This document shows positions 1 to 64,000 of a DNA stretch of 64,000 nucleotides, piece after piece. How positions within the stretch are numbered: position 1 is the first letter of the stretch; the number at the start of each line of letters is the position of its first letter. Source of the stretch: Rathayibacter sp. VKM Ac-2879 (GTDB lineage: Bacteria; Actinomycetota; Actinomycetes; Actinomycetales; Microbacteriaceae); contig NZ_JADKSO010000001.1 in NCBI RefSeq assembly GCF_015351245.1, positions 558,001 through 622,000 of the forward strand, in the 5' to 3' direction. A model generated the notes under the pieces. The model worked only from the letters and a program-made list of their open reading frames with translations, was not told where the DNA came from and made no database searches. A program made the position numbers and the translations under genes.

Positions 1-388
1 GGTCCATCCAGAGGATCTCCCAGATGTGTCCGTCCGGGTCCTCGAGATCGCGAGAGTACATGAAGCCGAGATCCTGCGCGGCAACGGGCTCCGCGCCTCC
101 CGCGGCCAGCCCCTTGGCGAGCAGATCGTCGACCTCGTCGCGGCTCTCGGCGCCGAGCGCGAAGAGGCCCTGCACCTGGGTCTTCGCGTCGATGATCTCC
201 TTCGACGTGAAGGTCGAGAAGAAGGGGTGGACGAGGAGCATCGCGTAGATGGTGTCCGAGATGACGATGCAGGCGGCGTTCTCGTCGCTGAAAAGCGGAT
301 TCACGCTCCAGCCGAGGGAGGTGTAGAACGCCTTCGAGCGTTCGAGATCGGTGACGGGCAGATTCACGAAGACGGTCGAGACACTCAT
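1..388 (-). CDS. VOC (glyoxalase/bleomycin-resistance fold) protein, 3' end outside window
   Basis: The reverse strand opens with ATG at 388 and stays open to the window edge, giving 129 visible residues and no stop, so the gene is partial at its C-terminus. The N-terminus (MSVSTVFVNLPVTDLERS) followed by KAFYTSLGW is the typical first beta-alpha unit of a VOC domain, and the segment DPDGHIWEIL near the visible end is the typical last strand, where Glu is a usual metal ligand. Substrate cannot be told; such PhnB/glyoxalase-like proteins are often of unknown function. It is divergent from the next gene with 58 bases between starts. Confidence 0.85.
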   Translation of the reverse strand, partial: MSVSTVFVNLPVTDLERSKAFYTSLGWSVNPLFSDENAACIVISDTIYAMLLVHPFFSTFTSKEIIDAKTQVQGLFALGAESRDEVDDLLAKGLAAGGAEPVAAQDLGFMYSRDLEDPDGHIWEILWMD

Positions 389-446
389 GCGGGTCAGTAT
401 GACGATCCGCAGCCCGCGGCGCGAGAGGCCATGGCATCCTCGACCC

Positions 447-878
447 ATGCAGTTCACGACGACGCTGTTCCAGATGGGTCGCAACACGGGCATCGAGGTG
501 CCCCCGGAGGTGCTCGAAGCGCTCGGCGGAGGCAAGCGGCCCGCGGTCATCGTCGAGGTGAACGGCTACCGCTACGAAAGCACGGTCGGGGCGATGGGCG
601 GCCGCGCGCTGATCCCGTTCTCGGCCGAGCGACGCGCGACCACGGGGCTGAACGGCGGCGAGACGATCGACGTGGTGCTCGAGCTCGACGCGGCGCCCCG
701 CGAGGTGGCGGTGCCCGAGGATCTCGCCCGCGCGCTCGCGGACGCGGGGCGCACCTCCGCTTTCGCCGCTCTCGCGCCGAGCGTGCGCAAGGCCCGGGTG
801 GCCTCGGTGGAGGGCGCGAAGGCCGAGGCGACGCGCGCGCGACGGATCGCCTCCGTGCTCGCCGAGCTGGCCGATTGA
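447..878 (+). CDS. DUF1905 / YdeI-OmpD-associated family protein
   Basis: A 143-residue cytoplasmic protein. The first ~90 residues form a DUF1905-like beta-barrel (MQFTTTLFQMGRNTGIEVPP, then V..NGYRYEST..GG..LIPF). The last ~40 residues (SVRKARV then AKAEATRARRI) match the short helical YdeI/OmdA C-terminal tail, so both modules usually seen together are present. The ATG at 447 is preferred over an earlier in-frame start at 351 because homology-like sequence begins there and 351 would overlap the divergent VOC gene. Biochemical role is unknown for the family. Confidence 0.85.
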   Translation: MQFTTTLFQMGRNTGIEVPPEVLEALGGGKRPAVIVEVNGYRYESTVGAMGGRALIPFSAERRATTGLNGGETIDVVLELDAAPREVAVPEDLARALADAGRTSAFAALAPSVRKARVASVEGAKAEATRARRIASVLAELAD

Positions 879-909
879 CCCCTAACCGGGGAGAGCGGTC
901 CGGTGGTGG

Positions 910-929
910 CGACGGCTAGGCTGCCGTCG
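910..929 (+). promoter_or_regulatory. -10 box inside a perfect inverted repeat, upstream of MacA-like operon
   Basis: The -10-like hexamer TAGGCT (917-922) is flanked immediately by CGACGGC on the left and its exact reverse complement GCCGTCG on the right. A repressor bound here would cover the promoter. The start codon of the adaptor gene lies 54 bases downstream. Promoter function is inferred from hexamer fit and position. Confidence 0.5.
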
Positions 930-975
930 GCGCACCACGGGGGAGCGTTGCTGACGCGGAGCCGGGGTACAGGGT

Positions 976-2037
976 ATGGGTGCTTTTCGACGATGGGTGT
1001 TTCCGATCGTCTGGATGGTGATCATCGGTGCGGCGAGCATCGCGCTGGTCAAGATCGCCTTCTTCCCCGACCGCGCCACGGAGGCCGATCCGGCGTTCCC
1101 CACCGGCGAGATCACCGAGCCGACGATCGTCGTCGGCCGCGGCACGGTGACCAACGACCTCACCCTCCAGGGCACCGTCGCGGCCGACCCGGCCGTTCCG
1201 GTGAAGGCGACGGCGGCGGGAACGGTCGACGACGTCTACGCCGAGCAGGGCGCCGCCGTCGCCACGGGCGACCTCCTCTACGACATCCGCGTCGAGACGC
1301 AACGCGACCCCGTCGCGACCACGGGCGCCGACGGAGTCGTCACCACGGCCCAGCCCGAACCCACCGTGCGCTTCGAGCGGGTCTACGCGCCCAGCGCGGG
1401 CATCCTCAGCGCTCTCGGCGTCATCCACGACCAGGCCGTGACGGTGGGAGAGGTCACCGGCCAGGTCGCTCCTCCGACATTCGCGGTGACGGGCTCGATC
1501 GAGGCCGACAAGCTCTATCGCATCCAGAACCGGCCGACGGAGGCACAGGTCGCCATCACGGGCGGCCCCGCGCCCTTCACCTGCACCGGCCTGACCATCT
1601 CGACGCCGCTCGCCGGCGAGGGCTCGTCGGGAGGCACGAGCACCGGCTCCGACGCCTCAGGCGGTGTCTCGGGCGGCTCGAGCGGCTCGAACACGACCTT
1701 CCGCTGCCAGGTGCCGGACGGCGTGACGGTGTTCCCCGGGCTGGCCTCCACGGTGACCCTCGCGGGAGGCAGGGCCGAGAACGTCCTCGTCGTGCCGACG
1801 ACGGCGGTCGAGGGCGCGGCCCAATCGGGAGTCGTCTACCGCCGCGGTGCCGACGGCGCCGACGAAGAGGTGCCTGTCACCCTCGGCCTCACCGATGGCA
1901 CGAACGTGGAAGTCACCGGAGGCCTGGATGAGGGCGCAGAGCTGCTTCAGTTCGTCCCCGGAGCCAGCGCCACCCCGGCGGACGGCCAGGGGGAAGGCTG
2001 CACGCAGCAGCCCGACGGCTCGGTCTTCTGCTCGTGA
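976..2037 (+). CDS. MacA-like membrane-anchored efflux/secretion adaptor
   Basis: A 353-residue protein with one N-terminal membrane anchor (about residues 8-27, WVFPIVWMVIIGAASIALV) and the rest outside. A lipoyl/barrel-sandwich hybrid signature (VKATAAGTVDDVYAEQGAAV, then GDLLYDI) lies at about 75-105. A Gly/Ser-rich insert near 215-240 sits in the adaptor domain and is flanked by two Cys. The C-terminal LVVPTTAVEG segment is typical of HlyD/MacA beta-barrels. It heads a three-gene operon with an ABC ATPase (GTGA overlap) and a MacB/FtsX permease. In Gram-positives such sets export peptides, lipids or antibiotics; the substrate is not visible here. Confidence 0.85.
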   Translation: MGAFRRWVFPIVWMVIIGAASIALVKIAFFPDRATEADPAFPTGEITEPTIVVGRGTVTNDLTLQGTVAADPAVPVKATAAGTVDDVYAEQGAAVATGDLLYDIRVETQRDPVATTGADGVVTTAQPEPTVRFERVYAPSAGILSALGVIHDQAVTVGEVTGQVAPPTFAVTGSIEADKLYRIQNRPTEAQVAITGGPAPFTCTGLTISTPLAGEGSSGGTSTGSDASGGVSGGSSGSNTTFRCQVPDGVTVFPGLASTVTLAGGRAENVLVVPTTAVEGAAQSGVVYRRGADGADEEVPVTLGLTDGTNVEVTGGLDEGAELLQFVPGASATPADGQGEGCTQQPDGSVFCS

Positions 2038-2762
2038 CGATCCTCCGGCTCGAGGGGATCCGGAAGGTCGTCCCGCTGCCCGACGCCGAGCCGCTCACGA
2101 TCCTCGACGGTGTCGACCTCGAGGTCGGCGAGGGCGACCATGTCTCGGTCGTCGGGCGCAGCGGTTCGGGCAAGTCGACGCTCCTCAACATCCTCGGGCT
2201 CATCGACGAGCCCACCGAGGGGCGCATGCTGCTCGAGGGACGACCGACCGAGACCCTGTCCTCGCGGGCTCGCGCCCGGATCCGCGGCGGGAGCATCGGC
2301 TTCATCTTCCAGCAGTTCAATCTGCTCGAGGGGCGGACCGCTCGCGAGAACGTGATGACCCCGCTGCTCTACGCGTCCGGCTCGGAGTTCTGGCGCCGTG
2401 CCTCCCTCGCGGCCGAGATGCTCGAGCGCGTCGGCCTCGGCCACCGAGTCGACTCGATGCCGGGCCGCATGTCGGGAGGAGAGCAGCAGCGCATCGCGAT
2501 CGCGCGCGCTCTTGTGCGGAGGCCGCGCCTGATCCTCGCCGACGAGCCGACCGGCGCCCTCGACACCGACACCGGAGAGACCGTCATGGGACTGCTCGAC
2601 GAGATCGCCCGCGAATCCGGATCGGCCCTCGTCACCATCACCCACGACCCGGCGATCGCCGCTCGCGCCGAACGCCACTACCGGCTCGACCACGGTCGTC
2701 TCGGGCCGGTCGCCGCCTCCGATCCGGCGCAGACTGCGCTGCACGTGCCGGGGGTCTTCTGA
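2034..2762 (+). CDS. MacB/LolD-type ABC transporter ATP-binding protein
   Basis: A 242-residue ATPase starting at GTG 2034, whose last bases overlap the adaptor stop (GTGA). All canonical motifs are present: Walker [11 protein letters not shown]-loop [10 protein letters not shown], signature [15 protein letters not shown], Walker [13 protein letters not shown] and the H-loop TITHD. The QQFNLL and DEPTGALD forms are characteristic of the MacB/LolD/FtsE group that pairs with FtsX-fold permeases. It ends in a TGATG overlap with the permease gene, so the three proteins are translationally coupled. Confidence 0.95.
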
Positions 2763-3997
2763 TGCGCGCCGTCGTCGCCATCGTCGGCGCGATCGTCGAG
2801 GCCTGGGCAGAGCTCCGGATCCATCGCGGCCGCGTGCTGCTGTCGCTGATCGGCGTCGCAGTGGCGGTCGCGGCGCTGACTGGAGTCGTCGCCGCGGGCG
2901 GCATCGCGCGCCAGGCGAGCATCGAATCGGCTGAGCGCAGCAGTGGTCGGCCGGCGAGCCTCTTCGTCTCGGCCTTCGCACCCGGCGCAGGCTCGAGAGA
3001 GGTCGATGCCGAGTCGTTGCAGAGCGCGTGGGAGAGCGTGCTCGAGCGCTACTCGATCGACTACGCGAGCCGGTCGCTCTCAGGAGGCGTACGCGTCCAG
3101 TTCGCGGACGGCGTCGTCGATGTGCCCGTGCTCGCCATCGACCCTCCCTACGCCGACATGCACCGCCTCACCCTCGACCGCGGCAGCTGGTTCACCGCGG
3201 ACGACACACGACGTCTGGCGCCCGCCGTGGTCGTCAACGAGATCTTCTGGGAACGCATCGGCCGGCCCGATCTGCGTACCCACCCGCTTGTCAGCCTCCT
3301 GAGCGAGGAGCGGACCACCACGGCGGTGATCATCGGTGTCACGCCCGCCGCCTCCTGGGAGATGGAGCCGTCGATGACGATGCTCGCCGATGCGTTCTCC
3401 GCCGTCGCCGCCTCGAGCGATCCGAGGTTCGGCGGCCAGGTGACTCCGAGCTACGAGATGTGGGTGCCCCTCGACATCGCCGAGCCCCTCGCGGCTGCCG
3501 TGAAGCGCGACATGTCTGCGGCGCTCGGTTCGGGGATCGAGGTGAACGTCAACCGGCAGGACTACCTCGTCTACGATTCCGACCCGTTCGCCGTGCTCAC
3601 GTGGGTGATCGGCGGTGTCGCGGGCCTGGTGCTCGCTCTCGGTGCGCTCGGCCTGCTCAACATCGCGCTCGTCACGGTGCGGCAGCGGATCCGCGAGATC
3701 GGGATCCGACGCAGCTTCGGCGCCTCCTCGGGGCGCATCTTCTTCTCGATCATGATGGAGAGCGTCGTCGCCACGGTGGTGGCGGGCGTCGTCGGAGTGA
3801 CGATCGCCGTCATCCTGGTCACGAACCCCTGGACGGTGTCGTTCGTCCAAGAGAACGGGGTCGAGGACATCCCGTCGTTCCCGGTCGACGCGGCGTTGAT
3901 CGGCTTGGGCGCGGCGACGCTCGTCGGCGCCCTCGCGGGCATCGTGCCGGCGATCGTCGCGGTACGGGTGAAGGTCATCGACGCGATCCGGTATTGA
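2762..3997 (+). CDS. MacB/FtsX-family ABC transporter permease
   Basis: A 411-residue protein starting at the ATG that overlaps the ATPase stop (TGATG). One N-terminal transmembrane helix (about residues 22-45) is followed by a ~220-residue extracytoplasmic MacB core domain and three C-terminal helices (WVIGGVAGLVLALGALGLLN, then SVVATVVAGVVGVTIAVIL, then the last at ~375-398). The segment RQRIREIGIRRSFGASSG is the coupling loop typical of FtsX domains. It acts with the two upstream products as a tripartite ABC exporter. Confidence 0.93.
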   Translation: MRAVVAIVGAIVEAWAELRIHRGRVLLSLIGVAVAVAALTGVVAAGGIARQASIESAERSSGRPASLFVSAFAPGAGSREVDAESLQSAWESVLERYSIDYASRSLSGGVRVQFADGVVDVPVLAIDPPYADMHRLTLDRGSWFTADDTRRLAPAVVVNEIFWERIGRPDLRTHPLVSLLSEERTTTAVIIGVTPAASWEMEPSMTMLADAFSAVAASSDPRFGGQVTPSYEMWVPLDIAEPLAAAVKRDMSAALGSGIEVNVNRQDYLVYDSDPFAVLTWVIGGVAGLVLALGALGLLNIALVTVRQRIREIGIRRSFGASSGRIFFSIMMESVVATVVAGVVGVTIAVILVTNPWTVSFVQENGVEDIPSFPVDAALIGLGAATLVGALAGIVPAIVAVRVKVIDAIRY

Positions 3998-4051
3998 TCC
4001 GCGGCGGCCGACGCGCCGAAGGGCGCTCGTGTCGTCGTGCCGGGACTCGGA

Positions 4052-4699
4052 TCAGCCGAGCGTGAAGACGAGTTCGTCGCCGTCGACCTCCGCACGGACC
4101 TCGCTGTAGTGCTCGATCCGCGGGAGCCCTCTGGTCGACGTGCTCTCGTGCGCCCCGACGACCACGACACGCATTCCGGCGGCGAGGCCGGCGAGGATGC
4201 CCGCCTCCGCGTCCTCGAAGACCAGCGCATCGCGCGGGTCGACGCCGAGTCGACTCGCCGCCGCGAGGTAGCCGTCGGGAGCAGGCTTGCCGTTCGCGAC
4301 GTCGTGGGCGGTCACGACGATGTCGGGGGAGGGGACGCCCGCCGCTCCGAGGCGCCCGGCGGCCAGGCCAGGGCTCGCGGAGGTGACCAGTGCCACGCGG
4401 TCGCGGGGCAGCGCCGCAAGGAGGGCGACGGCCCCCGGGATCGCGAGGGTCCCCTCCGTATGCTCGAGCTCGAAGGCGTCGAGCTCGGCGACGATCGCCG
4501 CGACGTCGCTCCCCTCCGGAGCGAAACGCCGCACGCTGTCCTCCGCGCGGACACCGTGAACGGCACGGAGGATCACGGCGCGATCGAGGCCGAAGCGTGC
4601 CGCGAAGTCACTCCAGATCGTCTCGACGACCGCCGTCGAGTCGACGAGTGTCCCGTCCATGTCGAAGAGGGCTGCACGGGCGCGGAGGAGCTGGGGCAT
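4052..4699 (-). CDS. HAD-family sugar-phosphatase-like hydrolase
   Basis: A 215-residue HAD-IA hydrolase. The nucleophile loop ALFDMDGTLVDS is at the N-terminus (both Asp present), motif II LVTSAS and motif III (GKPAPDGY) are clear, and DALVFEDAEAGILAG provides the metal-binding acids. The cap domain is helical, as in DOG1/YfbT sugar phosphatases, so a phosphosugar substrate is likely but unproven. I chose ATG 4699, preceded by GGAGG on the reverse strand and directly before the first motif; longer in-frame starts add unrelated sequence. It is convergent with the ABC operon and divergent from the DUF2510 gene. Confidence 0.88.
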   Translation of the reverse strand: MPQLLRARAALFDMDGTLVDSTAVVETIWSDFAARFGLDRAVILRAVHGVRAEDSVRRFAPEGSDVAAIVAELDAFELEHTEGTLAIPGAVALLAALPRDRVALVTSASPGLAAGRLGAAGVPSPDIVVTAHDVANGKPAPDGYLAAASRLGVDPRDALVFEDAEAGILAGLAAGMRVVVVGAHESTSTRGLPRIEHYSEVRAEVDGDELVFTLG

Positions 4700-4858
4700 G
4701 CCTCCATCCTGGCCGATCGTCCGAGGATCCCGGGGCGCAAGGCGACCAGCGCTCGGACAGGGTGCGTTCAGAATCCATTCAGGCGGGAGCATGGGTCGCG
4801 GCAGTACGGTGGAGGCTTACTGCGGGCAGCATGCCCCGACGGGGAAGCGGAGGACGCG

Positions 4859-5797
4859 ATGGCGGACGACAACGGGACGGGCGATATCGGCACGGGCGGC
4901 AGCGACCGAGGTGCCGATCCGGTGACATCGGCGGGAGGAACCGGGTCCGGCCCCCGCGCCGGCTGGTACCCCGACCCCGCCGGCTCGCCTCGGCAGCGGT
5001 GGTGGGACGGCTCGGGATGGACGGAGTCCCTGCGCGACGCCACGCTCGCCTCGGCCGCGACTCCGCCTCCCGCCGCGAGCCCCACTCCGGTGCCTCCGGT
5101 CGCTCCGGTGCCCCCGGTCGCTCCGGTGTACGGACAGACGTCGAGCGGGGCGGAGACGAGCTACGGGCAGGGCGCCTCTGGGCAGTATCCGCAGCAGGCT
5201 CAGCAGGCTCCCGCGCAGCACTCGCCGGCTCCGCAGTACGCGTACGCTCAGCAGCCGTACGCGCAGGAGCAGTACCAGCAGCCGTACGGTCAGCAGCCCT
5301 CGACACAGGCCCAGCCGCGCGACCCGAGCATCGTCACGTCGACGCCCTGGATCTGGGTGGTCGTGCTCCTGCCGCTGCTCTCCGCGCTGTCGCTCTTCCT
5401 GCTTCCGCCGAGCTCCATCATCAACTCCTCGATGGCCTCGGGCTATGGCCCGCGCGCGACGCTGGGGATGTCGACCGGCTACTTCATCGGTCTGGGTCTC
5501 CTCCAGGTCGTCGGCTTCCTGATCTACGCGGCCGAGGTCGTCTTCGCCTTCCTCGACTGGCGCCAGCTCAAGCGGGCCGGCGTGCAGCGCCCGTTCCATT
5601 GGGCGTGGGCATTCCTGGCTGCTCCGTACGTCTATGTGATCGGCCGCAGCGTGGTCGTGAAGCGTGTCACCGGAGGCGGACTTCTGCCCCTGTGGATCTT
5701 CCTCGGCGTCGTCGTCGTGTCGTTCGTCATCGGGATCGCCTGGGCGGCGACCCTGTTCTCCGCGTGGGGACACGCCTACTCGAGCTATCGCTACTGA
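4859..5797 (+). CDS. DUF2510 membrane protein
   Basis: A 312-residue protein. An acidic leader is followed by a DUF2510 domain (GWYPDPAG near residue 35, then RWWDGSGWT), a Pro-rich stretch, a Gln/Tyr/Pro-rich low-complexity linker (QYPQQ, QPYAQ, QYQQPYGQQ) and about four transmembrane helices in the last 160 residues. DUF2510 occurs on the cytoplasmic side of many actinobacterial membrane proteins; function is unknown. ATG 4859 is preceded by an AGCGGAGGA ribosome site; a TACGGT -10-like box lies about 50 bases upstream. Confidence 0.85.
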   Translation: MADDNGTGDIGTGGSDRGADPVTSAGGTGSGPRAGWYPDPAGSPRQRWWDGSGWTESLRDATLASAATPPPAASPTPVPPVAPVPPVAPVYGQTSSGAETSYGQGASGQYPQQAQQAPAQHSPAPQYAYAQQPYAQEQYQQPYGQQPSTQAQPRDPSIVTSTPWIWVVVLLPLLSALSLFLLPPSSIINSSMASGYGPRATLGMSTGYFIGLGLLQVVGFLIYAAEVVFAFLDWRQLKRAGVQRPFHWAWAFLAAPYVYVIGRSVVVKRVTGGGLLPLWIFLGVVVVSFVIGIAWAATLFSAWGHAYSSYRY

Positions 5798-5846
5798 TCG
5801 CGTGGCGTCCTCCCGGCCTGCTCGGAGTGACGTCCCACCCCACGGC

Positions 5847-5878
5847 CGACGCCGTGCGCTCTCGGGCGCACGGCGTCG
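5847..5878. terminator. Bidirectional hairpin terminator
   Basis: A perfect 12-bp stem (CGACGCCGTGCG with its complement) closes an 8-base loop between the convergent DUF2510 and Lrp genes. There is no long U-tract, as is common in GC-rich actinobacteria, so its terminator role is inferred from stem strength and position. Confidence 0.75.
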
Positions 5879-6004
5879 CTGTCGTTCGGGGTCGCGCCGC
5901 CGAGCCCGCAAGAGCGGGGCGGGGGTACTGCGCGCCCTTACTCGTCCGAGCGCGTCTGATGTGCCCCACACCTCGGAGGGGCGTCACGGAGGGGGCGGCG
6001 TCCG

Positions 6005-6442
6005 TCAGCCGTCGCCGCGCTGGATCAGGCGGGAGAGCACGATGGCCGAGCGCGTGTGGTCGACGTTCGGCGCGATGCGCACCTTCTCGAGGGCGAGCTC
6101 GAGGCTCGGGATGTCGCGCGAGCGGATGTGCACGATCGCGTCGGCCGAGCCGGTGACGGTTCCGGCGTCGACGACTTCGGGCACGGCGGCGAGGATGCGG
6201 CGGAGCTCGTCCGGAGCGACCGTTCCGCGGCAGAAGAGCTCGACGTAGGCCTCTGTCGCCATGCCGTCGACGGCGGGGTCGACCTTGATCGTGAAGCCGC
6301 GGATCACGCCGTCGGCCACGAGGCGATCGACGCGGCGCTTGACCGCGGAGGCGGAGAGACCGACCACGCCGCCGATGTCGCCGTAGCCCGCGCGGGCGTT
6401 CTGGCGCAGCAGATCGAGGATCTTCCGGTCGATGTTGTCCAT
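6005..6442 (-). CDS. Lrp/AsnC-family transcriptional regulator
   Basis: A 145-residue regulator. The N-terminal AsnC-type winged helix starts DNIDRKILDLLRQNARAGY with recognition region SASAVKRRVDRLVADGVI, followed by an RAM ligand-binding domain (residues ~65-140). The ATG at 6442 gives the standard family N-terminus. The gene is divergent from the drug-exporter gene, with about 130 bases between them. Such regulators usually respond to amino acids; the target cannot be read from context. Confidence 0.9.
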   Translation of the reverse strand: MDNIDRKILDLLRQNARAGYGDIGGVVGLSASAVKRRVDRLVADGVIRGFTIKVDPAVDGMATEAYVELFCRGTVAPDELRRILAAVPEVVDAGTVTGSADAIVHIRSRDIPSLELALEKVRIAPNVDHTRSAIVLSRLIQRGDG

Positions 6443-6523
6443 GCTCCGAGGATAGGCGCGCCTCCGGGGCCTCTCCGGCGCTGGCCATTTGCCGCGCTTC
6501 GCTATATAGTTGCATTTAGTCAA

Positions 6524-6543
6524 TAGTTGACCAAGATCAACTA
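6524..6543 (+). promoter_or_regulatory. Candidate MarR operator before the DHA2 exporter
   Basis: Perfect inverted repeat TAGTTGA-6-TCAACTA in an AT-rich stretch 28 bases before the exporter start. A second, degenerate TAGTTG half-site precedes it at about 6507. Arm sequence and length are typical of MarR-family sites, and a MarR gene lies at the end of the same operon, so autoregulation with de-repression by a drug is the likely logic. Confidence 0.65.
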
Positions 6544-6571
6544 GAACTGCCGCCGTGCCGAAGAGGAGCCC

Positions 6572-8299
6572 ATGTCACACGCTGAACACCGCGCCGTATC
6601 GCGCAGCACCGCACGCCGTCACGCCGTCACGAACGGCGGAGCGATGTCGCACCGCCAAGTCCTCGAGTCGCTCAGCGGACTGCTGCTGGGGATGTTCGTC
6701 TCGATCCTCGCGGGCACGGTCGTCTCGACCTCGCTGCCCCGGATCATCTCGGACCTCAAGGGCGACCAGAACGCCTACACCTGGGTCGTCACCGCCACGC
6801 TGCTCGCCACCACCGTGTCGACTCCGCTCTGGGGCAAGTTCGCCGACCTCTTCAATCGGAAGCTCCTCATCCAGCTCGCCCTCGGCCTCTTCGTCGTGGG
6901 CTCCGCGCTCGCCGGCTTCTCGCAGGACACGAACACGCTCATCGTGTTCCGTGTCTTCCAGGGCCTGGGAGCCGGCGGCCTGGCCGCGCTGAGCCAGATC
7001 ATCATGGCCGACATCATCAGCCCGCGAGAGCGCGGCAAGTACGCCGGTCTCTTCGGCGGTGTGATGGCCATCGGCACCGTCGGCGGCCCGCTCCTCGGCG
7101 GAGTCGTCACCGACGCGTTCGGCTGGCGCTGGAACTTCTTCATCGCGATGCCCGTAGCGATCGTGGCGATCGTCCTCCTCCAGGTGACGCTGCGCCTCCC
7201 CGCGCACCCCCGTCGCCGCGTCAAGATCGACTACCTCGGCGCCGTGCTCATCGCAGGCGGCGTCTCCCTCCTGCTGATCTGGGTGTCGCTCGCCGGAAAG
7301 AACTTCGACTGGGCGTCGTGGGAGACCGCGCTCATGGTCGGCGGAGCAGTCGTCCTGCTCGTCGCCGCGGTGATCACCGAGCTCACGGTCGCCGAGCCGA
7401 TCATCCCGATGGGCATGTTCAAGAACCGCACCTTCAGCCTCGCCGTCGTGGCGAGCATCTCGGTCGGCGTCTCGATGTTCGGTGTCGCGGTGTTCCTCGC
7501 GCAGTACATGCAGCTCGCCCGCGGCGCGACACCGACCCAGTCGGGTCTGCTCACGATCCCGATGATGGCGGGCCTGCTCATCGCCTCCACCATCTTCGGA
7601 GGCATCATCTCGCGCACCGGGAAGTGGAAGGCGATCATGGTCTCGGGCGGCGTGCTCGCGGTCGTCGGCACCTTCCTCCTGAGCACCCTGCGCTACGACA
7701 CCGACCTGGCGTTGGTAGGCGTCTACATGGCCGTGCTCGGCGCGGGCCTGGGCATGCTGATGCAGAACCTCGTGCTCGTGGTGCAGAACTCGATCGAGGT
7801 GAAGAACCTCGGAGTCGCGACGAGCTCGGTCACCTTCTTCCGCAGCCTCGGCGGCACCATCGGCGTCTCGGTGCTCGGGTCGATGCTCGGCACGGTGATC
7901 GCGGACCGCATCTCCACGGGCATCGCCGGCCTCGCTCCGGCCGATCAGGCCCTCGCGGCGCAGGCGCTCGGCAGCGGCACGATTCCGCAGCCGGCGGGCC
8001 TGCCCGACGCGGTGCGCGTCGTCGTCGAGAGCGCCTATGGCATAGGGGTCGGCGACGTGTTCCTCGCGAGCATCCCGCTCGCCGTCATCACCCTCCTCGC
8101 GGTCATCCTGCTGCCCAACGTGCCGCTCGGATCGAAGAACGCGATGCAGCTGAAGGCCGGCCCGGCGGAGTCGGAGTCGGCGCGCGTGATCCGAGACGCC
8201 GAGGACGCCCTCATCGCTGCCTCCGACGGCCAGGCCGGGCTCCGCCCGGTCGGACAGGCCCGACCGACCGGCTCGATCGACGTGGTCGAGCGCCGCTGA
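6572..8299 (+). CDS. DHA2 (14-TM) MFS multidrug exporter, EmrB/QacA type
   Basis: A 575-residue protein with about 14 transmembrane helices. MFS motif A appears as GKFADLFNRKL after helix 2 and the antiporter motif C as GTVGGPLLGG in helix 5, which places it with drug:H+ antiporters of the DHA2 family. The N-terminus has ~30 extra cytoplasmic residues; ATG 6572 is chosen for the GAGGAG site five bases upstream, although M25 could also start. Its stop overlaps the MarR start (TGATG), so both are one operon, likely controlled by the palindrome at 6524-6543. Confidence 0.93.
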   Translation: MSHAEHRAVSRSTARRHAVTNGGAMSHRQVLESLSGLLLGMFVSILAGTVVSTSLPRIISDLKGDQNAYTWVVTATLLATTVSTPLWGKFADLFNRKLLIQLALGLFVVGSALAGFSQDTNTLIVFRVFQGLGAGGLAALSQIIMADIISPRERGKYAGLFGGVMAIGTVGGPLLGGVVTDAFGWRWNFFIAMPVAIVAIVLLQVTLRLPAHPRRRVKIDYLGAVLIAGGVSLLLIWVSLAGKNFDWASWETALMVGGAVVLLVAAVITELTVAEPIIPMGMFKNRTFSLAVVASISVGVSMFGVAVFLAQYMQLARGATPTQSGLLTIPMMAGLLIASTIFGGIISRTGKWKAIMVSGGVLAVVGTFLLSTLRYDTDLALVGVYMAVLGAGLGMLMQNLVLVVQNSIEVKNLGVATSSVTFFRSLGGTIGVSVLGSMLGTVIADRISTGIAGLAPADQALAAQALGSGTIPQPAGLPDAVRVVVESAYGIGVGDVFLASIPLAVITLLAVILLPNVPLGSKNAMQLKAGPAESESARVIRDAEDALIAASDGQAGLRPVGQARPTGSIDVVERR

Positions 8300-8742
8300 T
8301 GTCCGCACTCGCGCCGTCCGCGGAGGCGATGCGCCGGGTCGAGGAGCAGATCACGGCTCTCGCGGTCCAGGTCCGTTGCGCCGTGCGGGACGCCGCGGCG
8401 ACGATCGATCCGTCGCTGCCGCCCTTCGGCCTTCGACTGCTGCGGATGCTCGAGCGCTGCGGACCGGTGCATTCCGGGGCCGCCGCCGAGCGTCTCGGCG
8501 TCGACCGCAGCGCGATCAGCAGGCAGGCGCGGCAGCTGTGCCAGCTGGGGCTCCTCGAGATGACGGCGGATCCGGCCGACGGGCGGGCCCGGTTCCTCGC
8601 GCTCACCGACTCCGCCCGCGAGCAGCTGCACGATCTCGGCGGGCTGCAGCGCGTCCGTATGCAGGACGCGTTGCGCTCGTGGTCGGAGGCCGATCTGCTG
8701 GCGTTCGCGGAGTACCTGGAGCGGCTGAGCACGGCGGGGTGA
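8299..8742 (+). CDS. MarR-family transcriptional regulator
   Basis: A 147-residue winged-helix protein. The core (SGAAAERLGVDRSAISRQAR, then LGLLEMTADPADGRARFLALT) shows helix-turn-helix and the DxR wing of MarR proteins. It is coupled to the upstream exporter by a TGATG overlap, so it most likely represses the exporter operon and itself. Confidence 0.9.
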   Translation: MSALAPSAEAMRRVEEQITALAVQVRCAVRDAAATIDPSLPPFGLRLLRMLERCGPVHSGAAAERLGVDRSAISRQARQLCQLGLLEMTADPADGRARFLALTDSAREQLHDLGGLQRVRMQDALRSWSEADLLAFAEYLERLSTAG

Positions 8743-8876
8743 ATCGCGCTGTGGCGCCGACGGAACGCAGGAACCCCACGGCAACGCGCCTCCGGCGATG
8801 CGTGCATTCTGTGCATCGAACATCGGCTCTCAGGCGACGTTCTGCGACAGCCGAAACTCGGTGACGAGGCCTCGAT

Positions 8877-8882
8877 TACGAT
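8877..8882 (+). promoter_or_regulatory. Possible -10 box of hydrolase/lipoprotein pair
   Basis: TACGAT lies 30 bases before the ATG of the DUF1023 hydrolase, upstream of a strong CAGGAGGA ribosome site. No convincing -35 is visible. Confidence 0.35.
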
Positions 8883-8912
8883 TCCTGAGCATTGCTCGTT
8901 CAGGAGGATCCA

Positions 8913-10943
8913 ATGGCCCTTGCATTCGACGATGCGGTCGCGCGGGCGTTCGCGGACGCGCTGCACATCGCCTCCGAGACCCTTCCTGCGCAAGGGATCC
9001 TTCGCGCCGGAGCCGTCGAGCACGCCCTCGAGCACTTCTCGGGCCCCTACGCCGAACTCTTCACCACTGCGTGCCTGACCGAGACGGACAACCGCGTGCG
9101 GCTGGCGCGGGTGCTCTTCGACCTCTCCGACCAGGTCCGGCTCGCCGCGATCAGGGCGGCGGACGAACGGGAGCGCCAGCAGAGGCTCGGAGCGTGGGAG
9201 CTGCGGGAAGCCGAGCGGGAGGAGCGTCGGCGCTCCGACCCGGCGTCGGCGCTCGCGGCCTCCCTCGATGCCGTGTTCGATGGTCGCCCGCCCGACGAGC
9301 CCGTCGTGCCTCCGCCACTCTCGGCCGAGTACTTGCCCTGGGTTCCGAGGCGTACCTCCGCGGGCGCCCTGATGAGCGCCGGTCGCACGTCGGCAGACCC
9401 CGATCGGCTCGGCGTCTTCGTCTCGGAGGCTCGGGCCGCGAACGCCGCGATGCGGGCACACCTCGACGAGCTGAACACCCGGTGGGCGACGTTCCGCGCC
9501 ACCTGCGCCTGGGCTCGGTCGACGACCGTCACGGTGTTCCGCGGCTTCGCCGAGCTGATCGACATCAACCGGGCAGACGCCGACTGGATCGAGCAGGTGG
9601 CGGTCGCCTTCAGCGTTGCCGGCGGAGGTCTCCTGTCGACTCCGACCCTCGACCTCGCCAGCTCGACGAACTGGACGACGAGCGACCAGGGCCTGCTGCG
9701 TTCGCTGGCGACCCTGCCGACCGCAGAGATCGCCACCCTGCTGGCGGCATCGCCGCGCCTCGAGGCGCAGCTGCGCCGGATGGATCCGGCGACCGTACAC
9801 ACCTGGTGGACGGGGCTCGCGCCGACCGGCGAGGCGCAGTTGTCGAAACGACAGGAGGCACTCATCGCGGTCGTTCCTGCGATCATCGGGAACCTCGACG
9901 GCATCCCGTACGGGGCGCGAGCCCGGGCGAACTCCAGTGTCCTCACGGCGAGGATGGCGGCCTTGATGCGGGAGCGGGAGGCGCTCGTCGGGGCGAGCTC
10001 CGCAGAGGGGGTCGCCCGGCGGGAAGCGGTGAAAGCCGAATGGGAGGCGCTCGTTGACATCGAGGATTCGCTCGACCGCCCTGTCGGCGGGGATCAGCGG
10101 TTCTTGATCTCGCTGACCAATGACGTTCCCCCGTTGGCGGCGGTCTCGATCGGCGACCTCGACACCGCGACGAGTGTCACCTACGCCGTGCCCGGAATGG
10201 GGCAGACGACGACGGACATATCGCGGTGGGCGAAAGCCTCTCAGAATGTACAGTCGCTGCTTCCTCCGGGGAGCGCGGTCGTGGCGTGGGTCGGCTACGA
10301 GATGCCTCCCGTGCCGTCGATCGACGATCTCGATCTCTCTGTCCTCGAGGTGAACGACGCCGTCGCGGGCGGAGCCGCTCTCGCCTCCGCCGTCCGGGGG
10401 CTTGTCGCCGTGCGAGGAGACACCCTTCCGAAGCCCCATGCCGTCGGGCACTCGTACGGCAGCACCGTCATCGCCGCGTCCGCGTCGCGATCGGACGTCG
10501 CATTCGGAACCGTGGTCACCCTCGGTTCGGCCGGATTGCCCGACAGCGTGAAGTCGGTGGGTGACCTGAACGTCGAGGCGGTGTACTCGGGGCAGGCCCG
10601 CTCGAAGTACCCGGGTGAAACCGAGAGCGGTGACGAAGCGGCCTGGGTGGGGCGGGATCTGAGCCGCGATCACCATGTGAATCCCGTCGATCCGGATTTC
10701 GGTGCTGAGGTCTTCGGTGTCGAGAGCGGAGGCGACACGGGACGAGTCGTCACCAATCACGGCGCGCTGATGAGCGATGACGGCGCCTTGGCGGGCTACC
10801 TCGACAAGAACTCGGAGTCGCTCAGGAATACCGCGCGAGCCCTGTCGGGAAGGACGGACGTCATCACGGAGAACAAAAAACTGGGGCCGACGGAGTTCCA
10901 GAAGACGATGGATCGGATGGTCAGCGGTGCATACACGTTGTAG
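8913..10943 (+). CDS. Alpha/beta hydrolase of the DUF1023 family
   Basis: A 676-residue protein. The N-terminal ~380 residues are mostly helical and charged. The C-terminal region carries an alpha/beta-hydrolase domain with nucleophile elbow GHSYGS (Ser514), preceded by MPPVPSIDDLD and followed by VVTLGSAGLPDS and a DHHVNP segment that may supply acid and His residues. ATG 8913 follows CAGGAGGA at ideal spacing. No signal peptide is visible, although the family often sits beside secretion genes in actinobacteria. The following lipoprotein gene overlaps it by 17 bases. Substrate is unknown. Confidence 0.85.
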   Translation: MALAFDDAVARAFADALHIASETLPAQGILRAGAVEHALEHFSGPYAELFTTACLTETDNRVRLARVLFDLSDQVRLAAIRAADERERQQRLGAWELREAEREERRRSDPASALAASLDAVFDGRPPDEPVVPPPLSAEYLPWVPRRTSAGALMSAGRTSADPDRLGVFVSEARAANAAMRAHLDELNTRWATFRATCAWARSTTVTVFRGFAELIDINRADADWIEQVAVAFSVAGGGLLSTPTLDLASSTNWTTSDQGLLRSLATLPTAEIATLLAASPRLEAQLRRMDPATVHTWWTGLAPTGEAQLSKRQEALIAVVPAIIGNLDGIPYGARARANSSVLTARMAALMREREALVGASSAEGVARREAVKAEWEALVDIEDSLDRPVGGDQRFLISLTNDVPPLAAVSIGDLDTATSVTYAVPGMGQTTTDISRWAKASQNVQSLLPPGSAVVAWVGYEMPPVPSIDDLDLSVLEVNDAVAGGAALASAVRGLVAVRGDTLPKPHAVGHSYGSTVIAASASRSDVAFGTVVTLGSAGLPDSVKSVGDLNVEAVYSGQARSKYPGETESGDEAAWVGRDLSRDHHVNPVDPDFGAEVFGVESGGDTGRVVTNHGALMSDDGALAGYLDKNSESLRNTARALSGRTDVITENKKLGPTEFQKTMDRMVSGAYTL

Positions 10944-11583
10944 GGCAGGTCGCCGAGGGGGTCGACGCGTCAGAGCTCTGTCGGTCCTCCTGTGTGCGGT
11001 GACGCTATCCGCGTGCGCGGAGAAAGAGGTGAGACCAGTGAACACGATGAGTCCCCGCGAGGGGCGGGACCGGGTGGTCGAGTTTGTCGTCGAGACGACG
11101 AAACAGCTCGACGTCGTTGGATGGTGGCCGCGAAGCGGAGCTGCGCGTCCGGACGTCTGCAGCCTGGGCGACGGCGAGACCGGCGCGAGTTACAGCTATG
11201 ACCATTGGGCGCCGGAGGGCACGGATTTCCAGGGTGACGCGCGCAAGGTCGCAGCGTATTGGGAATCGTTGGGGATGTCCGTGCGGATCGCCGATTCGAC
11301 GCCTCGTCCGACGGTCTACGCCACGGGTGGACCAGTGCTGAGCGCGAGCTTCGACACGGCAGGTTCCGACGATTCCTACAACGTCGGTGCGGAGGCGCGA
11401 TGCGCTCCCGGATACGCCGCGGGTCTGCTTCGCGAAGACAATGCCCAGCGGGCGGCCGGGGCCGTCCTACCGGGCGATGAGGGTGTCGTGGAGAGGCCGA
11501 GTGCAACCGGTCGCCCGCCGACTCCGGCCGAGAGCACTCCGACAACAGAACCGCCCTCCGCCGCCACCGTGGGAAGCGGTTAA
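10927..11583 (+). CDS. Putative lipoprotein paired with DUF1023 hydrolase
   Basis: A 218-residue product if GTG 10927 is the start; it is the only plausible start before the signal sequence, and it overlaps the hydrolase by 17 bases. An Arg-rich n-region leads to a hydrophobic stretch (ALSVLLCAVTL) and lipobox LSAC, so it should be anchored to the outer face of the membrane. The mature part has a compact domain (~residues 50-160) with two spaced Cys, and a Pro/Thr-rich tail. I do not recognise a family. Close coupling suggests it works with the hydrolase, perhaps as an inhibitor or substrate receptor (inference). Confidence 0.7.
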   Translation: MHTRCRAGRRGGRRVRALSVLLCAVTLSACAEKEVRPVNTMSPREGRDRVVEFVVETTKQLDVVGWWPRSGAARPDVCSLGDGETGASYSYDHWAPEGTDFQGDARKVAAYWESLGMSVRIADSTPRPTVYATGGPVLSASFDTAGSDDSYNVGAEARCAPGYAAGLLREDNAQRAAGAVLPGDEGVVERPSATGRPPTPAESTPTTEPPSAATVGSG

Positions 11584-11596
11584 GATCGACCCCGTC

Positions 11597-12088
11597 ATGA
11601 CGCCGTTGACCGAGCACGCCCTCCGCGAGTCCTTCGTGAACGCCTCCCGTAAGGAGGTCGCCGACCTGTCCCTCCCGCACGACTTCGAGACGCTCGACTG
11701 GGACACGATCGACTACCTCGGCTGGCGCGACCGCAAGATGAGTCGGCGTTCCTATGTGGTCGCCCCTCTGGGCGAAAGGGTGGTCGGCGTCCTGCTGACC
11801 CAGGCCGACGCACGCCCGCGCTCACGAGCGCAGTGTTCGTGGTGCCGTGATGTCCGATTGCCCAACGATGTCGTCTTCTTCGGCGCGCGTAAGGCCGGAG
11901 CGGCGGGGCGAGCGGGGGACACGCTCGGGACGCTTGTCTGCTCCGAGTTCCAGTGCTCCGCGAACGTCCGGCAGCGTCCGCCGATCGCCTACGTGGGCTT
12001 CGACGTCGAGGCGGCGAAGGCGGAGCGGATCGCCACGCTCCGCGCGAAGACGGCCGGATTCGTGCGCGAGGTGCTGGGGGAGGCGTGA
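11597..12088 (+). CDS. FBP-domain (treble-clef, FusB-like C-terminal) protein
   Basis: A 163-residue protein matching the FBP family: N-terminal helical part ending with GWRDRKMSRRSYVV, then a zinc-binding treble clef with CSWC near residue 80 and CSEFQC near 120 (four Cys visible). Fusidate-resistance FusB proteins use such a domain to bind elongation factor G, and actinobacterial homologues are presumed to be EF-G-binding. A TAAGAT box 11 bases before the ATG suggests a very short leader. Confidence 0.82.
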   Translation: MTPLTEHALRESFVNASRKEVADLSLPHDFETLDWDTIDYLGWRDRKMSRRSYVVAPLGERVVGVLLTQADARPRSRAQCSWCRDVRLPNDVVFFGARKAGAAGRAGDTLGTLVCSEFQCSANVRQRPPIAYVGFDVEAAKAERIATLRAKTAGFVREVLGEA

Positions 12089-12091
12089 GCG

Positions 12092-12682
12092 TCACCGGCG
12101 TGTGGACGCGCGGACGTGCATCCGCTCACCCTGGCGCCCGAAGAGGCTCAGGAACTCCACCGAGTGCGTATCGGCGCGACCGAACCAGTGCGGCACACGA
12201 GTGTCGAACTCGGCGGCCTCGCCCGCCGGGAGCACCAGATCGTGCTCACCGAGCCGTAACCGCAGCCTGCCGCTGAGCACGTAGAGCCACTCGAAGCCCT
12301 CGTGTACGCGCTGACCGTCGGGCTCGGGCACCGGTCCCGCAGGGATCGTGTGCTTGAAGGCCTCCAGTCCGCCGGCATCGCGGCTGAGGGGCTGGATGAC
12401 CATCCCGTCCCGCATGATCGGGCGCCTCTGGACGCGAGGGTCCGACGGCGTTCCGACGAGCTCGTCCAGAGGCACCGCCAGCGCTCGGGCGATCGGGAGC
12501 AGCAGCTCGAGCGTCGCACGTCGGCCGCCGCTCTCGAGGCGCGACAGAGTGCTCGCCGAGATGCCCGTCTCGGCCGAGAGTGAGGCGAGAGTGCGGTCGC
12601 GGCGTATGCGGAGGCGGCGCAGCCGCGGTCCCACGGCCGCCACGATCTCCCGATCGAGGGGCGTCGCCGCGTCATGATCCAT
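12092..12682 (-). CDS. XRE-family regulator with C-terminal cupin
   Basis: A 196-residue protein: helix-turn-helix at about 17-70 (LRRLRIRRDRTLASLSAETG, then SASTLSRLESGGR) and a cupin sensor at about 110-185 (FEWLYVLSGRLRLRLGEHD, then PAGEAAEFDTRVPHWF). This architecture senses a small ligand or metal through the cupin. ATG 12682 gives the normal family N-terminus; an earlier start at 12715 would add eleven residues. It is divergent from a flavoprotein gene, with an inverted repeat between them, and probably regulates it. Confidence 0.9.
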   Translation of the reverse strand: MDHDAATPLDREIVAAVGPRLRRLRIRRDRTLASLSAETGISASTLSRLESGGRRATLELLLPIARALAVPLDELVGTPSDPRVQRRPIMRDGMVIQPLSRDAGGLEAFKHTIPAGPVPEPDGQRVHEGFEWLYVLSGRLRLRLGEHDLVLPAGEAAEFDTRVPHWFGRADTHSVEFLSLFGRQGERMHVRASTRR

Positions 12683-12718
12683 GTCACCAGAGTGGCACGC
12701 GAGCGCAGCCCTCATGCC

Positions 12719-12740
12719 GGAACAGCACGGATGCTGGTCC
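12719..12740 (+). promoter_or_regulatory. Candidate operator in XRE-cupin / flavoprotein divergent promoter
   Basis: GGAACAGCA, four bases (CGGA), then TGCTGGTCC: nine-base arms with one mismatch. It lies midway between the two divergent start codons (12682 and 12772), where a single bound regulator could control both. Confidence 0.5.
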
Positions 12741-12771
12741 TGCGGCGAATCGCCGACGCAGGCTCGTTGGC

Positions 12772-13695
12772 ATGACCTCCACCACCGATGTCCTGATCGT
12801 CGGCGCCTCCTTCGCCGGACTCGCCGCCGCCACCGCGCTTCGCCGCAGCCTCCGCACAGTCGTGGTCGTCGATGGAGGGCCGCCCCGCAACGCTCCGTCG
12901 CGTGGGGCGCATAACGTCCTCACCCGCGACGGGACGCCCCCGACCGAACTCGTCCGCCTGGCCCGGGAGGAGGCTCACGGCTACGGAGCGCAGCTCCTGG
13001 CGGGCGAGGCCGTGCGCGCCACAGGTGATGCCGACGGCGTTTCGGTCGTCCTTGCCGACGGCACCGAGCTGAGTGCGCGTCGCCTGCTCTTGGCCAGCGG
13101 TGTCCGCGACCTGCTGCCAGAGATCCCGGGGCTCGCCGAGCGCTGGGGCCGCGACGTGCTGCACTGCCCGTACTGCCACGGCTTCGAGGTGCGCGGGCAG
13201 CGCATCGGCGTTCTCGCGAGCGCGTTCTCGGCGCATCAGGCACAGCTGTTCCGGCAGCTGAGCGAGCGGACGTCGATCCTCCTCGATGGAACACCGGAGC
13301 CGACCGGCGACGAGGCGACAGGGCTCGCCGCCCGGGGGATACGCCTCGTCGCTGGAGAGATCGATGAGGTGGTCGTCGAGGACGACCGCCTCATCGGAGT
13401 GCTGATTGCGGGCAGACTCCACCCGCTCGACGCGATGGTCGTCGGCCCGCGCGTGGAGGGGCGCCTCCCGGAAGGGCTCGGGCTTGAGCTCGTCGAGCAT
13501 CCTTCCGGCGTCGCGCGACACCTCGCTGTCGACTCGAGGGGGCGCACCGCGAGCGCGCGCGTGTTCGCCGCCGGATCGTTGGTCGAGCCGATGTCGCAGG
13601 TGATGGCGGCGGCCGCGGACGGCCTGCGCGTCGCTGCCGCCCTCAACGGCGACCTGATCGAGGAGGACATCGCCGCGGCGATCGCGGCGGGCTGA
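12772..13695 (+). CDS. Thioredoxin-reductase-like FAD/NAD(P) oxidoreductase
   Basis: A 307-residue flavoprotein. The FAD-binding fold begins VLIVGASFAGLAAA with acceptor acid in VVVVDGGPPRN. The redox-active pair C132-P-Y-C135 (HCPYCHGFE) sits as in thioredoxin reductases. The C-terminal block VFAAGSLVEPMSQVMAAAADG is the FAD-contacting segment. The NAD(P) domain between ~145 and 240 is shorter than usual and lacks a clear GxGxxA, so the partner (ferredoxin, thioredoxin or none) is open. The divergent XRE-cupin gene is the probable regulator. Confidence 0.88.
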   Translation: MTSTTDVLIVGASFAGLAAATALRRSLRTVVVVDGGPPRNAPSRGAHNVLTRDGTPPTELVRLAREEAHGYGAQLLAGEAVRATGDADGVSVVLADGTELSARRLLLASGVRDLLPEIPGLAERWGRDVLHCPYCHGFEVRGQRIGVLASAFSAHQAQLFRQLSERTSILLDGTPEPTGDEATGLAARGIRLVAGEIDEVVVEDDRLIGVLIAGRLHPLDAMVVGPRVEGRLPEGLGLELVEHPSGVARHLAVDSRGRTASARVFAAGSLVEPMSQVMAAAADGLRVAAALNGDLIEEDIAAAIAAG

Positions 13696-13700
13696 CCTGT

Positions 13701-13804
13701 GGCGTTCACTATTCAGGATGGATGTCGTTCCGGCGGCCGCCACGGCCCGGAATCACGGGGGCCAGTGTCTGGGTCGTCGGTATTCGTCCTGGATAGTGAA
13801 CGCC
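13701..13804 (+). repeat. Long inverted repeat: 27-bp RNA stem, 50-base structured loop
   Basis: Positions 13701-13727 pair with 13778-13804 without a gap or mismatch on the + transcript: 22 Watson-Crick pairs and 5 G-U pairs. On the - transcript the same five positions would be A-C mismatches. Inside the loop, TTCCGG (13728-13733) can pair with CCGGAA (13747-13752). The element fills almost the whole gap between the convergent flavoprotein and response-regulator genes. It could be an elaborate terminator, a structured 3' end, or a small mobile remnant. Confidence 0.8.
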
Positions 13805-13812
13805 AGACGCGT

Positions 13813-14478
13813 TCAGCGGCGCCGGTACTCCAACTCCGGACGGCCGGGCGACCCGTATCGAGGCGCACGATCGGCAATCCCGGTGTCGGCGAGGTGTTCG
13901 AGGTAACGGCGGGCCGTCACCCGCGAGATGTCGAGGCGAGAGGCGAGTTCGCCGGCCGAGAGCCCGACCGGCCCGAGCAGGGCGGTCACGGCGTCGAGGG
14001 TCTCGGAGGACAAGCCCTTCGCCAGTCCGGGCGCGTTCGAGGTGCGCAGGGCGGCGAAGGCCCCGTCCACCTCGCGCTGGCTCGCTACCTCTGCGCCCTG
14101 CATCCGTTCGTGGTAAGCCCGATAGCTGGTGAGCTTGGCCGCGAAGACGCTGAAGACGAACGGCTTGATCAGGTACTGCACGATTCCGGCCGAGACGGAG
14201 GCACGCACGACGGCCGCATCGCGCACCGCCGTGATCGCGATGACGTCGACCTCGAGACCGGCCGTGCGGACGGCTCGACAGAGATCGAGCCCGTCCATGT
14301 CCGGGAGATTCATGTCGAGCAGGATCAGCGCGATCTCGGAATCGCTGCGCAACGCACGGATGGCCTCCGCCCCGCTACCCGCCACAGCGGCCACGTCGAA
14401 GCCGTCGACGCGGCGCACGTAGTCGGCATGGGCGTCGGCGGTGAGCGGCTCGTCCTCGACGACGAGCACGCGGATCAC
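13813..14478 (-). CDS. Response regulator, CitB/DcuR type
   Basis: A 221-residue regulator with a receiver domain (acid cluster VVEDE at residues 6-10, phospho-acceptor D55 in LILLDMNLPDMDG, K105 in LIKPF) and a C-terminal helix-turn-helix (LSAGELASRLDISRVTARRY). The GTG start overlaps the kinase stop (GTGA), so kinase and regulator are coupled. Pairing with a CitA-like kinase and a divergent dicarboxylate symporter indicates control of organic-acid uptake. Confidence 0.93.
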   Translation of the reverse strand: MIRVLVVEDEPLTADAHADYVRRVDGFDVAAVAGSGAEAIRALRSDSEIALILLDMNLPDMDGLDLCRAVRTAGLEVDVIAITAVRDAAVVRASVSAGIVQYLIKPFVFSVFAAKLTSYRAYHERMQGAEVASQREVDGAFAALRTSNAPGLAKGLSSETLDAVTALLGPVGLSAGELASRLDISRVTARRYLEHLADTGIADRAPRYGSPGRPELEYRRR

Positions 14479-16082
14479 GACGCTACCCGCGTGGGCAGAG
14501 GGAGCTGCACGGTGAAGACCGCGCCCACGTGTCGCGAGACGTCGACGGTGCCCCCGAGCCGCTCGACTACTTGCTGCACGAGCGCCAGGCCGATTCCACG
14601 GCCGAACGCGTCCGCAGCCTTCGTCGAGTAGCCGCGGGCGAACACGTCTGCCGCCTCCTCGACACCGGGTCCGCTGTCCGAGACCTGCACCACCAGCTCG
14701 CCGTCCGCCAGGCCGAGATACACCTCGACCCAGGGCTCCCGGTCGGCGGCGGCCGAGGAGGCGGCGTCGAGCGCATTGTCGATCAGGTTGCCCAGCACGG
14801 TCACCAGATCGCTTGGATCGAGCCCCTGCGTGCCGGGTTCGAGGTGTGTCTCGAAATGCAGTTCGACACCCCGCTCGCGCGCTTGCGCGGCTTTGCCCAG
14901 CAGCAGCGCCGCGATCACCGGTTCTTGCACCGAGCCGAGCACGCGGTCGGCGAGGCGCTGGCTGAGGTTCAACTCGCCGGCCGCGAACGACAGTGCCTCC
15001 TCGGGGCGGCCGAGCTCGATCAGCGACGCGATCGTGTGCAGGCGGTTCGAGAACTCGTGGGTCTGCGAGCGCAGGGCGTCCGAGAGGGTGCGCATCGACT
15101 CCAGCTCACCGCTCACCCGTTGCAGCTCGGTGCGGTCGCGGAGGGTCGTGACTGTGCCCATCGGCCGGGCGCCGGGGGAGGCGGCCGGCCGCTCGTTGAC
15201 GACGAGGATCCGTTCGTGGGCGACGACGAGCCGGTCGGCGACGGGCTCGTCGGCCTGGAGGAGCGAGCGCAGTGATTCGGGGATATCGAGCTCGGCGACG
15301 GGGACGGGGGTCTGGATTCCTTCGAGGCCGAGGAGCTCGAGCGCGTGGTCGTTCGCGAGCACGAGCCGTCCGCGGTCGTCGACCAGCAGCAGTCCCTCGC
15401 GCACCGAATGCAGGACCGACTCGTAGTAGGCGAACACCTGGCTCATCTGCTCCGGCCCGCGCCCTCCCGTCACCCGTCGGAGGTAGCGGGCGAGGAGCCA
15501 GGATCCGATCGCTCCGAGCGCGACCGCGCCGAGCGCCCCCCACGCCACCACTTGCACGCGAGAGGCGAAGGAGGCGTCCACCGCCGAGAGCGTCACTCCC
15601 GCGGAGACGAGCGCGACGACGGTCCCGCGGGAGTCCTCGATCGGGGCGACGGCCCGCATCGAGGGGCCGAGCGTGCCGGTGTAGGTCTCGGTGAATGTGC
15701 GGCCCTCGAGTGCGGGTTCGATGGTGCCGAGGAAGGGGAGACCGATCTGGTCGCGGTCGCGGTGGGTGTAGCGCGTGCGATCGGGGTTCATGATCGTGAG
15801 GAAGTCGACCGAGGTGTCGGCCATGATCTCCTCGGCGTAGGGCTGGAGGGCCGCGGAGGGGTCGGGCTGCTGGGTCGCCGCGATCACGAACGGGTTCGCA
15901 GCGACGGTGCGCGCGACGACGAGGCTCCGCTGCGCCGCGTCCTCGATCGCCCTCCCGCGAGCGTCGATCGCGAGCGCGGCGACCGCCGCCGAGGCGACGA
16001 CGAGGATGCAGACGAGCTGGACCACGAACAGGCGAGCGGCGATGCTTCCGCGTGGACTGCGTGCGGTGGGGGGCTTGGGCAT
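14475..16082 (-). CDS. CitA/DcuS-type sensor histidine kinase
   Basis: A 535-residue membrane kinase: transmembrane helix 1 (~19-40), extracytoplasmic sCache/PAS-like sensor (~45-170) containing RYTHRDRDQIGLPF, the family's carboxylate-binding signature region, helix 2 (~178-200), cytoplasmic PAS (~215-310), then the H-box QTHEFSNRLHTI, N-box LGNLIDNALDAA and G-boxes (SDSGPGVEE, FGRGIGLALV). ATG 16082 is chosen as it directly precedes the basic n-region of helix 1. Likely senses a C4-dicarboxylate, citrate or related acid. Confidence 0.93.
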   Translation of the reverse strand: MPKPPTARSPRGSIAARLFVVQLVCILVVASAAVAALAIDARGRAIEDAAQRSLVVARTVAANPFVIAATQQPDPSAALQPYAEEIMADTSVDFLTIMNPDRTRYTHRDRDQIGLPFLGTIEPALEGRTFTETYTGTLGPSMRAVAPIEDSRGTVVALVSAGVTLSAVDASFASRVQVVAWGALGAVALGAIGSWLLARYLRRVTGGRGPEQMSQVFAYYESVLHSVREGLLLVDDRGRLVLANDHALELLGLEGIQTPVPVAELDIPESLRSLLQADEPVADRLVVAHERILVVNERPAASPGARPMGTVTTLRDRTELQRVSGELESMRTLSDALRSQTHEFSNRLHTIASLIELGRPEEALSFAAGELNLSQRLADRVLGSVQEPVIAALLLGKAAQARERGVELHFETHLEPGTQGLDPSDLVTVLGNLIDNALDAASSAAADREPWVEVYLGLADGELVVQVSDSGPGVEEAADVFARGYSTKAADAFGRGIGLALVQQVVERLGGTVDVSRHVGAVFTVQLPLPTRVAS

Positions 16083-16172
16083 CGACACCCCTTCCAGGAA
16101 ACGGCTGCTCCTCGCTGAGCAGAGCGTGCTTCGGCGAGAGGCCCATTCTCGCCGGAGGAACCGGCCTACGCC

Positions 16173-16198
16173 CGTGAACGGCGGGTTGTTCGTGAACA
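16173..16198 (+). promoter_or_regulatory. Candidate response-regulator site upstream of symporter
   Basis: Two direct CGTGAAC repeats 18 bases apart (16173 and 16191); the second is part of an inverted repeat TGTTC-GT-GAACA (16187-16198). The site sits in the divergent kinase/symporter promoter region, the natural target of the adjacent response regulator. Confidence 0.45.
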
Positions 16199-16283
16199 GT
16201 ATGAACGCAACCGCGGCGGTCGCCGCAGCCGGGTCCACCATCGTCCTACCCCCTCCCCTCGACGAAGAGACAGGACACCCACC

Positions 16284-17729
16284 ATGGCGAAGACGCCCGG
16301 CAGCCCCTCCGACCGGTTGACCCCTGCGGTCGCCCCCGCAAAGACCCGCAGACGGATCGACAAGAACCACTGGCTGTACATCGCCGTCATCATCGCCGTG
16401 GTCGCCGGAATCCTCGTCGGTCTGGTCGCCCCGGGATTCGCCGCTTCGCTAGAGCCCATCGGTAAGGCTTTCGTCGGACTGATCAAGATGATGATCGCGC
16501 CGATCATCTTCTGCACGATCGTGATCGGCATCGGATCGATCGCCAAGGCCGCCACGGTCGGCAAGGTCGGCGGACTGGCCCTCGGCTACTTCATCGTCAT
16601 GTCGACCTTCGCGCTCGCCATCGGCCTCGTCGTCGGCAACATCCTCCACCCCGGTGAGGGGCTCGACATCTCGAGCGCCACCTACGACACCAGCAACATC
16701 AAGGCCGAGACCACGCAGGACTTCATCCTGGGGATCATCCCGGTCTCGCTCTTCTCCTCGCTCGTCGATGGCAGCATCCTCCAGACCCTCTTCGTCGCGC
16801 TGCTCGTGGGCTTCGCGCTGCAGAAGATGGGCGCCAAGGGTCAGCCCATCCTCGGCGCGATCAAGCAGCTCCAGGTGCTCATCTTCCGCATCCTCTCGAT
16901 GGTCCTCTGGGTCGCTCCGATCGGAGCCTTCGGCGCCATCGCCGCGGTCGTCGGCAAGACCGGCTGGGGCGCGGTCCTCGCCCTCGGCACTCTGATGATC
17001 GGCTTCTACATCACGTGCGCGATCTTCGTCATCGTGATTCTCGGCCTGTTGCTGCGCATCGTGACCGGCGTCAGCATCTTCTCGCTGATGAAGTACCTCG
17101 GTCGCGAGTACCTCCTCATCATCGGCACCTCCTCCTCGGAGGCAGCGCTGCCTCGCCTGATCGCGAAGATGGAGCACCTCGGCATCTCGAAGCCCGTCGT
17201 GGGCATCACGGTCCCGACCGGCTACTCCTTCAACCTCGACGGCACCGCGATCTACCTCACGATGGCCTCGCTCTTCATCGCCTCCGCGACCGGCGCCCCC
17301 ATGTCGGTGCCGGAGCAGATCGGCCTCCTGCTCTTCATGATGATCGCCTCGAAGGGCGCGGCGGGCGTCACCGGTGCCGGGCTCGCCACCCTCGCGGGCG
17401 GTCTGCAGTCGTTCCGCCCCGACCTGGTGAACGGCGTCGGCGTGATCGTCGGCATCGACCGCTTCATGTCGGAGGCGCGCGCGGTCACCAACTTCACCGG
17501 CAACGCGGTCGCCACCCTGCTCGTCGGCACCTGGACGAAGCAGGTCGACACGGTGCAGGTCCGCGAGGTCCTCGCCGGCCGTCTTCCCTTCGACGAGACG
17601 ACGCTCGGTGCAGACGAGCACGGCCACGACGCTCCGGCGTCGGGCACGTCGATCACCGAGGGCATTGCGTCGATCCAGGACTCGGAGGAGGCGGAGCGCA
17701 CCCGCGGCACGATCGCCTCCAAGCGCTAG
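16284..17729 (+). CDS. Dicarboxylate/glutamate:cation symporter (SLC1/DctA-GltP family)
   Basis: A 481-residue transporter with about eight transmembrane helices and two re-entrant hairpins. Diagnostic motifs are the serine-rich SSSEAALPRLI of hairpin 1, GYSFNLDGTAIYLTMA in helix 7 (NLDGT cation site) and KGAAGVTGAGLATLAGG of hairpin 2, followed by VGIDRFMSEARAVTNFTGN in helix 8 (Asp and Asn substrate ligands). The adjacent divergent CitA/CitB-type system points to C4-dicarboxylate uptake rather than amino acids. Its TAG stop overlaps the opposite-strand stop of YczE (CTAG). Confidence 0.94.
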   Translation: MAKTPGSPSDRLTPAVAPAKTRRRIDKNHWLYIAVIIAVVAGILVGLVAPGFAASLEPIGKAFVGLIKMMIAPIIFCTIVIGIGSIAKAATVGKVGGLALGYFIVMSTFALAIGLVVGNILHPGEGLDISSATYDTSNIKAETTQDFILGIIPVSLFSSLVDGSILQTLFVALLVGFALQKMGAKGQPILGAIKQLQVLIFRILSMVLWVAPIGAFGAIAAVVGKTGWGAVLALGTLMIGFYITCAIFVIVILGLLLRIVTGVSIFSLMKYLGREYLLIIGTSSSEAALPRLIAKMEHLGISKPVVGITVPTGYSFNLDGTAIYLTMASLFIASATGAPMSVPEQIGLLLFMMIASKGAAGVTGAGLATLAGGLQSFRPDLVNGVGVIVGIDRFMSEARAVTNFTGNAVATLLVGTWTKQVDTVQVREVLAGRLPFDETTLGADEHGHDAPASGTSITEGIASIQDSEEAERTRGTIASKR

Positions 17730-18448
17730 AGGGTTGTCGCGAGGGCCCCGTCCGGATCGTTCCGGGCGGGGCCCTCGTCGTACCGGCCACCCTCGGCCTC
17801 TGCGGGCGCCGTGCCATGACGCACGCCGAGCAGCGGGAGGGTCACCGAGCAGAGCGGACCGATCAGCACGGCGAAGAGCAGGGTGCCGACGCCCACGTCG
17901 CCGCCGAGCAGCCAGCCCACGAGCAGGACGCTCAGCTCCACTCCGGAGCGCGCGATCCAGATCCGGACGCCGAGCCGCGCGTGGAGGCCCAGCATCAGCC
18001 CATCCCGAGGGCCGGGACCGAGATGGGCGCCGATGTAGACACCGCTCGCCACCGCGAGCAGGAGCAGCCCTCCCGCGAAGGACAGACCTCGGGCCCACCA
18101 CTCCTCGGGCACGGGCAGCACGTGTAGGCCGACATCGATCATCGTCCCGACCACGAGCACGTTGAGCACGGTGCCCAGCCCGGGGCGCTGGCGGAGAGGA
18201 ATCCACAGCAGCAGAACGAGCAGTCCGATCACGTTCGTGAGCAGTCCGATTCCCAGACCGGTCTGTCGGGCGAGTCCCTGTGCGAAGACGGTCCACGGGT
18301 CCACTCCGATCGCCGCTCTGATCATCATGGCGTCCGCGACGCCATACAGGGCAAGCCCGAGAAGAAGGCGCGGCACAGGGCGGAGGCGCCATTGGCTCGG
18401 GCCGACCCGGTCAGGCAGGAGGACGGGCGTCGCGATCATGACGATCAT
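17726..18448 (-). CDS. YczE/YitT-type integral membrane protein
   Basis: A 240-residue protein with about five to six transmembrane helices; the core YGVADAMMIRAAIGVDPWTV is typical of YczE. Two start codons (18448 and 18439) are possible. The last ~20 residues are encoded by the hairpin that terminates the convergent symporter gene. It is divergent from a MocR regulator; YczR-type MocR proteins next to yczE are a known arrangement, so the regulator probably controls this gene. Transport substrate is unknown. Confidence 0.85.
   Translation of the reverse strand: MIVMIATPVLLPDRVGPSQWRLRPVPRLLLGLALYGVADAMMIRAAIGVDPWTVFAQGLARQTGLGIGLLTNVIGLLVLLLWIPLRQRPGLGTVLNVLVVGTMIDVGLHVLPVPEEWWARGLSFAGGLLLLAVASGVYIGAHLGPGPRDGLMLGLHARLGVRIWIARSGVELSVLLVGWLLGGDVGVGTLLFAVLIGPLCSVTLPLLGVRHGTAPAEAEGGRYDEGPARNDPDGALATTL
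17741..17776. terminator. Strong hairpin downstream of symporter, inside YczE coding end
   Basis: A 16-bp stem (GAGGGCCCCGTCCGGA paired with its complement, one G-U pair) closes a TCGT tetraloop eleven bases after the symporter stop. The same bases encode the C-terminal tail of the convergent YczE gene. Confidence 0.85.
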
Positions 18449-18477
18449 CTCAGCGCGAGAGTGGTCTTCTCTGCGCG

Positions 18478-18499
18478 GTCCAATCTGGTTATCTTGGAC
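18478..18499 (+). promoter_or_regulatory. Candidate MocR/YczR operator overlapping a leaderless -10
   Basis: GTCCAA-10-TTGGAC inverted repeat ends two bases before the MocR start codon. A -10-like TATCTT (18490-18495) lies inside it, seven bases from the ATG, so transcription may begin at the start codon. Binding here would explain autorepression and control of the divergent yczE-like gene. Confidence 0.55.
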
Positions 18500-18501
18500 G
18501 C

Positions 18502-19938
18502 ATGGCAGATGTCCACTTCGGCGCTCGCGCCCTGCAGACCCTCCTCGGCGACTGGCGCGAGCAGCGCGGGACGCGGCCCGCCTACCTTGCGCTCGCCGAC
18601 CGCATCCGGCTCCTCAGCATCGACGGGCGCATCCCGGCCGACAGCCGTCTGCCCGCCGAGCGCGAGCTGGCGGCGCGCCTCGTGGTGAGCCGGACGACGG
18701 TGGCCGCCGCCTATCGGGAACTGCGCGAGAGCGGCTATCTCGTGAGCGTGCGCGGCTCGGGCAGCGTGACGCGCCTCCCCGGTGCGGCGGTCCACGCCGT
18801 GCCCTCGCTCGCGCCGGACTTCCTCGACTTCACGAAGGCGGCGCTGCCCGCGGTGCCCGAGCTGGCGGAGGCCTACCAGCGAGCGGCGCTCCTCCTGCCC
18901 GAGCACTTGGAGGACGGCTCGTACGACACGGTCGGCCTACCGGTGCTGCGCCGTGCGATCGCCGAGCGCTACACCGCCAAGGGCCTGCGCACCGAGCCGG
19001 GGCAGATCATGGTGACCATCGGCGCCCAGCACGCGATCGCGCTCGTCGCGCGCACCCTCCTCTCCCGCGGCGACCGGGCGTTGATCGAGGCGCCGACCTA
19101 TCCGCACGCCTACGAGGCCTTGCGCCTGGCCGGAGCGCGCCTCGTTCCGGTCAACGTCGACGGCGCAGACGGCTGGGACGGTGAAGGGCTCCTCGCTGCT
19201 CTGCGCGGGACGAGTCCGACCCTCGCCTACCTCATGCCCGACTTCCACAATCCGACCGGTCGCTCGATGGCGCCGGAGCTGCGTGAGCGGGCGATTGCGG
19301 CTGCCGCGCGTCAGGGCACCCTGATCATCGCCGACGAGACGACGGCCGAGCTCGACATCGACCGGCGGATGACGCCGCTCCCGTTCGCCGCGTACGGGCC
19401 GGAGGGCACCGTGCTCTCGATCGGCTCGGTCGGCAAGACCCTGTGGGGCGGGATCCGCATCGGCTGGGTGCGCGCCGAGCGCAGCGTGATCCGCAAGCTG
19501 GTGCTCGCGCGGTCGGCCGGTGACCTGGGCAGCCCGATCCTCGAGCAGTTGCTCGTCGCCGATCTGCTCGGGCGGATGGACGAGGTGCTCGAGCTGCGCC
19601 GTGCCCAGTTGCGGGCGGGTCGCGACCATCTCGAGGAGGCGCTCGCCCGTGCGATCCCGGAGTGGAGGGTCCCGCGCGTCTCGGGTGGGCTCTCGACCTG
19701 GGTGGGTCTGGGTCGCCCCGCGAGCTCGCAGCTGGCGCTCGCCGCGCGTTCGGCGGGCCTGCTCATCACCGCCGGCCCACGTTTCGGCATCGACGGCGCC
19801 TTCGAACGCTTCCTCCGCATCCCCATCGGCTATTCGCCGGAGACGACCGACCGCGCCGTCCAGGCGCTCGCGGAGGCGTGGGCGCAAGTAGCGCGGCAGC
19901 CCGCCGCCGACGCCGGGTATCTCGCTGACGTGGTGTGA
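18502..19938 (+). CDS. MocR-family regulator (GntR wHTH + aminotransferase fold), YczR-like
   Basis: A 478-residue protein: GntR winged helix at ~25-90 (LPAERELAARLVVSRTTVAAAY, wing GYLVSVRGSGSVTRL), linker, then a fold-type I aminotransferase domain. PLP-site features are intact: PDFHNPTGRSM, DETTAELD and Schiff-base lysine K312 in SVGKTLWGG. ATG 18502 lacks a Shine-Dalgarno and fits a leaderless start. Divergent YczE supports YczR identity over PdxR, since no pdxST genes are nearby. Confidence 0.9.
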   Translation: MADVHFGARALQTLLGDWREQRGTRPAYLALADRIRLLSIDGRIPADSRLPAERELAARLVVSRTTVAAAYRELRESGYLVSVRGSGSVTRLPGAAVHAVPSLAPDFLDFTKAALPAVPELAEAYQRAALLLPEHLEDGSYDTVGLPVLRRAIAERYTAKGLRTEPGQIMVTIGAQHAIALVARTLLSRGDRALIEAPTYPHAYEALRLAGARLVPVNVDGADGWDGEGLLAALRGTSPTLAYLMPDFHNPTGRSMAPELRERAIAAAARQGTLIIADETTAELDIDRRMTPLPFAAYGPEGTVLSIGSVGKTLWGGIRIGWVRAERSVIRKLVLARSAGDLGSPILEQLLVADLLGRMDEVLELRRAQLRAGRDHLEEALARAIPEWRVPRVSGGLSTWVGLGRPASSQLALAARSAGLLITAGPRFGIDGAFERFLRIPIGYSPETTDRAVQALAEAWAQVARQPAADAGYLADVV

Positions 19939-20006
19939 CGTGTCTCCGGCGAGGCGGGCGCACTCTCCGCGCCCAACACTCAGCCGGCTGATGGAAGACT
20001 CCTAGG

Positions 20007-23000
20007 GTGCATCTCCTCGCGGTCCTCAGCATGAAGAATCGGGCGCTCATCGCCCTCGTCACCGTCGTGATCGCCGTCTTCGGCGGCGTCGCCCTGACCG
20101 GGCTCAAGCAGGAGCTCGCTCCCTCGCTCTCGTTCCCTCAGCTCGCGATCGTCACCTCCTACCCAGGCGCCGCGCCAGAGGTGGTCAATGACGACGTGTC
20201 GACCCCGATCGAGACCGCCATCCAGGGTGTGCCCGGCCTCGAGACGACGAGCGCGACCTCGTCGACGAACTCCTCCGTGATCTCGGCGTCCTTCACCTAC
20301 GGGACCGACCTGGCGACGGCCGAGCAGAAGATCCTCCAGGCGATCAACCGGATCAAGACCACGCTCCCCGAGAACCTCGACCCGCAGGTGCTCACGGGCT
20401 CGCTCGACGACCTGCCGGTGCTTCAGCTCGCCGTCTCGAGCGACGGCGATGCGAAGGCGCTCGCCGACCGGTTGCGCACGAGCGTGATCCCCGATCTCGA
20501 GAAGGTCAGCGGCGTGCGCGAGGTCGCGCTGTTGGGCGAGAGTGACCAGCGGGTCACGATCACCCCCGACGACGCGGCTCTCGCGAGCGCAGGACTGACG
20601 ACGAGCGACATCCGCAGCGCGCTGCAGCAGAACGGCATCCTGGTCGCGGGCGGCGAGATCACCCAGGACGGCTCGACGTTCTCGGTCCAGTCGGGCGAAA
20701 AGCTCGACTCGACGGATGCCCTCGCGGCGCTCCCGTTGCTGCGGTCGGGAGCCCCCACCTCGGCGCAGGCCTCGGCAGCCGCGCAGGCCGCCCCGGCGGG
20801 ATCGGCAGGGGGACAGGCCGCCTCGGGCACCGCCGCTCCGACCGTCACCACCCTCGGCTCGGTGGCGACGGTCGCGGTCACCGACGCCCCCGTCACCTCG
20901 ATCTCGCGGGTCAATGGGCAGCCCTCGCTCACGCTCTCGATCACGAAGCTGCCCGCCGCCAACACGGTCGACGTCTCCACCGGAGTCACCGCGCTGCTGC
21001 CCGGGCTCGAATCCTCCCTCGGCGACAACACCACCTTCACCTCGGTCTTCGACCAGGCCCCGTACATCCAGGAGTCGATCGCGTCGCTCGCGCAGGAGGG
21101 GGCTCTCGGCCTCGTCTTCGCGGTGCTGGTGATCCTTCTCTTCCTGCTCTCGGTGCGCTCGACGCTCGTCACGGCGATCTCGATCCCGACCTCCGTCCTC
21201 ATCACCTTCATCGGTCTGCAGACCGCCGGCTACACCCTCAACATCCTGACGCTGGGTGCGCTGACGATCGCGATCGGGCGGGTCGTGGACGACTCCATCG
21301 TCGTTATCGAGAACATCAAGAGGCATCTCGACGCGGGCGAAGAACGCGCTGGCACCATCGTCAGGGCGGTGCGGGAGGTCGCGGGCGCGATCACCGCCTC
21401 CACCATCACGACGGTCGCGGTGTTCTTGCCGATCTCGTTCGTCGGCGGCACTACCGGAGAGCTCTTCCGACCCTTCGCCCTGACGGTCTCGATCGCCCTG
21501 CTCGCCTCGCTGATCGTCGCGCTGACGATCGTCCCGGTGCTGGCCTACTGGTTCCTCCGGCCCTCGAAGCGTGAGAACGTGCGTCGCGCGGCGCAGGCGG
21601 CGCTGGCCGAAGAACGCGCGGCGACGGGGGAGGCGACACCCCGCACGAACGCCGTCGAGACGCGGGCGCCGGGCGAAGCGCCCGCCGAACCCCCGCACCA
21701 CGGCGCCCATGCCGTGCCCCGTCCCGCTTCCGGACTGCAGCGGGTGTACGGCCCGATCATCGCCTGGACGCTCCGGCACTCGGTCGTCACCGTGCTGCTG
21801 GCGCTGCTCGTGCTGGTCGGAACGGGCGCGCTCTACCCGCTGATGAAGACCAATTTCCTCGGTTCCAGCGGCCAGAACACCTTCACCGTGACCCAGACGG
21901 TGCCCGTCGGGCAGAGTCTCGACGCGCAGGACGCGACGGCGCAGAAGGCGAGCACCGCGATCCTCGGCGTCGCCGGCGTCGACACGGTGCAATTGACGGT
22001 CGGCTCGGCCGGCGGCCTGCAGAGCGCGTTCCGAGGCGGAGGCGGAGGCGCTACGTCCATCCGCTACTCGGTCACCACCGACGACTCCGCCGACCAGGGA
22101 GCGGTGCAGTCGGCAGTGCGTGACGCGCTGGCGACCGTCGCCTCGCCCGAGGACATCAGCGTCGCCGCCTCGTCAGGCTTCGGCGCCTCCTCGAACATCG
22201 AGGTCGACCTCTCGACCGCTTCGCAGAGCGACTTGCAGAGTGCCAACGACCAGCTCCTCGCCGCACTGCGCGGGACCGGCGGGATCAGTCAGGCCGAGAG
22301 CAACCTCTCCTCCTCGCTCCCCTACATCGCGGTGCGCGTCGACCGCGAGAAGGCGGCCGCCGACGGACTCAGCGAGGTCGCCGTCGGCACGCTGGTCAGT
22401 CAGGCCCTGCAGCCCACGCAGGTGGGCAGCGTGGTGATCGACGAGCGGACGCTCTCGATCTACCTGGCCGACGCGCAGCCTCCCGCGACCCTCGACGAAC
22501 TGCGCGCCCTCGAGGTGCCGACGCGCACGGGAGTCGTCGCGCTCTCGAGTCTCGCGTCGGTCGAGCAGGCCGACGGGCCGGCGAGCATCACCACCGAGCG
22601 CGGGCAGCGCACTGCCACGATCACCGTCACACCGGCAGGGGACGACCTCGCATCGACGAACATCGCCGTGCAGAAGGCGATCGACGCGACGACCCTTCCC
22701 GCCGGCGTCTCCGCCTCCCTCGGCGGAGTGACGGCCGATCAGGCGGACGCGTTCTCGCAGCTCGGGATCGCGCTGCTCGTCGCGATCCTGATCGTGTACG
22801 TGGTCATGGTGGCGACTTTCCGCTCGCTGCTCCAGCCGCTCCTGCTGCTCGTCTCGGTGCCGTTCGCGGCGACCGGCGCGATCCTCCTGCAGGTACTCAC
22901 CGGTGTGCCGCTGGGCGTTGCCTCGCTCATCGGCGTGCTGATGCTGATCGGCATCGTCGTCACCAACGCGATCGTGCTCGTGGATCTGGTGAACCAGTAC

Positions 23001-23285
23001 CGTCAGCGCGGCATGCCGGTGCGGGAGGCGCTCCTTCACGGCACCGAGAGACGCTTGCGGCCCATCCTGATGACCGCTCTCGCGACGATCTTCGCGCTGC
23101 TGCCGATGGCGCTGGGCATCACCGGGCACGGCGGGTTCATCTCGCAGCCCCTCGCGATCGTGGTCATCGGCGGACTCGTGTCGTCGACGGTGCTGACCCT
23201 GGTGGTGCTGCCCGTCGTCTACAACCTGGTCGAGGGATATCGTGAACGTCGGCGTGCCGCCCGCGCCGGGAAGGCCACCGCATGA
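20007..23285 (+). CDS. RND-superfamily (AcrB/HAE1-like) transporter
   Basis: A 1092-residue protein with 12 predicted transmembrane helices in two repeats, each with a large extracytoplasmic loop. RND signatures include GRVVDDSIVVIENIKRHLDA in helix 4 (proton-relay Asp pair) and GVASLIGVLMLIGIVVTNAIVL in the second repeat. A Ser/Ala-rich insert is visible at ~245-285 and a charged, Pro-rich linker at ~520-570 between repeats. GTG 20007 is used; ATG 20031 is an alternative. No membrane-fusion partner or outer-membrane channel lies nearby, as expected in a Gram-positive. Likely exports lipids or hydrophobic compounds. Confidence 0.9.
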   Translation: MHLLAVLSMKNRALIALVTVVIAVFGGVALTGLKQELAPSLSFPQLAIVTSYPGAAPEVVNDDVSTPIETAIQGVPGLETTSATSSTNSSVISASFTYGTDLATAEQKILQAINRIKTTLPENLDPQVLTGSLDDLPVLQLAVSSDGDAKALADRLRTSVIPDLEKVSGVREVALLGESDQRVTITPDDAALASAGLTTSDIRSALQQNGILVAGGEITQDGSTFSVQSGEKLDSTDALAALPLLRSGAPTSAQASAAAQAAPAGSAGGQAASGTAAPTVTTLGSVATVAVTDAPVTSISRVNGQPSLTLSITKLPAANTVDVSTGVTALLPGLESSLGDNTTFTSVFDQAPYIQESIASLAQEGALGLVFAVLVILLFLLSVRSTLVTAISIPTSVLITFIGLQTAGYTLNILTLGALTIAIGRVVDDSIVVIENIKRHLDAGEERAGTIVRAVREVAGAITASTITTVAVFLPISFVGGTTGELFRPFALTVSIALLASLIVALTIVPVLAYWFLRPSKRENVRRAAQAALAEERAATGEATPRTNAVETRAPGEAPAEPPHHGAHAVPRPASGLQRVYGPIIAWTLRHSVVTVLLALLVLVGTGALYPLMKTNFLGSSGQNTFTVTQTVPVGQSLDAQDATAQKASTAILGVAGVDTVQLTVGSAGGLQSAFRGGGGGATSIRYSVTTDDSADQGAVQSAVRDALATVASPEDISVAASSGFGASSNIEVDLSTASQSDLQSANDQLLAALRGTGGISQAESNLSSSLPYIAVRVDREKAAADGLSEVAVGTLVSQALQPTQVGSVVIDERTLSIYLADAQPPATLDELRALEVPTRTGVVALSSLASVEQADGPASITTERGQRTATITVTPAGDDLASTNIAVQKAIDATTLPAGVSASLGGVTADQADAFSQLGIALLVAILIVYVVMVATFRSLLQPLLLLVSVPFAATGAILLQVLTGVPLGVASLIGVLMLIGIVVTNAIVLVDLVNQYRQRGMPVREALLHGTERRLRPILMTALATIFALLPMALGITGHGGFISQPLAIVVIGGLVSSTVLTLVVLPVVYNLVEGYRERRRAARAGKATA

Positions 23286-23764
23286 CCGATCTCCGCGACC
23301 CGTCCGCGACGGTCGGCTCGTGCTGGCAGAGCGGACCGGAGCGTGCCGCAGCCACACTCGCCGACGTCGGGCCCGAGCGATTCGTGGCGGCGGACTTCCG
23401 TCCGGGCGTCCTCCGGCACATCGTGCTGCTGCGCTTCCGGCCCACAGCGCTCGTGGCGGAGGCGGAGGAGGTCACCCGCCGCTTCCTCGCTCTGGCCGAC
23501 GAGTGCGTGCGCGGCGGACGACCGTACATCCGCTCGATCGAGACCGGTCCGCAGCTGAGCACCGAGGGGGCGGGGGAGGGGTTCGACCGCGCGTTCCTGC
23601 TCACCTTCGCCTCGGAGGGCGACCTGAACTACTACCTGGGACGGCCCGCCGTCGACGCACCGGGCCTCTTCGACCCCGCGCACGACGCGTTCAAGGCTTT
23701 CGTGGGGCCCGTGCTCGACACGGCGGGCATCGTCGCATTCGACTTCCGGCCCGAGGCGCGCTGA
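23282..23764 (+). CDS. Dabb (stress-responsive A/B barrel) domain protein
   Basis: A 160-residue protein overlapping the RND gene by ATGA. After a ~40-residue leader, LRHIVLLRFRPTA begins a dimeric ferredoxin-like Dabb fold, with FDRAFLLTFASEGDLNYYL and HDAFKAFVGPVLD as the central and last elements. Enzymatic role is unknown. It ends in a TGATG overlap with the Nudix gene, so RND, Dabb and Nudix form one operon. Confidence 0.82.
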   Translation: MTDLRDPSATVGSCWQSGPERAAATLADVGPERFVAADFRPGVLRHIVLLRFRPTALVAEAEEVTRRFLALADECVRGGRPYIRSIETGPQLSTEGAGEGFDRAFLLTFASEGDLNYYLGRPAVDAPGLFDPAHDAFKAFVGPVLDTAGIVAFDFRPEAR

Positions 23765-24231
23765 TGGCGACGCCGGAGTTCGTCGTCCGGCTGCGCGAGC
23801 ATGTCGGCACCGAGCTGCTCTGGCTCAGCGGCGTGACTGCGGTGATCGTCCGCGACTCCGGCGAGGTGCTGCTTGTGCGGCGGGCCGACACAGGAGCCTG
23901 GACGGCGGTCACCGGCATCATCGACCCGGGGGAGACCGTCGCCGGCACCGCTCGGCGCGAAGCTCGGGAGGAGGCGGGCGTCGAGATCGAGGTGGAGCGC
24001 CTTGTGCAGGTGCGCACGCTGCCTCCGATGACCTACCCGCACGGCGACCGGGCGCAGTACCTCGACCACGTGGTGCGCGCCCGCTACCTCTCGGGCGAGG
24101 CGCACGTGGCCGACGAGGAGTCGACCGAGGTGGGCTGGTTCGCTCCCGATGAGCTCCCGCCGATGTCGGCGGAGCACCGGGGCCGGATCGAGCGGGCGCT
24201 CTCGGACGAGGTGGGCTGCTCGTTCGACTGA
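23764..24231 (+). CDS. Nudix hydrolase
   Basis: A 155-residue protein with an intact Nudix box: GIIDPGETVAGTAR followed by REAREEAGVE (the GX5EX7REUXEEXGU pattern). The upstream strand VTAVIVRDSGEVLLVRRAD and downstream YLSGEAHVADEESTEVGWF are typical. The substrate class (ADP-ribose, mutagenic nucleotide or other) cannot be set from sequence alone. It is coupled to the Dabb gene. Confidence 0.92.
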   Translation: MATPEFVVRLREHVGTELLWLSGVTAVIVRDSGEVLLVRRADTGAWTAVTGIIDPGETVAGTARREAREEAGVEIEVERLVQVRTLPPMTYPHGDRAQYLDHVVRARYLSGEAHVADEESTEVGWFAPDELPPMSAEHRGRIERALSDEVGCSFD

Positions 24232-24550
24232 GGCCCTGGTTGCCGCTCAGTCGGCCTGATCGACTCGGTCCTGGGCGTCGCCGGGGAGCATGTCACCGCC
24301 GGGCGCGGCCTGCCGGAACGCGAGTGACCTTTCTTTCCGCCGAGCGGGAAAAAAACTTTTTCCCCTCTCGCCGAATGTGGTCATTGCTGGGTGCCTATGA
24401 CACTGGACCGCCGAGTGTCCAGAAGGTGAAAAATTCGCATCGTGCAAGGTGGGCTGCTCGTGCTTGTGGTAAACATGCGATGTTGCCCGCGCGCAACTCG
24501 CGTGTCGGGAAGAATTCCGGCCTGCGCGTGGGGACTCAAGAGGGGTATCA
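24232..24550. other. 319-bp gene-free region before the split M23 gene
   Basis: Contains the A/T-rich terminator at 24346-24364 and an unusually AT-containing stretch for this window (about 24330-24480). No ORF here has a good ribosome site or coding signature. A ribosome site AAGAGGGG lies at its right end and belongs to the signal-peptide ORF. Confidence 0.6.
24346..24364 (+). terminator. A/T-stem hairpin after Nudix gene
   Basis: GGGAAAAA, three bases, TTTTTCCC: a perfect 8-bp stem whose 3' arm is itself U-rich. It is about 115 bases after the Nudix stop, the only A/T-cored hairpin seen in the window. Confidence 0.55.
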
Positions 24551-24673
24551 GTGTCACCAATTCAGGGGTCGATTTCGCGACGAATGGCTGTCATAGCCGG
24601 ATCCGTTGCTCTGGGCGCAGTCGTTCTCGCGCCGCAGGCATTCGCTCAAGAGAAGCCGAGGTGCGTCGCATGA
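24551..24673 (+). pseudogene. Signal-peptide ORF separated from the M23 domain by frame
   Basis: GTG 24551 follows AAGAGGGG at good spacing and encodes 40 residues: a basic n-region (SISRRM), a hydrophobic core (AVIAGSVALGAVVLA) and cleavage site PQAFA-Q, then a TGA at 24671. The M23 domain begins 25 bases later in the +1 frame. Dropping one base around 24659-24662 would join the secretion signal to the enzyme in one ~280-residue ORF. So this is either the 5' part of a frameshifted gene, a recoded gene (a rare AGG codon is at 24659) or a very short separate cistron. Confidence 0.6.
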
Positions 24674-24698
24674 CAGCATCGATGGCAGGAGGAAATCC

Positions 24699-25394
24699 GT
24701 GATCCAGGTCGTCAATAACTTCTCCTACCCGATCATTCAGGACGATGATCGCGACGCGTACGTCTCGTGGAATCACCATCAGGCACGCGGTTCGCTCGGA
24801 GGCGTCGACCTTGCCTACCCTGCGGGATCGCCGGTCACAGCGAACGCCGACGGCATCGTCACGACCTCCGGGAACTCGGGAAGTGGTGGCATCACCTCGA
24901 CCCTGCAGCTCGACGACGGTCGTCAGATCCAGTACATGCACCTCCAGGCCGCCAGAGTAGCCAACGGGACGCGCGTGACGCTCGGAACCGTCATCGCGAC
25001 GTCCGGCGCCTCCGGTTTCGGTTCGTCGGACTACTACGCGCCCCACCTCCACGTGCACATGATCCTACAAAACGGGACACGCGTGAATCTGTGGGACTAC
25101 TTCACCGGAGGCGCGACTGCACCCGCCCCGATCGTCGCTAAAAACAAAGAGGAGAACATCATGCTTGCCATTGAACAGAACCAGAACACCGATGGGCCCG
25201 ACTACCTGAAGATCGCCGTCTATGGCGAAGGACGCTGGGTCGAGATCCTTCCGAACAACCGCAGCCTCTACAATGCCTACCGAGGCGTGCACAACTCGCA
25301 GGTCGACGCCGGAAATGCGTACTTCAAACTGCCTCAGAGTGCAAAGAGTGTCGACCAGATCGGCTGGAACGCCGTGAAGAGCATCCACTCCTGA
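24699..25394 (+). CDS. M23/LytM-fold peptidase-like protein with altered zinc site
   Basis: A 231-residue ORF from GTG 24699, six bases after AGGAGG. LytM features: GGVDLAYPAGSPVTANADG (Asp37 ligand), YMHLQ (His81) and APHLHVHM (His116, His118). The first zinc-ligand His of the usual HxGxD is Leu33 here, with His26/His27 nearby. No signal peptide is in this frame; one lies just upstream in another frame. Residues 155-231 form an extra domain of unknown family, rich in Asn, Gln and Tyr. Base composition is more AT-rich than the neighbours, suggesting transfer. Confidence 0.75.
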   Translation: MIQVVNNFSYPIIQDDDRDAYVSWNHHQARGSLGGVDLAYPAGSPVTANADGIVTTSGNSGSGGITSTLQLDDGRQIQYMHLQAARVANGTRVTLGTVIATSGASGFGSSDYYAPHLHVHMILQNGTRVNLWDYFTGGATAPAPIVAKNKEENIMLAIEQNQNTDGPDYLKIAVYGEGRWVEILPNNRSLYNAYRGVHNSQVDAGNAYFKLPQSAKSVDQIGWNAVKSIHS

Positions 25395-25401
25395 GTGCAT
25401 T

Positions 25402-25435
25402 CTGCCCTCGCATTCTTTGCAGAATGCGAGGGCAG
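25402..25435. terminator. Bidirectional hairpin terminator
   Basis: A perfect 15-bp stem (CTGCCCTCGCATTCT and its complement) closes a TTGC loop, seven bases after the M23-like stop and before the end of the convergent EamA gene. Confidence 0.9.
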
Positions 25436-25467
25436 TCGCTTGTCGCGGCGACGCGCTCGGTCGCGGT

Positions 25468-26433
25468 TCACGTGTGAGAGACGCGCGGTCGTCTTGCGGA
25501 GTCGGACTGCAGGCGGACCAGGACGACTCCGCCGAGAATGAGCGCGCCGCCCGCGAACTGGATCGGCGCGGGGAGTTCGCCCAGGAGGAGCCAGGCCGCG
25601 GCGATCGAGAACAGCACCTCCGTCAGGCCGACGAAGGAGGCGATGCGCGTGCCGAGTCGCGAGCTTCCCTGGATGCCGAGCAGATAGGCGAGCACCGTCG
25701 ACATGCCGAGGATGACCGCGGCCGGCATGAACCACGGCACATCCGCGCCGAGGAAGACGACGCTGCCGAAGCTCGCGCGCAGGTGCACGGCGCCCACGGC
25801 GCCCAGCACGATCAGGAGCCCTGCCCCCACCACCATCGCCCCCGCGGTGAGGACGAGCGGAGGCAGCTCAGGATCGACCTTTCCCGCGACGACGTAATAG
25901 ACGCACAGGCCGAGCGATGCGGTCAGCGCCCACGCGATGCCGACCAGGTCGGGTGTGGACTCGCCCGAGAGATCGAGCACCAAGACCAGGCCTGCCAGCG
26001 CGAGCGCCGAGCCGGCGAGGGTGAAGCGGCCGGGATGTCTCCGAGTGCGTGCCCACGCGAAGAGCACGAGGAACACGGGGGCGAGGTACTCGATGAGCAG
26101 CGCGATGCCGACCGACATGTGTTCGATGGCGCTGTAGAAGCAGAGCTGGGCGGCGATCACGGCGAAGATGCCGTAGAGGGCGACGGTGCCGACGTTGCGG
26201 CGCAGCACGTGCCAACGGCCGCGGAGCGAGAGTGCCGCAGGGATCGCGAGGATCAGCGCGGCACCGCCTGCCCGCCAGAGGACGGCGGCGGCGGGGCTCC
26301 AGCCCGCTTCGAGCAGCGGTTTCACGAAGGGGCCGCCGAGGCCGAATGCGGCGGAGGCGGCGAGCGCGAGCGCGAGGCCCGAGCCGAGGTGGCGGGGGGT
26401 GACCGCGGCGGCGGGGGAGGTGACGGCGGTCAT
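25468..26433 (-). CDS. EamA/DMT-superfamily metabolite exporter
   Basis: A 321-residue protein with about ten transmembrane helices in two EamA repeats (FGLGGPFVKPLLEAGWSPAA opens the first; IASFVGLTEVLFSIAAAWLL ends the second). The start at 26433 is preferred to the TTG at 26454 because of the GAAGGG ribosome site. It is divergent from a CGNR regulator across a palindrome. RhtA/YedA-like members export amino acids or related metabolites. Confidence 0.9.
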   Translation of the reverse strand: MTAVTSPAAAVTPRHLGSGLALALAASAAFGLGGPFVKPLLEAGWSPAAAVLWRAGGAALILAIPAALSLRGRWHVLRRNVGTVALYGIFAVIAAQLCFYSAIEHMSVGIALLIEYLAPVFLVLFAWARTRRHPGRFTLAGSALALAGLVLVLDLSGESTPDLVGIAWALTASLGLCVYYVVAGKVDPELPPLVLTAGAMVVGAGLLIVLGAVGAVHLRASFGSVVFLGADVPWFMPAAVILGMSTVLAYLLGIQGSSRLGTRIASFVGLTEVLFSIAAAWLLLGELPAPIQFAGGALILGGVVLVRLQSDSARRPRVSHT

Positions 26434-26463
26434 GCGCGACCCTTCAGGAGTCAAAGCGGTTAT

Positions 26464-26479
26464 GCTCGTGACAACGAGC
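26464..26479 (+). promoter_or_regulatory. Candidate CGNR-regulator operator
   Basis: Perfect inverted repeat GCTCGT-GACA-ACGAGC, midway between the divergent EamA and CGNR starts. A CAGGAGTCAA sequence also occurs twice, at 26445 and 26505, on either side. Confidence 0.55.
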
Positions 26480-26517
26480 TGGTTGCACAGTACTAACCCG
26501 CCCTGTCAGGAGTCAAC

Positions 26518-27090
26518 ATGGTCTTCGCTTATGACGTCGAAGCATCGCTCACGTCGACCGCGATCCTGGTCAACACCCTTCCTCAGCTGTCCGCGTCGGG
26601 AGGGGACGAGATGGCGACCGTGGATCAGCTCGACGAGTTCCTCCGCGTCAACCGCTACACGGGCAGCCGCACGGGCTCGACGGCGGAGCTGGAGGCCGTG
26701 CGCGCCCTCCGCTCCTCCCTCCGCTCGCTCTGGCTCACGACGGCCGAAGAGGACCTCGTCGCGGTGGTCAACGGGATGCTGGAGTCGGGTCGCGCACTCC
26801 CGCAACTGGTGCGCCACGGCCAGTTCGGTTGGCACCTCCACGCGACGCGCGATGAGAGCCCACTGGCCACCCGCATCCTCGTGGAGGCAGCCATGGCGTT
26901 CGTCGACGTGATCCGCGGAGACGAACGCGAGCGCATCCGAGTGTGCGCGGCGGAGGACTGCGACGCCGTCCTGGTCGACTTCTCACGCAACCGGTCGAAG
27001 CGCTACTGCGACACCGGCAACTGCGGCAACCGAGCCAACGTCGCGGCCTACCGTGCCCGGCGGGCGGCGGAGGAGGCCGGCGGCCTCTAG
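26518..27090 (+). CDS. CGNR zinc-finger transcriptional regulator
   Basis: A 190-residue protein. The N-terminal ~140 residues form the ABATE-type helical domain (LVNTLPQL, FLRVNRYTG, ALRSSLRSLW). The C-terminal zinc finger reads RVCAAEDCDAVLVDFSRN, then RSKRYCDTGNCGNRANVAAY, with all four Cys and the eponymous CGNR. It follows a CAGGAG site and is divergent from the EamA exporter, which it likely controls. Confidence 0.93.
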   Translation: MVFAYDVEASLTSTAILVNTLPQLSASGGDEMATVDQLDEFLRVNRYTGSRTGSTAELEAVRALRSSLRSLWLTTAEEDLVAVVNGMLESGRALPQLVRHGQFGWHLHATRDESPLATRILVEAAMAFVDVIRGDERERIRVCAAEDCDAVLVDFSRNRSKRYCDTGNCGNRANVAAYRARRAAEEAGGL

Positions 27091-27107
27091 CCAGCGGCCG
27101 GGAGTCG

Positions 27108-27136
27108 CGTATAGACTCCTGCGGTCGGCTCTTGAC
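27108..27136 (+). promoter_or_regulatory. Possible promoter region of DEAD-box gene, long 5' leader
   Basis: A -10-like TATAGACT (around 27111) and further on a TTGACA hexamer (27132-27137) occur about 220-245 bases before the helicase ATG. Either would produce a long untranslated leader, which is common for cold- or growth-regulated helicase genes. No riboswitch class is recognised in the leader. Confidence 0.3.
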
Positions 27137-27354
27137 ACCGCGCGCTCGCGTGCGGATGGGTTTGTTAGTCAAGTGGGCCGAGTCTCCGACAGTCGTCGTG
27201 AGACGAATCACATGTGTGAATCGGCCCCGGTCAATGACTCGCCCGGGTTCTCCCCCTGCTGCCTTCGCAGCGGAACAGCGCACGGATGCTCCGCACGACG
27301 GAGCTGCTCCGGCGCCGCTTCTTCGCGCACGACCTGAACCCAGGAAGAACAGCC

Positions 27355-29322
27355 ATGCCTAAGAACAAAAAGCCCGCCGGCGGACGTCCGGCCAAGAACT
27401 TCGAGCCCAACCGCTTCGGTGCCTCGAGCGGCAAGTCGCAACTGGGAGGACGCCCGCGGTTCGCGGCGGCCAAGCCGGGTTCGCGGAGCGAAGGACACCG
27501 CGGCTACCGCCCGATCGACGAGAACGCGCCCAAGAAGGCGCGGTGGAACGCCGACGAGCGTGCAGCGCGTGCGACCGAGCGCGAGGAGCGGCCCGCCCGC
27601 GGGTACGACCGCGATGCGCGTCCCGCGCGATCGGCCGACCGCGACGAGCGGCCTCGCACGAACGATCGGGACTCGCGTCCTGCGCGCTCCTCCGACCGCG
27701 ACGACCGGCCAGCGCGCGGGTTCGACCGTGACTCCCGGCCGACCCGCGGGTACGACCGTGACTCCCGGCCCGCGCGCCGCGACGAGCGCAGCGAGCGCCC
27801 GGCTCGGCCGTTCGACCGGGATGAGCGACCCTCGCGCGGCTACGACCGCGACTCTCGTCCTGCCCGCGGTAGCGACTCGCGTCCCGCGCGTTCGTCCGAC
27901 CGGGATGAGCGTCCCGCTCGTTCGTTCGACCGCAGCGATCGGCCTGCGCGTTCGTTCGACCGCGACTCCCGCCCCCCGCGGAGCCACGACCGCGGCGATC
28001 GCCCGCGCTCGTTCGACCGTGACTCCCGCCCGGCGCGCCGCGACTCCGGCTCTGACTTCTTCCCGAGCCGCACCACCCGCGCCACGCACCAGGCCGACGA
28101 TGTCGTGCTCGAGCGCCTCGAGGCGACCGCGACGCTCGCCGTCGATGTCGAGGGCGTCACCTTCGGCGACCTCGGCCTCGGCGCCAACATCGTCCGCCAG
28201 CTGACCGAGCTGGGAGCGGCGGCGCCGTTCCCGATCCAGGCCGCGACGATCCCCGAGGTGCTCGCGGGCAAGGACGTCCTCGGCCGCGGCAAGACCGGCT
28301 CGGGCAAGACCATCGCCTTCGGCGCTCCCGTCGTCGAGCGCCTGATGGAGAACAACGGAGCCAAGGGCCGCAAGCCCGGACGTGCACCCCGCGCGCTGAT
28401 CCTCGCGCCGACCCGCGAGCTCGCGATGCAGATCGACCGCACGATCCAACCGATTGCCCGCGCCGTAGGCCTGTTCACGACGACCATCTACGGAGGCGTC
28501 CCGCAGTACAAGCAGGTGGGTGCGCTCCAGCGCGGCGTCGACATCGTCATCGCGACCCCGGGCCGCCTGGAAGACCTGATCGAGCAGGGCCGCCTGGACC
28601 TGTCGAACATCACCATCACGGTGCTCGACGAGGCCGACCACATGTGCGACCTGGGTTTCCTCGAGCCGGTGCAGCGGATCCTCCGCCAGACCGCCGAGGG
28701 CGGTCAGCGCCTGCTGTTCTCGGCCACCCTCGACAAGGGCGTCGCGACGCTCGTCGACGAGTTCCTGGTCGAGCCGAGCGTGCACGAAGTCGCCGGCGAA
28801 GACCAGGCGTCCTCGACGATCGACCACCGTGTGCTCGTCATCGAGCACCGCGACAAGGCCGAGATCATCGAGCAGCTCGCCGCGCGTCAGGGCAAGACCC
28901 TGATCTTCGCGCGCACCCGGGCATTCGCGGAACAGCTCGCGGAGCAGCTCGAGCACGCAGATATTCCCGCGACAAGCCTCCACGGCGACCTGAACCAGTC
29001 GCGTCGCACCCGCAACCTCGCGCTGCTCACGAGCGGTCGCGTCGACGTGCTCGTCGCAACCGACGTCGCCGCGCGCGGCATCCACGTCGACGACATCGAC
29101 CTCGTGATCCAGGCCGACGCCCCCGACGAGTACAAGACGTACCTGCACCGCTCCGGCCGCACCGGTCGCGCGGGCAAGAAGGGCACCGTCGTGACACTCA
29201 TCACTCGCAACCGCCGTCACCGCATGGAAGATCTGCTCGACCGCGCCGAGATCCAGGCCGACATGGTCGAGGCGCGCCCCGGCGACCGCCTCCTGACCGA
29301 GATCAGCGCTCCGGCGGAGTGA
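27355..29322 (+). CDS. DEAD-box RNA helicase with Arg/Asp-rich disordered N-terminus
   Basis: A 655-residue helicase. Residues ~1-245 are disordered: a basic start (PKNKKPAGGRPAKNF), then about twenty imperfect repeats built from RPAR, SFDRD and GYDRDSRP. The helicase core (~265-650) has the Q-motif region PFPIQAATIP, motif I GRGKTGSGKT, Ia PTRELAMQ, DEAD in VLDEADHMCD, SAT in LFSATLDKG, and HRSGRTGRAG. There is no C-terminal tail. The head likely binds RNA and drives self-association. It ends before a 21-bp hairpin shared with the FAS1 gene. Confidence 0.95.
   Translation: MPKNKKPAGGRPAKNFEPNRFGASSGKSQLGGRPRFAAAKPGSRSEGHRGYRPIDENAPKKARWNADERAARATEREERPARGYDRDARPARSADRDERPRTNDRDSRPARSSDRDDRPARGFDRDSRPTRGYDRDSRPARRDERSERPARPFDRDERPSRGYDRDSRPARGSDSRPARSSDRDERPARSFDRSDRPARSFDRDSRPPRSHDRGDRPRSFDRDSRPARRDSGSDFFPSRTTRATHQADDVVLERLEATATLAVDVEGVTFGDLGLGANIVRQLTELGAAAPFPIQAATIPEVLAGKDVLGRGKTGSGKTIAFGAPVVERLMENNGAKGRKPGRAPRALILAPTRELAMQIDRTIQPIARAVGLFTTTIYGGVPQYKQVGALQRGVDIVIATPGRLEDLIEQGRLDLSNITITVLDEADHMCDLGFLEPVQRILRQTAEGGQRLLFSATLDKGVATLVDEFLVEPSVHEVAGEDQASSTIDHRVLVIEHRDKAEIIEQLAARQGKTLIFARTRAFAEQLAEQLEHADIPATSLHGDLNQSRRTRNLALLTSGRVDVLVATDVAARGIHVDDIDLVIQADAPDEYKTYLHRSGRTGRAGKKGTVVTLITRNRRHRMEDLLDRAEIQADMVEARPGDRLLTEISAPAE
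27590..28060 (+). repeat. In-frame degenerate repeats in helicase N-terminus
   Basis: Imperfect tandem units of roughly 18-30 bases built on GACTCCCGGCC / TCGTTCGACCG encode alternating Arg-Pro-Ala-Arg and Phe/Tyr-Asp-Arg-Asp. They arose by in-frame duplication and are prone to length change. Confidence 0.8.
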
Positions 29323-29403
29323 GCTGCGCAGGCGCGACCGAGAGGTGCGCGCCTCCGACGGCCGGGGTTCGGCAGCCGTGACAACGGCCGCCGTGACTCA
29401 GGG

Positions 29404-29459
29404 CGTACGAACGCCGAAGGGCGGACACCTCGCGGTGCCCGCCCTTCGGCGTTCGTACG
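29404..29459. terminator. 21-bp perfect hairpin between convergent helicase and FAS1 genes
   Basis: Positions 29404-29424 are exactly complementary to 29439-29459; after one mismatch the stem continues for four pairs to a TCGC loop. It lies 20 bases after the FAS1 stop on the reverse strand and about 80 bases after the helicase stop, and can serve both. Confidence 0.9.
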
Positions 29460-29479
29460 GTCAGCGACCGCCCCAGGAA

Positions 29480-30157
29480 TTACTTGGCCGGGGGAGTGAG
29501 GACCGTGTCGATGAGGTAGACGGTCGCGTTGGCGGTCTGCACGCCACCGCAGATGACCGAGGCGTCGTTGACCTTGATGTTGTCGCCGGAACCGGTGACG
29601 GTCACGTCGCCGCCCTCGACGGTCGCGTGAGTGCCGTCGATCGCGTCAGGAGCGATCTGGCCGGGGACCACGTGGTAGGTCAGAATCGACGACAGCGTCT
29701 TGGCGCCGTCAGGCGACTTCAGGGTGTCCAGCGTCGCCGCGTCGAGCTTGGCGAACGCGTCGTCGACCGGGGCGAAGACGGTGAACTGGCCGCTGTTCAG
29801 GGTGTCGACGAGGTTGACGTCGGGGTTCAGCTTGCCCGAGACCGCTGCGGTGAGGGTGGTGAGCAGCGGGTTGTTCGACGCAGCGGTCGCCACCGGGTCG
29901 AGGGCCATGCCGCCGACCGAGCCGGCTCCACTCGGCACCTGCGAGGCGTAGGCGGCGCAGCCAGGACCGACGAGGTTCGCGGCGGGGTCCATCGTGGCCA
30001 TGGGCGTCGAGGAGGCAGAGGCCGAGGAGGTCATCATCGGGGTCGACGACTCGCCGGCGGCCGTGCTGCCGCTTCCGCTCGAACAAGCGGTGAGACCGAG
30101 GGCGGCGGTGCCGAGCAGGGCGAATGCGGCGAGGGCGGTACGCTTCGTGGATCGCAT
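29480..30157 (-). CDS. FAS1 (fasciclin) domain lipoprotein, MPT70/MPT83-like
   Basis: A 225-residue secreted protein. Signal sequence with lipobox LGLTAC, a Ser/Thr/Met-rich spacer (~residues 27-60), then one FAS1 domain (~85-222) with conserved [19 protein letters not shown] and final INDA-like [25 protein letters not shown] 30157 follows AAGGAGA. Cell-surface adhesion or redox-linked roles are known for homologues, but the function is unclear. Upstream lies an 11-bp tandem repeat that could be an operator. Confidence 0.92.
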
Positions 30158-30284
30158 GGGATTTCTCCTTCGTGAGACGGCCCCCACTGATGCGGAGGAC
30201 CTGAACTAGGTGGACCGTTTCGCGGCCGTTGACAGGTCTTCGGAGCCCTGCCGCCGGGGGTTTGGAATTCGCATGACGATCTAG

Positions 30285-30306
30285 GTAACGGCTTCGTAAC
30301 GGCTGC
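30285..30306. promoter_or_regulatory. 11-bp tandem repeat between FAS1 and copper operon
   Basis: GTAACGGCTTC followed directly by GTAACGGCTGC. One helical turn per unit is the spacing used by OmpR-type regulators. It lies in the divergent promoter region of FAS1 and the YcnI/CopC operon. Confidence 0.45.
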
Positions 30307-30390
30307 TGCCCCGTCAGGGACGCGAGGCACGGAGGCGTCGATTACCCTTGTCGAGGCACGCGCGCGCGGGCCGGTTCGGAGGGACGAGCA

Positions 30391-31014
30391 GTGCAGACGC
30401 GAGGCGCACGAGCAGCACGGGGCATCGCCTCGGCCGTCGCCGCGACCACGACTGCCGCTGCATCGCACACGTTCGCCGGAGCGGACATGCCCTCGCCGTC
30501 GATCCTGGCGCTCGCCACCGCCTTCGCCACCGTCGTCTGCGTGATGCTCGCTGGACGCCGTCTCTCCGGCTCTCGCCTCGCTGCCTCCGTGCTCCTCAGC
30601 CAGGTCGCCTACCACGCGCTGTTCCTCGTCGGAGGTGGCGGAGGCGACGTGAGCGTCGTCGGAGACCCTCACGCGCACCTCCACGGCGGGGAGACGATGC
30701 AGCTCGTCGCTGGCGGGATGGGCGCCGCGGGACATGCCGCGCACTCACCCGCGATGTACGTCGCGCATCTTCTGGCGGCTGTGCTCACGATCGCTGCGCT
30801 CCGCCACGGCGAACGGATCTTGTGGACGCTCGGAGCGCAGTGGAGCCGTGTCGTCCTGCGCATCGTCGCGCGCGCCTCCGCTCTCCTTGCCCCCACTTCT
30901 CCCTGCATCGCGGTCCTCGGCGCGACCGAGCCGTGTGCCCCGCATCCGCTCGACGCTGCGCTCACCGCACGACGACACCGCGGCCCGCCGTTGCGCGCCC
31001 TCCGCGTCGCCTGA
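30391..31014 (+). CDS. Unrecognised His-rich membrane protein of copper operon
   Basis: A 207-residue protein from GTG 30391 (GGAGGG site upstream). About four transmembrane helices; the loop after helix 2 is His-rich (DPHAHLHGGE, then GHAAHSPAMYVAHLL), suggestive of metal binding. I do not recognise the family, but its place before YcnI and CopC genes argues for a copper role. The C-terminal 50 residues are cytoplasmic and contain CxxHP (CAPHP). Confidence 0.7.
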   Translation: MQTRGARAARGIASAVAATTTAAASHTFAGADMPSPSILALATAFATVVCVMLAGRRLSGSRLAASVLLSQVAYHALFLVGGGGGDVSVVGDPHAHLHGGETMQLVAGGMGAAGHAAHSPAMYVAHLLAAVLTIAALRHGERILWTLGAQWSRVVLRIVARASALLAPTSPCIAVLGATEPCAPHPLDAALTARRHRGPPLRALRVA

Positions 31015-31121
31015 CGTCCTCCTTCACGGGTGGCGTGAGGCGGCGTTCTCGCGCGCACCGCGAACCCGCGCTGCGCCAGGACCGCGGCACTTTCTGCCAC
31101 ACACAGTCAAGGACTTCGATC

Positions 31122-31901
31122 ATGGTCTCGCTTACTTCCGTCCCCTCTGCTTCCGTCCCGTCTTCCGCTCGCTCCCGCCTGCGTCTCGTCGGCTCCGGCG
31201 TTCTCGTCACCGCGGGCTCGCTCACACTCGCGCTCTCGGCTCCTGCCGCAGCGAGCGCTCATGTCACCGCCGCCGCGACCAGTACCGCGGCAGGCTCCTA
31301 CACCGTCGTCACCTTCTCTCTGGCGCACGGCTGCAACGGCTCGCCGACGACAGCCCTCGCGATCACTCTTCCGGACGGCATCAACTCCGTGAGCCCCACG
31401 GTCAACCCGAACTGGGACGTCGTGAAGAACGAGGTGGACATCACCAACCCCACCCCTGACTCGCAGGGCAACACGGCGACGAAGCGGGTCTCGGACGTCG
31501 TCTACACCGCCAAGACGCCCCTCGCCGACGGCTACCGCGATACCGTCTCGCTGCAGCTTCAGCTCCCCGAGGACGCGGTGGGAAAGACGCTCGAGTTCCC
31601 CGTGCTGCAGAACTGCGAGGTCGGTTCGACCTCGTGGGACCAGCCCACCGTCGAGGGGCAGGACGAGCCGGAGCATCCGGCGCCGACCGTCGCAGTGAGG
31701 GCGTCAGCCGCGATCTCGGGTCACCACGATTCCGACGGCGACGGCGACGAGGCGACGGCGACGACTGCCTCCTCGACGCCGTCGGGATCAGGCGACGATG
31801 TCCTCGCGCGCGTCCTCGGAGTCGGCGGGCTCGTAGTGGGAGCGGTGGGTGTCGCCGTCGCGCTCGCCTCGCGCCGCCGCGGACCGAAGGCGTCGGCGTG
31901 A
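31122..31901 (+). CDS. ycnI: YcnI-family (DUF1775) copper-binding surface protein
   Basis: A 259-residue protein with signal peptide ending ASA, so that His becomes the mature N-terminus (HVTAAA), as required for YcnI copper binding. The DUF1775 domain spans ~45-185 (YTVVTFSLAHGCNG, LPDGINSVSPTVNPNWDV, NCEVGSTSWDQP). A disordered, acidic linker and a C-terminal membrane helix (VLGVGGLVVGAVGVAVALAS) with RRR anchor follow. ATG 31122 is used, after AAGGA. It overlaps CopC by GTGA. Confidence 0.92.
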   Translation: MVSLTSVPSASVPSSARSRLRLVGSGVLVTAGSLTLALSAPAAASAHVTAAATSTAAGSYTVVTFSLAHGCNGSPTTALAITLPDGINSVSPTVNPNWDVVKNEVDITNPTPDSQGNTATKRVSDVVYTAKTPLADGYRDTVSLQLQLPEDAVGKTLEFPVLQNCEVGSTSWDQPTVEGQDEPEHPAPTVAVRASAAISGHHDSDGDGDEATATTASSTPSGSGDDVLARVLGVGGLVVGAVGVAVALASRRRGPKASA

Positions 31902-32509
31902 AGCGAACACGCCTCCTCGTCGCTGCCGCCGTGATCGGGCTGATCGCCGCGATCTCTGTCGCGGCGCCGGCGAGTGCGCACAATTACCTGGTGTCGGCCT
32001 CGCCCGGCGTCGACGCGACCGTCACGCAGCAGCCGGAGTCGCTGGTGCTCACCACCAACGACGACCTCCTGGTGCTCGGGACCGATGGCTCGTCGGCGGC
32101 GCTGCGCGTCGTCGGGCCCGATGGGCTCTATTACGGCGACGGCTGCGTGAAGGTCGTCGGCCCGTCGGCCTCCATGCCAGTGCAGCTCGGGCCGTCCGGA
32201 GCGTACGAGGTCACCTGGCAGGTCGTGTCGACTGACGGTCACCCGGTCTCGGGGCAGTACTCGTTCACGTGGGCGCCGGCAGCGGATGCCACGCTCGCTT
32301 CCGGGTCGTCTTCTGTGCCCGACTGCAACGGGACCGTCGCCGTGTCACAGAGCTCAGGAGCCGACAAGACGGCAGGAGAGGCGGCGGCGTCGTCCGGCGC
32401 GGATCCTGCACTTCTCGCCGACGTGCTGTGGATCGGCGGCGCTCTTGTGGCCGTGGTGGTCGCGGTAGGGATCACCCTGCTGATCCTGCGACGGCGCCCG
32501 CGAGACTGA
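31898..32509 (+). CDS. CopC-domain secreted/membrane-anchored copper protein
   Basis: A 203-residue protein starting at GTG 31898 inside a GTGA overlap. Signal peptide ends ASA, leaving His at the mature N-terminus (HNYLVSASPG), the typical CopC Cu(II) ligand. The CopC beta-sandwich spans ~28-125, ending in TDGHPVSGQYSFTW, whose His is another usual ligand. A Ser-rich linker leads to a C-terminal helix (VLWIGGALVAVVVAVGITLL) and RRR anchor. With YcnI it handles copper outside the membrane. Confidence 0.92.
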   Translation: MKRTRLLVAAAVIGLIAAISVAAPASAHNYLVSASPGVDATVTQQPESLVLTTNDDLLVLGTDGSSAALRVVGPDGLYYGDGCVKVVGPSASMPVQLGPSGAYEVTWQVVSTDGHPVSGQYSFTWAPAADATLASGSSSVPDCNGTVAVSQSSGADKTAGEAAASSGADPALLADVLWIGGALVAVVVAVGITLLILRRRPRD

Positions 32510-32516
32510 CGACGAC

Positions 32517-32557
32517 GGGCCTCCTGCGCATGGTCGTCGGGTCAGCGCAGGAGGCCC
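32517..32557. terminator. Bidirectional hairpin overlapping HAD gene end
   Basis: Perfect 13-bp stem (GGGCCTCCTGCGC and complement) with a 15-base loop, just after the CopC stop. Its right arm contains the stop and last codons of the convergent HAD gene. Confidence 0.85.
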
Positions 32558-33225
32558 TTCAGCGGCCCCTCCTCCAGATCGGCGAGGATGGCCGCCGCGT
32601 CGTCGTAGACGGCGACGGCGCCCGCCTCGCGCAGATCGCTCTCGCTCGTGCCTCCTGAGAGCACGCCCACGGTCGCGAGTCCGGCCTGCCGTGCGGCGAG
32701 GACGTCCCAGGTGGCATCGCCTACCATCACGGCATGATCGCTGATCGTCTCAGCGCGTTCGAGGGCGAGGGTGATCAGGTCGGGCTCGGGTTTCGCGGTG
32801 TCGACGTCGTGCCCACTCGTCACGGCGTGCACGGCGCCGCCCAGATCGAGCACCCCGAGGAGGATGTCGAGCTCGTCCTGCGGGGCTGACGTGGCGAGCA
32901 CGACGCGCACACCCGATCCGACGAGTCGTGCCACGAGCTCGCGGGCGCCAGGCAGGGGCGCGATGCGGCTGCTCAGCTCGGCGTAGTTCTTCGAGTGCAG
33001 CGTCGTGAGCTGGGAGCGGAGCTCGTCGCTCGGCGTCTCGTCGATGAGCATGTCGAGCAGCTTCGTGGAGTCGGCTCCGATCGCCCGCTGGATGCGCCAG
33101 GAGGGCACGGCCAGATCGCGCTGCCAGAATGCCCGAGACCATGCCTCCACGTGGAGGAAGTTGGTGTCGGCGAGGGTCCCGTCGATGTCGAAAAGGACGG
33201 CGGTGATGGGGCGGTCTGCGGTCAT
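32542..33225 (-). CDS. HAD-family phosphoglycolate/beta-phosphoglucomutase-like hydrolase
   Basis: A 227-residue HAD-IA enzyme: nucleophile loop AVLFDIDGTLADTN, motif II LATSAPQ, motif III with KPEPDL, metal acids in VMVGDATWDVLAA. The helical cap and length fit phosphoglycolate phosphatase or sugar-phosphatase types. The ATG at 33225 has no ribosome site but a TAGCTT box about nine bases upstream, so a near-leaderless mRNA is likely. Confidence 0.88.
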   Translation of the reverse strand: MTADRPITAVLFDIDGTLADTNFLHVEAWSRAFWQRDLAVPSWRIQRAIGADSTKLLDMLIDETPSDELRSQLTTLHSKNYAELSSRIAPLPGARELVARLVGSGVRVVLATSAPQDELDILLGVLDLGGAVHAVTSGHDVDTAKPEPDLITLALERAETISDHAVMVGDATWDVLAARQAGLATVGVLSGGTSESDLREAGAVAVYDDAAAILADLEEGPLKGLLR

Positions 33226-33477
33226 GGTGGCCCAAGCTACGCCGAGGGGGCAGGCGAGGGTCACCCCTTGACCGCCCGGCGCCGTCAGCCGGACCGGTCG
33301 GAGTCGTCGAGGCGTGATGCCGTCTGCGATCACGCCGGCGCGTTCGAGCAGCGTGAGTCCCCTCTCGCGCTGCGACGCCGAGCATGCTCCCGGCCGTGCC
33401 AGTGCTTCAGCCGTGCTGAATCATGAGACAGCGACGTGAACTGGTGCTGAACCGACCGCGACGGCCACGATGGACCG

Positions 33478-34401
33478 GTGACCGCCTCCCTCGCCGCCCT
33501 GCCGACCACCCGAGACCGCTTTCTTCTCTGGACGGCTCTCGTCGTCACGGTCGTGCTCTGGGCCTCCGCTTTCGTGGCGATCAGGGCGATGGGCGGCGAC
33601 TTCGGCCCGGGAGCCCTCACCTTCGGGCGGATCGTGGTCGGTGCGGCCTCGCTGAGCGTGGTGCGCGTCGCGTTCCGGAGGCGTCGCCAGGCGATGCCGG
33701 CCCGCGCGGGGCTGCCTCGCGGGCGCCTCCTCGTTCTCGTGATCGCCTGGGGAGTCGCATGGTTCGGCGTCTACACGCTCGCGCTCAGCGCGGCCGAACG
33801 GCACGTCGATGCGGGAACGGCGGCGCTCCTGGTCAACATCGCCCCGATGATCACGGCGGTCTTGGCCGGCCTGCTGCTCGGAGAGGGGTTCCCGCGACGG
33901 CTGCTCGCCGGCATGCTGGTGGCGCTCGTCGGGGTGGCCGTCATCGCGTTCTCGACCTCGACCGGCCAGTTCGACGTGATCGGAGTCGTGCTCGGTCTGC
34001 TCGCGGCCGTGGTCTACGGGAGCGCTGCGACGCTCCAGAAGCGGCTCCTCGCGCACGTCGATGCTCCGACCATGACGTGGCTCGGTGCTGTGGCCACGGC
34101 TGTCGTGTGTCTGCCGTTCGCTCCGGAGTTGCTCTCGGAGCTGGCCGCGGCACCCGTCTCCTCGGCGCTCGCGCTCGTCTACCTCGGCATCTTTCCCACG
34201 GCGATCGCCTTCACGACCTGGGGATATGTGTTGGCGCGCTCGAGCGCGGGGCGCACGGCTGCGTCGACGTACGCGGTGCCGGCCGTGGTCGTCCTGCTGT
34301 CGTGGCTCCTGCTCGGCGAGACCCCACCGATGGCGGCCCTGGTCGGAGGCGCGCTCGCCCTCGCCGGTGTCGCCGTGGCGACCCTGCGTCGTCGCCCTTA
34401 G
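33478..34401 (+). CDS. EamA/DMT-superfamily transporter
   Basis: A 307-residue protein from GTG 33478 with ten predicted transmembrane helices in two EamA repeats (WASAFVAIRAMGGDFGPGAL in the first, AASTYAVPAVVVLLSWLLLG at the end of the second). The motif LLGE after helices 4 and 9 is typical. Substrate unknown; amino-acid or metabolite efflux is common. Confidence 0.9.
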   Translation: MTASLAALPTTRDRFLLWTALVVTVVLWASAFVAIRAMGGDFGPGALTFGRIVVGAASLSVVRVAFRRRRQAMPARAGLPRGRLLVLVIAWGVAWFGVYTLALSAAERHVDAGTAALLVNIAPMITAVLAGLLLGEGFPRRLLAGMLVALVGVAVIAFSTSTGQFDVIGVVLGLLAAVVYGSAATLQKRLLAHVDAPTMTWLGAVATAVVCLPFAPELLSELAAAPVSSALALVYLGIFPTAIAFTTWGYVLARSSAGRTAASTYAVPAVVVLLSWLLLGETPPMAALVGGALALAGVAVATLRRRP

Positions 34402-34477
34402 CTCCCTCCACAGGCGGCGCCTCGGCGCGTCCTCCACAGCAGGAGGGAGCGCTCGGCTGGTGAGCGAACGCCCGGGC

Positions 34478-34483
34478 TATGCT
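34478..34483 (+). promoter_or_regulatory. Possible -10 box of the TelA-PknG operon
   Basis: TATGCT lies 55 bases before the telA-like ATG, which has its own GGTGAGGAT ribosome site. The -35 is not convincing. Confidence 0.4.
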
Positions 34484-34537
34484 GTGCCGACGTTCATCCG
34501 CAGACGGCGCCGAGCGCCGAGAACGGTGAGGATCCCG

Positions 34538-35743
34538 ATGACCGAGGCCCTGCAGCCGCCCGTCCAGAACTCCCTCTCGCTGACGCCTCCCGGGCCTGTC
34601 GCGGCGGTGCCCACGACGGCCGCGCCCTCGATCGCCCCGAAGGTGCCCGAGCAGGCGCTGCCCGGTCTCGAGGCGAAGGTCGACGGCTACCTCTCCTCGC
34701 TCCTGGGTGCGGAGGCGCGCAGCCCCGAGTTCGCCGCGAAGGCGAACGACATCCGCACGATGGGCGACGCCGACATCCGTACGGCCGCAGACTCCTCGAA
34801 CCGCCTCCTCAGCACTCCCGTGCGTGCCCTCAAAGAGGGCGGCCTGTCGGAGGGGTCGACCATCGGTCGCACGCTCCTCGAGCTCAGGCGCACCGTCGAG
34901 GATCTGGACCCGTCCGAGGACAACATCCAGAAGAAGATCCTCGGATTCATTCCCTTCGGCTCCAAGATCACCGACTACTTCCGCCGCTACGAGAGCGCGC
35001 AGTCGCACCTCAACGCCATCATCCAGGCGCTGTACGACGGGCAGGACGAGCTGCGCAAGGACAACGCGGCGCTGAACCTCGAGAAGCAGCACCTCTGGGA
35101 GACGATGACGCGTCTCAACGAGTACATCTATGTCGCCGAGAGGCTCGACGTGAAGCTCTCGGCGACGATCGCCGAGCTCGACTCGACGGACCCCGAGCGC
35201 GCGAAGGCCCTGCGCGAGGACGTCCTCTTCTACGCGCGTCAGAAGCACCAAGACCTCCTGACCCAGCTCGCGGTCTCGATCCAGGGCTACCTCGCGATCG
35301 ACGTGGTCATCAAGAACAACGTCGAGCTGATCAAGGGCGTCGACCGCGCGACCACCACGACGGTCTCGGCGCTGCGCACGGCAGTGATCGTCGCGCAGGC
35401 GCTCGCCAATCAGCGTCTCGTGCTCGACCAGATCACCGCGCTCAACACGACGACGTCGAACATGATCGAGGCCACGTCGAGGATGCTCGCCGAGCAGTCC
35501 GCGACGATCCAGTCGCAGGCCGCGACCGCCACGGTGGGGCTGCCGCAGCTTCAGGCCGCGTTCGCGAACATTTACCAGACGATGGACTCGATCTCGGATT
35601 TCAAGCTCAAGGCGCTCGACAGCATGGCGCAGACCGTGGGTGTCCTCCAGACCGAGACGGCCAAGGCCGGAGAGTACGTCGAGCGCGCGCGTCGCAGCTC
35701 CGCCGACATCGACGCGACGTCCTCACTCGACCTCGGGCGATAG
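34538..35743 (+). CDS. TelA-family (toxic anion resistance) protein
   Basis: A 401-residue cytoplasmic, mostly helical protein. The TelA core starts near residue 60 and contains LLSTPVRALKEG, ILGFIPFGSKITDYFRRYES and QKHQDLLTQLAVSIQGYLAID, all highly characteristic. The family was named for tellurite resistance but is found in envelope-stress gene sets; its molecular function is not settled. Here it heads an operon that runs through GlnX, GlnH and PknG, separated by only three bases from the next gene, which suggests a signalling or membrane-stress role. Confidence 0.93.
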   Translation: MTEALQPPVQNSLSLTPPGPVAAVPTTAAPSIAPKVPEQALPGLEAKVDGYLSSLLGAEARSPEFAAKANDIRTMGDADIRTAADSSNRLLSTPVRALKEGGLSEGSTIGRTLLELRRTVEDLDPSEDNIQKKILGFIPFGSKITDYFRRYESAQSHLNAIIQALYDGQDELRKDNAALNLEKQHLWETMTRLNEYIYVAERLDVKLSATIAELDSTDPERAKALREDVLFYARQKHQDLLTQLAVSIQGYLAIDVVIKNNVELIKGVDRATTTTVSALRTAVIVAQALANQRLVLDQITALNTTTSNMIEATSRMLAEQSATIQSQAATATVGLPQLQAAFANIYQTMDSISDFKLKALDSMAQTVGVLQTETAKAGEYVERARRSSADIDATSSLDLGR

Positions 35744-35746
35744 CCG

Positions 35747-36301
35747 ATGGGCTGGTTCTCCCGCCTGTTCGGCGCTGCCCCGGAGGTGCCGGAGGAGGCC
35801 GCTCCTGCCCTTCCGCGGGTGCCCAGCAGCGATGACATCGTGGCCGCGCTCGACAGGGTCACGGCGTCCACGAAGGACCGCGTGCCTCCGATCGTCGCGG
35901 CTCGTATCCAGCGCATCGATGAGACGGTGCGAGAGATGGTGCCGCGTCTCGATCGGCTCGGCGGCATGAGCAGGCAGGGGCACACGGTCGTCGCCACCGC
36001 GACGAGCTACCTGCCCGAGGCGGTCGAGGGCTACCTCCGCCTGCCCCGCGACTTCGCCGACCGCCGTGCCGTCTATAAGGGGAAGACCTCGCTCATGGTC
36101 CTGTGCGACCAGCTCGACCTTCTCGGAGCGACGCTTGACCGCATCTCGGACGCCGTCTCGCGCCAGGACGCCTCCGCGCTTATCGCGCACGGGCAGTTCC
36201 TCGCCGACAAATTCACGGAGTCGTCTCTCTCGCCGAGCGGGCTCGACGCGGCGCAGCAGCCTCCCGCCTCCGGCTCCCTCACTCCGCCGAGCGCCTCATG
36301 A
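35747..36301 (+). CDS. Unrecognised small helical protein between TelA and AAA ATPase
   Basis: A 184-residue protein. An amphipathic N-terminus (MGWFSRLFGAAPEVPEE) could touch the membrane; residues ~60-150 are helical with a YLPEAVEGYLRLPRDFADRR motif; the C-terminus is low-complexity. In Bacillus, TelA (YaaN) is paired with XpaC, and this protein may be its counterpart (inference from position and from the YLPEtleaYl-like motif). The stop overlaps the AAA gene by ATGA. Confidence 0.75.
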   Translation: MGWFSRLFGAAPEVPEEAAPALPRVPSSDDIVAALDRVTASTKDRVPPIVAARIQRIDETVREMVPRLDRLGGMSRQGHTVVATATSYLPEAVEGYLRLPRDFADRRAVYKGKTSLMVLCDQLDLLGATLDRISDAVSRQDASALIAHGQFLADKFTESSLSPSGLDAAQQPPASGSLTPPSAS

Positions 36302-37716
36302 GCGCTCTCGCTCCTGCGCTCGACGCGCTTGTGCTCGTCGGGGCCGCCGCGGGCCTGGACGCGGCGGCCGTGCGCGACGAGGGCATGCGCCTCGCGGCAG
36401 CGGTCGCCGAGTCGATCCGAGGAGCGGGCCCGGAGTGGCTCGCCGCCACCGGGACGACCGGTGGCCTCGAGGCGTTCTTCACCTCGGCCGCGAGCGCCCG
36501 CCGCTGGCGGACGTCGCCGACCGATCTGCTCGCCGGGCTCGTGTCTGCTGGCGCACAGGAGGCCGGTGCCTACGCGCGAGCTCTCACCGAGGTCGTGTCG
36601 GCGGCGAGCGCGCTCGGCGAGCCGGGCATCGGAGGCATCGCGGCCGCGTCCGCGACGGCCGCTGCCCAGCTCGGCGCGGTGACGGCCCCGGCTGCTCCTC
36701 CTGCCGAGCGGGCTGCGTCGGCGGGGACAATGCCCGGGGGAGCCGTTCCCGCGGGCGTGCCGGGAGTCGACGAGATCCTCGCTCGCTTGCGGCGCACGGG
36801 AGGCGGCGACTCCGACGCGATCGCCCCCGCGCCGGCGCAGCAACCGCAGACGGATCCGGAGCCCGTCGAGCCGATCGACGACCTCCTCGCCGAGCTCGAC
36901 GCCCTCATCGGCCTCGACCGCGTGAAGAGCGAGATCAAGCGGCAGACCCAGCTGCTCCGCATCGATACGCTGCGCCAAGCGGTGGGCCTCAGCACGCCGA
37001 CCCTCACCCGTCATCTCGTGTTCACCGGCAACCCGGGCACGGGCAAGACCACCGTCGCCCGGCTGGTGTCGCGCATCTACCGTTCGCTCGGCATTCTCTC
37101 GAAGGGCGTCCTCGTCGAAGTGGACCGCTCGGAGCTCGTCGCGGGCTACCTCGGCCAGACGGCGACCAAGACGGCCGAGGTCATCGCGTCCGCCCGCGGC
37201 GGCGTGCTCTTCATCGACGAGGCCTACGCCCTCGCGCTCGACCAGTACGGCGCGGAGGCGGTCACGACGCTGGTGAAGGACATGGAGGACCACCGCGGCG
37301 ACCTCGTCGTCATCGTCGCCGGCTACTCCGGCCCGATGCGGGGCTTCCTCGAGACGAACCCCGGTCTGGCCAGTCGCTTCTCGACCACGATCGACTTCGC
37401 CGACTACAGCGACGACGAGCTCTCGGCGATCTTCGGTCGCTTGGCCGCGTCCGCCGACTTCGAGCCGACGCCGGAGGCGCTCGCCGCGTTCGCGACGCTC
37501 GCGGCGGCCCAGCAGCGCACGGAGGCCTTCGGCAACGGCCGCTGGGTGCGCAACATCCTCGACGCCGCCATCGCGCGTCACGCCTGGCGTCTGCGTGAGG
37601 TCGAGGAGCCGACGCTCGACGAGCTGCGCATCCTGCTGCCCGAGGACATCGCCGAGGCGGGCGAGACGACCCCCGCCTCCCCGTCCCCCGTGACACCCCC
37701 GGAAGAGTCCGCATGA
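36298..37716 (+). CDS. CbbX/SpoVK-type AAA+ ATPase
   Basis: A 472-residue protein. The Ala-rich N-terminal ~190 residues are unlike known families. The AAA domain (~195-440) begins LDALIGLDRVKSEIKR and carries Walker A GNPGTGKTT, Walker B VLFIDEAYAL, the pore-loop-like GYLGQTATKT, sensor region VVIVAGYSGPM, NPGLASRF and arginine WVRNILDAAI. This is the CbbX/SpoVK/EccA-like class that remodels protein complexes. It is coupled both upstream and downstream by ATGA overlaps. Confidence 0.93.
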   Translation: MSALAPALDALVLVGAAAGLDAAAVRDEGMRLAAAVAESIRGAGPEWLAATGTTGGLEAFFTSAASARRWRTSPTDLLAGLVSAGAQEAGAYARALTEVVSAASALGEPGIGGIAAASATAAAQLGAVTAPAAPPAERAASAGTMPGGAVPAGVPGVDEILARLRRTGGGDSDAIAPAPAQQPQTDPEPVEPIDDLLAELDALIGLDRVKSEIKRQTQLLRIDTLRQAVGLSTPTLTRHLVFTGNPGTGKTTVARLVSRIYRSLGILSKGVLVEVDRSELVAGYLGQTATKTAEVIASARGGVLFIDEAYALALDQYGAEAVTTLVKDMEDHRGDLVVIVAGYSGPMRGFLETNPGLASRFSTTIDFADYSDDELSAIFGRLAASADFEPTPEALAAFATLAAAQQRTEAFGNGRWVRNILDAAIARHAWRLREVEEPTLDELRILLPEDIAEAGETTPASPSPVTPPEESA

Positions 37717-39029
37717 GCACTGCACCCGCCGCGTCGCCCACGACGAATGCTCCTCAGCCACGGATCGCCACCGCGCCCGCGCCACGCCGGCCCTCTCTGC
37801 TCACGCGGGTCACGGCGACGACCCCGGCGACCCTCCGGTCGCTGCTCGCGCTCACCGTGATCGCCGCGGTGCTCTTCGGAGTCTTCGCGCAGCAGGCGGG
37901 GGCGATGCAGGCCCGTGCGGCGACCGAGGCGCGCGAACAGTCCGCGCAGCTGGTCGGCGTGCAGAACGTCCGCAATCTCCTCGTCGACGCGAACGCGATC
38001 GCCGCCAACACCTTCCTGGTCGGCGGGCTCGAGCCCACCGATCAACGTGAGGCCTACGTGAAGAACCTCACCGACGCCGCGGCCCAGATCGCGCAGCTCT
38101 CGGCGAGCGACTCTGCCGACGCGGCGGTGCTCGCGTCGGTCGCGAGCAAGGTCGCGAGCTATAGCGGCTTGGTCGAGCAGGCTCGCGCGACCAACAGGCA
38201 GGGCTTCCCCGTCGGCTCCGCCTACCTCGATCAGGCCTCCGCGCAGCTCAGCGACGACGATGGGATCCTCGCCGATCTCAATGCCCTCGTGGCGACGGCT
38301 GCCGACCGGGTGGCCCACGCGTACGACACCGTGCGCTGGAGCGTCCTGCTGCTCGTGGGTTCGCTCGTGATGCTGCTGGTGCTCCTCGCCGCGCAAGTGT
38401 GGCTCGCGCGGCGCACGCACCGCTACCTCAACCGCCCGCTCGCGACGGCGACGGCGCTCCTTCTCGTGCTCGGTATCGGAGGGGGCGTGGTCTACGGATC
38501 GACGGCCGCGAACGCGAGCAGCGCCCGGCAGGACTCCTACCGGGCCGCCGTGACCGTGTCGCAGGCGTTGACGGCGGCGAGCGATGCCAAATCGCTCGAG
38601 AGCTTCACCCTCATCAAGCGCGGCTCGGGGGCCGCGCTGGAGGCGCAGTTCCAGGTCGCCGCGCAGGGCGCACGCGACAAGCTCGAGGACGGCGTCAGTC
38701 GTGGCATCGTCGACGGAAGGCTCGTCGGTGAGTTCGACACCTGGCTCGCCTTCCACCGGCAGATCCGCGAGGCCGACGACGGCAACGACTGGGAGAAAGC
38801 GGTCGGCATCGCGACCGCCACCGGCAGCGGCACGCCGAACGACGCGTTCGCGGCCTTCGCCTCCGACGCCCGTGAGGTCGTGAGCGAGGAGGCCGCGGCG
38901 ACCGGGTCGACCCTCGACGCCGCCGGCCGCTTCTCGACCCTCGCCTCCTGGGTTCTGCTCGTCGCCGGAGTGGCGGGCGCGGTCCTCGCGTGGCGCGGGG
39001 TTTCTCAGCGACTGGAGGAGTACCGATGA
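37713..39029 (+). CDS. glnX: GlnX-like membrane sensor protein
   Basis: A 438-residue membrane protein: cytoplasmic Pro/Ala-rich start, helix 1 (~43-65), extracytoplasmic helical bundle (~66-205), helix 2 (~207-230), short RRTHRYLNRP turn, helix 3 (~243-265), second extracytoplasmic bundle (~266-405), helix 4 (~408-428), short cytoplasmic end. Two four-helix-type sensor bundles and lack of a signalling domain match mycobacterial GlnX, which links GlnH to PknG. Both neighbours in this operon are exactly GlnH and (one gene on) PknG. Confidence 0.85.
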   Translation: MSTAPAASPTTNAPQPRIATAPAPRRPSLLTRVTATTPATLRSLLALTVIAAVLFGVFAQQAGAMQARAATEAREQSAQLVGVQNVRNLLVDANAIAANTFLVGGLEPTDQREAYVKNLTDAAAQIAQLSASDSADAAVLASVASKVASYSGLVEQARATNRQGFPVGSAYLDQASAQLSDDDGILADLNALVATAADRVAHAYDTVRWSVLLLVGSLVMLLVLLAAQVWLARRTHRYLNRPLATATALLLVLGIGGGVVYGSTAANASSARQDSYRAAVTVSQALTAASDAKSLESFTLIKRGSGAALEAQFQVAAQGARDKLEDGVSRGIVDGRLVGEFDTWLAFHRQIREADDGNDWEKAVGIATATGSGTPNDAFAAFASDAREVVSEEAAATGSTLDAAGRFSTLASWVLLVAGVAGAVLAWRGVSQRLEEYR

Positions 39030-39997
39030 ACCGGGTGCGCGTTGCCGTTCTGGCCCTCGTCACCGCCACCGTGCTCGCCGTCGCCGGCTGCTCGAGCGGA
39101 GGAGACGATCTGGGCGCGCCGATTGCAGCGGCCACCGCGGCGGCGACGCCCGCGCCGACGACGAGTGCGGCGCCTCCGGTCGCCGACTGCTCGCCCTCGG
39201 CCGTCACGTCGTACGCGCCCACCGGAGTCACCGAGAGCACGCGCCTCGCCGAGATCCGCCAGCGCGGCACCCTTCGCGTCGGCGTCTCGGCCGACACCCT
39301 GCTGATGAGCGCGCGCAACCCGCTCACCGGGACGATCGAGGGCTTCGACGTCGATATCGCTCGCGAGATGGCGAGGGCGATCCTCGGCAGTCCCGACGCG
39401 ATCACGTTCGTCGTGATCACCTCAGCGCAGCGTCTCCCGTCGCTCACGGGCGGCGACGGCGCCCCGCAGGTCGACATGGTCGCGCGGACCCTCACGATGA
39501 CCTGCGACCGCTGGAGCAGCATCGCCTTCTCGTCCGAGTACTACGGCGCGGGCCTCAAAGTGCTCGTCTCGACCAGCAGCGACCAGACGAGCATCCAGGG
39601 CCTCGAAGCCAAGGGTGGCCAGAAGGTCTGCGCGCCCCGCGGCACGACGACGCTCAGCCGCCTCCAGAGCGACTACCCGGGGGTCGAGGCGGTCGCCGCC
39701 GATACGCACACGCAGTGCCTCGCGCTGTTCCAGGAGGGGCAGGTCGAGGCGATCGCGGGCGACGACACGATCCTCGCCGGCTTCGTCGCACAAGACCCGT
39801 ACGCGAAGGTCGTCGGTGACGCGCTGAGCTCCGAGCCCTATGGCTTGGGGCTTCCCGCTGACGACGTCGACTTCGTCCGTTTCGTCAACGGCGCTCTCGA
39901 GGGCATCCGCAGCGACGGTCGTTGGCAGAGCATCTACGATCGCTGGCTGGGAGCGCTCGGGCAGGCGTCGCCTCCGGCGCCGGTGTACGGCCGATGA
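39026..39997 (+). CDS. glnH: GlnH-like glutamate/glutamine-binding lipoprotein
   Basis: A 323-residue solute-binding protein starting in an ATGA overlap with glnX. Signal with lipobox VAGC (Cys21), Ala/Thr/Pro linker, then a type II periplasmic-binding fold: LAEIRQRGTLRVGVSADTLL, GTIEGFDVDIAREMARAILG, VDMVARTLTMTCDRW and QSIYDRWLG. Two extra Cys pairs may form disulfides. No ABC permease or ATPase is nearby, which fits a sensory rather than transport function through GlnX. Confidence 0.92.
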   Translation: MNRVRVAVLALVTATVLAVAGCSSGGDDLGAPIAAATAAATPAPTTSAAPPVADCSPSAVTSYAPTGVTESTRLAEIRQRGTLRVGVSADTLLMSARNPLTGTIEGFDVDIAREMARAILGSPDAITFVVITSAQRLPSLTGGDGAPQVDMVARTLTMTCDRWSSIAFSSEYYGAGLKVLVSTSSDQTSIQGLEAKGGQKVCAPRGTTTLSRLQSDYPGVEAVAADTHTQCLALFQEGQVEAIAGDDTILAGFVAQDPYAKVVGDALSSEPYGLGLPADDVDFVRFVNGALEGIRSDGRWQSIYDRWLGALGQASPPAPVYGR

Positions 39998-41124
39998 GCG
40001 CGGGCGTCGCGGAGGGGACTCCGCTCGCGCCGGGTCGCCTCGGCGAGGCCGCTCCCCAGCGCGAGCTCTTCGACTATCTCGCGGCCCTCAGACGCTGGCT
40101 CGACCGCACCTCGCGCGAGCTTGCCCGCCTCGACGCCGCGGCGCTCGCCTCGCCGCAGGCCGAAAGCTACACGTCCGACGTCGTGCTCGCGCAGTCCTTG
40201 CGAGAGTCGGTGACGCGTCGACTCGCCGAGCTCGAGGCCGTCTGGGATTCGGGTCGGGTCGACGCCCTCGGCCGCGAGAGGCTGTCGCAGCTGATCTGGG
40301 GCCGACTGGACGCCTCCGGATCGGGGGCCGCCGTCTCGCTCGTCGAAGCCGTCCGCCTCTGCGACGCGGTCGTCGCGCAGCTGAAGTCGCGCCTCGAACT
40401 GGACCCCAGCGGGACCGACACGGCGGGACGGATCGTCGGGGTGCGGGCAGAGATCGAGCGGTGCCGTGACCTCGCGCGAGCCGGGGCGCCCGAGCTCGAG
40501 CGGGTGGCCGTGCTCCGGTCTCGCCTCGACGCCCTCGCAGAGAGGGCTGGTCGGGGAGCGGACATCGCCGGCCCGCTCGGGCAGCTCGAGCGCGACTCCG
40601 CTCGCCTCGAGCGCGACCTCATCATCGCGGCCTCCGAGCGTCGAGGGCTCGAACGCGATCGGCGTCGAGCGCGTGAGCTGGCCGAGACGGCCGAACGGAG
40701 GGAGGCGCCGCTGCGCGAGCTGGTCGCCCGCTGCCGCCGCGAGATCGCCGACCCGCCCCGCCTGGCCGTCCCCGACGTCTCGCGTCTGGGCGAGCCTCCC
40801 ACGCAGCGGGAGGCGCTCGACGCGCACCTCGAGCGCCTCGCCGCCGTCGGTCGCGCCTTCGACGCCGTCGAGGCCGCATACACCGCTCCGCTGCGCGAGC
40901 GGGCCGCGCTGGGGTTCCGCCTCCGTGCCCTCCAGGAGCGCGCCGTCACCAACGGCCGCGCCGACACCGCCGTGGGTCGCGCCGCCGAGGAGGAGGTCCG
41001 CGCCGCGCTCGACGCCGTGCCCTGCTCGGTGCCGCTCGCCCGCCATCTCGTCGAGCAGTACGACGTCGTCACTCGCGATCTCCCGCCTCGCGCACCCCAG
41101 CACCACCGGAAGGCCACTCCATGA
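39994..41124 (+). CDS. Coiled-coil protein of the GlnX-GlnH-PknG operon
   Basis: A 376-residue cytoplasmic protein, almost entirely helical, with heptad-rich Leu/Ala/Arg/Glu stretches (for example LERDSARLERDLIIAASERR near 205). No enzymatic motif is visible. It starts in an ATGA overlap with glnH and ends in one with pknG, so it is made in step with both. A scaffold role for the kinase is plausible but is inference; I do not recognise a named family. Confidence 0.75.
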   Translation: MSAGVAEGTPLAPGRLGEAAPQRELFDYLAALRRWLDRTSRELARLDAAALASPQAESYTSDVVLAQSLRESVTRRLAELEAVWDSGRVDALGRERLSQLIWGRLDASGSGAAVSLVEAVRLCDAVVAQLKSRLELDPSGTDTAGRIVGVRAEIERCRDLARAGAPELERVAVLRSRLDALAERAGRGADIAGPLGQLERDSARLERDLIIAASERRGLERDRRRARELAETAERREAPLRELVARCRREIADPPRLAVPDVSRLGEPPTQREALDAHLERLAAVGRAFDAVEAAYTAPLRERAALGFRLRALQERAVTNGRADTAVGRAAEEEVRAALDAVPCSVPLARHLVEQYDVVTRDLPPRAPQHHRKATP

Positions 41125-43451
41125 ACGGCGAGCACTGCTCTGCGACCCCGGGCTGCACCGGGACGATCGAGGACGGCTACTGCAACGTCTGCGGGCTTCC
41201 GCCCGGGGAGGGCGCGGTTGCGTCCACTCCCACGGCCCGTCGTACCGCGCCGGCCCCCGCCACCGCGTCGGCCGCTTTCGGCACGGGCTTCGTCGAGGGC
41301 ACCCCCGCTCCCGCCCCCGCGGCCGGGTGGGGAGGAGAGGAGGCGGTGACCGCGCGCAGCGGACGCACCTCCTCCGCGCGCCTGGCCACCGCCGCCCTCG
41401 GCTCGGCTCGCACCGCCCAGACCGGCTCGAAGGTCACCCGGAGGGTCGGGACGACGTCCACGCGCTTGCGCGGCCCGCGTCTCGGCGCCGGACTGACGAC
41501 CGTCCCCGCGCGACCCGCGGCCGACCCGATGGCCGCCCTCATGGCCGAGGCCGTGCTGCCGGAGCGCAAGCGCTTCTGCGCGCACTGCGGCACCGAGGTC
41601 GGTCGGGGGCGTGAGGGGCGGCCGGGACGCAGCGAGGGCTTCTGCCCGAACTGCCGAACGCCGTTCTCGTTCACTCCGCAGCTGAAGGCGGGCGACGTCG
41701 TCGCCGGGCAGTACGAGGTCGTGGGCTGCCTCGCGTTCGGAGGCCTCGGCTGGATCTACCTCGGACGGGACAGGAACGTCTCGGGTCGCTGGGTCGTGCT
41801 CAAGGGCCTGCTCAACTCCGGCGATCCCGATGCGTCGGCCGCCGCGATCACCGAGCGCCAGTTCCTCGCCGAGGTCGAGCATCCGCTCATCGTCGAGATC
41901 TACAACTTCGTGCTGCACGAGGGTGCCGGCTACATCGTCATGGAGTACGTCGGCGGTCCGAGCCTCAAGCAGATCCTCCAGGAGCGGCGCGACGCGAAGG
42001 GGGGAGCGGCCGATCCGCTGCCGGTCGACCAGGCGCTCGCCTTCGTGCTCGAGGTGATGCCGGCGTTCGCCTACCTGCACGACCACGGCCTGCTCTACTG
42101 CGACTTCAAGCCTGACAACATGATCCAGGTCGCCGACCAGGTGAAGCTCATCGATCTCGGAGGCGTGCGTCGCGCCGACGATGAGGAGTCCGCGATCTAC
42201 GGCACCGTCGGCTATCAGGCACCGGAGGTGGCGGAGCTCGGCCCGTCCATCGCCTCCGACGTCTACACGATCGGCCGCACTCTCGCCTCGCTCGTGCTCG
42301 ACTTCCGCGGCAACCAGACCACCTACGTCGCTTCGTTGCCGCCCGTGTCCCAGACCCCGGTGTTCCAGCGGTACGACTCGTTCTATCGACTGGTGGCCAA
42401 GGCGTGCGCGCCCGACCCGCAGGACCGCTTCGCGACCGTCGACGAGATGCGCGGGCAGTTGCTCGGGGTGCTGCGCGAGGTCGTCGCGACCGACCGCGGA
42501 CCGGGGCACCCTGCTCTGCACTCCACCGCCTCCGCGCTGTTCGAGGCGCCCGTCGCCGACATCGTCGACCGAGTGCCGCCGTGGGATGCGCTGCCTGCGC
42601 TGCGCATCGACGAGTCCGATCCCGCGAAGGCGTGGCTCGCGGGCGTGAACGTCGCCGATCCGGTCGTGCGGCTGCGTGCGCTCGCGCTCGCGCCGACGGT
42701 CACGGTGGAGGTGCGTCTGGCGCGGGCTCGCGCCGCGATCGAGGCCGAGCGGTGGGAGGAGGTCTCTCGCGCGACGGGCGAGATCCTCACCGAGGATCCG
42801 TGGGAGTGGCGCGCGGTGTGGATGAGCGGCCTGGCCCAGCTCGCGCGCGGCGATGACATCGGCGCCCGCGCGTCGTTCAACACCGTCTACGGCCAGGTGC
42901 CGGGCGAGCTCGCGCCCAAATTGGCGCTCGCGGCGGCCTGCGAGGCGAGCGGCGAGCCGGAGGTGGCGGAGTCGCTCTACGTGATCTGCGCGCGCGCCGA
43001 CGCCAACTACACGGCTCCTGCCGCGTTCGGTCTCGCCCGCGTCCGGCAGCATCGCTCCGACCTCGACGGGGCCCTCGACGCCCTCGACATCGTCACCCCG
43101 ACGCGCTCCTCGTACGTTGACGCGCGCCGTCGCCGTGCCGAGCTTCTGGCCGAGTCCGGCCGTGGGCTTCCGGCACTCTCGGCCGCGCTCGCGAGTGTCG
43201 ACTCGATCGCGATCGATCAGCGTTCGCGTCTCGAGCTCACTGCTCGGGTCCTCGAGTCCGCGCTGGAGCTGGTGCGCCGCGACGGGCCGGCCGAGGGCGC
43301 GACGCTCGGCGGGGTGGAGGCGAATGAGGCGGCGATCCGCGACGGGCTGGAGTCGTCCTATCGTGCGCTGGCCGCCTCCACTCGTGTGCGCGACGAGCGT
43401 GTGCGCCTGGTCGACCAGGCGAACGACGTGCGCCGCTGGACGTTGACGTGA
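41121..43451 (+). CDS. pknG: Serine/threonine protein kinase PknG
   Basis: A 776-residue soluble kinase with PknG architecture. N-terminal extra zinc ribbon (C6, C12, C21, C24), a disordered Ala/Thr-rich region, the rubredoxin-like motif (C153, C156, C175, C178), kinase domain (~195-460) with lysine K228, catalytic loop YCDFKPDN (D328, no HRD Arg) and DLG (345-347) in place of DFG, both hallmarks of PknG, then a TPR domain (~500-770). The known system senses glutamate through GlnH and GlnX and phosphorylates an FHA protein that tunes 2-oxoglutarate metabolism. The first ribbon is an addition to the mycobacterial form. Confidence 0.96.
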   Translation: MNGEHCSATPGCTGTIEDGYCNVCGLPPGEGAVASTPTARRTAPAPATASAAFGTGFVEGTPAPAPAAGWGGEEAVTARSGRTSSARLATAALGSARTAQTGSKVTRRVGTTSTRLRGPRLGAGLTTVPARPAADPMAALMAEAVLPERKRFCAHCGTEVGRGREGRPGRSEGFCPNCRTPFSFTPQLKAGDVVAGQYEVVGCLAFGGLGWIYLGRDRNVSGRWVVLKGLLNSGDPDASAAAITERQFLAEVEHPLIVEIYNFVLHEGAGYIVMEYVGGPSLKQILQERRDAKGGAADPLPVDQALAFVLEVMPAFAYLHDHGLLYCDFKPDNMIQVADQVKLIDLGGVRRADDEESAIYGTVGYQAPEVAELGPSIASDVYTIGRTLASLVLDFRGNQTTYVASLPPVSQTPVFQRYDSFYRLVAKACAPDPQDRFATVDEMRGQLLGVLREVVATDRGPGHPALHSTASALFEAPVADIVDRVPPWDALPALRIDESDPAKAWLAGVNVADPVVRLRALALAPTVTVEVRLARARAAIEAERWEEVSRATGEILTEDPWEWRAVWMSGLAQLARGDDIGARASFNTVYGQVPGELAPKLALAAACEASGEPEVAESLYVICARADANYTAPAAFGLARVRQHRSDLDGALDALDIVTPTRSSYVDARRRRAELLAESGRGLPALSAALASVDSIAIDQRSRLELTARVLESALELVRRDGPAEGATLGGVEANEAAIRDGLESSYRALAASTRVRDERVRLVDQANDVRRWTLT

Positions 43452-44485
43452 GCGCCGAGCTTTCGACGCCGTGCCCGGTCTGTGGCGAGCCCGTCACGAC
43501 GGGCGATGCGTTCTGCGAGGCGTGCGGAGCGACGCTGATCGTCGCTGCCGCCTCCGCAGCCCCCACGGAGCGGCCGCTCTGCACACAGTGCGGGGGAGTC
43601 GTGGCCGAGGACGGCTACTGCGAGCAGTGCGGCGCGCGGGCGCCGAGCGGGCGCGAGCACTGGGCGGAGGCGCCGCATCCCCTGGTCGGCGGCGTCTGCG
43701 ACCGCGGACGCCGTCACGCCGCCAACGAGGATGCGCTGGCCGTCGGCGCTGTCGTCGACGACGACGGCACGCTGCGTACGGCCCTGCTGGTCGTGTGCGA
43801 CGGCGTCTCCTCGACACCCGACTCCGATGCCGCCTCCCTCGCGGCGGCGCGGGCGGCGCTGAGCGCGCTGCAGTCCGAGGTCGGCACCTCGGTGCGCGGT
43901 GTCGACCGCTGGAGGGCGTTGCTGCAGATGGCCACGGTGCGTGCCTCCGGAGCGATCGACGCTGCCGTGCCCGGGAAGCGTGCGAACCCTCCTTCGTGCA
44001 CGTTCACCGCGGCCGTGCTCGACGGTGCGCTCCTCGTGACGGGCAACGTCGGCGACAGCCGCAGCTACTGGATCCCGGACGAGGGGGAGCCGCGGCAGTT
44101 GACGATCGACGACTCCTGGGCGCAAGAGCAGATCGCGGCGGGCGTCGCGCGCGACACGGCGGAGGCGGCGCCCGAGGCGCATGCGATCACGCGTTGGCTG
44201 GGCTCCGACTCGCACGACGAGGAGCCGCGCATCGCCTCCGAGACGCTGGTCGACCCCGGCTGGGTGCTGGTCTGCTCGGACGGCCTGTGGAACTACGCGT
44301 CCGCCGCGGACGACCTCGCGCGCGTGGTGCACGAGGCTGAGGGGCGGGTCGGTCGGGATCCCGTGACGCTCGCGGAGGCTCTCGTCGCGTGGGCGAACGA
44401 GCACGGCGGCCAGGACAACATCACGGCGGCGCTCGCCCGATTCGAGGGTGCTGCCGATCCGTCCAAGGAGGCGGTCGGCGACTAG
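43448..44485 (+). CDS. PP2C-family Ser/Thr phosphatase with two zinc ribbons
   Basis: A 345-residue protein from GTG 43448 (GTGA overlap with pknG). Two Cys4 ribbons (C9, C12, C23, C26 and C45, C48, C58, C61) precede the PP2C domain (~78-335): GRRHAANEDA, LLVVCDGVSS, GNVGDSRSYW, LVCSDGLWNY and GQDNITAALA supply the metal-binding acids. It is the natural antagonist of PknG, made from the same mRNA. Confidence 0.93.
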   Translation: MSAELSTPCPVCGEPVTTGDAFCEACGATLIVAAASAAPTERPLCTQCGGVVAEDGYCEQCGARAPSGREHWAEAPHPLVGGVCDRGRRHAANEDALAVGAVVDDDGTLRTALLVVCDGVSSTPDSDAASLAAARAALSALQSEVGTSVRGVDRWRALLQMATVRASGAIDAAVPGKRANPPSCTFTAAVLDGALLVTGNVGDSRSYWIPDEGEPRQLTIDDSWAQEQIAAGVARDTAEAAPEAHAITRWLGSDSHDEEPRIASETLVDPGWVLVCSDGLWNYASAADDLARVVHEAEGRVGRDPVTLAEALVAWANEHGGQDNITAALARFEGAADPSKEAVGD

Positions 44486-44519
44486 ACGATTCCGCGCCCG
44501 CTCGTGTCGCCTCCGCGCC

Positions 44520-44525
44520 TACAGT
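44520..44525 (+). promoter_or_regulatory. -10 box of MMSDH gene, near-leaderless
   Basis: TACAGT ends eight bases before the ATG at 44533 and no ribosome site lies between, so the mRNA probably starts at or next to the start codon. Confidence 0.6.
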
Positions 44526-44532
44526 CGAGCGC

Positions 44533-46050
44533 ATGAGCATCGCCGAGCCCGCCGCCTCGTTGTCCGTCGTCGGCCACTGGATCGACGGGGCGCCGTCGCC
44601 GTCGACCTCGGGGCGTACCGCAGCTGTGCACGACCCGGCCTTGGGAGTCGTCACCAAGGAGGTCGCGCTCGCCGACGCGGCCGAGGTCGCCGTGGCCGTC
44701 GCCTCCGCCTCGGCCGCGTTCCCCGCGTGGCGCGACACCTCGCTGGCGCGGCGACAACAGATCGTCTTCCGGTTCCGCGAGCTGCTCGAGGCCAAGAAGC
44801 AGGAGCTCGCCGAGATCATCACGTCCGAGCACGGCAAGGTCGTCTCGGACGCGCTCGGCGAGATCAGCCGGGGTCAGGAGGTGGTGGAGTTCGCGACAGG
44901 GCTCGCCCACCACCTCAAGGGCGAATACTCCGAACAGGTCTCGACCGGAGTCGACGTCTACTCGATCAGGCAGCCCCTGGGGGTCGTCGCGATCATCAGC
45001 CCCTTCAACTTTCCTGCGATGGTGCCGATGTGGTTCTTCCCCCTCGCGATCGCCGCGGGCAACGCCGTCGTCGTGAAGCCCTCCGAGAAGGATCCGTCGG
45101 CTGTCGTCTGGCTCGGCGCCCTCTGGAAGGAGGCGGGCCTGCCCGACGGCGTGTTCACGGTCGTCAACGGCGACAAGGTGGCTGTCGATGCGCTGCTCGA
45201 GCACCCCGACGTGCGGTCCATCTCGTTCGTCGGCTCCACTCCGATCGCCCGCTACGTCTACGAGACGGGCACTCGCCACGGCAAGCGCGTGCAGGCCCTC
45301 GGTGGCGCGAAGAACCACATGCTGGTCCTGCCCGACGCCGACCTCGACCTCGTGGCCGACTCCGCTATCAATGCGGGCTTCGGCTCGGCAGGCGAACGCT
45401 GCATGGCCGTCAGCGTCGTGGTCGCGGTGGAGCCGATCGCGGACGAGCTGGTCGAGAAGATCCGGGAGCGGGCCGTGCGGCTGCGCACGGGAGACGGCCG
45501 TCGGGGGTGCGACATGGGGCCGCTCGTGACGCGTCAGCATCGCGACAAGGTCGCCTCCTACATCGGTGTCGCCGAGGAGGACGGCGCCCGCGTCGTCGTC
45601 GACGGTCGCGGTGTCGAGGTCGACGGCGACCCGAACGGCTTCTGGCTCGGTCCGACCCTGCTCGATGACGTCCCCGTCACCTCCCGCGCCTACACCGAGG
45701 AGATCTTCGGCCCCGTGCTGTCGGTCGTGCGCGTCGGCTCCTACGAGGAGGGCGTGGCGCTCCTCAACAGAGGCGCCTTCGGCAACGGCGCCGCGATCTT
45801 CACGAACGACGGAGGCGCGGCCCGCCGCTTCCAGAACGAGGTCGAGGTCGGGATGATCGGCATCAACGTGCCGATCCCGGTGCCCGTCGCCACGTTCTCG
45901 TTCGGAGGCTGGAAGGACTCGCTCTTCGGCGACACCAAGGCGCACGGTGCTGAGGGTGTGCGTTTCTTCACCCGGCAGAAGGCGATCACGAGTCGGTGGC
46001 TCGACCCGTCTCACGGCGGCATCAACCTCGGCTTCCCGCGCACGTCCTGA
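44533..46050 (+). CDS. mmsA: Methylmalonate/malonate-semialdehyde dehydrogenase (CoA-acylating)
   Basis: A 505-residue aldehyde dehydrogenase. PFNFPAMVPMWFFPLAIAAG is the MMSDH version of the NAD site, and the nucleophile is C290 in GSAGERCMA; FGGWKDSLFGD is also typical. It converts malonate or methylmalonate semialdehyde with CoA and NAD to acetyl- or propionyl-CoA. With the class III aminotransferase and PucR regulator just downstream, beta-alanine or related omega-amino acids are the likely source. Confidence 0.93.
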   Translation: MSIAEPAASLSVVGHWIDGAPSPSTSGRTAAVHDPALGVVTKEVALADAAEVAVAVASASAAFPAWRDTSLARRQQIVFRFRELLEAKKQELAEIITSEHGKVVSDALGEISRGQEVVEFATGLAHHLKGEYSEQVSTGVDVYSIRQPLGVVAIISPFNFPAMVPMWFFPLAIAAGNAVVVKPSEKDPSAVVWLGALWKEAGLPDGVFTVVNGDKVAVDALLEHPDVRSISFVGSTPIARYVYETGTRHGKRVQALGGAKNHMLVLPDADLDLVADSAINAGFGSAGERCMAVSVVVAVEPIADELVEKIRERAVRLRTGDGRRGCDMGPLVTRQHRDKVASYIGVAEEDGARVVVDGRGVEVDGDPNGFWLGPTLLDDVPVTSRAYTEEIFGPVLSVVRVGSYEEGVALLNRGAFGNGAAIFTNDGGAARRFQNEVEVGMIGINVPIPVPVATFSFGGWKDSLFGDTKAHGAEGVRFFTRQKAITSRWLDPSHGGINLGFPRTS

Positions 46051-46086
46051 TGCGTTCTTCTCGTGTCGCGACGGTGCCGTTGTGCG

Positions 46087-47586
46087 TCACTGCACGAGCG
46101 ACATCGCCGTCCACAGCTCGGCTCGCGCGCCGAAGTCGTCGAGGTCGACGCCCAGCGCTCGTTCGACTGCCGTGATCCGGTTGCGGAGCGTGTGCCGGTG
46201 AACGCCTAGCTCGCGGGCGGCCGGCTCCCAGGCCCCGTTGCAGCGCAGCCACACGCGGGCGGTCTCGAGCAGCACGGCGTTCGAGGGGGTCAGCAGCGGC
46301 GCCAGGATCCGCCGCGCGAGAGGCTCCGCCCCCGAGGCGACGAGCAGTCCCAGCAGGCCCTGTGCCGCGAGGTCGTCGAAGCGCAGCAGAGGGAGTGAGC
46401 CGCCGGCGCGCTCGGCCGCGCGTCGCGCCTCGGCCAGCCCGCGGTCGAGCTCGGCCCAGGTCACCGGCCCGGAGGCGCCCGCGGTCGCGCCGTGCCGCTC
46501 GAGCACTCGGGTCACCGGCCCCAGATCGTCGGCCGGCGTGATCACGACGAGCGTCGCGTCGCGCTCGGCGACGAACAGTCGCGACCCGTTCTCCTCCGCG
46601 ACCACCTCGAGCTCGTCGAGCAGCGAGTCGCCCTGCACGGGGGCGCTCAGCACGCTCACTCGCACGGGCTCGGCGGGCAGCGTCGCCCAGAGAGCGGTGC
46701 CGGCCGCCGCGTCGAAGGCCCCGGCCGCCAGGAGGTCGAGCAGCCCCGACCGCAGGTGCCGGCGGGCGGCGTCGAGCGCGCGCCGCTGCTCCAGCGCGAT
46801 GCTCGCGAGAGCGATCACGCTCGCCACGAGATCGCTTCCTGCCGGATCGAGGGGCGTGCCCGTCCCGACGGCGAGCACTCCGCGGAGGTGGTCGCGTCGC
46901 CCAAGGGTCTGGAGCGTCACTCCGCCGCCGTCGTCGAGACGCAGGCCCGCCCGGCTGCCGCGGGAGAGCGCGAGCCGCACTGCCGCGGCGACCGCGTGTT
47001 CCGCCTCCGCCGGCACGTCGAGACGGGTGGGCAGGTGCACGCGCTGGCCGACGGCGTCGTAGAGCGCTACCCAGCAGCCGAGCTGACGCTCCAGCTCGCT
47101 GAGGATCGCGGCGAGCCCGTCGGGTCGCAGCGCCGCCCGGGCGACGCGGCGCTGCGCCTCGAGCGACCACTCCAGCCGTTCGCGCTGCTCGCGGGAGATG
47201 ACGTCGGCGACGAAGCGGATGATGCCCATGAACGGCGTGAGCTCTGCGACGTCGAGCAGCGGCAGCCCCTGCCTCTCGCACGCGGCGATGAGCGGGGGCG
47301 GCACCTCGTCGTGCACGACCCCCGTGGCGAAGCCGAGCGCGCGGATGCCGCGGCCGAGGAGGCGTGCGACGTACGCCTCCGAGAACTCCGCGCTGTCGTG
47401 CCCCGAGAAGTGCACGCCGTCGGTCAGCAGCAGCTGTCCTGACTCGAGCCAGGGCGTCGGATCGACGAGGTCGGAGGAGTGCGCCCAGACGAGCGGGGCG
47501 TCCAGCACCGCCTCGTCGTGCACTCCGGCGAGCACACGGAGGCGGAAGGCGGGCTCGGCGAGCAGGTCGCGGACGGTCGCGGGCAT
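46087..47586 (-). CDS. PucR-family transcriptional regulator
   Basis: A 499-residue regulator. N-terminal PucR domain (~5-125: TVRDLLAEPAFRLRVLAG, WLESGQLLLTDG, PPLIAACERQGLPLLDV), a central GGDEF-like/GAF-like region, and the C-terminal helix-turn-helix WEPAARELGVHRHTLRNRIT. ATG 47586 follows GAAGGGAG. Convergent with mmsA and divergent from the aminotransferase, it likely activates both. Related actinobacterial PucR proteins control GABA or beta-alanine use. Confidence 0.92.
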   Translation of the reverse strand: MPATVRDLLAEPAFRLRVLAGVHDEAVLDAPLVWAHSSDLVDPTPWLESGQLLLTDGVHFSGHDSAEFSEAYVARLLGRGIRALGFATGVVHDEVPPPLIAACERQGLPLLDVAELTPFMGIIRFVADVISREQRERLEWSLEAQRRVARAALRPDGLAAILSELERQLGCWVALYDAVGQRVHLPTRLDVPAEAEHAVAAAVRLALSRGSRAGLRLDDGGGVTLQTLGRRDHLRGVLAVGTGTPLDPAGSDLVASVIALASIALEQRRALDAARRHLRSGLLDLLAAGAFDAAAGTALWATLPAEPVRVSVLSAPVQGDSLLDELEVVAEENGSRLFVAERDATLVVITPADDLGPVTRVLERHGATAGASGPVTWAELDRGLAEARRAAERAGGSLPLLRFDDLAAQGLLGLLVASGAEPLARRILAPLLTPSNAVLLETARVWLRCNGAWEPAARELGVHRHTLRNRITAVERALGVDLDDFGARAELWTAMSLVQ

Positions 47587-47616
47587 GCGCGGCTCCCTTC
47601 GACGTTCCGTCCATCG

Positions 47617-47634
47617 TAGGGTCGAGGCTTCGAC
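47617..47634 (+). promoter_or_regulatory. -10 box and inverted repeat in PucR/aminotransferase promoter
   Basis: TAGGGT (47617-47622) overlaps the inverted repeat GTCGA-GGCT-TCGAC (47621-47634), in the region between divergent starts at 47586 and 47681. A candidate PucR site. Confidence 0.5.
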
Positions 47635-47680
47635 GGATCCGCACGAGCGCTCGAGCGCCTCCCGGGGCACGATGGAGGGC

Positions 47681-49006
47681 ATGACGTCCTCGACCGCCCC
47701 CACCGTCCGCGACAACGCCTCGGTCAGTGCCGCTGACACCTCTCGCGTCTTCCACTCGTGGTCAGCGCAGGGGACGCTGAACCCTCTGCCGCTCGCGGGC
47801 GGCCTCGGCGCCGAGGTCTGGGACGTCGACGGCACGCGATACCTCGACTTCTCGAGCCAGCTCGTGAACGTGACCATCGGCTACCAGCACCCGAAGGTCG
47901 TCGCCGCGATCCAGAAGCAGGCGGGCGTCCTCGCGACGATCGGCCCCGCCTACGCCAATGAGACGCGGGCCGAGGCGGCGCGCCTCATCGCCGAGCGTGC
48001 CCCCGAGGGCTTCGAGAAGGTCTTCTTCACCAACGGCGGAGCCGACGCGAACGAGAACGCGATCCGGATGGCACGGCTGTTCACCGGCCGCGACAAGGTC
48101 GTCTCGTTCTACCGCTCCTACCACGGCAACACCGGAGCGGCTGTCGTCGCGACCGGCGACTGGCGCCGTGTCCCCAACGAGTACGCGCGCGGCCACGTGC
48201 ACGCCTTCGGCCCCTACCTCTACCGCAGCGAGTTCTGGGCGGAGTCGCTCGAGCAGGAGTGCGCGCGCGCTCTGCACCACCTGGAGCGCGTCGTCCAGGC
48301 GGAGGGGCCGGAGTCGATCGCCGCGTTCCTCTTCGAGACGATCCCGGGCACCGCGGGCGTGCTCACGCCTCCGCCCGGCTACCTCGCCGGAGTGCGCGAG
48401 ATCGCCGACCGGTACGGCATCCAGCTCATCCTCGACGAGGTGATGGCCGGGTTCGGGCGCACGGGGGAGTGGTTCGCCTTCGATGCGTTCGACGTGCGGC
48501 CCGATCTCATCACCTTCGCCAAGGGCGTCAACTCGGGCTATGTGCCGATCGGAGGCGTCCTCCTCTCGGATCCGGTCGCCCACCACTTCGACGAGCGCGT
48601 GTTTCCGGGCGGGCTCACCTACTCGGGTCATCCGCTCGCCGCCGCGAGCGTCGTCGCGACGCTGACCGCGATGGCGGAGGAGGGGATCGTCGAGAACGCG
48701 CGTGTCATCGGCTCCGAGCATCTCGCTCCAGGCCTGGCCGCGTTGGAGGCGAAGCATGCGCTGATCGGCGAAGTCCGCGGATCGGGCGTGTTCTGGGCCC
48801 TCGAGCTCGTGACCGATCGGGTCGCGCGGACGCCGCTGCCCGCCGCCTCCGTCGCGCGCCTGAAGGCGTCGCTGCTCGAGCGTGGCCTGCTGCCCTTCAC
48901 CGCCGACAATCGGATCCATGTCGTGCCTCCCGCGGTCATCACCCCTGGCGAGGTCGCCCGCGGCCTGGCCATCCTCGACGACGCTCTGACCGCGTTCTCG
49001 GGCTGA
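47681..49006 (+). CDS. Class III omega-aminotransferase (beta-alanine/GABA type)
   Basis: A 441-residue PLP enzyme. Class III motifs: FTNGGADANENAIRMAR (PLP phosphate), SYHGNTGAAV, LILDEVMAGFGRTGEW (PLP-ring Asp) and the Schiff-base lysine K281 in ITFAKGVNSGYVPIGG. An in-frame ATG at 47672 would add three residues. Conversion of beta-alanine to malonate semialdehyde would feed the nearby MMSDH. GABA or other omega-amino acids remain possible. Confidence 0.92.
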   Translation: MTSSTAPTVRDNASVSAADTSRVFHSWSAQGTLNPLPLAGGLGAEVWDVDGTRYLDFSSQLVNVTIGYQHPKVVAAIQKQAGVLATIGPAYANETRAEAARLIAERAPEGFEKVFFTNGGADANENAIRMARLFTGRDKVVSFYRSYHGNTGAAVVATGDWRRVPNEYARGHVHAFGPYLYRSEFWAESLEQECARALHHLERVVQAEGPESIAAFLFETIPGTAGVLTPPPGYLAGVREIADRYGIQLILDEVMAGFGRTGEWFAFDAFDVRPDLITFAKGVNSGYVPIGGVLLSDPVAHHFDERVFPGGLTYSGHPLAAASVVATLTAMAEEGIVENARVIGSEHLAPGLAALEAKHALIGEVRGSGVFWALELVTDRVARTPLPAASVARLKASLLERGLLPFTADNRIHVVPPAVITPGEVARGLAILDDALTAFSG

Positions 49007-49011
49007 CCCTC

Positions 49012-49030
49012 CCGCCGCCCGTCGCGGCGG
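49012..49030. terminator. Short hairpin between convergent genes
   Basis: CCGCCGC-5-GCGGCGG follows the aminotransferase stop by five bases and precedes the end of the convergent ZIP gene. Confidence 0.55.
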
Positions 49031-49037
49031 AGGCAAG

Positions 49038-49781
49038 CTACGAGACGGTGTGCAGCGTGAACGCGGTCACGAATCCCAGCACCGCGTACAGGCCCGTGAG
49101 CACGTTGTCGCGGTCGAACGCCTCCGGGATCATCGTGTTCGAGATCATCGCGAGGATCGCGCCGGCGGCGACGGTGGTCACGAAGGCGACGAGCGTGCCG
49201 GGAGCGGAGGCGAAGGCGAGGAAGCCGACCAGAGCGGCGAGCGCGGAGAGGGTCGCGATGCCTCCCCACACGGTGAACACGTAGCGGGCCGAGCGCCCGT
49301 CGGCCTTCATCCCCACGGTCGACGAGAGCCCTTCCGGCAGGTTCGAGATCGCGACCGCCGCGACGATCGGCACGCTGATCGCCGCCCCGCCGCCGCTCTG
49401 GGCGACCGAGAGACCGAGCACGATCGACTCGGGGATGCCGTCGATCAGGGCACCCGCCGCGATGGCCGCCCCGCCGCTTCCCCCGGAGCCCTTCGAGCTC
49501 TTGCGATCGCCTGCCCCGAACCGCGTGAGGAGCGCGTCGGCGATGACGAACACCACGGCTCCCGCGAGAGTGCCCAGAACCGTGGGCAGGAGCCCGCCGT
49601 CCTCGGTCGCCTCCTGCACGAGCTCGTAGGCGAGGGCCGAGATCAGCACGCCCGCGCCGAACGCCGAGATCGCGGCGGTGAGCTTCGGTGGCACGTGCGC
49701 GAACCAGGCGAGCGCGGCTCCGACGAGGAGGGTCGCGCCGCCGATCGCGCCGCTGAGCAGGGCGAGGGTCCACGGGGGCAC
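49038..49781 (-). CDS. ZIP-family metal transporter
   Basis: A 247-residue protein with about seven to eight transmembrane helices. The conserved helix IV and V metal-site regions are GALIDGIPESIVLGL and VAISNLPEGLSSTVG, as in actinobacterial ZIP proteins; a Ser/Gly-rich cytoplasmic loop (SSKGSGGSGG) lies between helices 3 and 4, where eukaryotic forms carry His. GTG 49781 is the start. Zinc, iron or manganese uptake is likely. Confidence 0.87.
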   Translation of the reverse strand: MPPWTLALLSGAIGGATLLVGAALAWFAHVPPKLTAAISAFGAGVLISALAYELVQEATEDGGLLPTVLGTLAGAVVFVIADALLTRFGAGDRKSSKGSGGSGGAAIAAGALIDGIPESIVLGLSVAQSGGGAAISVPIVAAVAISNLPEGLSSTVGMKADGRSARYVFTVWGGIATLSALAALVGFLAFASAPGTLVAFVTTVAAGAILAMISNTMIPEAFDRDNVLTGLYAVLGFVTAFTLHTVS

Positions 49782-49794
49782 GGTGGCAAGCCTG

Positions 49795-50730
49795 TCAGGG
49801 CTGCGGCGCGGGCTCGCGGGGGTTGACGGGAGGCGGCTCCGCGGCCGACGCGTCCCGCTCGGGACCGGCAGAGTCGGGCTTTCTCGGTGGGTACACCAGG
49901 GTCACCAGGACGACGGAGACGATCATCAGCAGGAGCCATGACACGAACTTCGACACCGAGACCAGCTGCCAGCCCGTGAGCTGGTCGGGGTAGAGCCAGG
50001 CGCCGGCGAAAGTCCCGATGTTCTCGGCCAGCCAGAGGAAGAACGCGACCAAGCAGAACGCGAGGAGCACGGGCATTCGGTGGCTCCCGCGGTGCACGCG
50101 GTAGACCATCGTGCTCCGCCCCCAGAGGGCGCCGACGGCGACGAGGAGGAGCCAGCGCGCGTCGGGCAGGACGTGGTGGCTGAAGAAGTTGACGTAGATC
50201 AGGGCCGCCGCCGTCACCGTGAGCCATCGCGGTGGCCAGTGCGAGAAGCGTAGGTCGAAGAGGCGGTGGACCCGCACCATGTAGGAGCCGACCGAGGCGT
50301 AGAGGAAGCCGCTGAACAGCGGCACGGCGCCCACCCGAAGGACGCCGTCGGCCGCGTAGCTCCACGAGCCCACATCGGTCTTGAACAGCTCCATCCCCGT
50401 CCCGACCACGTGGAACAGCACGATCACCCACAGCTCGCGTCCGGTCTCGAGCCGTGTGGCGACCATGGCGATCTGGAGTGCGACGGCCGCGAGCGTGAGC
50501 AGGTCGTTGCGGGCGAGGGCGGCGTCGTCCGGATACCACAGTCGCGCGGCGAGGATCACGATGAGCAGTGCCGCACCGAACACGCAGGCCCAGGCCTGTT
50601 TGGCGCCGAAGACGAGGAACTCGACCAGCGCCGCGCGAGGACCGGAGGCGGGACCGCGGGCGAGCACGCGCCGTGCCGCGTCGTCGATCCGCTGCTCGAC
50701 CGGTGTGAACGCCCGTCCTGCTCCGTGCAT
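49795..50730 (-). CDS. DUF817 membrane protein
   Basis: A 311-residue membrane protein with seven to eight helices. The block FLVFGAKQAWACVFGAALL, WVIVLFHVVGTGMELFKT, GSWSYAADG and PLFSGFLYASVGSYMVR matches DUF817 closely, including a conserved His and acidic residues in helix 3. Function unknown. The end is Pro-rich. Start at 50730 is preferred; longer in-frame starts lack family sequence. It shares the strand with the ZIP gene, 13 bases upstream of it. Confidence 0.87.
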   Translation of the reverse strand: MHGAGRAFTPVEQRIDDAARRVLARGPASGPRAALVEFLVFGAKQAWACVFGAALLIVILAARLWYPDDAALARNDLLTLAAVALQIAMVATRLETGRELWVIVLFHVVGTGMELFKTDVGSWSYAADGVLRVGAVPLFSGFLYASVGSYMVRVHRLFDLRFSHWPPRWLTVTAAALIYVNFFSHHVLPDARWLLLVAVGALWGRSTMVYRVHRGSHRMPVLLAFCLVAFFLWLAENIGTFAGAWLYPDQLTGWQLVSVSKFVSWLLLMIVSVVLVTLVYPPRKPDSAGPERDASAAEPPPVNPREPAPQP

Positions 50731-50849
50731 CCGCACCCCTCCCGTCGAAGCGGCCGATGCTACCGGACGAGGCCAGCAGCCGGGGCGCTCGTGTCCTCGC
50801 GGGCCCAGCGGTCGAGGTGCGGGAGGACCCCGGGTCGAGGTGCGCCCCA

Positions 50850-50855
50850 TACACT
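50850..50855 (+). promoter_or_regulatory. -10 box of VWA gene, leaderless
   Basis: TACACT ends seven bases before ATG 50862, placing the expected start of transcription on the A of the start codon; no ribosome site is present. Confidence 0.65.
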
Positions 50856-50861
50856 GACGCC

Positions 50862-52136
50862 ATGGCGGAGTTCAGCGCGAGTGTCTTCCAGAACGAGTTC
50901 CTCTCGGACGGTGCCACGGACGTGCACGCGATCGTGACGGTGACCGCCTCGGGCACCGGCGCCGCGGGGTCCGACGGTGCGGCTGCCGAGATCATCATCG
51001 TCGACTGCTCGGGGTCGATGACCGGCGAGAACATGACTGCCGCCAAGCGTGCCGCGTCCGTCGCCGTCGACCAGATCCTCGACGGCACCTTCTTCGCCGT
51101 GGTGGCGGGCTCCGAGCGGGCCGACCGCGCCTTCCCGTACCCCAATGCCTCCGTCTCGATGGTGCGGATGGAGCCGGGCGCGCGAGCCGCCGCGAAGGAG
51201 GCGATCGGGTTCCTCCGGGCCGACGGCGGCACCGCGATGGGCACCTGGCTGACTCTCGCGCGCCAGCTCTTCGCGACCGTGCCGGAGGCGTCGCAGCGGC
51301 ACGCGATCCTCCTCACCGACGGCAAGAACGAGCACGAGTCGCGCCTGCAGCTCGACGCTGCGATCCGGGCGGCGGGAGGCGAGTTCCAGTGCGACGTGCG
51401 CGGCGTCGGTTCGCGCTGGATCGTCGAGGAGGCGCGCACCATCGCGAGCGCACTGCTCGGTACCGTCGGTCTCATCGCCGACCCGGCCGATATGGCCGCC
51501 GATTTCGAGCAGCTGATGCGGGCCTCGATGGGCCGCGGAGTCGCAAACGGCGAGCTGCGCGTGTGGACTCCGCAGGGCGCCCAGCTGCTGTTCGTGCGAC
51601 AGGTCGCGCCGACCCTCGAAGACCTGAGCGCCCGCCGCGCCGCCGTGAACCCGCTGACGGGCTCCTACCCGACCGGCGCGTGGGGCGACGAGTCCCGCGA
51701 CTATCACGTGGCGGTGCGCGTCGCCTCGAAGCCGGTGGGGTCGGAGCAGCTCGCCGCCCGCGTGCAGCTCAGCGTGCGCGACGAGGTGGTCGCCTCGGCC
51801 CTCGTGAAGGCCCGCTGGACCGACGACTCCGCATTGACCGCCCGCATCGACCCCGCCGTCGCGCACTACACGGGCCAGACCGAGTTGGCATCCGCGATCC
51901 AGGACGGGCTCGCCGCGAAGGCCGTGGGCGATGACGCGACCGCGACCGTCAAGCTCGGACGTGCCGTGCAGCTCGCGGCGGCCACCGGCAACGACGAGGC
52001 GACCGCGAAGCTGCGCAAGGTCGTCGAGATCGACGACCCCGACGAGGGCACCGTGCGCCTCAAGCGCGGTGTCGACCGTCTCGACGAGATGGCGCTGGAC
52101 ACGGCCTCGACCAAGACGACGCGGGTGCGCAAGTGA
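50862..52136 (+). CDS. VWA-domain protein of the PknG/FHA signalling group
   Basis: A 424-residue cytoplasmic protein. After an N-terminal beta region (FSASVFQNEFLSDGATDVHA), the VWA domain has a full MIDAS: IVDCSGSMTGENM (DxSxS), the Thr in GGTAMGTWL and Asp in LLTDGKNEHE. A beta-rich domain (~235-320) and a helical C-terminus follow. It is coupled by GTGA to a zinc-ribbon FHA protein. VWA, FHA, PP2C and PknG proteins often cluster in actinobacteria, so it probably scaffolds that system. Confidence 0.88.
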   Translation: MAEFSASVFQNEFLSDGATDVHAIVTVTASGTGAAGSDGAAAEIIIVDCSGSMTGENMTAAKRAASVAVDQILDGTFFAVVAGSERADRAFPYPNASVSMVRMEPGARAAAKEAIGFLRADGGTAMGTWLTLARQLFATVPEASQRHAILLTDGKNEHESRLQLDAAIRAAGGEFQCDVRGVGSRWIVEEARTIASALLGTVGLIADPADMAADFEQLMRASMGRGVANGELRVWTPQGAQLLFVRQVAPTLEDLSARRAAVNPLTGSYPTGAWGDESRDYHVAVRVASKPVGSEQLAARVQLSVRDEVVASALVKARWTDDSALTARIDPAVAHYTGQTELASAIQDGLAAKAVGDDATATVKLGRAVQLAAATGNDEATAKLRKVVEIDDPDEGTVRLKRGVDRLDEMALDTASTKTTRVRK

Positions 52137-52993
52137 GCTACCGCTGCCCCGAGGGGCACACCTCGGAGTCGGGCGACTACTGCGATGTGTGCGGTGTCCC
52201 GATCGTCTCCGCGCCGGCTCCTGGTCCCGCTCCGACGACCGCGATCCCGATCGGCCCCTCGGTGTGCCCGAACTGTTCGTACCCCCATGAAGCGGAAGCG
52301 CTGTTCTGCGAGAACTGCGGCTACGACTTCACCACGGGCTCCCTGCCGGAGAGCGATCCCTTCACGGAGTCGGGAGCGGTGCGCGCTCCGGCAGAGGTGG
52401 GCGGCTCGCCGTCTCCCCTGCCTTTCGACCCGGCGGCACCCACCGCGCTCGTGCCCGAGCAGGAGGCAGGGTTCGACGTGCCGGTCGCGACCGCGCCGCC
52501 GACTCCCGCCGAGCCTCCGACCGAGGTGATCCCGGAGGCGGCTCCTGCCGCTCCCGAGCAGGCTCCGGCGGCTCCCGAGCCGGAGGAGACCCGCCCCTGG
52601 ATCGCCGAGCTGTGGATCGATCCCGAGTGGTACGCCGAGCAGCGGGCGGAGGATCCGATGCCCTCTCCCGGTCCGCCGACCACCATCGTCTTGCGCGAGC
52701 GCTCCCTCCTCGTCGGTCGCCCGTCCGTCTCGCGGGGTATCTCGCCCCAGATCGACTGCGGCTCCGATTCCGGCGTCTCGCGGAGGCACTGCCAGCTGAG
52801 CACGGACGGCTACCGCTGGTGGGTCGAAGACCTCCAGTCGGCCAACGGCACTTACGTCGCGCCCGCGGGGGCACCTCTTCCGCAGACGCCGGTCGCACCC
52901 GGACGGCGCCGCGAGCTCGAGGACGGCGACCGCATCTACGTCGGCGCATGGACCCGCATCGTGCTTCGCGAGGCCTTCCCCGGCGAGGCCTGA
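52133..52993 (+). CDS. Double zinc-ribbon FHA-domain protein
   Basis: A 286-residue protein. N-terminal metal sites (C5, H9, C17, C20 and C45, C48, C59, C62), a Pro/Ala/Glu linker (~70-155), then an FHA domain (~180-280) with LLVGRPS, SGVSRRHCQLS and VEDLQSANGTYV, including the phosphothreonine-binding Arg, Ser and Asn. GTG 52133 overlaps the VWA stop. It is the best candidate in this window for a PknG-type FHA target or reader, as GarA/OdhI are in relatives, though those lack zinc ribbons. Confidence 0.92.
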   Translation: MSYRCPEGHTSESGDYCDVCGVPIVSAPAPGPAPTTAIPIGPSVCPNCSYPHEAEALFCENCGYDFTTGSLPESDPFTESGAVRAPAEVGGSPSPLPFDPAAPTALVPEQEAGFDVPVATAPPTPAEPPTEVIPEAAPAAPEQAPAAPEPEETRPWIAELWIDPEWYAEQRAEDPMPSPGPPTTIVLRERSLLVGRPSVSRGISPQIDCGSDSGVSRRHCQLSTDGYRWWVEDLQSANGTYVAPAGAPLPQTPVAPGRRRELEDGDRIYVGAWTRIVLREAFPGEA

Positions 52994-53030
52994 GCCGGCT
53001 GTCGACCCCTCCGCTCGACACGACATCGTG

Positions 53031-54023
53031 TCAGCGGCCGGCCAACACCCCGAGCATCCACGACAGCGCCGCGATGGCGCCCACACCGACGACGCTCGAG
53101 CCGACTATCACGGCACGCCGTATGCGAGCCGACCGCTCTCCGCCCGCGGGCAGAGAGAGTCCGCTCGACGATCGCGTCCCGCCCGTCATCCCGCCGCGCA
53201 TCCTGTGCGCGACCTCGTCGGCGGTCGGCCTGGTCTCGGGATCGCGGGCCGTCATCGCCGTCAGCAACGCCCGCCAGTCCTCCGGCAGGGTGTCGGGAAC
53301 CACCGGGCTGCGGTGCAGCCGTGCGATCGCCGCCTCCAGCACGGTGCCCGAGTACTCGCGGCGCCCGGTCACCGCCTCGAGGAGCACGAGCCCCAACGAG
53401 AACACGTCGCTCGCCCCGCTGATCGGCTCGCCCGCCACCTGCTCGGGGCTGACGAAGCTCGCCGTTCCGATCACGATGCCGTCGCTCGTGAGGCGTGAGC
53501 CGTCCATGAAGTGCGCGACGCCGAAATCGGTGAGCTTCGCGGTGCGGTCGTAGCCGCTGGAGGCGACCTCGCTCACGAGCACGTTCGCGGGTTTCACATC
53601 GCGGTGCACGATTCCGCGCGCGTGCAGGTAGGCGAGCGCCTCCGCGAGCTGTGTGCCGATCGCGGCGACCTCGGCGATCGATAGCGGGCCGTCGACGAGT
53701 CGCGCCTCCATCGTGGGGTCCGCGACCAACTCCATCACGACGTAGCGGCGCACCGCTCCGCCGAAGTTGTGCAGACCGGCGTCGAAGAGGTTGACGATGC
53801 CCGGATGAGCGAACGAGCTCAGCATGCGCACCTCGCGCTCCTGGCGCGCGACGTCCTCCGGGTGAGACGCTTCGGCGCGGAACACCTTCACGGCGACGTC
53901 GCGCTGGACGGTCTCGTCGCGGGCCCGGTACACCGACCCCATGCCCCCCGAGCCGATGCGCTCGATGAGGTAGTACCGGCCGGCGATCTTCTGCGTCGCA
54001 GCATTCGCGGCGATGGTGCTCAC
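53031..54023 (-). CDS. Membrane-anchored Ser/Thr protein kinase
   Basis: A 330-residue kinase from GTG 54023. Complete Hanks-type motifs: GSGGMGSVYRA, VAVKVF, HRDVKPANVL, LTDFGVAHF, and GTASFVSPEQV at the activation-loop end. After ~285 residues comes a short linker and one transmembrane helix (AVIVGSSVVGVGAIAALSWM) with almost nothing outside, so no PASTA or other sensor domain exists. It is convergent with the FHA gene (37 bases between stops), its probable partner. Confidence 0.93.
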   Translation of the reverse strand: MSTIAANAATQKIAGRYYLIERIGSGGMGSVYRARDETVQRDVAVKVFRAEASHPEDVARQEREVRMLSSFAHPGIVNLFDAGLHNFGGAVRRYVVMELVADPTMEARLVDGPLSIAEVAAIGTQLAEALAYLHARGIVHRDVKPANVLVSEVASSGYDRTAKLTDFGVAHFMDGSRLTSDGIVIGTASFVSPEQVAGEPISGASDVFSLGLVLLEAVTGRREYSGTVLEAAIARLHRSPVVPDTLPEDWRALLTAMTARDPETRPTADEVAHRMRGGMTGGTRSSSGLSLPAGGERSARIRRAVIVGSSVVGVGAIAALSWMLGVLAGR

Positions 54024-54146
54024 GACGACCCCGCCTTCCGCTTGGACGGTGCGTTCCGCAGCGCGCCGTGGAAGCGCCCTGGTCGACCGTATCGCGGGCC
54101 CGCTTTCCGGGGGAGGCGAGAACGGGGGATTGACACGCCCCCGTGC

Positions 54147-54770
54147 TCAGTCGCGCGGGCCGAGCATCCCCTCGAACGAGCCCTCGAGTGCCCACGGGTC
54201 GTGCACCTCCGTCGAGCGTGTCGAGCGCGCTGCCTCGGCGGCGAGCTCGCGTCCGGCGCGTTCGATGCGGGAGGGGAGGGCTCGCGCGTCCTCGGTCGCG
54301 CCGCCCCAGTCGTCGGTCGCGGCGAACACCGTGGTCGAGAGCGGAGACGCGTGGAGGTAGGCGAACAGCGGTCGCATCGCGTAGTCGACGGCCAGCGAGT
54401 GGCGGGGCGAGCCGCCTGTCGCCGCGAGCAGCACGGGCAGCGAGCGCAGCGCCTCCGTGTCGAGCACGTCGACGAACGACTTGAACAGGCCGCTGTAGCT
54501 GGTGGTGAAGATCGGCGTCACCGCGATCAGGCCGTCGGCGCCGGCGACCGCATCGAGTGCCGTCTGCAGCGCGGGGCTCGCGAAGCCGGTGAGGAGGGTA
54601 TTGGTCACGTCGTGTGCGAGCTCGCGCAGCTCGACGATGCTCCGCTCGACGGCGAAGCCCTGCGCGGCGAGAGCGGACTCGGTGGCGTCGGCCAGCCGGT
54701 CGGCGAGCAGACGTGTCGACGAGGGCTGGCTGAGGCCTGCCGAGACGACGGTGATCCTGCGGGTGTCCAT
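54147..54770 (-). CDS. NAD(P)H-dependent FMN reductase (CE1759-like)
   Basis: A 207-residue flavodoxin-like reductase. ITVVSAGLSQPSSTRLLADR is the FMN-phosphate loop, and GLIAVTPIFTTSYSGLFKSF matches the NADPH-dependent FMN reductase core. ATG 54770 follows GAGGAGA. It lies 16 bases after the LLM gene in the same operon and should supply reduced FMN to it. Confidence 0.92.
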   Translation of the reverse strand: MDTRRITVVSAGLSQPSSTRLLADRLADATESALAAQGFAVERSIVELRELAHDVTNTLLTGFASPALQTALDAVAGADGLIAVTPIFTTSYSGLFKSFVDVLDTEALRSLPVLLAATGGSPRHSLAVDYAMRPLFAYLHASPLSTTVFAATDDWGGATEDARALPSRIERAGRELAAEAARSTRSTEVHDPWALEGSFEGMLGPRD

Positions 54771-54786
54771 GGGGGTCTCCTCGGCG

Positions 54787-55893
54787 TCAGACGGTGGCGG
54801 GTTCGGCGGCGGCGGTGGTCTGCGTCTCGCGAGCGGCGACGAGGGAGGCGTGGGTCGGCGCCTCCGGCACATGCGCCGGGCGTCCCTCGGCGAAGCCGGC
54901 GCGCAGCGCGGGGAGGATCTCGCCGAGCATGTCCATCTGCTCGAGGACGGTCTTCAGCGGGAGGCCGGCGTGGTCCATCAGGAACAGTTGGCGCTGGTAG
55001 TCGCCCACGTACTCGCGGAAGCCGAGAGTGCGGTCGATGATCTGCTGCGGCGAGCCGACGGTGAGCGGCGTCTGCTCGGTGAAGTCCTCGAGCGACGGAC
55101 CGTGACCGTAGACCGGTGCGTTGTCGAAGTAGGGGCGGAACTGCGAGACCGCGTCCTGGGAGGTGCGCGCGATGAACATCTGACCGCCCAGGCCGACGAT
55201 CGCCTGGTCGGCGCTGCCGTGTCCGTAGTGCTCGAAGCGCTCGCGGTAGAGCTGCACCATCTTCTGGGTGTGCGAGGCCGGCCAGAAGATGTGGTTCGCG
55301 AAGAACCCGTCGCCGTAGTACGCGGCCTGCTCGGCGATCTGCGGCGAGCGGATCGAGCCGTGCCAGACGAAGGGGGCGACTCCGTCGAGCGGACGCGGGG
55401 TCGACTGGAAGCCCTGGAGGGGCGTGCGGAACTGGCCCTGCCAGTCGACGGACTCCTCCGTCCAGAGTCGGTGCAGCAGGTCGTAGTTCTCGATGGCCAG
55501 CTCGATACCTCGACGGATGTCCTTGCCGAACCAGGGGTAGACGGGGCCGGTGTTGCCTCGTCCGAGCATCACGTCGACGCGGCCGTCGGCAAGGTGCTGG
55601 AGCATGGCGTAGTCCTCGGCGAGCTTCACGGGGTCGTTCGTGGTGATGAGGGCCATCGCGGTCGAGAGCTGGAGGCGCTCGGTCTTCGCGGCGAGGTAGC
55701 CGAGGGTCGTGGTGGGGGAGGAGGACCAGAAGGGCGGGTTGTGGTGCTCGCCGAGCGCGAAGACATCGAGGCCGATCTCCTCGGCCTTGAGGGCGAGGGC
55801 GAGGGTCGCCTGGATCTTCTCCGTCTCGCTCGGCGTGCGTCCGGTCGTGGGGTCGGTCGTGATGTCGCTGACCGTGAAGATGCCGAACTGCAT
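54787..55893 (-). CDS. LLM-class flavin-dependent oxidoreductase (CE1758-like)
   Basis: A 368-residue luciferase-like monooxygenase: MQFGIFTVSDI start, FALGEHHNPPF, DVMLGRGNTGPVYPWFG and LQHLADGRVD are typical of the family. It uses reduced flavin from the adjacent reductase. Start at 55893 has AAGGAG at good spacing. The substrate is unknown; alkane, sulfonate or aldehyde-type molecules are used by relatives. Confidence 0.92.
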   Translation of the reverse strand: MQFGIFTVSDITTDPTTGRTPSETEKIQATLALALKAEEIGLDVFALGEHHNPPFWSSSPTTTLGYLAAKTERLQLSTAMALITTNDPVKLAEDYAMLQHLADGRVDVMLGRGNTGPVYPWFGKDIRRGIELAIENYDLLHRLWTEESVDWQGQFRTPLQGFQSTPRPLDGVAPFVWHGSIRSPQIAEQAAYYGDGFFANHIFWPASHTQKMVQLYRERFEHYGHGSADQAIVGLGGQMFIARTSQDAVSQFRPYFDNAPVYGHGPSLEDFTEQTPLTVGSPQQIIDRTLGFREYVGDYQRQLFLMDHAGLPLKTVLEQMDMLGEILPALRAGFAEGRPAHVPEAPTHASLVAARETQTTAAAEPATV

Positions 55894-55932
55894 CGGGCGC
55901 TCCTTGCTTTCCTCCGGCCCGTGAGGCCGGTT

Positions 55933-55946
55933 CATGCGTTTGCATG
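55933..55946 (-). promoter_or_regulatory. Inverted repeat upstream of the flavin operon
   Basis: CATGC-GTTT-GCATG, 40 bases before the LLM start, next to a possible TACATG -10 on the reverse strand. A candidate operator. Confidence 0.4.
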
Positions 55947-56081
55947 TACAAGATGCTCCAACCGCGCGCGGCCGGATCTATTCCCGATCGCAACCGAGCG
56001 GCCCTTCTCGCTGTCGAGGTCCGCGACCAGCCGGTACTCCGCGAGCACGCCCCCGCCTCCGAAACATCCCCGCAATCTGCC

Positions 56082-56097
56082 CACGACTAGAGTCGTG
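56082..56097 (+). promoter_or_regulatory. Inverted repeat centred on leaderless -10 of ATP-grasp operon
   Basis: CACGACT-AG-AGTCGTG is a perfect repeat containing the -10-like TAGAGT (56088-56093), which ends seven bases before the ATG at 56100. A repressor here would block the promoter; transcription is expected to start at the ATG. Confidence 0.6.
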
Positions 56098-56099
56098 CC

Positions 56100-57761
56100 A
56101 TGGGTGACCTCTTCGACGGATACGGGTCCCAGAAGGTCGAGCGACGCCCCACCGGCGCCTCCCCCTGGGACGAGATGTTCGCCGACGTTGCGGCGGCGAG
56201 CGGGCGGGACGGAGTCCGCGGCGCCTACCGCGACATCTATTCGGCGCTGGCCAGGATGACGCAGGACGAGCTGCGGGGACGCACCGACGCGCTCGCCTCC
56301 TCCTACCTCGCCCAGGGCGTGACCTTCGACTTCGCGGGCGAGGAGCGGCCCTTCCCGCTCGACGCCGTGCCGCGCGTCATCGAGAGCGCCGAGTGGAACG
56401 AGGTGCAGAGCGGCATCAAGCAGCGCGTGCGCGCGCTGGAGGCGTTCCTCGCCGACGTCTACGGCCCGCAGAACGCCGTCGCCGACGGCGTGATCCCGGC
56501 CGCCCTGCTCTCGAGCTCGAGCCACTTCCACCGCCAGGCCGCGGGAATCGTCCCGGCCAACGGCGTTCGGATCCAGGTGTCCGGCATCGACCTGATCCGC
56601 GACGAGGTCGGCGGCTGGCGAGTGCTCGAGGACAACGTGCGTGTCCCCTCCGGAGTGTCGTACGTCATCTCCAACCGCCGGGTGATGGCGCAGACGCTGC
56701 CCGAGCTGTTCGTGTCGATGCGGGTGCGCCCCGTCGGTGACTACCCGAACCGGCTGCTGCAGGCCCTGCGCGCCTCCGCCCCCGAGGGCGTCGAGGACCC
56801 GACGGTCGTCGTGCTCACCCCGGGCGTCTACAACTCCGCCTACTTCGAGCACACCCTGCTCGCCCGTCTGATGGGCGTCGAGCTCGTCGAGGGTCGAGAC
56901 CTGTTCTGCACGGGCGGCAAGGTCTTCATGCGCACCACGTCCGGCCCCACCCGGGTCGACGTCATCTACCGTCGAGTCGACGACGAGTTCCTCGATCCGC
57001 TGCAGTTCCGTGCCGACTCGATGCTCGGCTCGCCGGGCCTCATGCTCGCGGCCCGCCTCGGCACCGTCACCATCGCCAACGCGGTCGGCAACGGAGTCGC
57101 CGATGACAAGCTCGTCTACACCTACATGCCCGACCTCATCCGCTACTACCTCGGGGAGGCGCCGGTGATCAAGAACGTCGACACCTGGCGCCTCGAAGAC
57201 CCGGGAGCGCTCGAGGAGGTGCTCGACCGGCTCGACGAGCTCGTCGTGAAGCCCGTCGACGGGTCGGGAGGCAAGGGGCTCGTGGTCGGTCCCGACGCCT
57301 CGGCCAAGGAACTCGCCGAGCTGCGCTCGCGCCTCCAGGCCGATCCTCGCGGCTGGATCGCGCAGCCAGTGGTGCAGCTCTCGACCATCCCGACCCTCGT
57401 CGACGACGGAATGCGCCCGCGCCACGCCGACCTGCGCCCCTTCGCCGTCAACGACGGCTCCGACATCTGGGTGCTGCCCGGCGGCCTCACCCGCGTGGCC
57501 CTGCCCGAGGGGCAGCTCGTGGTCAACTCCTCGCAGGGAGGCGGCTCGAAGGACACCTGGGTGGTCGGCCTCGACGAGCGAGGCGGCGAGGCGGAGGCGC
57601 GCGACATCCAGGGTCTCGTCGCCGAGCAGGCCGCGGCCACCAGCTCGATCCCGATCGTCTACCCGCAGAACCACACACCCGACCATTCGCCGCAGGACTC
57701 GCCCACGAACGACCAAGAGCAGCAGCAGCAGCAGACCCGCAGCGCGGGGGAGGAGGCCTGA
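56100..57761 (+). CDS. Circularly permuted ATP-grasp protein (DUF404/DUF407)
   Basis: A 553-residue protein. Family blocks are visible: SYLAQGVTFDFAGEERPFPL, VFLADVYG-type AFLADVYGPQ, VLEDNVRVPSGVSYVISNRR, VYNSAYFEHTLLARLMGVEL, VKPVDGSGGKGLVVG (ATP-binding lysine and Gly-rich loop) and NSSQGGGSKDTWV. The C-terminus carries a Gln run (QEQQQQQ). Such proteins sit with alpha-E and transglutaminase proteins in a predicted peptide-modifying or peptide-synthesising system. Leaderless start. Overlaps the next gene by TGATG. Confidence 0.93.
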   Translation: MGDLFDGYGSQKVERRPTGASPWDEMFADVAAASGRDGVRGAYRDIYSALARMTQDELRGRTDALASSYLAQGVTFDFAGEERPFPLDAVPRVIESAEWNEVQSGIKQRVRALEAFLADVYGPQNAVADGVIPAALLSSSSHFHRQAAGIVPANGVRIQVSGIDLIRDEVGGWRVLEDNVRVPSGVSYVISNRRVMAQTLPELFVSMRVRPVGDYPNRLLQALRASAPEGVEDPTVVVLTPGVYNSAYFEHTLLARLMGVELVEGRDLFCTGGKVFMRTTSGPTRVDVIYRRVDDEFLDPLQFRADSMLGSPGLMLAARLGTVTIANAVGNGVADDKLVYTYMPDLIRYYLGEAPVIKNVDTWRLEDPGALEEVLDRLDELVVKPVDGSGGKGLVVGPDASAKELAELRSRLQADPRGWIAQPVVQLSTIPTLVDDGMRPRHADLRPFAVNDGSDIWVLPGGLTRVALPEGQLVVNSSQGGGSKDTWVVGLDERGGEAEARDIQGLVAEQAAATSSIPIVYPQNHTPDHSPQDSPTNDQEQQQQQTRSAGEEA

Positions 57762-58693
57762 TGCTCTCGCGGATCGCCGAGTCGCTGTTCTGGATCGGCC
57801 GCTACATCGAGCGCTCGGACGGCACGGCGCGCATCCTCGACGTGCACCTCCAGCTCTTGCTCGAGGACCCCTGGATCGACGAAGACACCGCCTGCCGCTC
57901 CCTGCTCTCGGTGATGGGATCGACCCCTCCCGACGACATGCGCGAGATCACACGCGCCGACGTGCTGACGATCCTCGCGATCGACCGCACCAACCCGGCC
58001 TCCATCGCCTACTCGCTCGGCGCAGCCCGGGAGAACGCCCGCCGTGCCCGCGAGATCGTCTCGACCGAGCTCTGGGAGTGCCTCAACACGACGCGCACCC
58101 GGATGCCGCGCCGCGTCTCGGGCGAGCGCGTCTCGGAGTTCTTCAGCTGGGTACGCGAGCGTTCGGCGCTCGCGGTGGGGATCATCGAGTCGGCCACCTC
58201 GCGCGACGAGGCGTGGCAGTTCTTCACGCTCGGCCGCTCGATCGAGCGCGCCGACATGACCGCGCGACTGTTGGCGACCCGCTCGCTGACCGAGGCGAGC
58301 GGCCCGTCGTGGACCACGATCCTCCGGTCGTGTGGTGCCTATGAGGCCTATCTGCGCACCTACCGCGGCGTGCCGAGCGCGCGGAACGCGGCCGAGTTCC
58401 TCCTGCTCGACCGGCTGTTCCCGCGGTCGATCCTCTTCTCGGTCTCTCGCGCGGAGGCGTGCATGCGCGACATCGAGCCGCGTACGGGCCGCGTCGGTCA
58501 TTCCGGCGACGCCCAGCGCGTGCTCGGACGGATCCGCAGCGAGCTGGAGTATCGACCGGTGACCGACATCCTGGAAGATCTGCCGCGGTACATGGACGGC
58601 GTACAGAACGCGACGTCTGCCGCGTCCGAGGCGATCCGTCAACGCTACTTCCCCACCAACGTCATGCCGAGCTGGATCGGGGAGGCGCTGTGA
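57761..58693 (+). CDS. Alpha-E domain protein
   Basis: A 310-residue all-helical protein: MLSRIAESLFWIGRYIERSD and ARILDVHLQLLLE begin the alpha-E repeat, and FFTLGRSIERADMTARLL resembles it again in the middle. Role unknown. It is coupled upstream by TGATG and downstream by GTGA, so it is made in fixed proportion with the ATP-grasp and transglutaminase proteins. Confidence 0.93.
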   Translation: MLSRIAESLFWIGRYIERSDGTARILDVHLQLLLEDPWIDEDTACRSLLSVMGSTPPDDMREITRADVLTILAIDRTNPASIAYSLGAARENARRAREIVSTELWECLNTTRTRMPRRVSGERVSEFFSWVRERSALAVGIIESATSRDEAWQFFTLGRSIERADMTARLLATRSLTEASGPSWTTILRSCGAYEAYLRTYRGVPSARNAAEFLLLDRLFPRSILFSVSRAEACMRDIEPRTGRVGHSGDAQRVLGRIRSELEYRPVTDILEDLPRYMDGVQNATSAASEAIRQRYFPTNVMPSWIGEAL

Positions 58694-59538
58694 GCAGGCT
58701 GCGCATCACACACACGACAGGGTTCACCTACGCGGGCGACGTCGTCGCGTCGTACAACGAGGCGCGTATGCTGCCGGCGTCCTCGGACGGTCAGCTCGTG
58801 CTGTTCTCGAACCTCGACATCCGACCCGTCACCTCGGTGCACGCCTACACCGACTACTGGGGCACGCGCGTGGCGTCGTTCGACGTGCTCGACGCGCACC
58901 AGGAGCTCTCCCTCACGGCCACCTCCCTCGTCGAGGTGCGCCCGAAGCAGCACCCGGAGCATCCGACCGGGTGGGGGCAGCACTCGGCGCAGGTCGAGAC
59001 GCGCACCGAGTATGTGGAGCAGTCGAAGCAGACCATTCGCACCGCGCCTCCCGAGGACCTGGTCGCTCTCGCGCGCGAGCTCGCCGACGCCGCAGAGGGC
59101 CCGTGCGACGCGGCGCTGTCGATCGCCGAGCGCATCGGCCGCGAGATGACCTATCGGCAGGGCGTCACTGGTGTGCACTCCACGGCGTCGGAGTCGTGGA
59201 GCGCCCGAGAGGGCGTCTGTCAGGACATCACCCACATCGTGCTCGGTGCCTTGCGCTCGGCCGGCATCCCCGCGCGCTACGTCTCGGGCTACCTTCACCC
59301 CAAGCCGCAGGCCGACATCGGCGAGACGGTGGTGGGCGAGTCGCACGCCTGGGTCGAGTGGTTCTGCGGAGGCGCGTGGCGCGGCTACGACCCCACGAAC
59401 CTCATCGACATCGGCGACCGCCACGTGATCGTGGGCCGCGGTCGCGACTACAACGACATCGCCCCGTTGCGCGGAGTGTTCGCCGGTCCGCGGTCGTCGA
59501 AGCTGTTCGTCCGCGTCGAGATCACGCGGGAGGCGTGA
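58690..59538 (+). CDS. Transglutaminase-like cysteine peptidase
   Basis: A 282-residue protein from GTG 58690. N-terminal beta domain (RITHTTGFTYAGDVVASYNE), then the papain-like fold with Cys in AREGVCQDITHI, His in GESHAWVEWF and Asp in YDPTN, a complete triad. It probably cleaves or crosslinks the peptide made or tagged by the upstream pair. Its last 17 bases overlap the end of the convergent MFS gene. Confidence 0.93.
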   Translation: MSRLRITHTTGFTYAGDVVASYNEARMLPASSDGQLVLFSNLDIRPVTSVHAYTDYWGTRVASFDVLDAHQELSLTATSLVEVRPKQHPEHPTGWGQHSAQVETRTEYVEQSKQTIRTAPPEDLVALARELADAAEGPCDAALSIAERIGREMTYRQGVTGVHSTASESWSAREGVCQDITHIVLGALRSAGIPARYVSGYLHPKPQADIGETVVGESHAWVEWFCGGAWRGYDPTNLIDIGDRHVIVGRGRDYNDIAPLRGVFAGPRSSKLFVRVEITREA

Positions 59539-60802
59539 GGGCCGGTCGCCGGACGTCCGCGAGGGTCTCCTCCTCGTTGCGGCTCTCTTGCTCGCGAGCG
59601 GCGCGCCGCAACCGGAGGTGGAACCCGAGTCCGATCGCGGCAGCGACGATCCCCGCGGCGGCGCCCACGAGCATCGCCTCGCGGGGCCCTGCGGCGTTCG
59701 CGACCCAGCCGACCAGCGGAGCCCCGATCGGGGTGCCGCCCATGAAGATCGCCATGTAGAGCGCCATCACCCGCCCGCGCATCTCGGGCGTCGTCGAGAG
59801 CTGGACGTAGCCGTTGGCCGAGGTCATGAGCGTCTGAGCCGCGATGCCGACGAAGGGCAGCAGGATCGCGAACGCCCACACGGTCGGCATGACGCTCGCG
59901 AGGGCGAGCGCGAGTCCGAATGCAGCGGCGGCTCCCACGATCAGGCGGAGACGCGGCTGGTCGCGTCGCGCCGAGAGGAGGGCGCCGAGCACCGAGCCGA
60001 CCGCGATGGCCGAGGTCAGCAGACCGAACTCGCTCGCACCCATGCCGAACTCCACTGTCGCCATCGTCGAGGCGAAGATGGGGAAGTTCAGGCCGAAGGT
60101 GCCGATGAGGAACACGATCGCGAGCACCACGACGATGTCGCGACGCTTCGAGACATAGCGGAACCCCTCGAGCAGGGCACCGGGCCCGCGGCTGGCGCGA
60201 GGGGCGATGCGCAGTTCGTCGCGGTGCAGGAAGTGCAACGAGAGCAGCACGGCCAGGAAGCTCGCGGCGTTGAGGAGGAACACCCAGCCCGAGCCGATCG
60301 CGGCGATGAGCACGCCCGCGAGGGCCGGCCCGATCATCCGCGCCGAGTTGAAGGAGGCGGAGTTGAGCGAGACCGCGTTCGAGAGGTCGCGCTCCTCGAC
60401 GAGCGCCGAGACGAAGGTCTGGCGCACCGGCGCGTCGATCGCGGCCGCGAAGCCCAGCACGAGGGCGAAGAGGTACACCATCCACAGCTGCACGACGCCG
60501 GTGACGACGATCAGCCCGAGCCCGAGGCCCAGCGTGCCCATCGCTCCCTGCGTCGCCATCAGGAGCTTCCGACGGTCGAAGCGGTCGGCGATGAAGCCCG
60601 AGAAAGGCACCATCACGAGTGGGGGACCGAACTGCAACGCCATCGTCACGCCGAGCGCGCTCGCGTCGTGGTTGGTCAGGTCGTTGATGACGATCCAGTC
60701 CTGGGCGGTGCGCTGCATCCACGTGCCGACGTTCGAGACCATCGCGCCGGCGAACCAGATGCGGTAGTTGGGGACGGCGAGTGAGCGGAACATCGCGCTC
60801 AT
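59522..60802 (-). CDS. MFS exporter, MFS_3/EntS-like
   Basis: A 426-residue, 12-helix protein. MFRSLAVPNYRIWFAGAMVS and GTWMQRTAQDWIVIN are typical of the MFS_3 group that includes the siderophore exporter EntS; motif A is FIADRFDRRKLL. It follows a MarR gene with ATGA overlap. An iron-box-like palindrome lies over the promoter of the pair, which favours siderophore or metal-linked export, but drug export is equally possible. Confidence 0.9.
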   Translation of the reverse strand: MSAMFRSLAVPNYRIWFAGAMVSNVGTWMQRTAQDWIVINDLTNHDASALGVTMALQFGPPLVMVPFSGFIADRFDRRKLLMATQGAMGTLGLGLGLIVVTGVVQLWMVYLFALVLGFAAAIDAPVRQTFVSALVEERDLSNAVSLNSASFNSARMIGPALAGVLIAAIGSGWVFLLNAASFLAVLLSLHFLHRDELRIAPRASRGPGALLEGFRYVSKRRDIVVVLAIVFLIGTFGLNFPIFASTMATVEFGMGASEFGLLTSAIAVGSVLGALLSARRDQPRLRLIVGAAAAFGLALALASVMPTVWAFAILLPFVGIAAQTLMTSANGYVQLSTTPEMRGRVMALYMAIFMGGTPIGAPLVGWVANAAGPREAMLVGAAAGIVAAAIGLGFHLRLRRAAREQESRNEEETLADVRRPALTPPA

Positions 60803-61248
60803 CGGTCGGCCACCTCCCGCAGCAGCGCGGCGGCGTCGTGCAGGAGTCGCAGTTCGCCCGGGGACAGCTCGCGCAGGCGGGCGACGAGCCAGGCGTCGCG
60901 GCTGCGGCGCACGTCGAGGACGAGCTCGGTCCCCTCCGTCGTGGGGCGGAGGCGCGTCACGCGGCCGTCGGCAGGGTCGGCCAGGCGTTCGGCCAGGCCC
61001 TCGTCGACGAGGCAGGCGACGGTGCGGGTCATCGAGGGCGGGCGCACGCGCTCGGCTTCGGCGAGCTCGCCGAGGGTCTTGGGTCCCTCGCGGTGGAGGA
61101 GGGCGAGGACACTGAACTGCGAGTCGCTCAGCTCGTGCTGGGCCTTCTCTTGGCGGAGGCGGCGGCCGAGCCGGCCCACGGCGGTGCGCACCTCGCCCGC
61201 GAGGGCGGTCAGGTCGGCGGTGCCGGTGGGACGCTCTGTCGATTGCAC
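60799..61248 (-). CDS. MarR-family regulator
   Basis: A 149-residue winged-helix protein starting at GTG 61248. LSDSQFSVLALLHREGPKTL, RVRPPSMTRTVACLVDEGL and the wing DPADGRVTRLRPT are typical of MarR. The -10 TAGGCT (61260-61255) ends seven bases before the start, so it looks leaderless. It is coupled to the MFS exporter by ATGA. Confidence 0.92.
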   Translation of the reverse strand: MQSTERPTGTADLTALAGEVRTAVGRLGRRLRQEKAQHELSDSQFSVLALLHREGPKTLGELAEAERVRPPSMTRTVACLVDEGLAERLADPADGRVTRLRPTTEGTELVLDVRRSRDAWLVARLRELSPGELRLLHDAAALLREVADR

Positions 61249-61251
61249 ATA

Positions 61252-61262
61252 GTTAGCCTAAC
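61252..61262 (-). promoter_or_regulatory. Palindrome GTTAG-C-CTAAC over leaderless MarR promoter
   Basis: The 11-base palindrome equals the core of the DtxR/IdeR iron box; the outer bases of the 19-bp consensus mostly differ. It overlaps the -10 TAGGCT. It could be a MarR autoregulatory site or an iron-regulator site. Confidence 0.55.
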
Positions 61263-61291
61263 AAAAGAAAAGGCGCGCGGGGAACCCCGTC
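61263..61291 (-). terminator. Intrinsic terminator after EamA gene
   Basis: On the reverse strand a CGGGG-TT-CCCCG hairpin is followed by a T-rich run (TTTTCTTTT). It lies just after the stop of the EamA gene and before the MarR promoter. Confidence 0.7.
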
Positions 61292-61299
61292 GCCACCGC

Positions 61300-62145
61300 T
61301 CAGCTCCGGGCGGTGCGCACGGCGCCGACGCTCGCCGCGACGACCAGAGCGATGCCGATCGCCTCCACGGGACTCACTCGCTGCCCGAGGACGAGGAACC
61401 CCGAGAGCGCAGCAGCTCCCGGGGACAGCGACATCAGGATCGAGAACGTCGACGAGCGCAGCCTCCGCAGGGCCAGCAGCTCGAGGGCATAGGGCACCGC
61501 TGAGGAGAGGACCGCGACGGCGAGCCCGAGAAGCAGCACCGGGGGCGCCACCAACGCCGGACCGGCGGTCGCGACGCCGAACGGGAGCGAGACGAGGGCT
61601 CCTGCCGTGAGGGCGAGAGCGAGACCGTCGAGACGGGGGAACCGCCCACCCGTGCGCCCGGCGAGGACGATGTAACCCGCCCAGAGCGCCGCCGCGCCGA
61701 GCGCGAAGGCGACACCCGCCGGGTCCAGTGCCGTGAACCCGCCCTGCGAGAGCGTCGCGACCCCCGCGAGGGCGAGCGCGGCCCAGAGCAGGCTCAGGAG
61801 GCTCCGTCCCGCGATCACGGACAGCACCAGCGGTCCGAGCACCTCGAGCGTGACCGCGGCGCCCTGCGGGATGCGCGCGATGGCCTCGTAGTAGCAGGCG
61901 TTCATCCCGGCCAGAGCGAGGCCGTAGGCGAAGACCGTGCCCCAGTCGGAGCGCGAGTAGCCGCGCAGGCGGGGTCGGCAGACGAGCAGCAGCACCGCCG
62001 CCGAGAAGACCAGTCGCAGAGTGACAGTGCCGATAGGGCCGGCCGCGGGGAACACCAGCACCGCGAACGAGGCGCCGAGCTGGACGCTCGCGACCGAGCC
62101 CAGGACGAGGCCGATCGAGCCGGCGCTGCCCCGCGGTCTGGCCAT
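61300..62145 (-). CDS. EamA/RhtA-like amino-acid exporter
   Basis: A 281-residue protein with about ten helices (ASVQLGASFAVLVFPAAGPI; ARIPQGAAVTLEVLGPLVL; MSLSPGAAALSGFLVLGQRV). These blocks match RhtA, the threonine/homoserine exporter group. It starts five bases after the histidine phosphatase stop, in one operon. Confidence 0.9.
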   Translation of the reverse strand: MARPRGSAGSIGLVLGSVASVQLGASFAVLVFPAAGPIGTVTLRLVFSAAVLLLVCRPRLRGYSRSDWGTVFAYGLALAGMNACYYEAIARIPQGAAVTLEVLGPLVLSVIAGRSLLSLLWAALALAGVATLSQGGFTALDPAGVAFALGAAALWAGYIVLAGRTGGRFPRLDGLALALTAGALVSLPFGVATAGPALVAPPVLLLGLAVAVLSSAVPYALELLALRRLRSSTFSILMSLSPGAAALSGFLVLGQRVSPVEAIGIALVVAASVGAVRTARS

Positions 62146-62150
62146 CGGGA

Positions 62151-62777
62151 TCAGCTGGAGCGTCGCTGCGTCTGGACGGGCTGCACGTTGTAGCCGAGCA
62201 GGCCGATTCCCGTGGCGTCCCAGCGCAGGGTCGTCAGCGACACGTTGTCGACCACGGGGAAGGTGTGGCGGTAGGTCTCGGGGTTGATGCCGAGGTAGGC
62301 GCAGAGCAGGAGGCGGATGAGCGTTCCGTGCGCGACGACGAGCACGCGGCCGTCGGGATGCTCTCGGTGGATGCGGGCGAGCGAGGTGTTGGCGCGGGCG
62401 ACCGCATCGAGCCCAGACTCGCCTCCCGGCAGGGGCTGGATCGCCGGCGCGGCGACCCACGCGTGGTAGGCGTCGGGGAACCGCTTCTCCATCTCCTCGG
62501 TCGTCAGGCCCTCGCCCTCGCCGAAGTCGACCTCGACGAGTGCCGGGTCGGAACGTACCTCGAGATGCGCCGCGCGTGCGGCCGGGACCGCGGTCCGCAC
62601 CGCGCGCACCAGGGTGGAGGAGTAGACCGCCTCAAGCCCCGCGTCCACGGACCACGCGGCAAGGGTCGCCGCCTGGTCGTGTCCGCGCGCGGTCAGCGCG
62701 ATGTCGGAGGAGCCCGCGAAGCGGTTCTCGGAGTGCCAGACAGTCTCTCCGTGTCTGGCGAGGATCAGCGTCGTCAC
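62151..62777 (-). CDS. Histidine phosphatase (phosphoglycerate-mutase family)
   Basis: A 208-residue enzyme with the phospho-histidine motif LARHGETVWH, Arg in SSTLVRAVRTA, acidic VEVDFGEGEGLT and second His in VLVVAHGTLIRLLL. Start is GTG 62777; TAGGCT (62789-62784) ends seven bases before it, so it is likely leaderless. Substrate cannot be told (cobalamin, sugar or inositol phosphates are options). Confidence 0.92.
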   Translation of the reverse strand: MTTLILARHGETVWHSENRFAGSSDIALTARGHDQAATLAAWSVDAGLEAVYSSTLVRAVRTAVPAARAAHLEVRSDPALVEVDFGEGEGLTTEEMEKRFPDAYHAWVAAPAIQPLPGGESGLDAVARANTSLARIHREHPDGRVLVVAHGTLIRLLLCAYLGINPETYRHTFPVVDNVSLTTLRWDATGIGLLGYNVQPVQTQRRSS

Positions 62778-62783
62778 CCCCTG

Positions 62784-62789
62784 AGCCTA
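62784..62789 (-). promoter_or_regulatory. -10 box of histidine phosphatase, leaderless
   Basis: TAGGCT on the reverse strand with a six-base gap to the GTG start codon; the gap sequence CAGGGG could also act as a weak ribosome site. Confidence 0.6.
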
Positions 62790-62794
62790 TCGAG

Positions 62795-62824
62795 GGCCCG
62801 CCGAGTGTCGTCGGCGAGCGGGCC
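62795..62824 (-). terminator. Hairpin after the endonuclease/exonuclease/phosphatase gene
   Basis: GGCCCGC paired with GCGGGCC, with further inner pairing, directly after the stop at 62830 on the reverse strand. Confidence 0.6.
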
Positions 62825-62829
62825 GACGG

Positions 62830-63528
62830 TCAGGCGGAGGCGCCGGCGTAGTGTGCGTCGACCAGCACGGGGAGGTGGTCGGAGAGCCCCTGCGGCAGCG
62901 TCGACACGCGTTCGATGCGCACCGAGTCGCTGATCGCGAAGTCGAAGTGTCCGCTGAAGTACCGGTAGCGGGCGTAGGTGGGAGCGTCGCTTCGCGACAC
63001 GAGATAGCCGTTCCGCGTCATCCTTCGGTCGAGTCCGCGGAAGAACCAGGGGTAGTTGTAATCGCCGACCATCAGGGAGGGCACATCCGGTGCGTAGCTC
63101 CGCAGTCGCTCGAGGGCCTCGTCGATCTGCTTGCGACGCAACGCGTTGCCGGCTGAGAGTGGGGCAGCGTGGAACGAGGAGACGACGATCGAACCACCCT
63201 CGCGATCCTCCAGCCGCACGGCCAGGAGGCGTTCGTGGGCGGGCGACATCACCCGGTCGTGCATCGACTTGCTCAGCTCGAAGGCGGCGCTGCCCGCGAG
63301 GTCGAAGCGCGACTGCGAGTAGTAGACCGCGAGCCCGAGCCTGTTGCGCGCGGTGACGGAGGCGAGGCGCAGCTCGCCCACCTCTTGCGGGAGCTTGGTG
63401 GTGTCGCACTCCTGGAGGCACAGCACGTCGACATCGTGGCGGGCCGCGAGCGGCGCGATCTCGACGTGCGCCCGGTGCTCGCGGAGGTTGTACGAGATCA
63501 CGCGGAGGGCGCGTTCGATCTGCTGCAT
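62830..63528 (-). CDS. Endonuclease/exonuclease/phosphatase-family protein
   Basis: A 232-residue DNase I-like protein: VISYNLREH, LCLQECDT (metal Glu), VVSSFHAAPLS, LMVGDYNYPW (Asp/Asn) and SDHLPVLVD (catalytic His). No signal peptide or membrane helix, so it is cytoplasmic; substrate may be DNA or a phosphoester. ATG 63528 is leaderless-like, since TACACT (63540-63535) ends seven bases before. Confidence 0.92.
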   Translation of the reverse strand: MQQIERALRVISYNLREHRAHVEIAPLAARHDVDVLCLQECDTTKLPQEVGELRLASVTARNRLGLAVYYSQSRFDLAGSAAFELSKSMHDRVMSPAHERLLAVRLEDREGGSIVVSSFHAAPLSAGNALRRKQIDEALERLRSYAPDVPSLMVGDYNYPWFFRGLDRRMTRNGYLVSRSDAPTYARYRYFSGHFDFAISDSVRIERVSTLPQGLSDHLPVLVDAHYAGASA

Positions 63529-63534
63529 TTCGCC

Positions 63535-63540
63535 AGTGTA
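63535..63540 (-). promoter_or_regulatory. -10 box of EEP-family gene, leaderless
   Basis: TACACT on the reverse strand, six bases before the ATG, with no ribosome site between. Confidence 0.6.
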
Positions 63541-63633
63541 GGGCGGGTCGCCTGGCGATCCGGCGACGCCGGGGCGAACACGGAGGGACGTTCGCGGTCG
63601 CGTCGGGTGCCCGTCGGAGCTCCTGGCGAAGGC

Positions 63634-63924
63634 TCAGCCGCGCCCGGAGTCGCCGCCCTCGGCGTCGGTGCCGTGGACGCCGTCGGTGGGGCCCCAGTCG
63701 GGCAGGGGCGGGTTCTGCGCCTCGCCGTCCGGGCCGTCGCCGTCGTCGTCTCCTGCGTCGGTGATCTCGGGGGAGGGGCCGCCGATCTCGTCCAGACCTG
63801 CGACGTTCGTCGTCTCGGTCGCGGGGTCGGCGGGCCGCGCGATCTGCTCGGAGGCGCGCGTGGCGTCCTCCTGCCCCGGGTCGTTCACCTGGGTCGGCTC
63901 GGTGTCGTTGTCCATGCTGCTCAT
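63634..63924 (-). CDS. Small acidic protein, unrecognised
   Basis: A 96-residue, strongly acidic, disordered protein (DAGDDDGDGPDGEAQ; ADPATETTNV). ATG 63924 follows GAAGG on the reverse strand; M4 is an alternative start. Low-complexity composition fits a stress-type or intrinsically disordered protein as found in many actinobacteria, but no function is evident. Confidence 0.65.
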   Translation of the reverse strand: MSSMDNDTEPTQVNDPGQEDATRASEQIARPADPATETTNVAGLDEIGGPSPEITDAGDDDGDGPDGEAQNPPLPDWGPTDGVHGTDAEGGDSGRG

Positions 63925-64000
63925 GCCTTCACGGTAGGTCGCACGCTCCCCATCGGGCACCCCCTTGCGTTCCGCTCCGGGGCGAGGGACGGCCCCTGCC

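What the first reader, a model, noticed from the sequence alone, without database searches (positions are those of the whole stretch)
34538..44485. TelA and a CbbX-type AAA ATPase built into a GlnX-GlnH-PknG-PP2C operon
Eight genes run without gaps, almost all joined by ATGA/GTGA overlaps: TelA, small unknown, AAA ATPase, GlnX, GlnH, coiled-coil protein, PknG, PP2C. The core GlnX/GlnH/PknG glutamate-sensing module is known from mycobacteria and corynebacteria. Addition of TelA, an AAA remodeller, an unknown helical protein and a dedicated phosphatase suggests an enlarged system in which nutrient sensing is tied to membrane or toxic-anion stress.
Basis: partly seen in the sequence, partly recalled or inferred. 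Interest (0 to 1): 0.85.

Follow-up and report, generated by a model that had tools for sequence, protein, structure and literature searches.

The report
Ten-gene PknG operon with TelA
A group of soil and plant-associated actinobacteria keeps the known three-gene amino-acid sensor and protein kinase (GlnH, GlnX, PknG) inside a conserved ten-gene operon with its own phosphatase, a possible phosphorylation target, and a TelA/AAA module of unknown job, which offers a testable link between nutrient signalling and the cell envelope.

Summary
The eight genes are real and in the stated order; six of seven junctions are 4-bp overlaps. The arrangement is not strain-specific: all eight are collinear in 69 of the 80 closest PknG loci, and the other 11 are cut by contig ends.

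TelA and AAA travel with PknG in broader samples. Operon-type TelA and PknG occur in the same 5 of 150 family genomes. The AAA subfamily occurs in 8 of 197 class genomes, always beside TelA, 7 times with PknG. TelA-small-AAA was probably added once to a seven-gene cluster.

"Glutamate-sensing" is not supported as stated: GlnH keeps general amino-acid contacts, but the Asp-reading Trp232 is present in 14 of 14 three-gene loci and 0 of 78 named relatives of the window.

The proposed circuit (PknG, FHA protein, PP2C, AAA/vWA, TelA) is inference. I rate this a new variant of a known kind.

The parts
34538..35743 (+). TelA family protein, 401 aa, operon-type subfamily
   Evidence: Pfam TelA 304.9 bits; 63-93% identical in the 36 other loci aligned
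35747..36301 (+). small TelA-partner protein, 184 aa, no Pfam family; relatives sit near TelA genes outside PknG loci
36298..37716 (+). AAA ATPase of the CbbX/SpoVK/EccA kind, own subfamily; Walker A, Walker B and SRF patterns in 77 of 77 family members
37713..39029 (+). GlnX-family signal-transduction membrane protein, 438 aa
   Evidence: NCBIfam NF058618 268.4 bits, cut-off 250
39026..39997 (+). GlnH-type solute-binding protein, 323 aa, lipobox-like VAGC; Asp-reading Trp replaced by His228
39994..41124 (+). long helical protein, 376 aa, no family; C-terminal 72 columns homologous to the gene at the same place in seven-gene loci
41121..43451 (+). PknG: rubredoxin, kinase, TPR; catalytic Lys/Asp/Asn kept
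43448..44485 (+). PP2C phosphatase with N-terminal double zinc ribbon, GTG start
50862..52136 (+). vWA protein, 424 aa, MIDAS DCSGSM; ninth gene of the conserved operon, 6376 bp past PP2C here
52133..52993 (+). double zinc ribbon + FHA protein, 286 aa; CGYDFTTG motif; tenth gene, 4-bp GTGA overlap with vWA

Best explanation
This is a conserved, clade-specific ten-gene form of the GlnH-GlnX-PknG signalling operon. Shown by sequence: gene order, family identities, catalytic motifs, single-clade distribution, and co-occurrence of TelA and AAA with PknG. Inferred mechanism: the lipoprotein GlnH binds an amino acid (or related amine) outside the cell and signals through GlnX. GlnX, with the helical protein between GlnH and PknG as adaptor, activates PknG through its TPR domain. 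PknG phosphorylates the in-operon double-zinc-ribbon FHA protein, and probably the GarA-like FHA protein encoded elsewhere; PP2C resets it. The phospho-state decides whether the FHA protein docks on partners. The vWA protein and the AAA ATPase form a remodelling unit that assembles or clears TelA and its small partner, adjusting envelope tolerance to nutrient state.
For: Ten collinear genes in 63 of 80 loci; of the 17 others, 14 are cut by a contig end and 3 are Rathayibacter with the last two genes not within the stretch held. Operon-type TelA and PknG are in the same 5 of 150 family genomes. The AAA subfamily (335 bits or more) is in 8 of 197 genomes, 8 beside TelA, 7 with PknG. The ten-gene loci are one side of one branch of the PknG tree, SH-aLRT 100 (quick method). 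Kinase, phosphatase, AAA and vWA motifs are kept (exceptions in the full report). CGYDFTTG is in 71 of 71 FHA proteins: 69 named loci, the window and L257. GlnH amino-acid contacts R169 and D250 are kept in 78 of 78 named loci. Published: GlnH and GlnX are needed to activate PknG in mycobacteria (PMC6069109, passages). Published: a Listeria telA disruption mutant was 4-fold more susceptible to nisin and 2-fold to tellurite, as cited in PMC12791056 (passages).
Against: No expression, interaction or phosphorylation data. TelA-AAA exists without PknG in one genome (L231/G086), so the module can do without this input. TelA elsewhere sits with other genes (SBP-vWA, TerD), so its link to PknG is not general. 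In Rathayibacter the vWA-FHA pair has moved away, so strict co-transcription is not required. The DFTTG site is only a guess: it follows a zinc ribbon and may be structural, and 7 of 21 seven-gene-type loci lack the related Thr-rich stretch. FHA hallmark SRRH is in 45 of 70 and PP2C motif DG[VI]SS in 65 of 80. The ligand is unknown.
Confidence: 0.55

Rival explanations
1. Two independent modules that share a transcript. The GlnH-GlnX-PknG branch only controls GarA and 2-oxoglutarate metabolism, while TelA-small-AAA is an envelope-stress module that rides on the same promoter without any phosphorylation link.
For: TelA-AAA without PknG in L231; seven-gene loci without TelA; GarA-like FHA proteins seen in 5 of 5 genomes examined (the label GarA-like is my reading).
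Against: In the samples, operon-type TelA and this AAA are nearly confined to PknG loci (7 of 8 AAA; 5 of 5 high-scoring TelA in the family sample). The order TelA-small-AAA-GlnX is kept in every uncut locus of the 80, from at least nine named families.
Confidence: 0.3
2. The operon mainly responds to oxyanion or envelope damage. GlnH in this clade senses a stress-linked amine rather than a nutrient, and PknG no longer serves glutamate metabolism.
For: No Trp at position 232 (0 of 78 named loci) and Arg instead of Lys161 in 75 of 78; TelA tied to nisin and tellurite tolerance in Listeria (cited there); TelA relatives beside a TerD-domain gene.
Against: GlnH keeps R147, R169 and D250, an amino-acid site; a GarA-like protein is present in the five genomes examined.
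Confidence: 0.15

Closest known systems
GlnX-GlnH-PknG module of mycobacteria and corynebacteria
   Same: GlnX family, GlnH (best PDB match 6h2t, 'Probable glutamine-binding lipoprotein GlnH', E 8.6e-61) and PknG (best match 2pzi, E 7e-138), same order.
   Different: Seven more genes; GlnH side-chain pocket changed; in-operon phosphatase and FHA protein. None of the other seven was found beside the 14 three-gene loci; two of these (L143, L144) are cut within 1 kb downstream.
Seven-gene GlnX-GlnH-CC-PknG-PP2C-vWA-FHA clusters found in this survey
   Same: Same seven genes and order; CC C-termini homologous (hhalign 97.5%).
   Different: No TelA, small or AAA found next door.
XpaC-TelA pairs of Firmicutes (named in PMC12791056, passages)
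   Same: TelA beside a partner gene.
   Different: The small protein does not match PF10112; no kinase is named in that pair.
Ter stress systems with vWA, PP2C and kinase (recalled; Anantharaman 2012 is not held)
   Same: Mix of TelA, vWA, PP2C and kinase; another actinobacterial TelA-small pair sits beside a TerD-domain gene (L232), as does a Curtobacterium plasmid TelA.
   Different: No TerD among the ten; the sensor is GlnH-GlnX.

Membership tests
GlnH-GlnX-PknG signalling module | GlnX family membrane protein | tested here: met
   subfamily model 268.4 bits, cut-off 250; narrower equivalog 'kinGactiv_GlnX' 88.7 of 780, not met
GlnH-GlnX-PknG signalling module | PknG rubredoxin-kinase-TPR with catalytic residues | tested here: met
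   VVLKGL and CDFKP[DE]N in 82 of 82 aligned rows
GlnH-GlnX-PknG signalling module | GlnH activates PknG through GlnX in the cell | not testable with these tools
   needs mutants
Asp/Glu-specific GlnH | side-chain contacts R147, T162, W232 (PMC6069109 section 9) | tested here: not met
   R kept in 78 of 78; T162 is T in the window but A 30, N 24, T 24 of 78 named loci; W232 is His in the window and W in 0 of 78
TelA | Pfam TelA domain over cut-off | tested here: met
   304.9 against 30 bits
TelA | toxic-anion or envelope resistance | not testable with these tools
   needs deletion strain
CbbX / SpoVK / EccA equivalogs | NCBIfam equivalog cut-offs 459.25 / 422.95 / 466.65 | tested here: not met
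   224.4 / 251.3 / 228.0 bits
XpaC (PF10112) for the small protein | match to the Pfam model | tested here: not met
   PF10112 is not among the matches of 41 members at E<=1; a profile comparison with XpaC sequences was not run
Known anti-phage systems | PADLOC match beyond generic kinase/AAA | tested here: not met
   only AAA and PknG matched, by generic AAA and kinase models (first eight proteins only)

The most novel reading that the evidence does not exclude
In one clade of Actinomycetota, TelA and its AAA/vWA machinery have become a direct output of a PknG phospho-switch: an extracellular amino-acid-type signal other than Asp/Glu sets the phosphorylation of the zinc-ribbon FHA protein (perhaps at the invariant DFTTG), which recruits the AAA remodeller to TelA at the membrane. 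This would give TelA a defined input and PknG a second output besides GarA.
Probability: 0.3. Interest if true: 0.8.

Novelty: new variant of a known kind. Interest (0 to 1): 0.6.

Why it matters
PknG is a well-studied bacterial Ser/Thr kinase, but the passages seen here describe its operon as three genes. An operon that carries its own PP2C, FHA candidate substrate and TelA/AAA module gives concrete candidates for three questions: what resets PknG signalling, what else PknG phosphorylates, and what TelA does. The changed GlnH pocket also suggests that Asp/Glu sensing cannot be assumed across Actinomycetota.

Tried and rejected
Chance or strain-specific neighbourhood: rejected.

CbbX, SpoVK or EccA identity for the AAA: rejected by cut-offs; it scores as a separate subfamily.

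Anti-phage system: only generic hits.

XpaC identity of the small protein: no PF10112 match; PF10112 had no match over its cut-off in 98 class genomes.

TelA structure by sequence: nothing in the PDB better than E 0.24. Coiled-coil model: mean pLDDT 92.3, pTM 0.60, nearly all helical; Foldseek against the PDB found no match better than E 0.89. The TelA model was still queued at the end.

Promoter/terminator scan of 33400-53300: 0 promoter-like and 0 terminator-like sites (shuffle means 0.3 and 3.1); uninformative for a high-GC actinobacterium.

First pass for GarA: a motif search found one, and a print on the wrong strand for minus-strand hits was uninformative; corrected.

A Nonomuraea stretch was fetched but carries no annotation and was not analysed.

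Literature: searches showed no paper that links pknG with TelA. 'pknG' + 'toxic anion resistance' gave 0 papers; the 7 papers with PknG and TelA were judged unrelated from titles and abstracts alone, as were the other listings. Only the open library was searched, and figures are not held (Fig. 2B of PMC6069109 shows operon conservation and was not seen).

Full report
WHAT IS THERE. The eight genes of the finding were translated and identified with Pfam and NCBIfam: TelA, a 184-aa protein without a family, an AAA ATPase, GlnX, the solute-binding protein GlnH, a 376-aa helical protein without a family, PknG, and a PP2C with a double zinc ribbon. Six of the seven junctions are 4-bp overlaps and one is a 3-bp gap. 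The window's PknG is 87-90% identical to PknG in five Rathayibacter loci, so the window is from that genus or close to it; no whole genome was held for it.

THE OPERON HAS TEN GENES. A scan of genome contigs with PknG gave 262 relatives, of which the best 80 were kept; these are therefore close relatives, not a random sample. All eight genes are found on one strand and in order in 69 of 80; the 11 misses are loci cut by contig ends. A comparison of ORFs from 16 of the loci and the window with those of all 80 showed two further conserved genes after PP2C: a vWA protein and a zinc-ribbon/FHA protein. With profiles built from these loci, all ten are present in 63 of 80, and what is present is collinear in 80 of 80. 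Of the 17 others, 14 end at a contig edge and three (L001, L002, L034, all Rathayibacter) lack the last two within the stretch held. In the window the pair sits 6376 bp past PP2C, behind an aldehyde dehydrogenase, a PucR-type regulator and a class III aminotransferase. In G001 (L001's genome) it is 14.4 kb past PP2C, and in L003 (Rathayibacter) 7.2 kb. Elsewhere it is close: over the 74 loci that hold both, the median is 50 bp and only L003 and L005 (931 bp) exceed 500 bp. Pfam confirms VWA_3 with VWA_3_C, and FHA.

HOW WIDESPREAD. In 197 genomes drawn from the class, 58 match the PknG rubredoxin family, 55 over its cut-off. This undercounts: the family does not ring in the C. glutamicum control, whose PknG lacks that domain, and at most 27 candidates were scored in each genome. 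I fetched 60 of the 73 listed places; left out were G001, ten secondary places and two weak ones. Result: 19 loci GlnX-GlnH-CC-PknG-PP2C-vWA-FHA, 2 the same without a CC hit, 14 GlnX-GlnH-PknG only (two of them cut within 1 kb downstream), 7 with GlnX-GlnH downstream of the PknG cluster, 6 with all ten, 11 others (partial, paralogous or cut), and 1 without a PknG hit. The CC label in seven-gene loci rested on weak scores (25-40 bits). A profile comparison with 16 of the 21 genes at that place gave 97.5% probability over 72 C-terminal columns.

ONE ORIGIN. On a PknG tree of 76 rows (the window, 20 of the 80 named loci, 55 of the 60 class loci) the ten-gene loci need one change (SH-aLRT 100) and lie beside seven-gene loci; all six labels together need the minimum of five changes. 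Cautions: quick method, midpoint root for drawing only, a long-branch warning for the outgroup and the three-gene clade, and four of the 23 rows labelled 'seven' are not full matches (L182 and L183 without a CC hit, L188 without vWA or FHA, L191 cut). The simplest reading is that TelA-small-AAA was added once, in front of GlnX, in an ancestor of the present carriers, which fall in at least nine named families (Microbacteriaceae, Cellulomonadaceae, Promicromonosporaceae, Beutenbergiaceae, Kineosporiaceae, Dermatophilaceae, Intrasporangiaceae, Kribbellaceae, Nocardioidaceae). Whether the three-gene form is ancestral or reduced is not settled.

CO-OCCURRENCE. In 150 genomes of the window's family, PknG (by its rubredoxin family, at most 35 candidates scored in each genome) occurs in 5. 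TelA occurs in 19, with a sharp score gap: 5 at 664-784 bits and the rest at 340 bits or less. The five high scorers are the same five genomes, with TelA about 6 kb from PknG on the same strand. These five are relatives, so they are not five independent events. In the class sample TelA matches in 33 of 197 genomes, 7 of them beside PknG. The AAA subfamily (335 bits or more; next best 261) occurs in 8 of 197 genomes, all beside TelA and 7 with PknG (at most 8 candidates scored in each genome). The eighth, G086, has TelA-AAA without small between them and without a PknG match, which speaks for TelA-AAA as a unit and against strict dependence on PknG.

TELA ELSEWHERE. I fetched the neighbourhoods of 20 of the other 26 TelA-bearing genomes. 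A relative of the small protein sits near TelA in 15 of 20; AAA in one; GlnX, GlnH, CC, PknG, PP2C and FHA in none; vWA only at 17-18 bits in two. Several carry an SBP-vWA protein and several others a TerD-domain protein by mutual similarity; Pfam was run on one of each (L244, L232). Of 17 plasmid records with TelA I viewed six: vWA genes are annotated near TelA in three and TerD genes in one. TelA-small thus occurs with different sensors. An alignment of 13 small-family members has an invariant YLP.

GLNH POCKET. The GlnH structure paper (PMC6069109, section 9 read) names S164, R169 and D250 for the amino-acid backbone, and R147, T162, W232 and K161 (via water) for the Asp side chain. Mapped through and a joint alignment: R169, D250 and R147 are kept in 78 of 78 named loci (in seven-gene-type loci D250 in 18 of 21). 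W232 is W in 14 of 14 three-gene loci but in 0 of 78 named loci (H 57, D 19, V 2), 0 of 6 ten-gene loci of the class sample, 0 of 21 seven-gene-type and 0 of 7 of the downstream type. K161 is K in 14 of 14 three-gene loci and R in 75 of 78 named loci. The mapping is one alignment; the loop before W232 is variable and could shift by a residue. An amino-acid-like ligand is likely; Asp/Glu specificity is not supported.

SUBSTRATE CANDIDATES. The in-operon FHA protein has two zinc ribbons and CGYDFTTG in 71 of 71 (69 named loci, window, L257). In 14 of the 21 seven-gene-type loci the same stretch reads NFLTNTATSYTP or close to it; the other seven differ. The TT is a candidate phosphosite by analogy with the Thr pair of GarA/OdhI (recalled), nothing more. 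A second, GarA-like FHA protein exists in each of the five genomes examined (G001-G005). I named it GarA-like by eye; no call tested it against GarA. So PknG in this clade may well have two FHA targets.

MACHINERY (unless stated). AAA Walker A, Walker B and SRF patterns: 77 of 77 members. vWA MIDAS pattern: 74 of 75. PP2C: GDSR and SDGLW 80 of 80, NEDA 77, DN[IVA]T 77, DG[VI]SS 65 of 80. FHA: NGT 67, GRPS.SR 58, SRRH 45 of 70. GlnH lipobox-like pattern 67 of 79. PknG catalytic Lys, Asp and Asn: 82 of 82 aligned rows. The coiled-coil protein is predicted as nearly all helical with long helices (mean pLDDT 92.3, pTM 0.60) and no PDB match better than E 0.89. The TelA model did not finish in time.

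LITERATURE. Passages of PMC6069109, PMC9769921 and PMC8546545 describe the operon as glnX-glnH-pknG and propose GlnH to GlnX to PknG signalling. PMC6069109 states that the linkage is wide in Actinobacteria and predicts Asp/Glu specificity within Actinomycetales. Passages of PMC12791056 report that a Listeria telA disruption increased susceptibility to nisin and tellurite, citing Collins 2010, which I did not read. Searches showed no paper on TelA with PknG in the open library; subscription papers are not covered.

VERDICT. Real, conserved, and larger than described. The system is a clade-specific variant of a known signalling module. The coupling of PknG to TelA is well supported as a genomic association and unproven as a mechanism.

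Noticed in passing
window 44486-50861: Aldehyde dehydrogenase, PucR-type regulator and class III aminotransferase genes separate vWA-FHA from PP2C. The distance is 6.4 kb here, 7.2 kb in L003 and 14.4 kb in G001; in the other genera only L005 (931 bp) exceeds 500 bp. The operon seems to have split in Rathayibacter.
   Followed up: partly
L231 (G086) 9049-12080: TelA directly followed by the operon-type AAA in a genome without a PknG rubredoxin match and without small in between: a TelA-AAA remnant or stand-alone unit.
   Followed up: partly
L241, L244, L245 and relatives; L232, L233, L236, L243: Other actinobacterial TelA loci: an SBP-vWA protein and a small partner with an apparent N-terminal membrane hairpin (by eye) follow TelA in the first set; the second set carries a TerD-domain gene after the small partner (Pfam run on L244 and L232 only).
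   Followed up: partly
L196, L197, L198: Divergent PknG-like kinase next to a vWA gene without GlnX/GlnH, a possible paralogous system.
   Followed up: no
L172-L174, L178-L180, L187: PknG cluster with GlnX-GlnH placed downstream instead of upstream; GlnH there has Tyr at the Trp232 position in 7 of 7.
   Followed up: no
L085 (G001), L092 (G005): GarA-like FHA proteins outside the operon; the one in G005 (Nocardioides) carries its own zinc ribbon.
   Followed up: partly
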